Translations under genes and position numbers: made by a program
Shown: positions 1-44,603 of the stretch, piece by piece
Position numbering within the stretch: the first letter of the stretch is position 1
How the letters are laid out: each line of letters opens with the position of its first letter
Notes under the pieces: model-generated
Told to the model about the DNA's origin: nothing
Databases searched by the model: none
What the model saw: only the letters and a program-made list of their open reading frames with translations
DNA from: a virus
Length of the DNA stretch: 44,603 nucleotides
IMG/VR virus record: IMGVR_UViG_3300028030_000272
Coordinates: 1-44,603 of that record
Strand: one strand, 5' to 3'

Positions 1-49
1 GACATGTCTTATTCCCCGATATCTCGATATTACAAGATTTTTATAAATG

Positions 50-259
50 TTCCCTGAGATCATGTTCCATTAAACTTAAGTTCCCTGAGATCATGTTCCA
101 TTAAACTTAAGTTCCCTGAGATCATATTCCATTAAACTCAAGTCCCCTAAATTCAAGTCCACTTAAACTCAAGTTCCCTAAATTCATTAACTTAATTTCA
201 AGTCCCCTAAGTCCACTTGAGATCATTCACTTAAATTCATGTCCCCTAAATTCAGATCC
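50..259. repeat. 31-base tandem repeat array, decaying rightward
   Basis: Units beginning T(T/C)CCCT(A/G)A start at about 50, 81, 112, 143, 174, 203 and 242. The first two 31-base units are identical, the third differs at two positions, and later ones drift in sequence and length. Because units abut, this is a tandem array and not a CRISPR. Its role is unknown; iteron-like binding sites, a replication or packaging element, or a recombination hot spot are possible. Apart from this array and the 359-598 duplication, I see nothing convincing in 1-719. Confidence 0.8.
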
Positions 260-358
260 TTTTTAAATTTAAATATCTACGAATAAATACTTTTTTGAGA
301 AATACCCCTATGTCTAGGTATACCTATATTTTGGGTCCTTCCGGAAAACGCGTATGTC

Positions 359-598
359 TTCCTCGCCTTCCTTTGTATCTTCCTGGCTCTTTGGATATTT
401 CTCCCCTATGTTCGGGTTTCTCTCCGTTTCAAGCCCAAGGAAAACCCAAGAGAAAGCCAGAAAAAATCACCCTCTTTCAAAATCTTTTTCGGAGAAATAC
501 CATCTTTTCGGGAAATCATCGTCCCTCATTTAAACCCAACAGTATTCTTCCTTCCCTTCCTTTGTATCTTCCTCGCTCTTTGAATATTTCTCCCCTAT
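359..598. repeat. Imperfect 51-base direct repeat pair (359-409 and 548-598)
   Basis: The two pyrimidine-rich segments are offset by 189 bases and differ at only a few positions. Both contain CTTCCTTTGTATCTTCCT and end in TATTTCTCCCCTAT. An open frame at 295-648 crosses both copies and gives a Pro/Leu/Ser-rich peptide, but it would start with TTG, has no ribosome binding site and looks like low-complexity noise. The segment lies downstream of the minus-strand genes that start at 1193 and 4982. Confidence 0.6.
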
Positions 599-719
599 AC
601 ACGCCGCATCTAACGCGTCTAACGCCAGGGAAACGTCTTTCTCTTTGAACGTTTCGTAGAAAGAGAAAAAAATTTAGATTGTTTTGGAGGGAAAGGAAGA
701 GTTTTTATTTAACGGAAAT

Positions 720-1193
720 TTAAATATCTTGTATTATTTTATCTGCTACTTGTTGCATCAATGAAGCCAGAGTATTTCTTTGCATGTCTATTATTCTCGT
801 GAACGATCTAAATTTTCCGGCTATTTGTTTTTCTACTGTATCTCTTAAATTTTCTAACTGTTCATTACAAAACTGCTCGTCTTCACACAAATAATCCACT
901 ACTTGTTTTGTTGATTGTACGTTTTGTTTTATATAAAACAGCAATCCTACCGGGTTGTCTTGTGTCGGTTTTCCCTCGTCCAATGCCAGGAAACTTTTCG
1001 CTACTTGTACTGATACTTCCTGTAGTTGTTCTGACGTTGGATGTTCAAATCTATCATATCGAACTTCATCTCTCCCTAATTTATATTTACCCCATTGTAC
1101 TATTTGCCTCATCAGTGCATTAGATTCCTGCTCTATCAACAGTTGAGTTTCTCGCACTTGACGTTGAATTTCTTCATTATTGTTTTGTAACAT
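720..1193 (-). CDS. Hypothetical helical protein
   Basis: The 157-residue product is not recognised. It is rich in Gln, Glu and hydrophobic residues and looks almost entirely alpha-helical, with likely coiled-coil stretches at both ends. It has no signal peptide, membrane segment or catalytic motif. An AGGAT ribosome binding site lies about 9 bases before the ATG. It is the last gene of a minus-strand group with 1343-1741 and 1749-4982, separated from its upstream neighbour by about 150 bases in which I find no clear promoter or terminator. Its base composition is lower in GC than the two genes upstream. A virion or scaffold role is possible but only inferred from position. Confidence 0.6.
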   Translation of the reverse strand: MLQNNNEEIQRQVRETQLLIEQESNALMRQIVQWGKYKLGRDEVRYDRFEHPTSEQLQEVSVQVAKSFLALDEGKPTQDNPVGLLFYIKQNVQSTKQVVDYLCEDEQFCNEQLENLRDTVEKQIAGKFRSFTRIIDMQRNTLASLMQQVADKIIQDI

Positions 1194-1342
1194 AGTCGCG
1201 TATCCTATACGTGGAAAGATTTTTATTTTGAAGATTCATACAGTACTTGTTCACCTAAACGCCGATAAAGTTGACGTGTATCGATGGAAAGAAGCGACGC
1301 GTGAGGCTATATGACGCGCTACTATGGAAGCGACTTGGCGGT

Positions 1343-1741
1343 TCATGATCCAAATACCATAAAGTTTACGTATTCATTCGTCGATTTAGTTTCCACCGTC
1401 GTTAAAGTAAGTGACACGATAGGATGAGTGGCGGAGACAGTCGGGGATGAATAAATAAACGATCCAAGGGCGGGAATGGAAATGAGATCTGAAGACGAGT
1501 TGACGCAAAGTTCTAACGTTTGGCTCGTTTTGTTTTCAATCACCACAAACTGAGCGGCGTTAACCGATCCAAAAGGAACGACAAAATCCGTCGCCGGGGC
1601 GGTCGAAGAGGGGATATCGATCACGCCCGTTGAAGACGCTTCAGCGGAAACGGAAAAATTGAAGGCTGAGTTTCCCGATCCGGTCGGCGCGGCGGTAGGC
1701 GTCCAAGAAACAGAGGCGGATGTAGTTACGGTCATGCTCAT
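1343..1741 (-). CDS. Small beta-rich, Ser/Thr-rich probable virion protein
   Basis: The 132-residue product is dominated by Ser, Thr, Val and Ala in alternating patterns typical of beta strands, with no charged helical segments and no signal peptide. Such composition is common in phage decoration proteins, head-fibre and tail-fibre accessory proteins, but no specific family is recognised. A good AAAAGGAT ribosome binding site (1751-1758) precedes the ATG by about 9 bases. It lies 7 bases downstream of the 1077-residue gene, so the two are almost certainly co-transcribed. The structural role is inferred from composition and context. Confidence 0.7.
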   Translation of the reverse strand: MSMTVTTSASVSWTPTAAPTGSGNSAFNFSVSAEASSTGVIDIPSSTAPATDFVVPFGSVNAAQFVVIENKTSQTLELCVNSSSDLISIPALGSFIYSSPTVSATHPIVSLTLTTVETKSTNEYVNFMVFGS

Positions 1742-1748
1742 GATGATT

Positions 1749-4700
1749 TTATCCTTTTAGCTGTAAAGGTATCGAGTTGAAAAAGCGAACGGCGGAAGCG
1801 ATCTTTGAACTGAATTCAGAAAACGCGGCGGAAGTAACGGAAAGCGCGTCGTAATAACGATCAAATTTTGAAATCCGGTCAGAGGAAGAAGAAATGAAAT
1901 CGGTCAGGGAAGCGAATTCGTCCCCGAGAACAGGAGCGAGCGCGGTGACGTAACCTTCGTATCGTTTTCGGAAATCGGCGGCGGCTTTCAATTTTTCATC
2001 GAGGGCGGAGATCTCGTCATCGAGAGAAGAAACCCGTCGCAACGCCGTTTCAATCTTTTCCTTTCGGCGCGCGTCGTCGGACAGCGCGTCAATGCGCGCT
2101 CGAAGCGCGTCATCATCGAAAGGCGATCGCAAAACGACAAGTCGCGCGTCAATCAGGGAACGCGCGGGTTCAGGCAACGCGCGTCGAACGTCGTTCGCTC
2201 TCTTTCTCTCCAACATCATCGCCTTTGACGGTCGTTTTCCAATCAAATCGATCAATCGGTCTTTTTCCGCCTTGAATCGGAAACGCGCCTCATCGAGCGT
2301 CGGCAGTCGGGAAAGCACGGACAGGTCGCCGTCCATCAACGCGTCAGAAACGCGAAACGGATCGTCCGGCAGATCTAAAAGGAACGCCGCGCGGTCTTCG
2401 TCCGACATCCCCTCCATCGATCGCACGAGTTCAAGTTCCCTTTCCGCTTCGTCATACGACGCTTCCGCCCTCGCGATCGTCGATCGTCGTTTTTTGTCGT
2501 CACGTTCAAATCGCGTTAGCGCCCTCACAACGCGGTCAACCTCGTCGAGCAGCGCACGGTCAAGCGTCGGTCGCACTCGCGCGATCGTCTCAATCGCTTC
2601 ATCAACAGGGGCGTTCGTCGCCCGTCGAACGACGGAAGAAACGCGCCCGCCGCGAAGATCCTCCAGCTTTTCCGTCGCGCGTTCGAGCGCCGCAGAAAGA
2701 TCTCTTCTTCGAGCGCGCATCGCGTCGATCGATTTTTCAACGTTCATCGCGTTTTTTCCCTCAGCGAGCGCGAGGAATCGGTCAATTTCCGGATCGCCCG
2801 CCGCGCGCATCGCCTCTTTTTGTTTTATCGCCGAGGCACTCATTCTATCAAACAAATCGGACTTCGCGCGTTCGATTTTCTTCATTTGAACGCCGAGCAG
2901 ACGCGTCGTCTCCGCGCTCGATCGCACGTATCGTGAGAGTCGGGACGTCGCGGATCGAACCGCGTCGTCATCGGAAATCGCCGCGATAACGTCGCGCGCC
3001 TTTCTCCGCACGCTTTCGTTTTTCGCGTCCACCGCCGCGCTCAATTGCGTCTCCTCAACGTTTCCGAACTTTTTCATCGAGGAAATCGCGTCGATCATAT
3101 CGTTCACGTCTTCAAGTTCGTCAAGCGCGGAAGACGCCGCGCGTCTCACGTTCGAAATCAACGCGGAAGACGTCGCGTCAATCTCTCGCACGTCCCCCGC
3201 GTCCACCGCGATCTCCCCCGCGTTCGTCGAGGAAACGGACCATTCGTCCGCCCCTTCCTTTTTCAAAATCGCCGTTACAACGCGTCGGTCGCTCTCGTCA
3301 AGATCGACGCGCACCGGGGACGTCAAACGTCGCACCACGCGTTTCTTTTCTTTTTTGAATTCCTCCACTCGCGCGTCGATCTCGTCCATCCGTCGCGCCA
3401 GCGCTTCTCCCGTTTTTTTCAACGAATCGACCGGCACCTCAAGCCCGACGTCCCCTTCGCGCCCTCGATAAGACGCGTTGTCGTATCCAAGATCGCGCGC
3501 CGCGTTCGGCATAATTTCCATCACCCGACGTCGTAGCGCTTCTCCCGGACGTTTCGACACCAAATAGTCGAGCGCCATCGCAACCCGCGCGTTCGTTTCC
3601 GAAACGATCCTTTCGCTTCCCTCAACGCGCCTTACCGTCGCGGCGGGCACCCGACTTTCAAATTTCGCGCGAATCGACATCAGGTTCGCCGCCGCTTCCT
3701 CTTCAGTCGATCCCACCGCAACGACCGTCGCCACAATTCGACCGTCGTCAAATTTAATTTGAAATCCCTCGCGCACCGCAGATCGCGCAAATTGAAGATC
3801 CAGACTCTTTTCAATCGAACCGAGCACGCTCGCGTCCGCGTCTTCGTTCAACACTCGCAGTTTTCTTTCCGCCAACCGAATAACGGAGTCTTCCGCCGCG
3901 TTCGCGTTCGCGTTAACAAACCACTTTAACGGAAGTCGGACGTTATCGTAAATCGTCAAAATCTCGTCCGTCGCTTCGGACAAAATCCACTTTCTCCAGT
4001 TCTTCAGTTTCTCAACGATCGATTTCAGTTTCCCTTCAAAGAAACGCGCGTCGCGGTTTTCCAACGAACGCGATTCGGTCATTTTTCGATATTTTTCCTT
4101 TTTCGTCGGGGAAAGTCGATTCCACTCACGCGCGTCGATGAACTTTTTTTCATCGAGCGGAACGTCGCGATCCGTCATGAAGTTTCGATGAACGAACGCG
4201 TCGCTCGTCAGGTGGTTATTCAGTTCGTCCCAACTCGCCTCACCGCTCGACAGATCGATTTTTTTCACGTTTCTCGCGTACCTCGCGGCGCGCTTTATCA
4301 TCTCACCCAGCGGACGGACGAAATCGTTTTGCGTTTTCGCGTCGAAATCTTCAACGATCGCCATGAGCGCTTTCGGGTCTCCGCGCTGTTTTTTCACGTC
4401 AGAGCGGAACCCCGCGACGTCTTTTCGCATAACGTCTTGAAGTTCGATCGCGCGATCCACCATCCCGTTCGCCTCATCAAGCATCGAATACGCCGTTTCA
4501 ATCGACGTCTCACCGACAGGCGCGTCCCCATATTGGAGTTTGTTTTCCGTCGTTCCTGACGAATCCGCAATACCGAGTCGGTTTCTAATTTTCCAAATTT
4601 CGCTCGTCGTTTTTTCCGAATCGGACAGCGCGCCCACGTATCGGTTTAGCACGAACCACTGAAGATCGCGTCGCACGAGCGCTTGAAAAAGCGCGTCGTC

Positions 4701-4982
4701 CACGTCTCGCGCGGCGCGCGCCGCGTCGTCTTGAGGAAGCGCGCGGATCTCTTCCATCACGTCAGAAATCTCCCGATCGATTTTTCTCAGGCTTTTCAAC
4801 GCGCCGACGCGTTCGGGTCTAACGTCATCGATCCCGCTCGTAGCATTTTTCGCTTTCTCAACGAGCGCATCCACCTCGGGCTCGTCGGAAGCGGTTTTAA
4901 CGATCCATTTCGCGATCGATTCAATTCGGTTTGATCTCATTTTTAACTCATACAAAGTCGGTTCGAATTTTGATTCGTACAT
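1749..4982 (-). CDS. Large Arg/Asp/Ala-rich coiled-coil protein, probable virion component
   Basis: The 1077-residue product is not recognised. It is almost wholly charged helix: long runs with heptad character, many Arg-Arg and Asp-Asp pairs, few Cys or Trp, no signal peptide and no enzymatic motif I can see. Its length and composition suggest an internal virion, tape-measure-like or scaffold protein, but it lacks the hydrophobic segments many tape measures have. The coding region is GC-rich (33 of 60 bases at 2101-2160) with heavy use of GCG, CGT and CGC codons, unlike genes after 7.4 kb. No Shine-Dalgarno precedes the ATG at 4982. An internal ATG at 4937 (residue 16) also lacks a strong one, so the start is uncertain. 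TTTGAC at 5015-5020 and TATGTA at 4992-4997 (minus strand, 17 apart) could be its promoter, leaving almost no leader. Confidence 0.8.
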   Translation of the reverse strand: MYESKFEPTLYELKMRSNRIESIAKWIVKTASDEPEVDALVEKAKNATSGIDDVRPERVGALKSLRKIDREISDVMEEIRALPQDDAARAARDVDDALFQALVRRDLQWFVLNRYVGALSDSEKTTSEIWKIRNRLGIADSSGTTENKLQYGDAPVGETSIETAYSMLDEANGMVDRAIELQDVMRKDVAGFRSDVKKQRGDPKALMAIVEDFDAKTQNDFVRPLGEMIKRAARYARNVKKIDLSSGEASWDELNNHLTSDAFVHRNFMTDRDVPLDEKKFIDAREWNRLSPTKKEKYRKMTESRSLENRDARFFEGKLKSIVEKLKNWRKWILSEATDEILTIYDNVRLPLKWFVNANANAAEDSVIRLAERKLRVLNEDADASVLGSIEKSLDLQFARSAVREGFQIKFDDGRIVATVVAVGSTEEEAAANLMSIRAKFESRVPAATVRRVEGSERIVSETNARVAMALDYLVSKRPGEALRRRVMEIMPNAARDLGYDNASYRGREGDVGLEVPVDSLKKTGEALARRMDEIDARVEEFKKEKKRVVRRLTSPVRVDLDESDRRVVTAILKKEGADEWSVSSTNAGEIAVDAGDVREIDATSSALISNVRRAASSALDELEDVNDMIDAISSMKKFGNVEETQLSAAVDAKNESVRRKARDVIAAISDDDAVRSATSRLSRYVRSSAETTRLLGVQMKKIERAKSDLFDRMSASAIKQKEAMRAAGDPEIDRFLALAEGKNAMNVEKSIDAMRARRRDLSAALERATEKLEDLRGGRVSSVVRRATNAPVDEAIETIARVRPTLDRALLDEVDRVVRALTRFERDDKKRRSTIARAEASYDEAERELELVRSMEGMSDEDRAAFLLDLPDDPFRVSDALMDGDLSVLSRLPTLDEARFRFKAEKDRLIDLIGKRPSKAMMLERKRANDVRRALPEPARSLIDARLVVLRSPFDDDALRARIDALSDDARRKEKIETALRRVSSLDDEISALDEKLKAAADFRKRYEGYVTALAPVLGDEFASLTDFISSSSDRISKFDRYYDALSVTSAAFSEFSSKIASAVRFFNSIPLQLKG

Positions 4983-5022
4983 TTATAGACATACATAAAA
5001 ATCTTACTTTGAACGTCAAAAC

Positions 5023-5040
5023 AAACGTTCGGGAACGTTT
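5023..5040. promoter_or_regulatory. Operator-like palindrome
   Basis: AAACGTTC GG GAACGTTT is a perfect 8-base inverted repeat around a 2-base centre. It lies between the divergent 4982 (minus) and 5224 (plus) genes, next to the candidate minus-strand -35 box at 5015-5020. That position would suit a repressor or activator site. Confidence 0.5.
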
Positions 5041-5066
5041 TTCCGCAATGAACGCGCGCATCGAAC

Positions 5067-5099
5067 GCCATTCAAACGCCATTCAAACGTCATTCGAAT
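5067..5099. repeat. Three 11-base tandem repeats upstream of promoters
   Basis: GCCATTCAAAC occurs at 5067-5077 and 5078-5088, followed by the variant GTCATTCGAAT at 5089-5099. The 11-base period puts successive sites on the same DNA face. The array ends 2 bases before the first promoter, as expected for cooperative regulator binding. Confidence 0.55.
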
Positions 5100-5101
5100 A
5101 C

Positions 5102-5130
5102 TTGACAAGCGCCACTTGAGTGGTTAAAAT
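5102..5130 (+). promoter_or_regulatory. Sigma-70-type promoter P1
   Basis: TTGACA at 5102-5107 and TAAAAT at 5125-5130 are separated by 17 bases. The -35 box is perfect and the spacing ideal. It would drive the gene at 5224 together with P2, and the 11-base repeats directly precede it. Confidence 0.65.
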
Positions 5131-5154
5131 TTTTATAGGCGTTCAAGAAAATAC

Positions 5155-5184
5155 TTGACAAAATACCGTCGGGCATGCTATACT
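5155..5184 (+). promoter_or_regulatory. Sigma-70-type promoter P2, extended -10
   Basis: TTGACA at 5155-5160 and TATACT at 5179-5184 are 18 bases apart, and the -10 box is preceded by TGC (extended -10). The in-frame TTG at 5155 is the first base of this -35 box. It therefore cannot be the start codon of the downstream gene if this promoter is used. Confidence 0.75.
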
Positions 5185-5223
5185 GTCCGCATTCGCAACA
5201 GATACGGGAAAGGAAAATATCAA

Positions 5224-6438
5224 TTGAATACGATCGCCATCCCCACAACGTCACAGTTCATTCAACAGTATCATCGGTGGATCAACGGAAAGACGAGAAA
5301 CAAGTTTCGTCATTCCAAGTCCGAGGAAGCGATTTCCGAGTTCGCGCAAATCGTTTCGTTAAGACTTCTCGAAAAGGACGTCGTCAGTCGGTGGTTCCTG
5401 AATAAACCGGCACGAAGCGTTTTCGTCACGAAAGACCAGGCCATTTTTATGGTCGGTCGTTCCAACTGGAACAAGATAAGCGGGCGCGTCAAAAGCAAGC
5501 GCGTTGAGGTAGAGGGGAAAAGCGTCGAGGCGTTTTCGGTCGCCGACATCCTAACGCTTTCTAAGTTCGACACCAGTCGGTATTTTTACTCTGTCAGGAA
5601 CCACGGTCTTTTGTCAGGGAAGATCTTAGACCTCATCGGAAAGTCCGGAGATTTCAACTATCTCAAGACGCTTTACATTTCCGGCAAGATTCGTCCAATG
5701 AACATGACCGATCATAAATGCGACGCGCACAAAAGGATCCAGCCCAAGACGGTGAATGGAAAAAAAACGTGCGGCATTAAAGGTTGCAATAACAAAGCGT
5801 TTTCTTCTGGCATGTGTCATCGTCACTACACACAATCTCGCCGCAGCTGCCCTATCTGCAACGCTTTCAAAGCGAGGATGAGCGCTCACTCGGCAAGTCC
5901 GAACGATGATTGGTCATCAGAAGAGGCGATGGAATTTTTAAGCAAGGTTCGATGGAACGATTCACAGATTCGAAGAATGCTCAGGAATTTTAACGGGAAC
6001 GCGATCTTGAATGTCCCGCAAACGGTGATTTCAGAAGACACCGAGAATCACACGCTCGCCGGTCTTTTGAACTACGCGGCGATTTTGATCAACAATTCGA
6101 TCAACAATCAGTTCACCACGATCATGAGAACGCGTTCAAATTCAGGTGGAAGCTTTGATGACAAAGACATGGAGATTTCCCTCGAAAAGCACGTCGTTCG
6201 CGTCCATCAAATCCATAACGGATATGGAAAGACAGACGCGAGAAGCGATCTAGAGAAGCTCATCGACAATAACACGTTTTCACGGTCCGAGCTTCAGTTT
6301 TTGATCGACGCTCAGATAGCGATCGATGACGGAACGATCGCTCAGTTCGGTCGATCTCTCGGTCTTTCAGTTTATAAGGTAAAAGAGCGGATGGAGCGAA
6401 TGCTAGATTTGGCTTACGTTTCCATCAGTGATACATGA
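5224..6438 (+). CDS. Cys-rich putative sigma-like DNA-binding protein
   Basis: Start chosen at TTG 5224, about 9 bases after AAAGGA (5209-5214) and downstream of P2; this gives 404 residues. An N-terminal helical stretch (about residues 30-60) resembles the helices of sigma region 2. The middle (about 160-215) has a Cys/His cluster (C166, H169, C183, C188, C198, C209, C212), probably a zinc ribbon pair. The last about 50 residues form a helix-turn-helix like sigma region 4, with the recognition-helix segment SLGLSVYKVKERMERML. The combination suggests a phage transcription factor that redirects host RNA polymerase, but the sigma assignment is an inference from weak motifs. The paired consensus promoters suggest early, host-polymerase-driven expression. 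Confidence 0.6.
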   Translation: MNTIAIPTTSQFIQQYHRWINGKTRNKFRHSKSEEAISEFAQIVSLRLLEKDVVSRWFLNKPARSVFVTKDQAIFMVGRSNWNKISGRVKSKRVEVEGKSVEAFSVADILTLSKFDTSRYFYSVRNHGLLSGKILDLIGKSGDFNYLKTLYISGKIRPMNMTDHKCDAHKRIQPKTVNGKKTCGIKGCNNKAFSSGMCHRHYTQSRRSCPICNAFKARMSAHSASPNDDWSSEEAMEFLSKVRWNDSQIRRMLRNFNGNAILNVPQTVISEDTENHTLAGLLNYAAILINNSINNQFTTIMRTRSNSGGSFDDKDMEISLEKHVVRVHQIHNGYGKTDARSDLEKLIDNNTFSRSELQFLIDAQIAIDDGTIAQFGRSLGLSVYKVKERMERMLDLAYVSISDT

Positions 6439-6488
6439 GAAAGATTTTTACCATATACTTGAATATTTTGTAACATTGTCGTATCATT

Positions 6489-7328
6489 TCAGATCTTCTC
6501 CGGATCCATCATCGGAATCGGTCTCATCGTCATCCAACTTCGCATCCCGCCGATCCTTCTTTTCGATTCAACCTTCCCCGCGTCACAACTTCCCGACGCG
6601 TAAGCGGCAAGGCGATCTTCGAGTGGGTTTCCCTTGCAAGCAGCGAACGATTTTTTGATAATTCGCAGACCGGCACGGAAACAAAGCTTTCTGTTCGCGA
6701 TCAGATCTTGACCACTAACCGCATCGCTCGGCGCGTTGGCGTCGTTTCGAAGAATATCGACCTTTCCATCATGGAAACTCAACACGGACGGCGTTGACGG
6801 ACGTCCAATTTCGCATTTCCCATCAACAGGCGGAGGGAGCCGTTTGTGCGTTTCGTCCACACAAATCGGTTTCCCAAGGTTCACCTGCATCAGACACCAC
6901 GAACGACCGGAATCGCCACGAGCCTGAGGGGAAATGTCATAATCGACGTGTTTTTTGTATCCAGATTCCCAACTCGCGATGGAAAGCAGAAGCGATAGCG
7001 TCCTGTGTCTTCCGTATCTACCTCCGAAGAGCGGGGCTTCGTCCGGGTCAAAGGCCACGGAGATAGCGTCCCGTGCCACGGCGCGGTATCTTTGAAGGCC
7101 ATCCTCATACGATTCGATCGCATCAGGATACTTTTTGACGTTGAAAATAGGGAAACGACGACTTCCTGGCCTGGCTCTTTTCACCATTCCCTTTACGGAC
7201 CAATCAACAAGTTTTTTGTAAGGGGACACTTCCACATTTTGTGGCATATGCATTGGCTCTTGCGACGAGGCAACAGACGCCATCGTAATAGCGAATAGAG
7301 CAGGCATAAATATTGTTTTACTATTCAT
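6489..7328 (-). CDS. Secreted lytic transglycosylase (SLT/lysozyme-like)
   Basis: The 279-residue protein starts with a Sec signal peptide: a basic start, hydrophobic residues about 6-20 and likely cleavage after the Ala-Ser-Ser near 22. The catalytic region has SIASWESGY with the expected Glu at 121, followed by GDSGRSWCLMQVN (138-150), matching the ES and G-x-MQ motifs of SLT-type transglycosylases. A further helix pair follows (RAGLRIIKKSF, then YASGSC). Such enzymes cleave peptidoglycan between MurNAc and GlcNAc in the periplasm. A signal peptide on the enzyme allows export by the host, as in signal-endolysins. AAGGTG precedes the ATG. It converges with the 5224-6438 gene over a 50-base gap without an obvious terminator hairpin. 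Confidence 0.8.
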   Translation of the reverse strand: MNSKTIFMPALFAITMASVASSQEPMHMPQNVEVSPYKKLVDWSVKGMVKRARPGSRRFPIFNVKKYPDAIESYEDGLQRYRAVARDAISVAFDPDEAPLFGGRYGRHRTLSLLLSIASWESGYKKHVDYDISPQARGDSGRSWCLMQVNLGKPICVDETHKRLPPPVDGKCEIGRPSTPSVLSFHDGKVDILRNDANAPSDAVSGQDLIANRKLCFRAGLRIIKKSFAACKGNPLEDRLAAYASGSCDAGKVESKRRIGGMRSWMTMRPIPMMDPEKI

Positions 7329-7420
7329 AATTCACCTTTCGGGTCTATGTGAGTAACAAAACTACATTTGTTAACGCACAGTGTTAATTGATTATTAACT
7401 TTTTATATTACCTATTTTGT

Positions 7421-8680
7421 ATGAAGCATGTTTATACAAATAGTGGATATGAGAATATACAAGAGCAGATTGAATTCTTAAAAGGAATAGTGAGTGAATA
7501 CACGTCAGGGGACGAAAGACAGTTCATTGAAAACAATGAGCAAATAATCGAGTCCGCGCTAAACGGTCTTTATGAAAAAGAAAACATAAGATGGCTCAGA
7601 TATGGGTATGGCGATGAACTGGCACGACTGGCTTTGAACACCGCCGATGGCGTGATGGACGAAGATTCGCTTAACACGATAAATAAGATCATAGACATTT
7701 TCCAATATTGTATAGATAACGTTGTACCCTATACGTTCACATACAGCGGAGTTACATTTAGAAATCATGACCATTTAGGACCAAACATAATTCGCGCCTT
7801 CATGGAAAAAGCGGCAGTGGCTTTCGGCATGATGAAAAAAGCCGGGGTGAATGACAGGGCGTTTAAACAAATCCGATATATCGATATAGTACTCTATGAG
7901 GAAAGCAAACTAGAAAGTGATAATAACTATGGATTTGCTAATTATTCAGACAGTACCATAGCATTTGATATGCATGAATTTCATAAAGATCCGGATTTTC
8001 TAATTCAAGCGATGATACATGAAATAGGTCATATAATACAATTTAGCATGAAGAAGGTAGCAAACGAATTTTGGGGTGAACAACCGGAGGAAATTCGACG
8101 TCGGTATTCACTGACTGAACAAGAAGGCGACACTTTCTGGAACATGTTGGTTAAAAGTGGTTTCAATCCAAAATTTGTGATTGAAAGTTTAAACGGGGAA
8201 AGCAGAACGAAGTTTCGTCTTTGGATAGGGAACTCTGGCACGTTCGATACGTACGGGAACGTAGTGAACAACAAACAAGTGTTGGACATGGTAAAAGATC
8301 CCGAGGGATACTGCAAAAAGCATTTCGATGAGATGGGCGTTGAATTTGACGAGTGCGTAGCTAACGCTGAAAACGCTGAACAATACCTGGAGGACGAGTT
8401 CAAATCATTCAATGACGTGGGCATTTCATCATTCAATAACGTGAATGACGTTCCTGATTGGTTTAGGGATGAATACGACAGTATCTATGAACAATATGGT
8501 TTCCCGACATATTACGCGATGAAAAACGGCCTTGAGGATTTTGCCGAGACTTTCGTTTCGTACGTGATGAATCCTGGAAGCATGTCGGAAAACGCCAGGT
8601 ATAGAATGAGACATGCTCTTTGGCTTGAAGGTTTCTACAGTGGCAAAGACGTGATGAAAATTTCTTCCTGGTATATTTAG
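7421..8680 (+). CDS. HEIGH zinc metalloprotease, first of tandem pair
   Basis: Start taken at ATG 7421 (419 residues); a TTG at 7388 in frame would add an unlikely hydrophobic leader. The zincin motif HEIGH is at residues 200-204, and a conserved downstream DFAETF holds the probable third zinc ligand at about Glu 376 (gluzincin pattern). No signal peptide is visible, so it probably acts in the cytoplasm or is packaged. The next gene is a clear paralogue: both share KKAGV, DWFRDEY, YGFPTYYAMK and a C-terminal SSWY-aromatic end. Composition differs from the partner (28 of 60 GC at 8281-8340 here, 19 of 60 at 9181-9240 there). No ribosome binding site precedes the ATG. Substrate unknown; head-protein maturation or attack on host proteins are possibilities. 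Confidence 0.75.
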   Translation: MKHVYTNSGYENIQEQIEFLKGIVSEYTSGDERQFIENNEQIIESALNGLYEKENIRWLRYGYGDELARLALNTADGVMDEDSLNTINKIIDIFQYCIDNVVPYTFTYSGVTFRNHDHLGPNIIRAFMEKAAVAFGMMKKAGVNDRAFKQIRYIDIVLYEESKLESDNNYGFANYSDSTIAFDMHEFHKDPDFLIQAMIHEIGHIIQFSMKKVANEFWGEQPEEIRRRYSLTEQEGDTFWNMLVKSGFNPKFVIESLNGESRTKFRLWIGNSGTFDTYGNVVNNKQVLDMVKDPEGYCKKHFDEMGVEFDECVANAENAEQYLEDEFKSFNDVGISSFNNVNDVPDWFRDEYDSIYEQYGFPTYYAMKNGLEDFAETFVSYVMNPGSMSENARYRMRHALWLEGFYSGKDVMKISSWYI

Positions 8681-8682
8681 AT

Positions 8683-9840
8683 ATGATTTATGATAACGTT
8701 GATAAAAGTTACAATGAACTTATTAGGCTATATAATGACTTAATATTGAAGAAAGAAGAGTTAACGGATAAAGATCCATCTGATATTTTATCTAAAATAC
8801 TTGAGCATGATAATTGGATAAAATATGGGTTTGGAGTAGACATGTATGACATTTTATCTAATGATACTATGTCAATCGATGAAGTATTATATTTACTTCA
8901 CTATATGATAAAACAGTCCAGCACTAATTATTATAACAGTGAAATATCGATACGAAATTATAGTCATATAGGTCCATACTTTGTCAGTATATTCATGAAT
9001 GGGCTTAATATTGCAATGAGAAACATGAAAAAAGCTGGTGTAAAAGGTACACTTTATGACAATATTAAATATATAGATCTAGTTTTATACAACGATTTAC
9101 AAGAAAGTACTGGACTTGCTAACATAAATGATAAAACTATAGCGATATCTGTTAATAATGTAATAGAATTTGACACTGACAAGTTACCATATGTTATAGT
9201 GCATGAGATAGGACATATATTACAAAGTGTTATCCATGGATTAGCTTCTGAATACTGGGATGAACAATGGGAAGATATAGAGAATAAGTTTTCGATCGAT
9301 GAGCGTCAGTTAAATGAGTATTGGGAAATGTTGAAAAAAGATGAATTTTATCCAATGCAAATAATCAAAAAATTAAAAGGCACTGATAGGTTAAAATTCA
9401 GGATATTCATTATAAATCTTGGGTGTTATGATCATAATGGTCATAAGATAAGTGATTGCGGAGCTTTCGATAAAGTCAGAAACCCGGCTAAGTTTTGTAG
9501 AAACTCCAATAACATACCGGAATGTTATAAAAATATTGAAAATATGGAAGATATGATTAAATTAGATTTTATGGTATCCGGTGAGATGGGTATTCAATCG
9601 GAGTATGCAAGTATAAATGACGCTCCGGATTGGTTTAGGGATGAATACTCTAAAATTTATAAAGAGTACGGGTTTCCTACCTATTATGCGATGAAGAATA
9701 GCTTTGAAGATTTTGCTGAAACATTTACAGCGTTTGTCATGAATCCAGGTGAATTAAGTGAAAACGCTAAGTTTAGGATAAAACGCGCTCTTTGGCTTGA
9801 TAATAAGAAAAATGTAAAAGTTTCCTCTTGGTATTTTTAG
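8683..9840 (+). CDS. HEIGH zinc metalloprotease, second of tandem pair
   Basis: The 385-residue paralogue of the preceding gene starts 2 bases after its stop codon. HEIGH is at residues 174-178 and DFAETF at about 343-348, with Glu 346 the likely third zinc ligand. The two proteins align over nearly their full length, including the RN-x-x-H-x-GP segment, the hydrophobic HEIGH helix and the C-terminal SSWYF. Catalytic residues are intact in both, so neither is an obvious decoy. This copy is much more AT-rich, matching the genes to its right, while the first copy is nearer the GC-rich left part. No signal peptide is seen. Confidence 0.75.
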   Translation: MIYDNVDKSYNELIRLYNDLILKKEELTDKDPSDILSKILEHDNWIKYGFGVDMYDILSNDTMSIDEVLYLLHYMIKQSSTNYYNSEISIRNYSHIGPYFVSIFMNGLNIAMRNMKKAGVKGTLYDNIKYIDLVLYNDLQESTGLANINDKTIAISVNNVIEFDTDKLPYVIVHEIGHILQSVIHGLASEYWDEQWEDIENKFSIDERQLNEYWEMLKKDEFYPMQIIKKLKGTDRLKFRIFIINLGCYDHNGHKISDCGAFDKVRNPAKFCRNSNNIPECYKNIENMEDMIKLDFMVSGEMGIQSEYASINDAPDWFRDEYSKIYKEYGFPTYYAMKNSFEDFAETFTAFVMNPGELSENAKFRIKRALWLDNKKNVKVSSWYF

Positions 9841-10109
9841 ACCGATTTTAACTTCACGTATTGAATGAGGCCACTTTCGCTACTGTGAAAGACTTTCTTA
9901 TTTACAACTTCGTATTCACCGACAATCGGCTTGTCGTACATCACGCTGTGAAATCCCATCTTTATTTTTGATTTGAATTTCTGTACTTTAGCTACTGGTG
10001 GTTTTTTTATATTGAATATTATCTTATCACCGATCGACAGTTTTCCAAATTCAAATGTAGTGTATTCAACGTGATACTTGTTCTGTACAAATATTAACTT
10101 TGTTTTCAT
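9837..10109 (-). CDS. Small hypothetical beta-rich protein
   Basis: Start chosen at ATG 10109 (90 residues), because the longer reading frame would run into the purZ-like gene at 10143. The product is basic (many Lys) with beta-type patterning and a possible SH3-like stretch (FGKLSIGDKIIFNI). No family is recognised. Its stop overlaps the stop of the metalloprotease gene by 4 bases in convergent orientation, and it is divergent from the purZ-like gene. No strong ribosome binding site is visible. Confidence 0.55.
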   Translation of the reverse strand: MKTKLIFVQNKYHVEYTTFEFGKLSIGDKIIFNIKKPPVAKVQKFKSKIKMGFHSVMYDKPIVGEYEVVNKKVFHSSESGLIQYVKLKSV

Positions 10110-10142
10110 CACAAAACACATTACACAGAGGAACGGTAAAAA

Positions 10143-11315
10143 ATGCAAGAAGGAAAGTTTAACGTTATTCTTGACGGATTCTGGGGATCGTCCGGTAAAG
10201 GAAAAGTAGCTGCCTATTTGGCTGACAAGTACAAGATTAACCACGTTTCGTCAAGTAACTTCCCAAATGCCGGTCATACGGTAAGATTTGACAGCGGTTA
10301 TAAGTTCGTTTCAAAGGCCATTCCGGCGGCGCTCGCTCTTCACAGGGAAAAGGGCGTTGACATGATCGGATACGTTTCTCCCTCGTCCGGTTTTCACATT
10401 CCCCAAATTTTAAAGGAAATCAGTCAAACCGGCGGACCTGACGTTTATGTTCACGATAGGGCTAACATCGTTTCTGAACGTCATGCGAAGGAAGAAAAAG
10501 AGGGCGCGATGTCAACTAAGCATCTCGCCAGCACGATGCAAGGATCAGGGGCCGCGCTCGCTGAAAAGATCATGCGAATTGAAAAAGCGCAGCTCGCCGG
10601 GACCTATAGCATTAAAGAGTACATTGAAATGTACGCTAAAGACTCTGAGTTCAAAGATTTAGCGAATCGAATTCACGTCATTGACGGTAGAAGCTTTAGA
10701 GAGTTAGTTTGGGGATTTTTATCAAACGGAGGGACGTGGCTTCATGAGGGGAGCCAGGGTTACGCGCTTTCGATCGATCACGGGTCTCATTATCCGTACT
10801 GTACATCAAGGAACTGCACGGTTCAAAAGTACATGGACGACATGACGGTCCCCGCGAATCGAGTCGGTGACGTTTACATCAATATTCGTCCATACCCGAT
10901 TCGCGTCGGAAACGTCATTGAAAACGGCGTTGAGGTCGGGTTCTCAGGTGATTTTTATCATGATTGTCAAGAGATTTCTTGGGAAGAGGTGGCGAAGCGA
11001 GCCGGTATTCCTGATCCCGAGGAATTGAAAAACAAAGAGTTTACGACCGTCACCGGTCGTCTTCGTCGTGTTTCTACGTTTTCATATGATGGGCTCCGAG
11101 ATGCCGTCATGGCGAACGGGGCCACGAAGCTTGTCATGAACTTCATTCAATACGTTAACTATAAAGACATGGGCCTTCGAGGCGGAAAGGAAGCGTTCGA
11201 TAAGCTTTCATCCGAGTCCAGGAAGTTCATTGAAAAGGTTGAGGAAGTGTCGGGCGTTCCGGTCGTTTTGATCGGAACAGGGGCGAATCATGAAGACATG
11301 ATCGATATTACCTAG
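10143..11315 (+). CDS. purZ: PurZ-like N6-succino-2-amino-2'-deoxyadenylate synthase (PurA family)
   Basis: The 390-residue protein is clearly of the adenylosuccinate synthetase family. It has the P-loop GFWGSSGKGK (12-21), NAGHT with the catalytic His at 45, STMQGSGAA (130-138, in place of the GTTGRGIGP-type loop), EGSQGYALSIDHG (202-214) and TTVTGRLRR (301-309). Two changes point to PurZ. The catalytic Asp of PurA (GDEGKGK) is Ser 16. TKLD, whose Asp reads the guanine of GTP, is TKLV (328-331), fitting reports that a phage PurZ uses ATP or dATP. PurZ joins aspartate to dGMP on the way to dZTP (2-aminoadenine). AGAGGAA at 10127-10133 supports the start. The gene is more GC-rich than its neighbours and convergent with 11312-11893, sharing a CTAG stop overlap. 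A diverged PurA is the alternative. Confidence 0.82.
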   Translation: MQEGKFNVILDGFWGSSGKGKVAAYLADKYKINHVSSSNFPNAGHTVRFDSGYKFVSKAIPAALALHREKGVDMIGYVSPSSGFHIPQILKEISQTGGPDVYVHDRANIVSERHAKEEKEGAMSTKHLASTMQGSGAALAEKIMRIEKAQLAGTYSIKEYIEMYAKDSEFKDLANRIHVIDGRSFRELVWGFLSNGGTWLHEGSQGYALSIDHGSHYPYCTSRNCTVQKYMDDMTVPANRVGDVYINIRPYPIRVGNVIENGVEVGFSGDFYHDCQEISWEEVAKRAGIPDPEELKNKEFTTVTGRLRRVSTFSYDGLRDAVMANGATKLVMNFIQYVNYKDMGLRGGKEAFDKLSSESRKFIEKVEEVSGVPVVLIGTGANHEDMIDIT

Positions 11316-11893
11316 TCTGATTGTAGATAATCATTGTACATCTTTACGTATTTATCCTTGTATTTATTCGTTATATGAATGAATCTCATTTTCTCATGAG
11401 ATTCAATCCACTCATTACATTTTTGATACCAATCCTTGATCGGTCTTTGTCTGTCGGCGTCTATTAGGTGTTGAAGTCTCGTTCTGCCATCTTCCATAAA
11501 TTCAAACACCCACTCTTCGTTAATCGGATTGTCTTCATCGTTGTCTATCGCTGCGTGTACGTTGCCATACGGAAGCATTACGATGAAGTATCGTATGTTT
11601 TTAAATGACGGTTTCGGTCGAGGAATGAACTTTTCCATTCGTGATATTGAATAGAATACGCCTTCAGGAAGCACGACACCTGATGGTGTTACGCTATTCC
11701 ATCTTTTTATAGAGATCAACTTAGATTCAAACACGTTGAATCTAGAGTGACGTCTGAGTTTTACACCAATTTTATATGATTGCGACGGGCTAATACCCCA
11801 TCTCCATGGGGTGAAATTCTTGTGTAGCCCTTTCATTGGCAATCTTACAAATTCAACTTGGTCTAGCTGCTGCTGAATCTTTTGTACATCCAT
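11312..11893 (-). CDS. Hypothetical protein
   Basis: The 193-residue product is not recognised. It is rich in Trp, Arg, Lys and aromatic residues and looks like a mixed alpha/beta cytoplasmic protein. Features include a basic N-terminal half (MKGLHKNFTPWRWG, RRHSRFNVFESK) and a C-terminal helical part with several Trp and Tyr. There is no signal peptide, membrane helix or Cys cluster. It converges on the purZ-like gene with overlapping stop codons and diverges from the ThyX-like gene at 11929, so the 35-base gap at 11894-11928 must hold both starts. No good ribosome binding site is visible. A DNA-processing or modification role would be speculation. Confidence 0.55.
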   Translation of the reverse strand: MDVQKIQQQLDQVEFVRLPMKGLHKNFTPWRWGISPSQSYKIGVKLRRHSRFNVFESKLISIKRWNSVTPSGVVLPEGVFYSISRMEKFIPRPKPSFKNIRYFIVMLPYGNVHAAIDNDEDNPINEEWVFEFMEDGRTRLQHLIDADRQRPIKDWYQKCNEWIESHEKMRFIHITNKYKDKYVKMYNDYLQSD

Positions 11894-11928
11894 AACGCGT
11901 TACTATACAACGAGTGTAAAATTTTAAT

Positions 11929-13134
11929 ATGAATATTTTTACACTAACTAAAGAAGACGGTTCCTTTTACCCTCCCTTTGTCCAATCCGCCGTAATGGCC
12001 AAGTATAGCCGGAGTTCTTCTTCGGCCAAGGAGATACTAAAGGAAGTTGACGAAAAGTATGGTTCTGATTTTAACCAGAAGTGGGCGGTTAAGAAGGGGC
12101 ATGATTCGCTATTAGAACTTGTCACTGTTCCTATTTGTTTGGAGGATATATCGATTTTCGCTTCCATGTTTATTGAAAACATGAAAAGACCGGCTTTCAT
12201 CGAAAGGTCTACAAGATATCAAAAGATGGAAGCGAACAATGTCATATATAATAACCTAGGTAAGGATAGTATCGCATTTGTATCGAAATTGTTTGAATAT
12301 TATGAAAAGTATAATGAAAAGTTGGTTCTGCATTTCATGAACGAGGGTCTCAGTGAACAAAAAGCGAAACTGAAAACGTACGACATTATTCGTTATTTTG
12401 TTCCGATCGGTATGAAAACCTCAATTGGTATGCTTATTAATTCAAGGGATCTCATTGAACTTATTCGTCGTCTTAAGTACATGAGTAAATACAGTGAATT
12501 TGTAAAAATTTCTGAAAAGCTAAATGACGTTTCGAAACGTACTTTTGGAATTGACGCGTTGAAAATGTCTCCGATTTATTCGGAGTCTATTGGATTTTTC
12601 CCTATATATGATACTGAAAGTAACTATAAAAAAGTAAAATTAGTTGACTCTAGCATCGTCGGTGATGACATTGTGTTAGATAAAGAAATTGTCGAGTACA
12701 TGTACTCAAGGAAGAAGAAAGATCCTCTTCCAATCATATTCAATAATATTCGATATAAATTTATGGTCACAACGGACTTTGGATCTTACAGGGATTTGCA
12801 TCGTCATAGGATGACAGATTGGGAGTTCGACACGATGTTTTATGAGATGGATAGACCATACGATATTCCATATGAGTTTATAGATGAAATCGATGTTGAT
12901 TTAAGAAAAGTTGGTAATATGGCTAAGGGTGCGGTAGATAATGAAAACTTATACTGCATTCCTCTAGGTATGAAAACAAGAGTCTTTGCTAGCATGTCTC
13001 TTAGTCAACTTTATTATATGGTTGAGTTAAGGTCACAGCCTGGTGGTCACAAATCGTATATAGAAATAGCCAGGGAAATGCACGATATTGCAGTTGGTAA
13101 ACATCCGGTCCACGCTAAGTGGATAAAGGTTTAA
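11929..13134 (+). CDS. Double-domain ThyX-like (flavin-dependent thymidylate synthase family) protein
   Basis: The 401-residue protein holds two ThyX-like halves. The N-terminal half has GHDSLLE (57-63), RPAFIERSTRY (87-97) and RYFVP/NSRDL (155-173), as in ThyX, but its RHR is lost. The C-terminal half has RDLHRHRMT (RHR at 292-294, the motif Ser seven residues later replaced by Thr 302), CIPLGMKT (343-350) and ELRSQPGGH (366-374). Classical ThyX is about 220-260 residues and works as a tetramer, so this is a fused or duplicated version. It probably binds FAD and dUMP or a related pyrimidine, making dTMP or a modified base. Expression with the purZ-like gene fits nucleotide supply. No ribosome binding site is seen before the ATG. 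Confidence 0.7.
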   Translation: MNIFTLTKEDGSFYPPFVQSAVMAKYSRSSSSAKEILKEVDEKYGSDFNQKWAVKKGHDSLLELVTVPICLEDISIFASMFIENMKRPAFIERSTRYQKMEANNVIYNNLGKDSIAFVSKLFEYYEKYNEKLVLHFMNEGLSEQKAKLKTYDIIRYFVPIGMKTSIGMLINSRDLIELIRRLKYMSKYSEFVKISEKLNDVSKRTFGIDALKMSPIYSESIGFFPIYDTESNYKKVKLVDSSIVGDDIVLDKEIVEYMYSRKKKDPLPIIFNNIRYKFMVTTDFGSYRDLHRHRMTDWEFDTMFYEMDRPYDIPYEFIDEIDVDLRKVGNMAKGAVDNENLYCIPLGMKTRVFASMSLSQLYYMVELRSQPGGHKSYIEIAREMHDIAVGKHPVHAKWIKV

Positions 13135-13460
13135 CGTAGTTTATATGAACCTTTGTTTAGATTCTGCGTTAATGTTAACTTTGGCTTCCCACTATCTATA
13201 ACTATCTTTTTGTGCATTACGATCGATACTTCATTTATCACTCTATCGCCGTGTTGTTTTGGTATCTCTACTATAGATAGGTAAATTCTTCCATCATCGT
13301 ATTGTTTTTTGTGCTCTTCATTTAGCACATTCCTATCTATTTCCTCAAATCCAATACTGTGTATGTTGCACTTGTGCAACTTTCTGTTGAAAAACACGGG
13401 AGACGATCCGTACTTTTCACAATATTTTTTGAGGATGCACGATTTACATATACTTTTCAT
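13131..13460 (-). CDS. Small Cys-containing hypothetical protein
   Basis: Start chosen at ATG 13460; a TTG two codons earlier is also open. The N-terminus has ICKSCILKKYC with a further Cys near residue 31, which could form one metal site, perhaps zinc or iron-sulphur. The rest is beta-rich (IYLSIVEIP, EVSIVMHKKIVI). The family is not recognised. It is convergent with the ThyX-like gene, their stops overlapping by 4 bases. Confidence 0.55.
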   Translation of the reverse strand: MKSICKSCILKKYCEKYGSSPVFFNRKLHKCNIHSIGFEEIDRNVLNEEHKKQYDDGRIYLSIVEIPKQHGDRVINEVSIVMHKKIVIDSGKPKLTLTQNLNKGSYKLR

Positions 13461-13486
13461 TGACAAAACTTCAGGATATTTATAAT
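13460..13486 (+). promoter_or_regulatory. Candidate plus-strand promoter
   Basis: TTGACA (13460-13465) and TATAAT (13481-13486) are both perfect, but the spacing is 15 rather than 17 bases. It would drive the three-gene set starting at 13526. The -35 box overlaps the start codon of the minus-strand gene, so the two genes could compete. Confidence 0.35.
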
Positions 13487-13505
13487 TTATTATACATAGA
13501 CACTT
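13487..13505 (-). promoter_or_regulatory. AAGTGT-type recurring motif
   Basis: Read on the minus strand this is AAGTGTCTATGTATAATAA, about 27 bases before the ATG at 13460. It shares ARGTGT followed by a TATAAT-like box with sites upstream of 15473, 30871 and 41148, and could be a phage-specific promoter. Confidence 0.35.
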
Positions 13506-13525
13506 TATTATTCATAGTTTAGAGC

Positions 13526-14134
13526 ATGGATGTATCAGCGTTAAAACTAATCATTACTATAGGAACGTCTGTAATTACAACGTTGTTTATGGTGATAGGT
13601 ATTGTTATAAAATACAGAAAAGAGATAGAATCTATAAGGGAATTAATATACAAAGTAAATTCAGATAGTGTTAAGGAAATATCGAATAGATTAGAAAAAT
13701 TAGAAGAAAAACATGAAAATAGTTTTGATGAACTTGGTAACAAAATAAGTGGATCAATAATAGATATATCAACGATAAATACTAAAAGAAATGCTTGTTC
13801 TAGAAATGTTTCAAAAGCCATAGATGAAAATGCTGCCAGAATAAGAAGACTTGACTCAAAACTTGACAAAAAGTTAGATGAGATCAATAAGTATTTTACA
13901 AATGTTATAAATAAGCTTTCTACACTGGAGGAGAGATCTTCCAGTGTTGACATTCAAATAGACATGTCCGTAATAGAAAACATAAATGGTCGTATCAACG
14001 TTGTATATGAAAAATTAAGTCGATACGATGACATTAATGATTCTGTAAAGGAACAGAAAAAATGGGCAATGGAACAAGACAAAAAGATGAATCAACTCTA
14101 CGAGATGATGATAAAGAGAAACTCAAAGAATTAG
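13526..14134 (+). CDS. Single-pass membrane protein with coiled coil
   Basis: The 202-residue protein has one N-terminal membrane helix (about residues 8-28, IITIGTSVITTLFMVIGIVI) followed by a long charged coiled coil to about residue 140 and a helical tail. The topology suits an inner-membrane protein whose coiled coil faces the cytoplasm or periplasm, as in i-spanins or membrane-anchored virion-assembly factors. No family is recognised. It is first of a tight set of three (13526-14423) whose third member is also a small membrane protein, which would suit a lysis or membrane-anchoring cassette. That role is inference. Confidence 0.6.
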   Translation: MDVSALKLIITIGTSVITTLFMVIGIVIKYRKEIESIRELIYKVNSDSVKEISNRLEKLEEKHENSFDELGNKISGSIIDISTINTKRNACSRNVSKAIDENAARIRRLDSKLDKKLDEINKYFTNVINKLSTLEERSSSVDIQIDMSVIENINGRINVVYEKLSRYDDINDSVKEQKKWAMEQDKKMNQLYEMMIKRNSKN

Positions 14135-14244
14135 ACGAAGTAGTAGACGAGTTAAATAAACTTAGGGTTCACCGCAACAGAATTTCCAGTAAGTTGGACA
14201 AATTATTGGAAATGGCTAATGCTCAGTATGATGGTGCAAGATGA
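14062..14244 (+). CDS. Small coiled-coil protein, overlapping gene
   Basis: This 60-residue product is a charged amphipathic helix (KEKLKELDEVVDELNKL) likely to form a coiled coil. AAAGGA (14046-14051) lies 10 bases before the ATG, supporting translation from within the 3' end of the upstream gene, with a 73-base overlap. Its stop overlaps the next start as ATGA. It may pair with the coiled coil of the preceding membrane protein. Confidence 0.5.
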   Translation: MGNGTRQKDESTLRDDDKEKLKELDEVVDELNKLRVHRNRISSKLDKLLEMANAQYDGAR

Positions 14245-14423
14245 GTTTACTATTTATAGTGTTGATGGTATTAATTGACTTGATCGCGTATATCATTATT
14301 ACTAGATATATGCATAAAAAGAGTAGATCAAGTATGCATGAAATAGAAATAGATATGGATATGAATAAAATAGATAATGAGTTAAAACATTTAGAAAATC
14401 TTTTGAATCTTATTGACAAGTAG
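14241..14423 (+). CDS. Small membrane protein
   Basis: The 60-residue protein has a single membrane helix over about residues 2-21 (SLLFIVLMVLIDLIAYIII), then a short basic stretch and an acidic amphipathic helix. It is translationally coupled (ATGA) to the 14062-14244 gene. Its 3' end overlaps the convergent dNMP kinase gene by 33 bases. It could be a holin-like, spanin-accessory or anchoring protein, but nothing decides between these. Confidence 0.5.
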   Translation: MSLLFIVLMVLIDLIAYIIITRYMHKKSRSSMHEIEIDMDMNKIDNELKHLENLLNLIDK

Positions 14424-15164
14424 CTTTATCTGTAGTTCAAAATAAGCTAGCGACCTGTCATTTTTGATTACGTAGTCCATCATATCGAGATCAATATCTA
14501 AAACCGATTTTTCCGTTACATGGTTTCCAACGTTTACGCTCGGTCTATCTATATAGATAGACACGACATTTTCAAAATTCTGTTTAATATACTTTACTTG
14601 TGATTCAAACCGCACATCGGGAACTATGATGTACAAATCTTTTTCTAGTGACCAATTAGCACCCCTTAATATTTCGATACCCTTTGATCTAGAATAACCG
14701 TATCTTTTACTAATATATTTACCATTTTTTTCTACAATAGATAGTTTCTTGCACACTCTTAGTAGTTTGTCTTCAAAAGTATGCAAGTATGTATTTTGAA
14801 GTTTCATGGAGCACGTTCTTAACGCTACCCTTGGTGAGAGGAAATACTCACTGTTTGTGCTATATACGTAATTTTTTCCGTCAATTTGTTCATCGTAATC
14901 ACTATCGACTTCGTATAGTGTTTTATTGTCCTTAGTTATTTTCTCACCGATTTGTTTCACAGGATATCTATCATCGCCAAAATTTCGTTTTTGTGAGTCA
15001 GAGAATAAACTATCATAAGTGAACCCATACATATCCATCATGAACCTTTTTAGCGGGTCCATGAGTCCGACAATATCGGCAGAAAGTCCGTATGATAGTA
15101 TTTCTGCGGCTGTGTCTTTACCGCTTCCTGAAAGCCCTGATATTGTAATTATTGTGCTTTTCAT
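14391..15164 (-). CDS. Deoxynucleoside monophosphate kinase
   Basis: The 257-residue protein starts with a beta strand and the P-loop GLSGSGKD (9-16), followed by PLKRFMMDMYGF, a segment typical of T4 gene 1-type dNMP kinases (about 240 residues). Later segments (SPRVALRTC near 110, DLYIIVPDVRF, VVSIYIDRPS) fit the lid and core of this family. These enzymes phosphorylate dNMPs, including modified ones, to diphosphates. In a phage with PurZ it is a natural candidate to act on dZMP, though the sequence cannot show this. It lies 3 bases after the stop of the upstream zinc-finger gene, so the two form a minus-strand pair. Confidence 0.75.
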   Translation of the reverse strand: MKSTIITISGLSGSGKDTAAEILSYGLSADIVGLMDPLKRFMMDMYGFTYDSLFSDSQKRNFGDDRYPVKQIGEKITKDNKTLYEVDSDYDEQIDGKNYVYSTNSEYFLSPRVALRTCSMKLQNTYLHTFEDKLLRVCKKLSIVEKNGKYISKRYGYSRSKGIEILRGANWSLEKDLYIIVPDVRFESQVKYIKQNFENVVSIYIDRPSVNVGNHVTEKSVLDIDLDMMDYVIKNDRSLAYFELQIKLLVNKIQKIF

Positions 15165-15167
15165 TTT

Positions 15168-15383
15168 TTAATCTGATACGAAAATAGAATCTGGGTTATT
15201 GATGTATTCTTTTGAAATTTCTTTAATGCCTAGTTTTTCTGCCATTTTTTCAATACACATCGAGCATGCTTTGATAACAACACCATTAGAGGAGATCATT
15301 CTAACATCTTCATCATACCCGCAGTTATCACACTTTAGACCGGGTGTTACTTCCCATATTATCAATTTTTCCCCTAAAACCAT
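15168..15383 (-). CDS. Small zinc-ribbon protein
   Basis: The 71-residue product has CDNCGY (C18, C21) and CSMCIEKM (C40, C43), a standard four-Cys zinc ribbon, with a short helical tail. The function is unknown; such proteins often bind nucleic acid or another protein. AGAGGAT lies about 5 bases before the ATG. It is upstream of, and almost certainly co-transcribed with, the dNMP kinase. Confidence 0.6.
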   Translation of the reverse strand: MVLGEKLIIWEVTPGLKCDNCGYDEDVRMISSNGVVIKACSMCIEKMAEKLGIKEISKEYINNPDSIFVSD

Positions 15384-15445
15384 GTTATCCTCTTTCGTTT
15401 TTAAATAAGAAAAGATATAAACGTCACAATTAAAAATTACACCTG

Positions 15446-15472
15446 TCTAAGTGTTTTATGTAAAGTGTAGAT
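15446..15472 (+). promoter_or_regulatory. ARGTGT-type motifs before the virion gene cluster
   Basis: The 90-base divergent gap contains AAGTGTTTTATGTAAAG and then AAGTGTAGATATG, the last three bases being the start codon at 15473. The first copy has the same AAGTGT plus TATxxA layout as sites at 13487, 30854 and 41132. No consensus -35 is visible. Confidence 0.35.
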
Positions 15473-16405
15473 ATGGCCTACAATTTCAATTGTAACTATT
15501 ATGTTGCGTCAGCTGATAGCGGTAACGGTCATATATTTCAATTTTACACTGAAATGACAAGCCACGGTTGGACATGTGTAAATACATGTTACGACAGTGG
15601 CGGTGGATTCGCTGTTACTAATACTATATCTGCGTCATCAGATCTGAACACGCAGTCTAACGAGGCTCCGTGGATAATACTTAGAGATGGTAGTGGAGCC
15701 GGAGGGGTTGAAATTTGTCTGTGGAGAAGTAACTCCTATTATCATTATTGGAATGTAAAGATGTCCAGGACTGCTGGATTTACATATAATGCGTCTGCTA
15801 TTACTGATGTTCCCACGGCTACGGATGAAGTTGTACTTTTGTCGGGAACGTCAATGTTTGGATCCGGTAATTCATATGGAGCTATAATGGTGGAAGACGT
15901 ATCACCATGGCAATTTTATTTTGTCTCATGGCCTACTGGCAGTTTTTCACTTGATAGTGCATTAGTAAAAGCAGAACTTGATATGGGTCCAGACACGTCA
16001 CATCCGGACAATAACGTATATATAGTTACGAATGGCGGGGCCAATATATTTGAAAATTATAAAACACATTATCCATACGAATTATCAAGTACTGGTTATG
16101 GAAAAAATGTTGCTATGATTAATAGTACTGAGTATAGTTCAGTCGTTCAGTTAGGTTGGGTATGCCGTGATACTTATGGTGCACCTAATAACATACCACA
16201 AGATTCAACAGGTGATATATTATTTCCTATACTATACGGTAGAATAACATATATGGATCCACCATATGGATATAGTGGAGCCACGACGATGATTAAATGG
16301 TCTGGTACTTCAAGAAGTCTTGGTGATACTATAGATAGCTTAAATTGGATTGTTTTTGGTGATGTTGTTTTACCATGGGATGGAACCACAACACCATCTA
16401 ATTAA
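15473..16405 (+). CDS. Virion-like protein, tandem paralogue 1 of 3
   Basis: The 310-residue protein is rich in Tyr, Ser, Gly, Asn and aromatic residues, with little helix and no signal peptide. That composition fits a beta-structured surface or tail-fibre-type virion protein. It shares a core with the next two genes: HGWTC, PWIIL-x-DG, the EIC-x-x-R segment, PTATDE and a C-terminal LPWDGTTTP. No enzymatic motif is seen. The three copies are separated by only 9 and 18 bases. They may form a hetero-oligomeric fibre or be alternative receptor-binding subunits; that is inference. Confidence 0.7.
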   Translation: MAYNFNCNYYVASADSGNGHIFQFYTEMTSHGWTCVNTCYDSGGGFAVTNTISASSDLNTQSNEAPWIILRDGSGAGGVEICLWRSNSYYHYWNVKMSRTAGFTYNASAITDVPTATDEVVLLSGTSMFGSGNSYGAIMVEDVSPWQFYFVSWPTGSFSLDSALVKAELDMGPDTSHPDNNVYIVTNGGANIFENYKTHYPYELSSTGYGKNVAMINSTEYSSVVQLGWVCRDTYGAPNNIPQDSTGDILFPILYGRITYMDPPYGYSGATTMIKWSGTSRSLGDTIDSLNWIVFGDVVLPWDGTTTPSN

Positions 16406-16414
16406 GGTAGCACT

Positions 16415-17401
16415 ATGGCTTTGAATTTTGACTGTAATTATTATATACCGGCTGTATTAGATAGTCATAGTGGTGGGACCTATAATTCATATGGTATAGG
16501 TCATATTTATCATCTATATACTACATTAAATGGTCATGGTTGGACATGTAAGGCCATGTATTTTTATGATGTTTCTAGTACGTCGTGGACCCAAACTAAA
16601 CTCGATTTTGATGACATTGAAGATTTAAGCACATACAATAGCTCGGGTGCTCCATGGATCATACTTCAAGATGGTAACGGAATGGAGATGTGCATCAATA
16701 GATATGACTCATACCCAAATCATTGGCAGATAAAATTTTCTAGATCAGCTGGTTTCACTGATACTGCGAGTACTACGACCCCGACTGCTACTGATGAATT
16801 TGTGTTGTTTAAAGGGTCCTTAACTACACAATATGACTCATATGGTGCAGTAGTTGTTGATGATTCAGATCCATATAATTTTTACATGGCGGCATGGAAA
16901 TATGGTGATTTCATAGTAAATGGTTTTTTGATGAGGGCGTATTTTGATACGTCAAAAGATTCAACATTTCCTGATAACAACGTATATGTTGTTGGGAATT
17001 ATAATACTGACATATTTAACAACTATGCATACATGGCTGTATATAACATGTCATCATCGTACTATTCATATAGTAAAAATGTAGCCATGGTAAACTCTTC
17101 TGATTACAATGTTGTATCACAAACATGCTTTGGGTGGTATAGAAACTACGCATATAGAACGGTTTTTCCATTAGGGATATCTGATGATCATTCATCTAAT
17201 GTTAATGTTATTAGAGTTCCAGTACCGTATATCAGACCGAATTCATATTCAACACCAAATGGGTTTAGTGGAATAACTTCATTCATTGAATGGAATGGCC
17301 ATGCACCAACACTAAATGGCCAAACTATTAATAATAAAAATTACATTGTATTTGGTCAGATAACACTACCATGGGATCCAACTGTTACACCTAGGTATTA
17401 A
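16415..17401 (+). CDS. Virion-like protein, tandem paralogue 2 of 3
   Basis: The 328-residue product aligns along its length with the genes on either side. Shared blocks are NFDCNYY at the start, GHIYHLY, HGWTC, APWIILQDGNG, PTATDEF, FPDNNVYV, YSKNVAMV, the G-x-T-S-F-I-x-W-N-G segment and a C-terminal LPWDPTVTPRY. An AAGGTAG ribosome binding site precedes the ATG. It is closer to the third copy than to the first at its C-terminus. Composition is Tyr/Ser/Asn-rich, as in extracellular or capsid-surface beta proteins. The exact virion position is unknown. Confidence 0.7.
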   Translation: MALNFDCNYYIPAVLDSHSGGTYNSYGIGHIYHLYTTLNGHGWTCKAMYFYDVSSTSWTQTKLDFDDIEDLSTYNSSGAPWIILQDGNGMEMCINRYDSYPNHWQIKFSRSAGFTDTASTTTPTATDEFVLFKGSLTTQYDSYGAVVVDDSDPYNFYMAAWKYGDFIVNGFLMRAYFDTSKDSTFPDNNVYVVGNYNTDIFNNYAYMAVYNMSSSYYSYSKNVAMVNSSDYNVVSQTCFGWYRNYAYRTVFPLGISDDHSSNVNVIRVPVPYIRPNSYSTPNGFSGITSFIEWNGHAPTLNGQTINNKNYIVFGQITLPWDPTVTPRY

Positions 17402-17419
17402 GTAAAGAGGTTTTATAAG

Positions 17420-18394
17420 ATGTCTCTTAATTTTGACGTAAATCAACTGATTAGTGGCTCTGATAGTGGTGGTGGGCAAATATATCAATTGTATCATCTT
17501 TTAACAAATTTATCCACTGGTGCATGGACATGTGTTGGCGCGTATTATAACGGTGCTCCACAAACTAGTGTTACAAGTGCTGATGATTTAAATGGATCCC
17601 AATCAAATTCATCTCCATGGTTTATACTGGAAGATCCAAATGGTTATCAAATTTGTTTTAACAGGTATGATGGCAGTAAATATGATTGGCAAATAAGTGT
17701 TTCAGGACCTACAGGGTTTACGTTACCATCTCCATTGACCAATGTTGCTCCAATAGCACCACTAGATGTCAATGGTGCTACGACTGGTGTTTATCATCAA
17801 GGAGATAAATTTGTACTGAAAAGAGATAATCTATTTTATAATTTTGATCAATACTGTTCTGTATGTGCCGACGATCAATCACCGTATAATTTTTACCTTG
17901 TAACATGGAAAGTTGGTGATTTTGATTCGATTGCTTCAATGGCAAGGTTTGAACTTGATGTGGTATCTGAGTCATCATTTCCTGATAAAACAGTGTATGT
18001 TATTGGAGATTATAATGATCAGGTTTTTAGATATTATGGTACACGCGGATCATATGGATTTAATGACTATGTTCAGTATAAAAATGTAGCCATGGTATCG
18101 TCGACTGAGTATAATACTGTCAATAATTTACCGTATTATTATTATAATAGTGGTACACAGATTGCGATACCAAGTTTTATGCAATTTGATTCATCTGACA
18201 AGCAGATACTGTTTCCAATAGCATATGGCAGACCATCTAGTTTTATACCACCGAATGGGTTTTGTGGTATAACCTCATTTATTCGGTGGAATGGCAGAAG
18301 ATCGAATCCGGGAGAAACATTTGACAGCGGAAATTGGTTATCTATTGGTGACGTATCAATTCCATGGGATCCAACTGTAGTACCAAGGTATTAA
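17420..18394 (+). CDS. Virion-like protein, tandem paralogue 3 of 3
   Basis: The 324-residue product is the third copy. It keeps GGGQIYQLYH, GAWTCVGAYY, SPWFILEDPNG, the QICFNRYDG segment, FPDKTVYVIG, YKNVAMVSS, CGITSFIRWNG and IPWDPTVVPRY. Compared with the others it has an insertion around residues 96-120 (APIAPLDVNGATTG) before the KFVL block. AAAGAGG precedes the ATG by about 9 bases. Divergence of the copies while the framework stays suggests old duplications with selection on variable surface loops. Confidence 0.7.
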   Translation: MSLNFDVNQLISGSDSGGGQIYQLYHLLTNLSTGAWTCVGAYYNGAPQTSVTSADDLNGSQSNSSPWFILEDPNGYQICFNRYDGSKYDWQISVSGPTGFTLPSPLTNVAPIAPLDVNGATTGVYHQGDKFVLKRDNLFYNFDQYCSVCADDQSPYNFYLVTWKVGDFDSIASMARFELDVVSESSFPDKTVYVIGDYNDQVFRYYGTRGSYGFNDYVQYKNVAMVSSTEYNTVNNLPYYYYNSGTQIAIPSFMQFDSSDKQILFPIAYGRPSSFIPPNGFCGITSFIRWNGRRSNPGETFDSGNWLSIGDVSIPWDPTVVPRY

Positions 18395-18397
18395 GAT

Positions 18398-18700
18398 ATG
18401 GCTGATTATCCTAAATCACCAATAGATCCAGAAGCTTCTGCTGATTATACTGCACCACCTGATGATGTTCCTATATCAACGCTTTCTGTAACATCAGTAA
18501 TACCGTATCATCTTTCACCGGATCATTATGACATATCTCCAATTTCTGACGGTTTGACTGGTGGAGGTGCGGCGCTTGTAAAGTATTATAAAATGGGTGG
18601 CTGGGTTGCTGGATCCTACACTACGTGGGTATCCACTCCTACCCCGACTCCGATCGGTGGAGCTACTGATTATCACATAATTCATGAGTGGTATGCATGA
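18398..18700 (+). CDS. Small Pro/Ser/Thr-rich protein, possible virion accessory
   Basis: The 100-residue product is rich in Pro, Ser, Thr and Asp, contains a GGGAALVKYYKMGGW segment and a TPTPTP stretch, and has no membrane helix. It starts 3 bases after the third virion-like paralogue and is coupled to the next gene by an ATGA overlap. Co-transcription with the paralogues suggests a virion or fibre-accessory role. No family is recognised. Confidence 0.55.
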   Translation: MADYPKSPIDPEASADYTAPPDDVPISTLSVTSVIPYHLSPDHYDISPISDGLTGGGAALVKYYKMGGWVAGSYTTWVSTPTPTPIGGATDYHIIHEWYA

Positions 18701-19059
18701 TAAACAGAATGGTTTTTAATAGAGTGTTTCGTTCTTTAGGTTCAGACATTACATATGATGATGTAAGTCGTGTTTCCTCATATTTGAACTTAATAAATGA
18801 CAGTGTGCTTGATGATGGCCACATAGTTGCTATAGTAAACCCTGATGATATACAGATATTGAAGTTTGTCACAAGATGGCATTTAGTATATGACAAAAAG
18901 TTTGTGGGCTCGCCATGGGATGTGTATTTGCTTCCAGGAGCCGAGCATACTGTTGTTAAGACAGATGGTAATTTTTATAATGTTGATGGGTGTAGTGTTA
19001 ATAGTGTTATGTGCCAATATTACGGCAAAGCTTCAATAACATCCATAGACAATGATTAA
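18697..19059 (+). CDS. Hypothetical protein, virion cluster
   Basis: Start chosen at ATG 18697, which overlaps the previous stop as ATGA; an in-frame ATG three codons earlier is possible. The roughly 120-residue product is a mixed alpha/beta protein with a hydrophobic DGHIVAIVNPDDIQIL segment and a YLLPGAEH motif near its C-terminal third. This resembles short head-completion or tail-joining proteins in general style, but I do not recognise a family. It overlaps the next gene by 8 bases. Confidence 0.5.
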   Translation: MINRMVFNRVFRSLGSDITYDDVSRVSSYLNLINDSVLDDGHIVAIVNPDDIQILKFVTRWHLVYDKKFVGSPWDVYLLPGAEHTVVKTDGNFYNVDGCSVNSVMCQYYGKASITSIDND

Positions 19060-19444
19060 ATCAAAAGAACTATCAAAAAAGTTTTCATCATCCGTTTCCT
19101 CGTTTTCACACTTAGTTTCGTTCATTAACGAGTGTGATGATATCAAGACGTTAAAATCGTTTAGTATACCAGGAATGTATATACAAAAAAGTAAAAGATC
19201 ATTCCATGACGCATACACAGATTTCATAAATACCTCTATTAATTTTGTTAGTGATAGTAACACTCTGATCGATGAGTTTATGAAATATAGATCGGAGATC
19301 ATGTGGCAAGATAAAAACCTGAAAAAGGTGTGTAGCAATAACAATATATTTTATACAATATTTCTATCTAAAATACTACCACATAGTATACATACCGCTC
19401 CAAAGGTATCAAAAAAGTTTAGCGTACAGTCTCTAATTTACTAA
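19052..19444 (+). CDS. Hypothetical helical protein
   Basis: The 130-residue product is basic and helical, rich in Ser, Lys and Phe, with no signal peptide, Cys cluster or catalytic motif. It overlaps the upstream gene by 8 bases and is the last gene before a strong hairpin terminator. It therefore closes the 15473-19444 transcription unit. Function unknown. Confidence 0.5.
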   Translation: MIKSKELSKKFSSSVSSFSHLVSFINECDDIKTLKSFSIPGMYIQKSKRSFHDAYTDFINTSINFVSDSNTLIDEFMKYRSEIMWQDKNLKKVCSNNNIFYTIFLSKILPHSIHTAPKVSKKFSVQSLIY

Positions 19445-19466
19445 TCATCACATTAAACATTTTATA

Positions 19467-19514
19467 TATACTTTAAGGTGTAGAGTATCTTTGTAAACTA
19501 CACCTTAAAGTATA
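19467..19514 (+). terminator. Strong hairpin, probable terminator
   Basis: TATACTTTAAGGTGTAG (19467-19483) pairs perfectly with CTACACCTTAAAGTATA (19498-19514), a 17-base-pair stem with a 14-base loop. It separates the virion-like cluster from the 2109-residue gene. There is no long U tract after it, so it may also act in RNA processing or mRNA protection. Confidence 0.6.
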
Positions 19515-19541
19515 CGACGGAAAAAGGTATAAGATTTAGTC

Positions 19542-22500
19542 ATGAGAAATTCATTCGGAAGTGACACAATCAGAAGCGTTATAATAGCATCTTCAATACT
19601 CGGTGGTTATGACAATGAGTTGACTGATATAGTAAAAACTATTGTAAAAAAGAACAACACAAAGATAAGGATGGCTAACCTGTATAAGGGGCTCCTTAGA
19701 ATGCGTGTGGCTGACAGTAAGAAGCCAGCGAAAAATAAAAAACAGGAAGTTCCCTCAAGTGGAAATGATTTCCCGCGTTCATTTTTAGAAAATATTGGTG
19801 GATTCATTACCGGCATTTTGACGAATATGACTTTATCCGGTAGTAATAATGAAAAAACAAACGTTGGTGCTGGACTGTTGGTTTCCCCATTTTTCACCGG
19901 AAAAACTAATAAGATATACACGGTAAATTATGATGGTAAGCAAGTTGAACGATATATGCCTACCGGTGATAACGGAAAGCCCGGAAAGAATACCTACGCG
20001 TTAGTAGGGAGTGCTATTAAAAACACCGTCCTAGGCATGCTAAGTGATCTTAGAATTACGTCATCATATAAGGTTAGTATAATACAGGACGCTGAAGACA
20101 TAATAGAAGAGTATATAGAGGCACTGCTCGGAGATGAAATTAGAAGGGTGTCTGAGTCAAGAAAATCAATCGCTTCCGCTAACGTTGAAGCTGTTGATAA
20201 AGCGATCAGAAGTCTTTTTGAGACTGAAAAAGATGTATTTGATCCAGAGACAATACTCAGTATGAATATGGATGAGAGAAAAACTCTTCTTACAAAGTAT
20301 GTTGATCTGAGTAAGATATTGCTTAGAAGATCTGGAAATACGACGGTCACAAGCGCCTCTACTGTGGCTGATATGATTTTACTTAAGTATGCGTTTGCAC
20401 TATCTGGTGATGTTGATAAAGCTAAAGAATACGCGTACATGATAAGTAAAGAGGTGTTGAAAATAGCGTTCAACATGTCAGTCAACTTACTCGCGAGTAG
20501 AAAGTGGGGCGTCGGTAGGCAGGTTACTGATTACTTCAGAAGAAGGCTTCGGTTATATCAAATACCGATCTATGAACAGTATCAAAATGTTTTATACAAC
20601 ATAGAATCGCAGCGTGATCATATTGATAGTCTAAAGAATAAGCTCAAGAGCGTATCTGGTAGTGATGCGGCCAAAAAGATTGAAAGTAATATAAGGTCCG
20701 CTGAGGTAAAACTGGAAAAGTTCAATAATGATCGTGATAAGCTTCGGTCAAGATTGCAGAAAGAAATAATAAAGAAGGTACTTAAAGAGAACGAGAATAT
20801 ATCAAAAGAAGAAGCCATAGCGATGGCGATAGATGAAATAAACAAGATACCGCCAAAGTCAAGATACGTTGGAAGAGATATAAGCGTTAACAAATTGTCA
20901 GAGGAAGGATCTGAAGAAAATCCGGCTGGTTGGGACGAAGTTCTGACTAAGATGCATAGTGATAGCACGTTCGGTGGATCCGGCAATGAGATCAATGATG
21001 AGGAATCGGACGCTGATAAGCTAAAGAGAATCATGAACGGATATGTTGATTGGATTATCGACACTAAATCCGATGGAACGACTATTGATAAAGATTTTGC
21101 GGAAAAGATAAAATCATACGTTAACGGCGGGCTGTTAGACAATGATAAGGATAGTAAACAGCTAGCTAGCAAACTTCTCAATACCGTAGGATACTCTTCA
21201 AATCCAATTAGCGCTATCGTATTCAATAACTTCGGATATGAAGTAAAGAACGGAAAAAAGAAATTCGTTAAAGAGATAGCGATACCGCTCATTGAAAAGT
21301 CACTGGCTAACAAAAACGTGAAAGATCTGTTGGCTCACGTTGACTATGAAAAAGAGATTGAAGCTCTCGGTAAGAAGTTCAATGTGGCCACTGATGGTCG
21401 GATTTCATCGAATTTGAAGGTTTCAACCGGATTCAGTAAGATCGCTGACGATGAATTGTCAGATTATGAGTCCATGTTTGAGGATCTTGGGGAGACTGAA
21501 GAACCACAAGATGAAAATGAAACAATATCGAAGAGCAGCCTATATATAATAAACAAGATACAACAGGAACTCGGTGACGCAACAGACAATCAGATAAAGC
21601 AAGTGTACGATTCAATTCGTGACATTTTAGCTAAATCTACCGGTGTTTCCCTTTCGTCTACGTCAAACAAGATGAGGGACGTTGATAAGGCTGTCGGAGA
21701 TATAAGAAAATTCATCAATAGTGATGAAAATAAAAAGTCAGGAAATAGTAGTAAAAAGCTTAACTACAATTGGAACATGCTGCTTTTGGAATTTGGTGAT
21801 TTCATAGGCAAGAGCAGATATGACATGAGATATGAGGGCGGAAGCTCAAGAGGGATAACGAAGGATTTTGAAACGTATCTTACAAATAGATACAATATCA
21901 TGAAGGATCCAGTAGCAAAGTATCTTCTAGAAACGTATTTTGTTGGCAAAGAGTATAAAGAAACATCAAAGATAATTCGTGAGTTGAGGGATGGCTATCT
22001 GGACAGTGTGTCAAATTATCTGAGTATTAAACATCCAGCTACTTATGTTGAGTTAAGGTCCAATGGTGTTGGTATTGGACCAAACGCATCGATATTTGAC
22101 CAATTCGGTGATAGAATAATATCACTGGTGAAGATCGTGAATGAGTGTATAAATGCTCAGGATAATGGCGAGACTAGCTCTTATTCCAAGAAAGAGTGTA
22201 TGCACTATAACAAGGAACTTAACGCTAAACTTCGTGATGAGGGTATGAGAACTGAAGACATAGAACAGTTCATGTCCGCCATCATGAAAATGTCAAGTTC
22301 CGGGTGCGTAATAAAAAACTTTGTTGATCAGTTTGTTGACATATCCATCAACGCCACGATGATAACCGCCGGTGTGATGGATGAAAAGTTGGCAAATAAA
22401 TACAGACTTGATCTCAGTAGATTCAATGAGTCATTGAGAAAGTGCAACCTGACGTTAAATATCGTGAAGAATCTGGCGGTTGAGACGTATAAAGGTGATG

Positions 22501-25500
22501 ATGTAAAAGAAGATTTGCTCTATGATATATCTAAATTCGTTGAATCGTATTATGGTGATCATGGCCCGGAGGATGTTGAAAAATTACTTAATACTATCAA
22601 CTCAATAGGGTTGATAAATGTGGAAATAGATGATAGTGGTGATATTGATGTTAAAGTAAAGAATGATCGACTATATAAGGATATTTTTGAACGTGGTTTG
22701 AACGTTGATTTTGATATCTCAAGAAAAGCTATAAATTATAGTAACATGGAGATATTAAATAATGATATGGAAGATAAGAGCATTCATATAATGGATGTTG
22801 ATTATGTTAGGGATACGTTTGAAAACATGGTCACCGGGAATGAAGAGGCTGAGGCTGTAAACAGTGAAATATATGCTGACGCTATAAAAGACTCCGTTGA
22901 CGAAACGATAGTCTCTAACATGAATTATGATCCGAAGGTATTCATACCTAGTGATAAATCAAGAAAAGTTATAGACAGTATGATCTATAGCTTGTATATG
23001 AAATCACATATGAACAACATACTTCTTAATGGTACTAAGGTAAAGATATCAGGTCGTCTTCTCAATCATTTGAGAAACACTCAAAAATATGATGAAAGCA
23101 AGAAATATGAAGCCACTGTGTCACCGGCTGAGTTAGTTTCTTGGATAATGTATACAAAGAATAGTGGTTATCACTTCTATGATGATGATCCGGAAGTTGA
23201 TGCCACTAAGATGAAGGCCGATGATATGTACGAGGCCAGATATCTAGCCCTAAGTGGCATGAGAGACAATGCATTAAGGGAAATAGACAGATCAACTAAT
23301 CTAAATAAATATAGATCTAGCATGATTAAATATTATGTGAAGAAGAATATGGAGGGTGTTGATAAACTTAAGAACGGTGTTAATATGACCGATTCTGTTG
23401 ATGTCAACTCAATAATAGGATCATTGAATTATAGATTCAATAAATTGGTTGGCGGTGAGGGTAATATCACAATAGGATCCATTCTAAATATTGCTAGAAC
23501 AGAATATGATAAAGAAGGCAAGATGGTTCATGATAAGAACGCGATCAGAAATAGACTGATTGGTGTTAGGGATCTGATAGGATCTGTCGTATCCCCCACG
23601 ATTATCGATCTTGCTAAAAAAGATGAAAAATATAGACATGCTTACATGTCAATGATCGAAGCTCAAAAAGAGTATGAAAAGAACATGATGAAGGTTATTG
23701 GCATAAGTGATGATGTCAAACGAAATAACCTGGAAAATAGAGTTATAGCTCAGATTAGAAGAGCTGTATCTGTATCTATCAATATCATGTTTAGAAGAAT
23801 ATATGATGAAGTTAGTAAAAATATATATGAACAGATTGATATAGATAGTGAGGAAGGCGAAAAGAGTTTCATCGGTGCGTACAAAAAGTACGTTGAAAAC
23901 AAGAAGAGTCGTCTAGATAGTAAGATAAAAAGAGAAAATGTGTTTGACGTTAGTGTGATAAACAAGTTCGTCAATGAACTTAACTCAATGTTCATAGAGC
24001 TTAATGACGATAGGTCAAACAGGTCATACGTGATAAATGAGATAAATAGCGCGATCAATAACATAGTGAATCAGAATTCGAACGCTGTGATCGGTGATGA
24101 GAGTAGAAAACGAAAGAAATTAACAGAAAAAGAGATAAAGGAAAGAAAAAAGAATGTTGGGAAATACTTTGACTCGATAAAGAAGAATTTCAAGCTAAGC
24201 GATGTGAAATTTGATAATAACGGAATGATCTCAAGTGTAGAGGGTGTCAATAACACCATCCTTGAGATTGAAAGAGGTATCATTGAACATGAGTTAGTGA
24301 ACGCCGGTAAGCTTGTTACGCTACTTAGGTATATGCACATCATTGATGGTGTTCTTAAAAAGAAGACCGGAAAAAAGACAAGTAGTAAAATGTCGATAAT
24401 AAAGTCGATTAGAATAGCTGCTGGTCAAAAGTCCATAAAGTCAGTGATATCAAAGATTTCCGAAAATATAAGAAGTTATATCACCGATGGTGTTGATAAA
24501 CATCTTGATGAAATAATCAGCGGTATAGACAATAATACCGGTGGTGTTTCAATAAATGTTGTGAATGGTATCAATGGCATAGTTAATGAAATGAAAAAGG
24601 ATATATCATCAATAGATGATATAAAATCAGCGTTAATTAATCTCGGTATAAACTCAAAGAATCCGGATAAAGTTATAGATACTATGATAATTGGACTAAG
24701 ATTCGGTAAACTTAGCGATATATTCAATATTGGTAGACAGTATAAAATGAATAATGTTATAGATATGATACAAAGTAGACTAGGTAAGTCACGCGGTGGA
24801 CACTCATTTGATCTAACCGGCACGGATTCAATCAATGATGAGATATCAAAGAAGGTTGATGAGGAATCGGATAAAATAGGTAACAACGCTTCTACGATGG
24901 ATGAGTTTTCAAAATCTATGGAAGCATTGAAATACGCATATGAACTTAAGGGTAACGTTATCGACATCAATAGTGGTGAAAAGATTGACGTTACGAAGAT
25001 GATATGCTCCAATAAGTTTAACGGAAATGACGTCGTTCTATCAAATGACTCAAGCAGTCTTGTTACCGCGTACAAGAAACTCATAGAGTTCTTTAAGAGT
25101 TATGGCACTGTAAACATGTGTAACTCTTATAGTGGCAAAGAAATCGGAGATGATGCATACGTGTTGTTAAATAGCGTATATTGGAGCACAATAATAGGCA
25201 ATATGGACAAAATAAATGTGATGAAGAAGAATGAGAAGAAAGATATAAGTCCTGATAACATGAAGGATGTATATGTCAAGTATTACAATAGAATAATTCA
25301 AATAGCTGCTAAATATGGTGTGAAATTTGATTTAGAAAGTGTCATTGATATAATGACTGGTGAGAGTATGGTAATAAGTGGTAGGCCGATTTCTAAGGTT
25401 GATGATAAGTCAGTCCACGATCTGCCAGGTGAGATTAACATGCCTGAAGAGCCAACAAAGTCTGAACTTTCATCAGGCGGAATTCCCAATGATTTGAATC

Positions 25501-25871
25501 AGGGGATCAGCCAGGTGGAAAGCGGAACGGAATTCACCAATAGTCCGGAACTTGTTGAGTCAACAGTGAAAGACCTGAAAAAGGAACAGCTTGAAGAGGG
25601 TCAAATACCAGACTACATGTTAGGTATGTTGGAATCTAATGAGAGTAAACCGGAAGAGCCGGAAGAATCAGAAGAATCTGATGATTTTTCAGATCTTCTT
25701 GATTTTGATATGGACGATGATGAAGATGACGATGGGTTTAAGATTTCATTCTTCCAACCAACGTCAAGACCGATCATTATTGAAGAAAAGGTTAGCCTAT
25801 ACAATGATAGTGATGAGTCATTCGGAATATCATATAATACAAACTCGATTGATGAATACCTGAAGAAGTAA
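19542..25871 (+). CDS. Giant (2109-residue) hypothetical protein, probable virion component
   Basis: The protein is not recognised. It is mostly charged helix (many Lys, Asp, Glu, Ile, Ser) with coiled-coil stretches, notably near residues 355-430 and 1600-1700. There are few Cys or Trp, no signal peptide, no P-loop and no polymerase or protease motif that I can see. The last about 150 residues are a disordered acidic tail with EEPEESEESDD and DDDEDDD blocks and a short C-terminal IDEYLKK. Such size and composition suit an internal head or injected virion protein of a large phage. It is flanked by hairpins at 19467-19514 and 25900-25936, so it is a single-gene unit. The acidic tail resembles that of the 30298-30771 product. 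Confidence 0.75.
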   Translation: MRNSFGSDTIRSVIIASSILGGYDNELTDIVKTIVKKNNTKIRMANLYKGLLRMRVADSKKPAKNKKQEVPSSGNDFPRSFLENIGGFITGILTNMTLSGSNNEKTNVGAGLLVSPFFTGKTNKIYTVNYDGKQVERYMPTGDNGKPGKNTYALVGSAIKNTVLGMLSDLRITSSYKVSIIQDAEDIIEEYIEALLGDEIRRVSESRKSIASANVEAVDKAIRSLFETEKDVFDPETILSMNMDERKTLLTKYVDLSKILLRRSGNTTVTSASTVADMILLKYAFALSGDVDKAKEYAYMISKEVLKIAFNMSVNLLASRKWGVGRQVTDYFRRRLRLYQIPIYEQYQNVLYNIESQRDHIDSLKNKLKSVSGSDAAKKIESNIRSAEVKLEKFNNDRDKLRSRLQKEIIKKVLKENENISKEEAIAMAIDEINKIPPKSRYVGRDISVNKLSEEGSEENPAGWDEVLTKMHSDSTFGGSGNEINDEESDADKLKRIMNGYVDWIIDTKSDGTTIDKDFAEKIKSYVNGGLLDNDKDSKQLASKLLNTVGYSSNPISAIVFNNFGYEVKNGKKKFVKEIAIPLIEKSLANKNVKDLLAHVDYEKEIEALGKKFNVATDGRISSNLKVSTGFSKIADDELSDYESMFEDLGETEEPQDENETISKSSLYIINKIQQELGDATDNQIKQVYDSIRDILAKSTGVSLSSTSNKMRDVDKAVGDIRKFINSDENKKSGNSSKKLNYNWNMLLLEFGDFIGKSRYDMRYEGGSSRGITKDFETYLTNRYNIMKDPVAKYLLETYFVGKEYKETSKIIRELRDGYLDSVSNYLSIKHPATYVELRSNGVGIGPNASIFDQFGDRIISLVKIVNECINAQDNGETSSYSKKECMHYNKELNAKLRDEGMRTEDIEQFMSAIMKMSSSGCVIKNFVDQFVDISINATMITAGVMDEKLANKYRLDLSRFNESLRKCNLTLNIVKNLAVETYKGDDVKEDLLYDISKFVESYYGDHGPEDVEKLLNTINSIGLINVEIDDSGDIDVKVKNDRLYKDIFERGLNVDFDISRKAINYSNMEILNNDMEDKSIHIMDVDYVRDTFENMVTGNEEAEAVNSEIYADAIKDSVDETIVSNMNYDPKVFIPSDKSRKVIDSMIYSLYMKSHMNNILLNGTKVKISGRLLNHLRNTQKYDESKKYEATVSPAELVSWIMYTKNSGYHFYDDDPEVDATKMKADDMYEARYLALSGMRDNALREIDRSTNLNKYRSSMIKYYVKKNMEGVDKLKNGVNMTDSVDVNSIIGSLNYRFNKLVGGEGNITIGSILNIARTEYDKEGKMVHDKNAIRNRLIGVRDLIGSVVSPTIIDLAKKDEKYRHAYMSMIEAQKEYEKNMMKVIGISDDVKRNNLENRVIAQIRRAVSVSINIMFRRIYDEVSKNIYEQIDIDSEEGEKSFIGAYKKYVENKKSRLDSKIKRENVFDVSVINKFVNELNSMFIELNDDRSNRSYVINEINSAINNIVNQNSNAVIGDESRKRKKLTEKEIKERKKNVGKYFDSIKKNFKLSDVKFDNNGMISSVEGVNNTILEIERGIIEHELVNAGKLVTLLRYMHIIDGVLKKKTGKKTSSKMSIIKSIRIAAGQKSIKSVISKISENIRSYITDGVDKHLDEIISGIDNNTGGVSINVVNGINGIVNEMKKDISSIDDIKSALINLGINSKNPDKVIDTMIIGLRFGKLSDIFNIGRQYKMNNVIDMIQSRLGKSRGGHSFDLTGTDSINDEISKKVDEESDKIGNNASTMDEFSKSMEALKYAYELKGNVIDINSGEKIDVTKMICSNKFNGNDVVLSNDSSSLVTAYKKLIEFFKSYGTVNMCNSYSGKEIGDDAYVLLNSVYWSTIIGNMDKINVMKKNEKKDISPDNMKDVYVKYYNRIIQIAAKYGVKFDLESVIDIMTGESMVISGRPISKVDDKSVHDLPGEINMPEEPTKSELSSGGIPNDLNQGISQVESGTEFTNSPELVESTVKDLKKEQLEEGQIPDYMLGMLESNESKPEEPEESEESDDFSDLLDFDMDDDEDDDGFKISFFQPTSRPIIIEEKVSLYNDSDESFGISYNTNSIDEYLKK

Positions 25872-25899
25872 ACGACTGTAATGTTTATATGTCGATAAC

Positions 25900-25936
25900 A
25901 TCGGCCCTCTTTCTTGTACATAGGGAGAGGGCCGAT
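25900..25936 (+). terminator. Hairpin terminator
   Basis: ATCGGCCCTCT (25900-25910) pairs with AGAGGGCCGAT (25926-25936), an 11-base-pair GC-rich stem with a 15-base loop, right after the 2109-residue gene. The following TTCAT is only weakly U-rich. Confidence 0.65.
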
Positions 25937-25962
25937 TCATGTCATAGGAGTATCTAAAGAAA

Positions 25963-26175
25963 ATGAACGGAAAAGAAGAAAAAGAGATAGTTAACGTTCG
26001 TTGTAGGTCAGGGTTTTCTAGGACTAGGGGAACACCGGGATCAAATTATGATTATACCATGACTCGGTGTTCATCTGAAACCGCGTATGTCATAAACAGA
26101 TCAAGCAATTCAATAACACTTAGGTGTACACAGTGTGGATTTAGTTGGACGATAAACACCGGTGGTAAGTTTTAG
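25963..26175 (+). CDS. Small Cys-containing protein
   Basis: The 70-residue product ends with CTQCGF, and two other Cys occur near residues 13 and 32, so one zinc site is likely. It starts with a short acidic/basic helix. It lies just before a second zinc-ribbon gene. Function unknown; small zinc proteins next to clamp-loader genes might be replication or transcription accessories. Confidence 0.5.
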   Translation: MNGKEEKEIVNVRCRSGFSRTRGTPGSNYDYTMTRCSSETAYVINRSSNSITLRCTQCGFSWTINTGGKF

Positions 26176-26180
26176 GCGTC

Positions 26181-26366
26181 ATGGTAATATTTAGATGCCC
26201 TGAGTGCGGAACAAGGCTAGAACAATACGGAAAAATAAACGAATTTGTGTGCATCAAGTGTAAAAAATTATATAAGGCAAATATAAAGGTAGAGTATATA
26301 GAGTTGTCATCAATAGATGATAGAAAGATGATAGAAGATGGACATAATAAAACTAGTGACAAATAG
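26181..26366 (+). CDS. Small zinc-ribbon protein
   Basis: The 61-residue product has the pairs CPECG (residues 6-10) and CIKCK (about 25-29), a textbook four-Cys zinc ribbon, followed by a short acidic tail. The first pair resembles those of transcription and translation-associated ribbons. Its 3' end overlaps the delta-prime-like gene by 29 bases. No specific role can be assigned. Confidence 0.6.
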   Translation: MVIFRCPECGTRLEQYGKINEFVCIKCKKLYKANIKVEYIELSSIDDRKMIEDGHNKTSDK

Positions 26367-27006
26367 TTTTGTTCCGATATGCGTTAGTTGTGATACGAAG
26401 AGCACCATAAACTCGATAATAGATGAGTTCAAAAACCTTAATGACAGAAACATATTACATGTTTGTGGAGCGTGTGAAATAACTAATGGTAAAAAGTTCA
26501 TTCCAGTAATAAACGAGTTTTGTTTCAACCCATCAATAGATCTTCAGCCAAAGATATTGATCTCTGATTTCACTGATGGAATACAAGACGTCACTCAAGA
26601 CGCATACCTTAGAATATGTGAGAATGTTCAATCATATAATAAGGTATTGATATTTGTTAATGACGAGTATGATTTAAGTGAGGCTCTTCGCTCTCGTTTA
26701 AGAGTAGTTAGAATTGTTGGTGAGTTTGTTATATCAAATAACTTTCTTAGACTATCTGAGTTCATTGTAAACGAGTTTGATAAAGCAAAATTTTATGGTG
26801 TTCCAAAAATAGTTGTTGATATTCCTGTCGGAATGTCTTTCGATAAAAAACAACTAATAGAATCAATGAAGATAGCAGCTCATAACTTAAGGGATTCTGG
26901 TAAGCTTGAAGAAGCCATAAAAGTTTATAGTTTTATCTCAAGACTTTATACCGATCTATACACTAAGACAGAGCTTCTTTGGGGCGATTTTGTCATACAA
27001 ATGTAG
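26338..27006 (+). CDS. Clamp loader delta-prime-like subunit (HolB-like)
   Basis: The 222-residue protein lacks a P-loop. It contains the core of a clamp-loader delta-prime fold: ILISDFTDGIQDVTQDAYLR, then KVLIFVNDEYDLSEALRSRL. This matches the helix before sensor 1, the sensor-1 strand and the SRC-like segment (SRLRVVRI) of AAA+ clamp-loader subunits. It is shorter than bacterial delta-prime (about 330 residues), lacking an obvious N-terminal zinc module. The next gene is delta-like and DnaX is at 41148, so the assignment is well supported by context. It would sit at the stationary end of the pentameric loader. A start inside the upstream gene is implied by the 29-base overlap. Confidence 0.6.
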   Translation: MDIIKLVTNSFVPICVSCDTKSTINSIIDEFKNLNDRNILHVCGACEITNGKKFIPVINEFCFNPSIDLQPKILISDFTDGIQDVTQDAYLRICENVQSYNKVLIFVNDEYDLSEALRSRLRVVRIVGEFVISNNFLRLSEFIVNEFDKAKFYGVPKIVVDIPVGMSFDKKQLIESMKIAAHNLRDSGKLEEAIKVYSFISRLYTDLYTKTELLWGDFVIQM

Positions 27007-27016
27007 TTAAGGATCC

Positions 27017-27898
27017 ATGGCCAATGTAGTAGTTTCAGGAACCGATGAGTTCCAAATAGAGATGTTTGTTGATGGAATGGCAGACTCATACTTGGGTGGA
27101 TATGCTAAGTATGATGATATAAACCGCCTTCTAATTGATAACGAATATGGTAAACTAGTTGGTAAGCTTGTGATAGTGTATGGATCAGACGTCATTCATG
27201 ATCTAGATACTGGTGGGTTTGACGTAGTTTATGTGTCTAACAGTATACGTTGTGATACGTGCAAGAACATTGTCTTGAATGAGTTCAAACCATACGACGA
27301 AAAGTCTGTCATACGGTGGATCAACGATTACGGAAGCTCTATCGGCGTTGATCTGACATCGGTAGCAAAGCCATTATTTATAAACTGTGGTAATAGCACT
27401 AGAAAGATCCACTCTGAAATACAAAAGCTGGTACAACTGTCAGGGTTTTATAGTAGTATTCAGATGGATCTTTTTAAGTCTGTTGTCTGCTACTCGAATG
27501 CAATAACACCGAGTTTGGTGATAGATTCGATGTGTAGCGGAAATGTACACGCATGTGTCGGGTTTTATGATAAACTCCAGGAAAGATATGATGAAACAGG
27601 CTGGATCGCCACGTATTTACATGCCTTTTTACAAAGATGTGTCAAAATCCATCAATTTACATCATTTCGTATTGATGATGAAACAGCCTCAAAGTCACTT
27701 AATATATCAAAAGGTCAGTATTACTTACTCAAAAAACGATATAAACTTTGGACTAGGGAACAGTTACTAGATTCAATAGGTGTCGTGAATGAGGTTAATA
27801 GACTTCATAGGGAAGGCACTGTTGGATCAGAGTCACTTTTAGAAAAGCAATTAATAAAGTTGTCTTTGGAGGCTAAGAAATGTCTAACGAGAGCGTAG
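27017..27898 (+). CDS. Clamp loader delta-like subunit (HolA-like)
   Basis: The 293-residue protein fits the HolA layout. It has an N-terminal AAA+-like region without Walker motifs ([16 protein letters not shown]), a middle linker with [21 protein letters not shown] (the position of the delta domain II helix that senses cofactors), and a C-terminal collar with [20 protein letters not shown] and then [20 protein letters not shown]. The last block matches the region of HolA that reads 'lg-x-y-x-x-k-x-a-x-w' followed by a helix ending in a glycine-containing [14 protein letters not shown]. Delta opens the clamp. Its 3' end overlaps nrdJ by 19 bases. Confidence 0.6.
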
Positions 27899-30237
27899 CG
27901 GTATTGAACGAAGTCGTCATAGAAATAGAAAATACGAAATCAGGAATCAATATCATGCCATCTAGAAACGGGCTCGGATCCATCAAAAGAGTGTTCACTG
28001 ATGAGGGCGTGGATCCGTATGATACCATAAAGTGGAAGATCGTTACAGCTCATACGTTAGATAATAATGGGAAGACTAAAGTAGACATCGAAAACGTTGA
28101 GGTTCCAGAGTTCTGGTCTGAGTCTACGATCAATACTATTGTTCCCAAATACTTTCGAATGATCAATGGTGTTCAAGAAAAGTCTCTGAAGTCTGTGGTA
28201 GATAGGGTCGTCAACACAATAGTTGATTGGTGTGATGAGCAAGACTACTTTAGCGATAGTAACGATAAAGATGTCTACTCTGATGAAATGAAATACGCTA
28301 TCGTTCATCAATATGGTGCTTTTAACTCTCCGGTTTGGTTTAATTTAGGTGTTCCCGGAAGAAAGCAGACTGTTAGCGCTTGTTTTATTTCAGAGGTGGA
28401 AGACTCATTAGAGTCTATCATGGAATTTCAAGCCAATGAGCTTAGAATTTTCGCCGCTGGATCTGGCTCTGGTGTGAATATTTCATCTGTTCGTTCTTCA
28501 TATGAGAAGCTTTCATCCGGGTCGTATGTGTCTGGACCTATGTCGTGGATGAAGATGAATGATATGGGCGCGGCGGCTATGAAGTCAGGTGGTAGTACGA
28601 GGAATGCCGCTAAGATGGTGATCATGAACATTGATCATCCAGACATAATTGAAACTATGGATGGGCGGCCTGGATTTATTAGAGCTAAAGCTGTTGAAGA
28701 ACAAAGAGCAAGGGACCTAGCTAGCATCGGATATTCAGCTAATTTTAGTGATCCAAATTCCGTTCAAAAATCGGTAGCGTATCAAAACGCCAACTTTTCT
28801 GTTAGCATTACAGATGAGTTCATGAAAGCCGCGAAAAACAGGAAGTGGTTTGCCACTCATGCTGTTACAACTGGCGAAACCGTAAAAATGTACGACGCAA
28901 AAGAGATGATGCGTGAAATCGCTAAGGCCACGTGGGAATGTGGCGATCCTGGTGTTCAATTTTATGACACAATCAATAGTTGGCATACTACCCCAAAGAA
29001 TGGTCCGATCGTTTCTAGCAACCCATGTTCTGAATTTCTTCATGTAAATAACACAGCGTGTAATTTGTGCGCATTGAATCTCGTTAAGTTTTTGAATGAT
29101 GATAACTCATTCAAGTTCGATGAGTTTGAGCAAGCGGTGAAGATTTTCACGATGGCTCAAAATGCGTTTGTCGACAAAGCTAACTACCCAACGCGTGAGA
29201 TCTCATACAACTCAAGTAAACTTCGTCCGATCGGGCTTAATTTCGGTAACTTAGGCGCTTTTGTTATGAAACTTGGGTATGGCTACGATTCTGACGAAGC
29301 TAGGGGTATTGCGGCTGCGTTAGCCTCTCTTATGACAGGAAGTGCGTATCTGAACTCTGCTCTTATGGCCAGGGAACTTGGGGCTTTCCATTACTATTAT
29401 TCAAACTCAGATGATATGCTTAGGGTCATTCGTCAGCACAAGCAGGCGAGTGATAACATCGAGAATAAGTATGGAAAGATTGCTCTAGGTTCACAGTTTA
29501 AGGGTCGTCTTGATGAAATTTGGAACAAGGTCCTTAACTATGGTAGCACATACGGATTTTATAATTCACAAGTAACACTTCAAGCTCCTCTAGGGACTCT
29601 TTCGTTCTTCATGGGTCTTGAAACGTCGGGCATTGAACCGGCCTATTCACTGGCAATAAAGAAGGACATGATAGACGGAACAGACGCCATAATTTTAGTG
29701 AAATCCGTAAGGCCCGCTCTTCGTTCTCTTGGATATAAGGAAGAGATTGAAGGCATCATGGACTATTTTGCTAAGAGTGGAACACTTGAGGGCGCTCCTG
29801 GGCTAAAGAAAGAGCACGAAAAGGTATTTGATTGTGCCATGCCGTCTGGAACTGGGAAGAGGTTCCTTTCACCTATGAGTCATATTAAAATGATGGCGGC
29901 GATCCAGCCTTTGATCTCTGGTGCTCAATCTAAGACTGTGAATGTTCCCGAATCTGCTACGGTTGAAGATATTGAAGACATCTACATGAAAGCCTGGGAA
30001 CTTGGAATTAAGTGCGTAGCCATCTATAGGGACGGGAGTAAGGTTTCTCAAGTTTTAGGTAACAAGGAAAAGGAAAAGCCTGTTAAGAAGTTTGAAAATA
30101 AGTTCCCGTCAGTAGTTCCCGTGTCAAACGTTGTTAACATGGACGGTCCGCCGTGTTACTTATGTGGAGAAACTACTAGAAGAAATGGATCATGCTACGT
30201 TTGTCCGAAGTGTGGGACGACCACTGGATGTAGCTGA
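27880..30237 (+). CDS. nrdJ: Adenosylcobalamin-dependent (class II) ribonucleotide reductase
   Basis: The 785-residue protein is complete. It has [11 protein letters not shown] (148-158), SACF (Cys 168), a GSGSG-rich loop (194-198), the catalytic NPCSE (381-385), and [19 protein letters not shown] further on. The C-terminus has a zinc/redox tail with Cys at 759, 762, 772, 775, 778 and 784. Class II enzymes use adenosylcobalamin instead of a radical-generating subunit, reduce ribonucleotides to deoxynucleotides and work in air or without it. The phage thus depends on host B12. GGAGG (27867-27871) lies 8 bases before the ATG, a strong ribosome binding site. A long hairpin ends the gene. It supplies dNTPs for replication, including the dGMP pool needed by a PurZ pathway. 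Confidence 0.9.
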
Positions 30238-30241
30238 TACT

Positions 30242-30294
30242 AAATACTTTTGAGGCCCGAATCTGTTATGCTGATCCGGGCCTCAAAAGTATTT
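30242..30294. terminator. Bidirectional hairpin terminator
   Basis: AAATACTTTTGAGGCCCG (30242-30259) pairs perfectly with CGGGCCTCAAAAGTATTT (30277-30294), an 18-base-pair stem with a 17-base loop. It sits between convergent nrdJ (stop at 30237) and the minus-strand gene ending at 30298, so it can serve both strands. Confidence 0.85.
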
Positions 30295-30297
30295 GAT

Positions 30298-30771
30298 TTA
30301 TTCTTCTTCGAGACTCTTCAAGAAATCGTCAATTGAACTCTCTTCCTCGGATTCCTCTTCTTCTTCCTCGGATTCCTCTTCTTTTGATTCTTTCTTCTTT
30401 GGCTTTTCTTCCTCTTCCGATTCCTCGGACTCTTCCTCGTATTCCTCTTCAGGCTCCGGCCCGAATTCCTCTTCAGTTTCTTCCTCAGATTTTTCACTGA
30501 CGCCAGATCCTGATTTAACCTGATCCATGATTTCCTTTAGTTTGTCGCCAATTTCCATCACAGATCCGGTAATCTCATCGATCGATGATGTATCATCTAA
30601 GTATTCGTAAAGTCTAACTATTCTAGCATTGATTGAAAACACATCACGAAGAGCGTCTGACACTATTTCGTAAGGTTTTTGATTTTTTCCGCCAGCGGCA
30701 ACTCTGCTCTTTGATACTTCAATCAAATAAGCTCTTCTGGCAAGTTTATTTAGTGTACTTAGTTTTTTCAT
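30298..30771 (-). CDS. Acidic-tailed small protein
   Basis: The 157-residue protein has a basic helical N-terminal half (about 1-90) and a second half of Glu/Ser repeats (EEESEE, EEYEEE) ending in SSIDDFLKSLEEE. The strongly negative tail could mimic DNA or serve as a docking peptide, for example for the clamp or polymerase. The final IDDFLKSL has the spacing of a short amphipathic peptide. No family is recognised. The tail resembles the acidic end of the 2109-residue protein. Transcription on the minus strand within the plus-strand replication block is notable. Confidence 0.55.
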   Translation of the reverse strand: MKKLSTLNKLARRAYLIEVSKSRVAAGGKNQKPYEIVSDALRDVFSINARIVRLYEYLDDTSSIDEITGSVMEIGDKLKEIMDQVKSGSGVSEKSEEETEEEFGPEPEEEYEEESEESEEEEKPKKKESKEEESEEEEEESEEESSIDDFLKSLEEE

Positions 30772-30853
30772 TTTTATTTCTTCCCAGCCTATTAAGACGG
30801 ATTTGACCTATAGTTTGTTTACACTTAAACTGTACAAAATAACTCTATTATAC

Positions 30854-30868
30854 AAGTGTAGTATAATG
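30854..30868 (+). promoter_or_regulatory. Recurring motif AAGTGTAGTATAATG before ligA
   Basis: GTGTAGTATAA (30856-30866) ends 4 bases before the ATG at 30871. The same 11-mer, at the same distance from its ATG, precedes dnaX (41133-41143). It contains a perfect TATAAT, but no -35 box is visible. A phage-specific promoter giving an almost leaderless transcript is one reading; a translation-start motif is the other. Confidence 0.5.
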
Positions 30869-30870
30869 TC

Positions 30871-31959
30871 ATGGATATCAAGCAACTTGAAGATCTAATC
30901 TTGCAGGCTAGGAAAGCGTATTATAATTTAGATCCTATCATGAGTGATAGTGAATATGATGCGCTCATAGATAAATTGAACTCGTTGAATCCAAAGTCTG
31001 ATAATATTACACAGGTCGGGTATCCGATCGATAGATCTGTCGGCGGATGGAAAAAACAAAAACACAAGATAATGATGGGTTCACTGAATAAAGTGAACCT
31101 AGAAAGCGAGTTTGTAGATTGGGTCGGAATAAACTCACACAGTGATCTTTTGATAACTCACAAACTCGATGGATCATCGCTTGAACTAGTTTATTTTGGT
31201 GGTAAACTAAAATCGTGTGTTACTAGAGGGGACGGTATTGTCGGTGAAGATATCACACCTAATGGTGCATTGATCCCAACAATACCAAAGACGATTTCAT
31301 ATGATGGTGATTTGTTTGTGCGTGGGGAAGTTGTTATATACAAACAAACGTTCAATGATATCTATGGTAGTCAATATTCAAATCCTAGAAATGCTGCCAA
31401 TGGAAAGATGAAAAACTATCATGATCCATCAGGGTGTAAACATCTGACGTTTGTAGCTTATACGATCATGGGAATCGATGGTGTTAACTATGAAAATCAA
31501 GTATTTGAGACGTTAAAAGGTTTAGGATTTGTTATTCCTGATTATCATGTTGGTGATGTGAAATCTGTCATTGAGTGGCATAACAAGTGTATGGAAAACA
31601 GAGATTCAATACCGTACATGATCGATGGAACCGTGATTAGAATAAACAACATGCAAGTTCAAAGAGACATGGGCGATAAAAACATGCGCCCTGTTGGACA
31701 AATAGCATGGAAACCGGAGTCTAAATCTAAGACAACAGAAATCGTTGACGTTGAATGGAACGTTGGATCAACGGGTAGGATAACTCCAGTAGCAATAGTG
31801 AAACCTGTTGAAATAGACGGTGTAACAATTACTAGGGTATCACTTCATAACATCAAAATGTTCAAGAGTTTACAATTGAAAAAATCAGATATTGTAATAG
31901 TCACAAGAAGAAATGACGTAATACCATATTTGACAAAGCCTCAAATGGAGGTTCAATAA
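30871..31959 (+). CDS. ligA: NAD+-dependent DNA ligase, subunit A (adenylation and OB domains)
   Basis: The 362-residue protein contains the NMN-binding domain Ia (YYNLDPIMSDSEYD, 17-30), the adenylation domain with the active Lys 98 in HKLDG, RGDG (119-122), SNPRNAANG and the IDGTVIRINN segment, and an OB fold ending near the C-terminus (TRRNDVIPYL). Bacterial LigA continues with a zinc finger, helix-hairpin-helix and BRCT domain; here those are in the next gene. The break falls exactly in the linker between the OB fold and the zinc finger, so no domain is damaged. It seals nicks during replication and repair. Confidence 0.88.
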   Translation: MDIKQLEDLILQARKAYYNLDPIMSDSEYDALIDKLNSLNPKSDNITQVGYPIDRSVGGWKKQKHKIMMGSLNKVNLESEFVDWVGINSHSDLLITHKLDGSSLELVYFGGKLKSCVTRGDGIVGEDITPNGALIPTIPKTISYDGDLFVRGEVVIYKQTFNDIYGSQYSNPRNAANGKMKNYHDPSGCKHLTFVAYTIMGIDGVNYENQVFETLKGLGFVIPDYHVGDVKSVIEWHNKCMENRDSIPYMIDGTVIRINNMQVQRDMGDKNMRPVGQIAWKPESKSKTTEIVDVEWNVGSTGRITPVAIVKPVEIDGVTITRVSLHNIKMFKSLQLKKSDIVIVTRRNDVIPYLTKPQMEVQ

Positions 31960-31960
31960 A

Positions 31961-32725
31961 ATGTTTGAAATGCCGAGACAATGTCCTGTATGCGGTGAAC
32001 CTACGGAGATTATAGGTGATTTCCTTTATTGTATTAATGATGGGTGTAGTTCTAGGGATCGTGGGTTCATCAAGTCGTGGATACAAAATATAGGAATTTT
32101 GTACTGGGGCGATGCGATGATAGACTCCATGATTGACGATGGAGTTTCATCGGTTTCTCAACTGTATAAAATGTCTCCGTATGAGATACAACAGTATTGT
32201 TCTGGACAGAAGATGGCCGACAAGTGCTTCAGAAGCTTGCATGAGGCCAAAGTGACGTTGATTACTTTCCTGGCTTCTCTTAATATAAAGGGAGTCGGAA
32301 CGAGCGTATCATCACTAATAGTGGATAGTGGTTTTGATAGTATTGATAAAATATTGTCAATTACATACAATGATCTAGTAGTGATAGATGGAATCGGTGA
32401 TAAAATCGCGGACGTGTTTGTTAGTGGTATTCAGGCTAAAAAACAAGAGATACTTGAACTATCCAAGATCATTGAGTTTGAAACCGTTGACAGTAAACTT
32501 GCCGATTATACTATCTGCATAACTGGAGACACCCCTATACCTAGAAGTGCCATTCATGCAAAAATACTTGAACTCGGTGGTAAAGTATCGAAGTCTGTTT
32601 CGAGTAAAACAAATTTGCTTGTTTGTTCAAACCTAGAGTCAAATTCGTCTAAAATGAAAAAGGCGAAAAAGCTCGGGTGTAATATCATGCACGTTTCTGA
32701 CTTCATGAGAATGATTGATGAGTAG
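31961..32725 (+). CDS. NAD+-dependent DNA ligase, subunit B (zinc finger, HhH, BRCT)
   Basis: The 254-residue protein starts with a zinc finger (C8, C11, C24, C29), then a helix-hairpin-helix region (about 40-165, with LNIKGVGTSVSSLI and DGIGDKIA) and a BRCT domain (about 182-254). This is the C-terminal half of LigA. The ATG begins 2 bases after the upstream TAA, in another frame, so the halves should be made as separate polypeptides and probably assemble. No slippery sequence is evident. The 3' end overlaps the recD2-like gene by 8 bases, counted from its ATG at 32718. Confidence 0.85.
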   Translation: MFEMPRQCPVCGEPTEIIGDFLYCINDGCSSRDRGFIKSWIQNIGILYWGDAMIDSMIDDGVSSVSQLYKMSPYEIQQYCSGQKMADKCFRSLHEAKVTLITFLASLNIKGVGTSVSSLIVDSGFDSIDKILSITYNDLVVIDGIGDKIADVFVSGIQAKKQEILELSKIIEFETVDSKLADYTICITGDTPIPRSAIHAKILELGGKVSKSVSSKTNLLVCSNLESNSSKMKKAKKLGCNIMHVSDFMRMIDE

Positions 32726-34898
32726 TATAAACATTGTAGGGGATGTTAGCTATATAACTTTTCATAATGAAGATTTCTACATTATGAAAGTAAAGACAAA
32801 TAAGGGAAGTACTACAGTAAAGGGTAATTATATAGGAAACGTTTCCGTTGGACAGACTCTTAAATTCACCGGATCATGGAATGAGCATAAAAAGTACGGT
32901 AAGTTTTTTGAATTTGAATACTGCGAGCCATATTTAGAAAAAACTAAAGATAGCATTATCAAATATATTTCATATAATATAGATGGTATTGGAATAACTA
33001 CAGCAAGAAGACTGTATGATCATTTTGGTGATAACGTAATTGAGATATTAGCTAAGGATCAAGATAAACTAAAAGAGGCAAAGTTTCTCAATAAGAGTCA
33101 AGTCAGTAGCATCAAACAGTATTGGTCCGTTAAGCTAAGAAACAATAAAGCTAGCGTTAAATTACTTCGATCCGGAGTAAAGATCAGACTCGTTAAAAAG
33201 ATCATAGAAAGGTTCGGGGAGTCCACATATGAGGTAATAAATGAAAATCCATATAAACTGATTGAGGTAGACGGGATTTCATTTAATTTGTGCGACTCTA
33301 TGGCGATATTGGGCGGGATCGATAAAGACAGCGATCACAGATACAAAGCTATTGTCATTAATGCCATCGACATGTCTAGGCTTGATGGGAACGCGTATGT
33401 TTTAACTAAAGATATCAATAAATACGTAAGTAAGATGTTTTGGAACGGTAGTATTCCCAAAATAAAACATGACGGTTCGTTTCCAGACTACGTATTAGTT
33501 AAGATACTATCTGATTTAAAAAATGATGGGATCATAGTAGTAGAGGGTGATAAAGTATATAAAACTGTTGATTATAATATTGAATCATATATAGCTAGAA
33601 TAGTGAATGATATGATAAATACTGAGAATGAGTATTTATCAAAACAATTGAAATCAATAGAAGAATCTGTTAAAGATTTTGAAAAGAATAATAAGATTCA
33701 ACTTTCTAAAAATCAAAAGCTCGCATTGGACATGTTAACAAAATCTAAGTTTTGTGTTGTGTCCGGTTTCCCTGGATCTGGAAAAACCACTGTTGTATCT
33801 GCTTTCATTTATATTTTTGAAAAAGCCGGTATTAATTACGAGCTTATGAGTCCGACCGGGATCGCTGCGAAGCGTCTTTCAATAGTGACAAATAGAGAGG
33901 CTAACACGATTCACCGAGCTTTAGGATATAACGGTGAATCGTGGCAATTCAATGAAAACAATAAGTATGACATCGATGCTGTTGTGATTGATGAAGTTTC
34001 AATGCTTGACAACTCAACGTTCCTTTCACTGTTAAAAGCCTTGAAGCCTACGACGATGGTGATCGCTATTGGAGACAATAATCAACTTCCGTCTGTTGGC
34101 ATTGGGGACGTGTTGAATCAACTCATGCAAAGTTCGCGCGTTGAGTCGGTGAAATTAACTAAGGTATTCAGACAATCTCATCAGTCAGACATCGTTGAGG
34201 TAGCGTCCTCGATTCTTTCTAACGATAGAGTTAGCACAAAGTATAACCCAAAGTCTGAGTTTGTTTTCATACAAAGAAAGCCACAGGACATTTTTACGGA
34301 TATAAATAATATCTCACGTATTTTGTTTGAAAAGGGGATGTCCTTTCAAGTCATGAGCCCTATGTACAAGGGAAACTTAGGTGTCGATAATTTGAATGAA
34401 CTTTTACGCCCGACACTAAATGATAAGTATGAACACAAAAAGAATATAAAATTTGGGAAATCTCGACTTTACGTCGGGGATCGTGTGATGTTCATAAAAA
34501 ATGATTACAACAATATGATATATAACGGTGATATCGGAAAAGTTGAGGATATGAACATCAAGGATAGTAAGATCAAAATCAAAGTGTTTAACTGGTTTGA
34601 TGGTGACTCATACTCAGATACTTCATTCAATTTTAGTATGAGTGAGGTGTTTTCGAATATTCGTGTGTCCTATGCGTGTACCGTTCATAAGGTTCAAGGG
34701 CAAGAATTTGACGCCATTATTATGCCTATTGTTGATGAGTATAGAATAATGTTATACAGGAATTTGATCTATACCGCGATCACAAGGGCGAAAAAACGTG
34801 TGTTTATAATAGGTCAAACGTCCGCGTTCAATAAGGCCCTGTCGAATGAAAGAAAAATAACAAGAAATTCTTCAATAAATGAGATGATAGATCGATAA
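32718..34898 (+). CDS. RecD2-type superfamily 1B DNA helicase
   Basis: Start chosen at ATG 32718; the TTG just before it is less likely. The 726-residue protein has an N-terminal OB-like and helix-hairpin-helix region (IDGIGITTARRLYDHFG near 90-105), Walker A GFPGSGKTT (about 350-358), Walker B VIDEVSMLD (about 423-431), motif III-like AIGDNNQLPSVG, and the C-terminal VHKVQGQEFDAI (about 656-667) and YTAITRAKKRVF motifs of SF1 helicases. RecD2 unwinds 5' to 3' and acts in replication-fork repair. It follows the ligase genes and precedes the SbcD-like nuclease, forming a recombination-repair set. Confidence 0.85.
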   Translation: MSSINIVGDVSYITFHNEDFYIMKVKTNKGSTTVKGNYIGNVSVGQTLKFTGSWNEHKKYGKFFEFEYCEPYLEKTKDSIIKYISYNIDGIGITTARRLYDHFGDNVIEILAKDQDKLKEAKFLNKSQVSSIKQYWSVKLRNNKASVKLLRSGVKIRLVKKIIERFGESTYEVINENPYKLIEVDGISFNLCDSMAILGGIDKDSDHRYKAIVINAIDMSRLDGNAYVLTKDINKYVSKMFWNGSIPKIKHDGSFPDYVLVKILSDLKNDGIIVVEGDKVYKTVDYNIESYIARIVNDMINTENEYLSKQLKSIEESVKDFEKNNKIQLSKNQKLALDMLTKSKFCVVSGFPGSGKTTVVSAFIYIFEKAGINYELMSPTGIAAKRLSIVTNREANTIHRALGYNGESWQFNENNKYDIDAVVIDEVSMLDNSTFLSLLKALKPTTMVIAIGDNNQLPSVGIGDVLNQLMQSSRVESVKLTKVFRQSHQSDIVEVASSILSNDRVSTKYNPKSEFVFIQRKPQDIFTDINNISRILFEKGMSFQVMSPMYKGNLGVDNLNELLRPTLNDKYEHKKNIKFGKSRLYVGDRVMFIKNDYNNMIYNGDIGKVEDMNIKDSKIKIKVFNWFDGDSYSDTSFNFSMSEVFSNIRVSYACTVHKVQGQEFDAIIMPIVDEYRIMLYRNLIYTAITRAKKRVFIIGQTSAFNKALSNERKITRNSSINEMIDR

Positions 34899-34912
34899 AT
34901 GTAATTTACTTT

Positions 34913-35899
34913 ATGATTAGGCTACTTTTTTCTACGGATGAACACATCTCAGGGATAAATCCGGCATACAGAAAAGACGATTACCTTGAGACGATACTAA
35001 ACAAGATTCGTTGGCAGCTCAATTTTGCTCGTGAAAACGACGTTGATGCCATACTTCATGGAGGGGATCTATTTAATCTAAAAAAACCTAGTAGAACCTC
35101 ACATAAAGTGATTAACGCTACGATTTCGGCACTAAATGAATCGCCGTGTCTTAATTACGCGATTTTAGGGAATCATGATTACTCTGATTATTCTGACCTT
35201 ATGAGTCAACCGATCGGTGTTTTAATGAATGGGGATCATATCATTCACTTGTCTCATGAACAGTTCAGATCGGACGTCACCGTTGGAGTGGTAGGTGTAG
35301 ATTATAAATACGGGCATGATTACGATCACATCACAAGTTCGTTGAGCGGGAAGCTCGAACTTCTTCCCGAGTGTGATTTCACTGTCGGCATTTTGCATAC
35401 GTTAAGTTCAATGACCGGGGTGTCCGATATCTACGGTGAATACTGCTTGAATATCAACAAATTGTCTAGGGAACCGTTTTGTCCTGATGTTGTCATGATC
35501 GGACATGAGCATAAACAATACGGAGTCGATGAAATTAACGGTCATTTCTTTGTAAGAAATGGGTCACTGTCTAGAGTCGCATTGAATGATAACACACTGA
35601 TGCACAAACCATCAGTTACAATGTTACAATTTTCTAAAGACGGCATTGAAATTACAACACATGTCGTTGATCACCAACCGGCGCATGAAGTTTTTGATAT
35701 TGAAAGGAAAAGCAGAGTAAAGAAAGAAAATAAAATACTGGATGAGTTTATTGAAAAACTTAAGGGAAGTTTTAGTAGTTCTGATGAACTCGATAGGGTC
35801 TACGATGAATTTGTTGGATCTAAGGATTTTCCACAAAAGTTAAAGAATATCGTAGATGAAATACTAAAAGAAGCTGACTATAAAAAGAGCACAAAATGA
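34913..35899 (+). CDS. SbcD/Mre11-like nuclease (T4 gp47 type)
   Basis: The 328-residue calcineurin-like phosphoesterase has the five motifs in order: STDEH (Asp 9, His 11), GGDLFN (50-55), GNHDY (86-90), ILHT (His 162) and GHEH (197-200). These bind two metal ions. SbcD, with SbcC, trims DNA ends and opens hairpins; T4 gp47/gp46 do this for recombination-dependent replication. The C-terminal about 80 residues form the helical capping region that contacts the ATPase. The ATGA overlap couples it to the next gene. The matching SbcC-like partner at 38156-38752 is only a half ATPase. Confidence 0.85.
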   Translation: MIRLLFSTDEHISGINPAYRKDDYLETILNKIRWQLNFARENDVDAILHGGDLFNLKKPSRTSHKVINATISALNESPCLNYAILGNHDYSDYSDLMSQPIGVLMNGDHIIHLSHEQFRSDVTVGVVGVDYKYGHDYDHITSSLSGKLELLPECDFTVGILHTLSSMTGVSDIYGEYCLNINKLSREPFCPDVVMIGHEHKQYGVDEINGHFFVRNGSLSRVALNDNTLMHKPSVTMLQFSKDGIEITTHVVDHQPAHEVFDIERKSRVKKENKILDEFIEKLKGSFSSSDELDRVYDEFVGSKDFPQKLKNIVDEILKEADYKKSTK

Positions 35900-36732
35900 T
35901 ATATATTAGCTATTCCGGTAAGAAAACGTACCTACAATGTCCATTAAAGTATAAATATATATACATAAATAGATTAGCGATTAAGGGTGATAGGACTGCT
36001 GCCATTCGTGGGATTGTGATCGATAATCTGTTTGAAAAATTCTATAATGACAAATTATATATCAAAAATCAGAAAGAAAAGAACTTCGGGTTAGAATCAT
36101 ACGTAGACTATGTGATCGATCGAGTATTTGAAAAGGAAGCATTACTCCCTGAGGATAACGTTGAATTCCGATATAGGCTAAAGCAAGAAACGATAGCTAA
36201 AATCGAGCCCACGTTAGAAACAATAAAAAAGCATAAACTGATAAAAGATAACAGTAAATCGTCTGTTAACTTATCTACTCATATTAGAGTTAGTAAGTTT
36301 AGTGATACCGTTAAACTAGTAGGGATCGCTGATTTTATTCATGGGTACGGAAAGTCTGTTTGGATACTAGACGGTAAGAATTACATGAAAAAAGAAGCGG
36401 ATTTGGATCAGCTTCTTTTCTACGCTACTTTGTATGCTTTTAAATACAAGGTTGTTCCCTCACGTCTCGGGTTTCTTTTTTACATGTTCAAGGATGATCA
36501 ACTTCAGTGGGTTGACTTCAATGAAGATATGCTAAGGGAATCATTCAACAAAACGATTCATGTAATTTCTGAGATCAGAAAGGGAAAGTTCCATCCTAAA
36601 CCGTCAGTGAGTTCGTGTGCTAACTGTAAATTTAGACACATATGTGAACATGGAAAAGCATTGGATGAAGAGATAAGGTTAGAAAAGGGCATACTGGTTG
36701 AAAGTAGTCTGTTTGATTTGGAGAAAATATAA
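35896..36732 (+). CDS. Cas4/RecB-like PD-(D/E)XK exonuclease with Fe-S cysteines
   Basis: The 278-residue protein has a YSGKKTYLQCPLKY start (Cys 15), the PD-(D/E)XK core with Asp 146 (GIADFIHG) and DGK (159-161), the DQLLFYA helix (171-177) and a C-terminal CANCKFRHIC (C241, C244, C250). One early Cys and three late ones form the 4Fe-4S layout of Cas4 and AddB-type nucleases. It should degrade or process DNA ends. The third core residue is Asp rather than Glu (DGK, not E-x-K), which is allowed in this family. Its place between SbcD-like, clamp and SbcC-like genes marks it as a recombination enzyme and not part of a CRISPR system; no array or cas1 is present. Confidence 0.8.
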   Translation: MIYISYSGKKTYLQCPLKYKYIYINRLAIKGDRTAAIRGIVIDNLFEKFYNDKLYIKNQKEKNFGLESYVDYVIDRVFEKEALLPEDNVEFRYRLKQETIAKIEPTLETIKKHKLIKDNSKSSVNLSTHIRVSKFSDTVKLVGIADFIHGYGKSVWILDGKNYMKKEADLDQLLFYATLYAFKYKVVPSRLGFLFYMFKDDQLQWVDFNEDMLRESFNKTIHVISEIRKGKFHPKPSVSSCANCKFRHICEHGKALDEEIRLEKGILVESSLFDLEKI

Positions 36733-37046
36733 TGATCAATTTTGACGATGTTGACGTGAAAGTAGCGAAGGAATCTATCGAGTCTAAATTCAATGACTTG
36801 AAAAGGCGCATTGAAAAGCTAAAGTCTGATAAACAAAAGATCGATGCGGTTTTATCGGTGAAGATGAATCAACGGGCTGAATTGATTGAAAAGATCAAGA
36901 AAATGGGGTATAACCCGGACGATTTGAAAAATCAAATCGATGAAAAGAGAAGAGTTTTGAACATAACACTTAACAACATAAACAAAGAGGTTCAGTTTTT
37001 AGAAGAAAAGATTGAACCGATGTTAGAAGCCATCTCAAAGATGTAA
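36732..37046 (+). CDS. Small coiled-coil protein
   Basis: The 104-residue product is almost continuous amphipathic helix (FNDLKRRIEKLKSDKQKID, then NINKEVQFLEEKIEPMLEAI) with a short turn containing YNPDD near the middle, so it could fold as an antiparallel coiled-coil hairpin. It overlaps the upstream stop by one base and lies next to nuclease, clamp and SbcC-like genes. That raises the idea that it supplies part of an SbcC-type coiled coil. No family is recognised and no Walker motif is present. Confidence 0.55.
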   Translation: MINFDDVDVKVAKESIESKFNDLKRRIEKLKSDKQKIDAVLSVKMNQRAELIEKIKKMGYNPDDLKNQIDEKRRVLNITLNNINKEVQFLEEKIEPMLEAISKM

Positions 37047-37058
37047 GGACAATACAGT

Positions 37059-38153
37059 ATGTCAACAATGAGCTTCAATGATCAGGCAGTCAAGAAACTT
37101 CTTAACGCTAAACTGGTTAAACCGTCATCAGCATTTTATAATATTCAACCGTATGATGGAGGTATGTCGATTTCGTCTATTGATACACGTCGGATGATCA
37201 AACTATCGGTGTTATGTGATAGTGTTGATGGTGTGGTAGATAACAAGTCAGAATATTTTATCCCTATCAAGAAACTTAATTTATTCTCATATCCTGGGTC
37301 TTACAGGTTAAAATTTAACGAGGATCACATTCTTGTTAACATCAAATCAGATGTAGGGAAAAAGAGCGCGAAGATTCGTCGTAAGAACATGCGTCAGTAC
37401 ATGTTTGATAATTTTAAGATTTTTGATGAGGTAGAGCCGGTTTCTATTGATTCAGACGTTTTACGAACGATCTTGAAAAATCTGTCGGCATCAGCTCAGA
37501 TTAAAGAAACGAAAACTGACGCCGATATGAAGAAAAATAAGATTCAATTTTACGGTCAGGCATCGGTCGCGATTTCGGACGCCACATACTATGGGACTTT
37601 CTGTTACCACGATGACATTAAGTTTGATATATCGATTTCATCAGCGGACGTACCTATCGTCATGGGCTTCTGTGATATTTCCGAAGGCCCGATTGAAATG
37701 TATGATGCAAAAACCCATTTCATGTGTAAGAATTCAAACGAGGATACTCTTCTTATCACGAAAGTAGTGACTGAAAGAAGTGAACTATTTGAAATTGAGG
37801 ATGAGTATGAACACGTGATTGAAATTGATCTGGCGATGTTGAAAGACGCCGTTAAATGGGCGATCGAATCGATCGATGGGACTCAGCGTGTTAAGTTCAA
37901 GTTTGACGGTAATGTGATTGAAATGCTATCTAGTGGGTCCATGATATCATCTCTTTATACAATGACGGATTCAAAACCGTTTGATGTTGACCTTCCGATT
38001 CAGATTGTATCAAACATCATTCATAACATAAAAGGAAAAACCATTAAGTTCAAGTATAAGAACAAGTCTACTCCGACTATCGTTGAAATTAATGGTGATA
38101 AAGACGACGAAGTTCAAACCAGATACTTCATTTCAGCTATGCTACAGAGGTAA
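37059..38153 (+). CDS. Beta sliding clamp-like protein (DnaN-like)
   Basis: The 364-residue length matches bacterial DnaN (about 366). The chain reads as three beta-rich repeats, and the last 90 residues fit clamp domain 3: KPFDVDLPIQIVSNIIHNI, the KGKTIKFKYKN strand pair and a C-terminal YFISAMLQR, where DnaN ends in Y-x-x-M-P-M/V-R-L. The preceding DLAMLKDAVKWAIESIDG resembles the helix before domain 3. The protein would encircle DNA and tether the polymerase. Sequence identity is low, so the call rests on length, layout, the C-terminus and the presence of DnaX, delta-like and delta-prime-like genes. Confidence 0.65.
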   Translation: MSTMSFNDQAVKKLLNAKLVKPSSAFYNIQPYDGGMSISSIDTRRMIKLSVLCDSVDGVVDNKSEYFIPIKKLNLFSYPGSYRLKFNEDHILVNIKSDVGKKSAKIRRKNMRQYMFDNFKIFDEVEPVSIDSDVLRTILKNLSASAQIKETKTDADMKKNKIQFYGQASVAISDATYYGTFCYHDDIKFDISISSADVPIVMGFCDISEGPIEMYDAKTHFMCKNSNEDTLLITKVVTERSELFEIEDEYEHVIEIDLAMLKDAVKWAIESIDGTQRVKFKFDGNVIEMLSSGSMISSLYTMTDSKPFDVDLPIQIVSNIIHNIKGKTIKFKYKNKSTPTIVEINGDKDDEVQTRYFISAMLQR

Positions 38154-38155
38154 AT

Positions 38156-38752
38156 ATGGATCTTAATGAAGCCGTATCTAGGGTCGGGGTTCACTACGAC
38201 ATACTCTCGAAGCAACTGGCTGAAAAGAAATTGGCGTTGAAACAGTTTGATGAACAAATACAACTTCATAAAAAATCAACGGAGATTTTTAAGCTGTGGC
38301 TCAATAATATGATGAATGAGTCCCTTAACGCTATTGAGCCCATAGTCACATCGGGGATTTCATCTGTCATTGATGATCAGTCGATCAAATTTAAGATCGA
38401 TAGGTTAATGAAAAATAACCGGCTCATTTTTAAGTTTAACATTGAAAATGATGGTGTATCCGGTGATCCGATGAAGTCATTCGGTGGCGGTGTTGTCATG
38501 GTAGCGTCGTTTGTTTTAAGGGTCGTTATCATGTCAAAGATAGGGAACGGTGGTTTGTTATTACTTGATGAGTCTCTTAACGCTTTAGCCAATAAGTATA
38601 TAGACAATGCGTCTGAACTTATGAGAAAACTATCACAGGAAACTGGCATAAACATACTTATGGTGACTCATAATGACAAATTCATAGATGGGTCAGATGT
38701 TTCATATAGTTGTGATAAGGATGACGCATTGATCATATCAAAGGTATTGTAA
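38156..38752 (+). CDS. SbcC/Rad50-like C-terminal half ATPase without P-loop
   Basis: The 198-residue protein begins with a coiled-coil helix (about 15-60) and then carries only the second half of an ABC ATPase head: signature SFGGG (108-112), Walker B LLLLDESL (134-141) with the catalytic Glu, and the H-loop THN (171-173). The Walker A half of Rad50/SbcC is absent, and no plus-strand gene nearby supplies one. It starts 2 bases after the clamp-like gene. The intact signature and Glu suggest it is functional with a partner P-loop protein elsewhere in the genome or from the host. The SbcD-like nuclease upstream is the likely partner. Confidence 0.7.
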   Translation: MDLNEAVSRVGVHYDILSKQLAEKKLALKQFDEQIQLHKKSTEIFKLWLNNMMNESLNAIEPIVTSGISSVIDDQSIKFKIDRLMKNNRLIFKFNIENDGVSGDPMKSFGGGVVMVASFVLRVVIMSKIGNGGLLLLDESLNALANKYIDNASELMRKLSQETGINILMVTHNDKFIDGSDVSYSCDKDDALIISKVL

Positions 38753-38759
38753 AATTACC

Positions 38760-39275
38760 ATGCGATCAGAACAAGAAATAGAAAAACGAATACAAAAGTT
38801 AACGAATCGATATGTTCAAAATCATGTGAAGGAAAATTTGAATAAGAGTCCTGGCAATTGTGTATACTCACAATTGTATGAGAACGATGAGTATACACAG
38901 TCTGAATCGTATGATGTTGCATACTCAAAGACAAAATCTACAACACTATTAGTAGTAAATAGTGTTGATAGTTCATACATATGTACGTATGGTGAAAACG
39001 GTAACAGATGGAATGGAATAATATGTGACGAAAATGTGTGTAAAAAATGTAAAAAGTTCCTGTCAAAGTCTATAAGTAAACAAGACATGGAACAGCTTAT
39101 GAACGATGATGATTATCTGAATGAAAATCATAGAGATATCGTTGAACTTCGTTGGGCACTCGGTGAAAAGCCACAACCGGAACTTTCTTTTATATCGCTT
39201 CTCATGATAAGTATCTATTCGATGTTCGTGAAAATGCTAAGTGTAGTATCATCTATAGGGAAGCTGATCAAATGA
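38760..39275 (+). CDS. Hypothetical protein with Cys pair and C-terminal membrane-like helix
   Basis: The 171-residue product has a basic coiled N-terminus, ICDENVCKKCKK in the middle (a possible metal site with another Cys upstream at CTYGENG) and a C-terminal hydrophobic stretch (SFISLLMISIYSMFVKMLSV) that could be a membrane anchor. It is ATGA-coupled to the next gene. Family not recognised. The gene is also unusual at DNA level: three perfect inverted repeats fall within 38855-38967. Confidence 0.55.
   Translation: MRSEQEIEKRIQKLTNRYVQNHVKENLNKSPGNCVYSQLYENDEYTQSESYDVAYSKTKSTTLLVVNSVDSSYICTYGENGNRWNGIICDENVCKKCKKFLSKSISKQDMEQLMNDDDYLNENHRDIVELRWALGEKPQPELSFISLLMISIYSMFVKMLSVVSSIGKLIK
38855..38967. 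repeat. Cluster of perfect inverted repeats inside a gene
   Basis: CAATTGTG (38855-38862) pairs with CACAATTG (38869-38876). GTGTATACTCA (38860-38870) pairs with TGAGTATACAC (38888-38898). CAACACTAT (38941-38949) pairs with ATAGTGTTG (38959-38967). The first two overlap and are mutually exclusive, as in switch-like RNA structures or operator pairs. Confidence 0.55.
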
Positions 39276-39895
39276 TAATCACCTCCATTTTAGAAAATGA
39301 CCTTCATCGGTCGAAGGATAAAGAAAGACAACCTTTGATGGTTGAAGTTCCCTCAAAGAGTGACTTCATTCCTTGTGTGATATCAAATACTCATGGAGAG
39401 TTTGTGATATCATATAAACTGTTTGAAGATAACGGCAGGGAATACTCTAGGGTGGGGATTTTTGATCATGATCAGTCAAAGATTGATCTTGTAATTAATG
39501 ATCTGTTTACAGCCGCTTATCTTCTTTCGATAAAACAAGGGTGGAGTAACATCTTTTCACCGGACGGTTCTGTATCAAAACAAAAAGCGGTGTCAAATGC
39601 TTTTAACTATATTTTTAAACAATCAGGTGAAATCGGACAACCTAGCGTTTGTTTGATTCCTGATAGTTTTGATAAAGACACGATCATTGAGTGGTTTGAC
39701 GATGGAACGATAGATGTAAATTCAATGGGAGTTTACAAATACCACAAATGGTGTAGATTAGTTAGCACAAATACAGATAGGATCGTGTTTTTGTCACTTC
39801 CTGAATACGTGGGTATGTACACTCACTTTTTATCCGGCGGCGTTGGATTTTTACTTCATAACGTACGCCGTGCGATAGCGTTTGTTGAAATATGA
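39272..39895 (+). CDS. Hypothetical protein between membrane-like and primase genes
   Basis: The 207-residue product is not recognised. It is an alpha/beta protein with a glycine-containing C-terminal block (LPEYVGMYTHFLSGGVGFLLHNVRRA) and a central IKQGWSNIFSPDG segment. It has no signal peptide or clear catalytic motif. It is translationally coupled on both sides (ATGA with 38760-39275 and with the primase gene), so it probably acts with the primase or recombination proteins. It would be a good candidate for a replisome accessory factor, but that is inference from position. Confidence 0.5.
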   Translation: MIITSILENDLHRSKDKERQPLMVEVPSKSDFIPCVISNTHGEFVISYKLFEDNGREYSRVGIFDHDQSKIDLVINDLFTAAYLLSIKQGWSNIFSPDGSVSKQKAVSNAFNYIFKQSGEIGQPSVCLIPDSFDKDTIIEWFDDGTIDVNSMGVYKYHKWCRLVSTNTDRIVFLSLPEYVGMYTHFLSGGVGFLLHNVRRAIAFVEI

Positions 39896-40593
39896 ACTTT
39901 GTTGACAGATTCGTTGAATGGTGCAGTAGTCAAGTATTTGAAAACGACAAAGCGTTAGAATACTTGAGAGGTCGTGGAGTAACAGACGATCAAATTAAAC
40001 TTCATAGAATCGGTTACTGTCCTGGTTTGTACGTTTGTGATGAAGATTTGGACGGTGAAGATTGTAAAGAGATGAACAGATGGTCGAAGGGCGGTGAACT
40101 ACTGAATAAATCGATCATTTTACCAATCACATCATATACAGGGAAAACGTATGGGTTCCAATCTCGATCATTAGACAAGAAAAACTACGAAACTTATATC
40201 ATTAAAAGAAGACCTGAGGCTTTCTTTTTTGGTATAGGGGAAAATATGGACAGTATATGGTCTAAAAAATCAATAATAATAACAGAAGGAGCATTTGATC
40301 AATTAATAGCAGAAAGATATATTGGTAGAAATAGCGTGGCAATTTTGACTAATACACTAAGCAATAATCATGCGAAATTTATTACACGATTTACCGACAA
40401 TGTTGTTTTTTGTCTCGATAATGATCGGGCTGGTTTGGACGGACTTGATCGATCTTCTTACAAAATTAAATCGATAAGAAAGGATATAGAAATCAATGTC
40501 GTAAAGATTAAGGGAGCGAAAGATTTAAACGAGCTATGGGTGTCATCATCGATGTCATCAATTAAACAAGTAGCTTATGATCCAACAGGTTAA
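39892..40593 (+). CDS. DnaG-type primase catalytic core (TOPRIM), no zinc domain
   Basis: The 233-residue protein starts at the DnaG core: ALEYLRGRGVTDDQI (21-35), GYCPG, then KSIILPIT and the TOPRIM domain with IITEGAFD (Glu 132) and CLDNDRAG (Asp 176, Asp 178), the metal-binding residues. Bacterial DnaG is about 580 residues, with an N-terminal CHC2 zinc-binding domain and a C-terminal helicase-binding domain; both are missing. It may need a partner for template recognition, perhaps one of the small zinc-ribbon proteins in this window. ATGA coupling links it to the gene upstream. Confidence 0.82.
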   Translation: MNFVDRFVEWCSSQVFENDKALEYLRGRGVTDDQIKLHRIGYCPGLYVCDEDLDGEDCKEMNRWSKGGELLNKSIILPITSYTGKTYGFQSRSLDKKNYETYIIKRRPEAFFFGIGENMDSIWSKKSIIITEGAFDQLIAERYIGRNSVAILTNTLSNNHAKFITRFTDNVVFCLDNDRAGLDGLDRSSYKIKSIRKDIEINVVKIKGAKDLNELWVSSSMSSIKQVAYDPTG

Positions 40594-40616
40594 GTAATTC
40601 TGACGAAGGTAGAAAA

Positions 40617-41057
40617 ATGGCTAATATTGAATACGGAATGGCTGAGAGTGTTAAAGAAGTAGCGGAACGTTTGATCCCGGAAATTAACCCGGATATCGCT
40701 AGTGCAAATATTTTGTACTTGTTCAAATCAAAGCCGTTCAAACAATCTGGGAATATCATTCCCGGAGTAGTGAAGAAGGTTCCTGATTGGGTGCAGTATG
40801 TCACAGAGTTTGATTTTGTGATTATTGTCGGACTTCCGACTTGGAATGAATACTCAAGCACCCAGAGAACCGCCGCTGTTGATCATTTGATCTCAATGAT
40901 TTCGGCGGAAGAGGATGAACAAACAGGGGAGATGAAATACGCAATCAAAAAGCCCACGGTTCAAGAGTTCCCTGAGGTTGTTGCTAGAAACGGCTTGTGG
41001 AATGATGAGATCACTGATATGGCGTCGAAACTCGCTGGTGCTAGATCTAACACTTAA
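40617..41057 (+). CDS. Phage metallopeptidase-like fold with lost HExxH
   Basis: The 146-residue protein resembles the putative phage metallopeptidase family. It has the N-terminal EVAERLIPEINPD and ILYLFKSKPF, FDFVIIVGLPTWNEYSSTQR (65-84), and the later VQEFPEVVARNGLWNDE segment. In active members the next stretch reads ALLDHELCH with an HExxH zinc motif. Here it is AAVDHLISM: His 90 stays, Glu becomes Leu 91 and the second His becomes Met 94. The protein therefore cannot be a conventional zinc peptidase. GAAGGTAG gives a good ribosome binding site. It sits between primase and dnaX, with a terminator after it, and may have a structural or regulatory role. Confidence 0.65.
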   Translation: MANIEYGMAESVKEVAERLIPEINPDIASANILYLFKSKPFKQSGNIIPGVVKKVPDWVQYVTEFDFVIIVGLPTWNEYSSTQRTAAVDHLISMISAEEDEQTGEMKYAIKKPTVQEFPEVVARNGLWNDEITDMASKLAGARSNT

Positions 41058-41079
41058 CTGTTTAATTTTACGTTTACCT

Positions 41080-41116
41080 ATCAAGGGGAAAGTTTTAACT
41101 CGGCTTTCCCCTTGAT
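41080..41116 (+). terminator. Hairpin terminator after the primase-metallopeptidase unit
   Basis: ATCAAGGGGAAAG (41080-41092) pairs with CTTTCCCCTTGAT (41104-41116), a 13-base-pair stem with an 11-base loop, followed by TTGT. It ends the long unit that begins at ligA, and dnaX then has its own motif upstream. Confidence 0.75.
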
Positions 41117-41131
41117 TTGTATATGACGACA

Positions 41132-41145
41132 GGTGTAGTATAAAG
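41132..41145 (+). promoter_or_regulatory. Recurring motif GGTGTAGTATAAAG before dnaX
   Basis: GTGTAGTATAA (41133-41143) ends 4 bases before the ATG at 41148, exactly as at ligA. It directly follows a terminator, as expected for the promoter of a new transcription unit. No -35 consensus is present. Confidence 0.5.
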
Positions 41146-41147
41146 TT

Positions 41148-42515
41148 ATGCTTGACACTAAATACAGACCAAACAAATTTTCATCAGTCATAGGAAACGA
41201 TGGAACGATAAATGTCATTCAAGCTAGGTTAAAGAATGGGACAATAAATAATCAATCGTACATGTTTGGCGGTCCCCGTGGATGTGGTAAAACCACGCTG
41301 GCTCGTATTACCGCGATGGCTATGGTCTGTGAAAATTTACAAGACGCGGAGCCGTGCGGTGAATGTGAACAGTGTAAAGCCGTTTTAGATGGTAGCTCAC
41401 AACACGTAACAGAAGTTGATGCAGCTTCTTATGGAACTGTTGAAAACGTAAGAGGTATGATCGACAATGCTTCATATTACTACACGTCTAAAGCGTCGAA
41501 TATTTATATTCTTGATGAGGCTCAAAGGCTTTCTGCTGCGGCTCAAGACGCACTTCTTAAGGCTATAGAGGATAGAAAAATTCACGTAATGCTCTGCACC
41601 ACAGAGCCGCATAAAATCAAAAAACCAATTCGATCTAGGGTTGAAGAATACTGTATCAAAAAGCCTAGTGAAGTTCAACTTGTGAATCGAATCAAAAAGA
41701 TCTGTATTGATGAAAAAGTCCCGTTTGATGATGTAAGGACGTTAGTTACGATCGCTAAAATGTCAGATATGATCCCTCGATCCTCAATCATCGCGATCGA
41801 CACGTTAGTTAATATGGGCGGTGTGAATAAATCTAACGTGGATGATTTATTTAACGTATCGGACTATCGAATGTTAGATGATGCCCTGTATAAACTATCG
41901 GTATTTGATAAACTAGCGTTTGACGTAATAGAAAAGATCAATCAAAGCCCTGAATGGCTAAAACAAAACATTATAACGGCGATATCAAATGACATTAGAT
42001 TGAAATTAGGTTTATCATCGCAGTATAAGTACATATACTCAAAATATGAAAGTGATCTTTCGTCAATTTTAGATGAACTTGTTCCACTTAACAAACCGAA
42101 TGTTTACGATATAGTGGCGCTACTTATCGGATGGTTTGTGAAAATGGAAAAGTCCGGGTATGTGAAGACTGTGGCTACGAACGTACAGGTTGTTCAAAAT
42201 GCTATTCCGCAACGAGAGCCTTCCGTTGTACAAGAAAAGCCACAGAAAAGCCCGCCGGTATCTAACGCCACAGAAACTAAGAAAGAGCAAGAAAGGGCCG
42301 CTCCTGAGCCACGACAGGTCGCTAAAAAGACTAGATCGATAGAAGTTGATGGTATTAAATTTAATGATTCTGAATCACTGACAACATTAGATGGGAAGAT
42401 CAAACCTATCGAGAATGATACAAAAGACATTAATGAAGTGTACAGTATGGGTGACACAAGTACAACACCAATGCCCGTAATGGACTTCATCAGTGAATTC
42501 AAAAAACTCCAATAA
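41148..42515 (+). CDS. dnaX: DNA polymerase III gamma/tau subunit-like clamp loader ATPase
   Basis: The 455-residue protein has the bacterial DnaX pattern: KYRPNKFSSVIG, Walker A GGPRGCGKTT (41-50), zinc-module Cys (C61, C70, C73, C76), Walker B ILDEAQRLS (121-129), sensor 1 CTTEPHKI, and the Arg-finger SRVEE (163-167). Domain III and a Pro/Glu/Gln-rich linker (about 355-405) follow, then a short C-terminal tail. It is shorter than E. coli tau (643) and lies nearer gamma. It drives the loader formed with the delta and delta-prime-like proteins at 26338-27898. The gene starts a new unit with its own motif and a terminator upstream. Confidence 0.88.
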   Translation: MLDTKYRPNKFSSVIGNDGTINVIQARLKNGTINNQSYMFGGPRGCGKTTLARITAMAMVCENLQDAEPCGECEQCKAVLDGSSQHVTEVDAASYGTVENVRGMIDNASYYYTSKASNIYILDEAQRLSAAAQDALLKAIEDRKIHVMLCTTEPHKIKKPIRSRVEEYCIKKPSEVQLVNRIKKICIDEKVPFDDVRTLVTIAKMSDMIPRSSIIAIDTLVNMGGVNKSNVDDLFNVSDYRMLDDALYKLSVFDKLAFDVIEKINQSPEWLKQNIITAISNDIRLKLGLSSQYKYIYSKYESDLSSILDELVPLNKPNVYDIVALLIGWFVKMEKSGYVKTVATNVQVVQNAIPQREPSVVQEKPQKSPPVSNATETKKEQERAAPEPRQVAKKTRSIEVDGIKFNDSESLTTLDGKIKPIENDTKDINEVYSMGDTSTTPMPVMDFISEFKKLQ

Positions 42516-43020
42516 ATGGATCATAGTTTCAATAAACATATTTATGTCAAAGAATATGGACATAAATATAATCAGAGAGAATATATATAAAAAGATAGGT
42601 AGATCATGTGAGGTATTTATACCAGCTGTAACCTCATCCATAAGGGACACACATAGAACAATATACTATATAGATGGGTATATGTTCATTGAATATAAAC
42701 ATGATATAAATTACAATAAAATACTTGAATATGAGGTAGTAGAACACATTTTAACAGATCTTGGGACTAGAAATTATTCGTTCATAAGTGATAAAGAAAT
42801 ACAAAAGATGAAGGAGGAGATGGATATAAAAATAAAGAATATAAATAGAATACTAGCTGGTGATGAAGTTGTGGTGGTTAGCGGAACATATAAAAACATT
42901 CAGGGCATTGTAACTAAGATTGACGGAGATACGGCATACGTAGAAATAAGCTTGAGATCAGGGGATAGAATAATAGACTTCCCATTAAATTATTTAACAA
43001 AATACGACATACAACAATGA
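42493..43020 (+). CDS. NusG-like transcription factor (NGN plus KOW)
   Basis: The 175-residue protein begins with GTG inside the dnaX 3' end. Its N-terminal part fits the NGN domain (KWIIVSINIF, then VFIPAVTSS, then IYYIDGYMFIEY at about 57-68, where NusG reads GY-x-x/f). The C-terminal part has the KOW motif GDEVVVVSGTYKNIQGIV (123-140) with the typical Val-x-Gly turn. NusG and RfaH bind RNA polymerase clamp and raise processivity or prevent termination. In a phage it would adapt host or phage RNA polymerase for late or replication-linked transcription. The ATGA overlap couples it to the exonuclease gene. Confidence 0.72.
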   Translation: MNSKNSNKWIIVSINIFMSKNMDINIIRENIYKKIGRSCEVFIPAVTSSIRDTHRTIYYIDGYMFIEYKHDINYNKILEYEVVEHILTDLGTRNYSFISDKEIQKMKEEMDIKIKNINRILAGDEVVVVSGTYKNIQGIVTKIDGDTAYVEISLRSGDRIIDFPLNYLTKYDIQQ

Positions 43021-43946
43021 AAAATTTACTGATAGATGGAAATAATATCCTTTATATGAATTACTTCACTATTAAGGATATTGAAGATGAACAAGAACTC
43101 AATAACGAAACAATAAGTAGGTTCCTACACTCTCTAATAGACATAACATTTAAAGTGAATAACGTAGGTAAAATCTACGTATTTTTTGATGGATATCCGA
43201 AGAGAAGGAAAGATATTTATCCACAGTATAAAGACGGGAGAGAAAAACAACAAAAGGCCAAAATTTCCGTTAAAGAAATCTCAAAAGTTGTTACTCCTGT
43301 TTTAACGTTGTTGGGTATTGATGTCTATCAAGATAAGCATGAAGAGTCTGACGATGTTATCGCTTCGTTTGTTAATCAACACGACTCGGACATTAATGTT
43401 ATTGTATCTTCCGATAAAGATTTTTACCAATTAGTTAGTGATCGCACTGTTATTTATCGGTATGGGATTAAAAATGGTGGATTTTATGATGTTGAAAGAG
43501 TCATAAGAGAAACTGGCGTTGAGCCTGACAGGTTTCACATTTACAAATGTTTCGTTAGTGATCCATCGGACAATATAAAGGGAGTCAGTAGACTTAGGAA
43601 AAAAGTAATTAAAAAGTTGATTAGAATCGGTGACGTTGATGATATACTGTCGTCACCAAAAACGGAACAACTTTGTTCAAAGAGTGAGTATGAAAAGATC
43701 ATAAATGCGTCCGATAATTTGAGACTCAATAGAAAACTTGTCACTATGGTTAGTGACATAAATATTGAAGAATACAGGAAATCATCTGGTATAAATGTCA
43801 AACTGGCTAAGAAAATACTTCACGATAATGGTATTGGATCTATTCCTATAGCACAACTCATCTTAGATAAATCATACTTTGTAAAGTTTGGAAACACTGA
43901 CCCGGACGTAAGTATCATAAACACGTCTGGGATTGATGATTTGTAA
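43017..43946 (+). CDS. 5'-3' exonuclease / flap endonuclease (PIN-type)
   Basis: The 309-residue protein has the FEN acidic-residue pattern: LLIDGNN (Asp 7), FFDGYPKRR (Asp 58), EESDDVIAS (Glu 110, Asp 112, Asp 113), VIVSSDKDFYQLV (Asp 133, Asp 135), and SDPSDNIKGV in the helical region that holds the H3TH motif. Family members include the 5' nuclease domain of PolA and T4 RNase H. The enzyme removes RNA primers and flaps, so with the ligase it would finish lagging strands. It is coupled to the NusG-like gene by ATGA and lies 13 bases before the sigma-like gene. Confidence 0.85.
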   Translation: MKNLLIDGNNILYMNYFTIKDIEDEQELNNETISRFLHSLIDITFKVNNVGKIYVFFDGYPKRRKDIYPQYKDGREKQQKAKISVKEISKVVTPVLTLLGIDVYQDKHEESDDVIASFVNQHDSDINVIVSSDKDFYQLVSDRTVIYRYGIKNGGFYDVERVIRETGVEPDRFHIYKCFVSDPSDNIKGVSRLRKKVIKKLIRIGDVDDILSSPKTEQLCSKSEYEKIINASDNLRLNRKLVTMVSDINIEEYRKSSGINVKLAKKILHDNGIGSIPIAQLILDKSYFVKFGNTDPDVSIINTSGIDDL

Positions 43947-43959
43947 GGAACGCTAAGCT

Positions 43960-44603
43960 ATGAACAAATACTTTGTCATTCAAGATCCAAATACTATGTC
44001 TTCTATGTACTCGAATAAAGAGGAGGATATTGAAGACCTGATAGATAGAAAGAGTAACCCCGGACTTGACGTTGAACTTGATTTGAATCAGGAACTTAGT
44101 GTTGGGGTCCAGAGTGATGAGATTCTTTCATTTGATGATATAGAAAAATACTTGGATAGAATACCTAAAAAAGAAGCCGATATCATCAAGTTATATTATA
44201 AAGACAGAATGAAACAAGAACAAATAGCGCGTTTGTTTAATGTCACACAAGCTGCTATATCATATAGATTAGATAGGGGAGTTAAACGAATACAATTTCT
44301 TAGAACGATACCTGAGCTTTACATCGATCAATTTGAAGAAGAGATGGGTGAGCTTTTTGATGATGAAAATATTGTTCTCATGTGGAATATGTACAAAACC
44401 ACGTCTCAATCTGTTGTGGCTAAGATGATGGGACTTACTCAGGGAAGGGTAAGAAATAAGTTTTTCAAAAATTTGGAAATATTGAAAGAAAGAATAGAAC
44501 AGGAAGCGAATAAAACCGCCGGTATGTACAGAAAATCAAATCCTGAGGCTGTTGACATTGATGTAAAAGATATAATGAGTGATGTTGTAGTAAATTCTAA
44601 ATT
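43960..44603 (+). CDS. Sigma-like DNA-binding protein with two HTHs (3' end beyond window)
   Basis: The ATG at 43960 opens a frame that reaches the end of the window without a stop (214 codons and two bases). About residues 69-113 match sigma-70 region 4: RIPKKEADIIKLYY, QEQIARLFNVTQAAISYRL. A second helix-turn-helix follows at about 147-175 (SVVAKMMGLTQGRVRNKF). No clear region 2 is visible in the part seen. It may be an alternative sigma subunit, a sigma-like adaptor or a DNA-binding regulator. It follows the NusG-like and exonuclease genes by 13 bases, in a plausible transcription-control cluster. Confidence 0.65.
   Translation, partial: MNKYFVIQDPNTMSSMYSNKEEDIEDLIDRKSNPGLDVELDLNQELSVGVQSDEILSFDDIEKYLDRIPKKEADIIKLYYKDRMKQEQIARLFNVTQAAISYRLDRGVKRIQFLRTIPELYIDQFEEEMGELFDDENIVLMWNMYKTTSQSVVAKMMGLTQGRVRNKFFKNLEILKERIEQEANKTAGMYRKSNPEAVDIDVKDIMSDVVVNSK

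Follow-up and report, generated by a model that had tools for sequence, protein, structure and literature searches.

Production of the unusual DNA base Z (2-aminoadenine) starts with PurZ, N6-succino-2-amino-2'-deoxyadenylate synthase. The Z phages with a worked-out pathway, cyanophage S-2L, vibriophage phiVC8 and Acinetobacter phage SH-Ab 15497, have genomes of about 39-45 kb in which purZ, datZ and, in S-2L, mazZ lie close together. In known Z phages, the step from N6-succino-2-aminodeoxyadenylate (dSMP) to dZMP is left to the host (PMC12884076), and S-2L replaces all A by combining an unselective PrimPol with DatZ (PMC8065100). A related enzyme, PurZ0, is found in Gordonia and Arthrobacter phages, where its partners are DutZ and DmtZ (PMC12884076). 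Here, we analysed a whole IMG/VR virus record of 44,603 bases (hereafter the window), classed as linear and possibly a fragment, and found that it encodes a PurZ belonging to a lineage of huge phages, which suggests that Z may replace A even in genomes up to ten times larger than those known.

The gene, at 10143-11315 (+), begins with an ATG and encodes 390 aa. A Shine-Dalgarno-like AGAGGA, identified by sequence reading only, lies at 10127-10132 (+), 10 nt before the ATG. An ORF listed at 9837-10244 (-) overlaps the start of purZ, but its likely ATG, judged by eye, lies outside purZ and we do not treat it as an antisense gene. While Pfam gave only the superfamily (Adenylsucc_synt), the models that tell the subfamilies apart favoured PurZ: PHROG_1211 ('2-aminooxy adenylosuccinate synthetase') matched with E=2e-53, and the NCBIfam PurZ model scored 193 bits, compared to 185 for archaeal-type PurA and 138 for purA. 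Although PurZ was the best of all models, it scored under its curated cut-off of 300 bits, indicating that the protein is divergent; this cut-off is a naming threshold of one curated model rather than a property that defines the enzyme. Orthologues at 50-60% identity in the same gene neighbourhood of other phages, together with these matches, exclude chance. By sequence, the best solved structure was phiVC8 PurZ. A 38-sequence AlphaFold model (pLDDT 95.9, pTM 0.94) matched first 7odx, S-2L PurZ bound to dGMP and dATP, with P. horikoshii PurA close behind and PurZ0 eighth. Fold alone does not decide between PurZ and archaeal PurA; residues and phylogeny do.

To compare diagnostic residues, we aligned PurZ-like and PurA proteins using MAFFT. 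The motifs GSSGKGK (15-21), NAGHT (42-46) and TGRLRR (304-309) are present in the window protein. The residues unique to PurZ that touch the substrates in the S-2L structure, S23, T273 and Q308 (PMC8342488), correspond to S16, T301 and Q336, and F334 stands at S-2L F306. All 19 PurAs have D at the first position, 18 of 19 have G at the second and K at F306, and all 19 have D at Q308. In contrast, the large-phage clade has Ser in 36 of 36 proteins, Thr in 36 of 36 and Phe in 36 of 36. The earlier note was therefore right that Ser16 (codon at 10188-10190, +) replaces the PurA catalytic Asp, but it misread T328-K-L-V331 as the counterpart of the guanine-reading TKLD. The true counterpart is N333-F-I-Q336 (11139-11150, +), which matches S-2L N-F-A-Q, including the adenine-contacting N305, F306 and Q308. 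This correction does not change the conclusion that the guanine-reading Asp is lost. Inspection of the relatives also revealed that purZ of three of them (L038, L085 and L099) is interrupted by intein-like inserts at the active site, in the NAGH|T motif in all three, with a second one before CTSR in L099.

A careful tree of 67 proteins placed PurZ and PurZ0 apart from archaeal and bacterial PurA (100/98, bootstrap/SH-aLRT) and PurZ without PurZ0 at 100/100. The window falls in a 30-row clade (97/100) that holds none of the studied PurZs and is made of IMG/VR contigs and the cultured Flavobacterium phage MaF61, with a core of 15 rows including the window (99/92). A quick tree of 100 rows agreed. 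Fourteen of the clade's records exceed 200 kb, the largest being 436 kb. PurZ-type (GS for GD) proteins were also found in contigs binned as a deltaproteobacterium, an archaeon and a patescibacterium (L110, L111 and L133), the last two branching near the base of PurZ/PurZ0. The relatives were recovered by alignment scans of IMG/VR; a single-sequence scan found none. Megablast of the right part of the window and tblastn with the clamp-like protein gave no match against phage records.

Several genes around purZ are shared with these huge phages. A conserved gene of unknown function (11312-11893, -) lies between purZ and thyX and is found in the same place in 11 of 13 core relatives. It is followed by a divergent thyX, encoding an FAD-dependent thymidylate synthase (11929-13134, +), and by a deoxynucleoside monophosphate kinase (14391-15164, -), which we infer to be a possible dZMP kinase. 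Further along are two genes conserved beside the ribonucleotide reductase (26338-27898, +), the first with a weak clamp-loader match, the class II (B12-dependent) ribonucleotide reductase itself (27880-30237, +), and a replication block (30871-43946, +) comprising an NAD ligase in two genes, RecD2, SbcD-like, Cas4/RecB-like, clamp-like, SbcC-like, Toprim primase, DnaX, NusG-like and 5'-3' exonuclease genes; the ligase, SbcC and Cas4 names rest on sequence reading. Window proteins at 26.3-43.9 kb match, in order, two relatives read whole, G011 (393 kb) at 288 down to 270 kb and G002 (363 kb) at 242 down to 218 kb, and purZ, the small minus-strand gene, thyX and the kinase follow at 295-305 and 249-259 kb, respectively. 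The window is thus a piece of such a phage. Differences were nevertheless observed: the two halves of the NAD+-dependent DNA ligase (30871-31959 and 31961-32725 in the window) lie on opposite strands in G011 and G002, and two tandem paralogous genes with a weak zinc-peptidase match just upstream of purZ (7388-9840) were not found in either of these relatives.

As the earlier note reported, no datZ or mazZ is visible in the window, and homology searches of the window found neither these genes nor a DNA polymerase. However, five of the 14 first-ring jumbo records (G001-G014), namely G002, G004, G005, G011 and G013, carry a YfbR/DatZ-family HD gene (PF12917, 1e-18 to 3e-25; PHROG 'dATP triphosphohydrolase' for the two scanned). 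A MazG-like gene with the E-x-x-E / E-x-x-D motif is directly beside it, and a family-A polymerase lies about 10 kb away. This block is located 90-240 kb from purZ, so its absence from a 44.6-kb fragment is expected. The remaining 9 of the 14 records have no DatZ match; several of these are fragments, G012 is cut at its polymerase, and G014 and G008 have diverged polymerases. As a small control, two huge phages without a PurZ-type gene, LR745208 (485 kb) and LR756501 (735 kb), have no PF12917 match, and the latter carries an ordinary PurA (GDEGKGK; 9998-11197 of record L021).

The assignment of these partners calls for caution. The HD motif and metal-binding residues of DatZ are conserved, but I22, which keeps dZTP out in S-2L by excluding the 2-amino group (PMC8065100), aligns with Ser or Thr, leaving dATP selectivity unproven. 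The MazG-like matches are weak by profile (Pfam 4e-5 to 0.04, none for one protein; PHROG_229 2e-9 to 8e-4) and rest on place plus motif. PF18909 and PF03819 were nearly absent from the 24 relatives, and DUF5664 was seen only in G022, in searches that did not include PF04447. The MazG-like protein of G011 (L201:4696-5409) also carries a C-terminal ubiquitin-like (Multi_ubiq, PF14452) match. The relatives' family-A polymerase groups with that of LR745208 and not with phiVC8-type DpoZ; it also fell outside the Wayne-like DpoZ group, although this is less certain since the reference (Herb) is on a long branch. Either this polymerase evolved Z use independently or, as in S-2L, selectivity comes from dATP removal.

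Five of the 14 first-ring records (G002, G004, G007, G013 and G014), as well as the outlier G023, encode adenylosuccinate lyase (PurB) over the curated cut-off (411-474 against 326 bits), and MaF61 has an annotated one, whereas G011 and G005 have none by this search. This makes a phage-encoded route from dGMP to dZMP likely in part of the clade, the use of PurB on dSMP being inferred. In a sister group (G015-G020), PurZ is 39-44% identical to that of the window, DNA polymerase III alpha matches are spread over separate open frames, a dUTPase-family protein is mostly present, and there is no DatZ match. As PurZ0 phages use the dUTPase-family enzyme DutZ to hydrolyse dATP and dGTP (PMC12884076), a parallel is possible but untested.

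Altogether, these observations support the inference of the earlier note that this phage may replace adenine with 2-aminoadenine. Most likely, the gene encodes a working PurZ that joins aspartate to dGMP using ATP or dATP to give dSMP, which a PurB from the host, or from the phage as in several relatives, turns into dZMP, and which the phage dNMP kinase or host kinases carry to dZTP. A DatZ-family HD enzyme would remove dATP, a MazG-like enzyme would supply dGMP from dGTP, and the phage's own family-A polymerase, all expected outside the window, would then build DNA with Z in place of A, which would protect it from restriction enzymes. We consider this explanation well supported, although the activities, the presence of the same partners in this phage and Z in its DNA are inferred from sequence, without biochemistry or base analysis.

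A less likely alternative is that the enzyme is a real PurZ but that Z replaces A only partly, dZTP competing with dATP for a less selective polymerase that puts both into DNA. This would be consistent with a polymerase that is not of the Z-selective phiVC8 type, with the lack of DatZ in the second ring of PurZ phages, and with the non-conserved selectivity residue of DatZ. However, the example of S-2L shows that a selective polymerase is not needed, and datZ and a MazG-like gene are present in five core relatives. It is very unlikely that the protein is a PurA serving ordinary adenylate synthesis: the archaeal PurA model NF003295 scores close to PurZ (185.5 against 193.4 bits), the C-terminal part resembles archaeal PurA and some huge phages carry true PurA, but Asp is lost at both PurA-defining positions, PurZ-type residues are present and the tree excludes it from PurA. 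Finally, an active or decaying passenger gene with no role in DNA chemistry, suggested only by the lack of partner genes in the window, is hardly compatible with the intact frame, purifying selection between two relatives (omega 0.15 in the one unsaturated pair), the conserved place beside thyX, the dNMP kinase and the RNR in the core clade, and the invariant Ser.

While the enzyme kind is known, the huge-phage lineage, its gene arrangement, its own PurB and its different polymerases are, as far as we could find in the open literature searched, not described; Listeria jumbo phage LPJP1 is a suspected uracil phage, not a Z phage. We consider it more likely than not that huge phages with records up to 436 kb replace A by Z with a further, separately assembled kit, comprising a distinct PurZ lineage, their own PurB in some, a distant datZ-mazG pair, a thyX-dNMP kinase-RNR island, and polymerases unrelated to known DpoZ (an own family-A type in the core; a split Pol III alpha, mostly with a dUTPase-family enzyme, in the sister group). 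If these phages carry Z, they would show that full replacement of one DNA letter scales about tenfold and that phages take over the lyase step, and would offer polymerases that copy Z without being DpoZ.

Compared to PurZ of S-2L, phiVC8 and SH-Ab 15497, the window protein shares the same predicted fold, the same diagnostic residues (Ser for Asp, TTVT, NF-x-Q/N) and the same side of the PurZ/PurZ0 split, but is only about 30% identical and belongs to a clade of huge phages. PurZ0 of the Gordonia and Arthrobacter phages (Archimedes, Herb) also has Ser for the catalytic Asp and TTVT, but it keeps the Asp of the guanine-reading motif, has GSEAKG, and is about 25-29% identical. The 'putative adenosuccinate synthetase' of MaF61 (PQ858689, 168 kb) has GSSGKGK and lies inside the same clade, albeit on a long branch and at 27% identity; the MaF61 genome also has an annotated RNR but no DatZ over the cut-off, and no claim of Z was found in the passages of its description that we consulted. 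Lastly, the purA/PurZ of Bacillus phage vB_BpsS-140 (MH884512), the top-listed phage record (34.6% over 99%), has the PurZ-type Ser and a similar C-terminal part, but carries GSEGKGK, falls on a separate branch and is encoded by a 55-kb phage.
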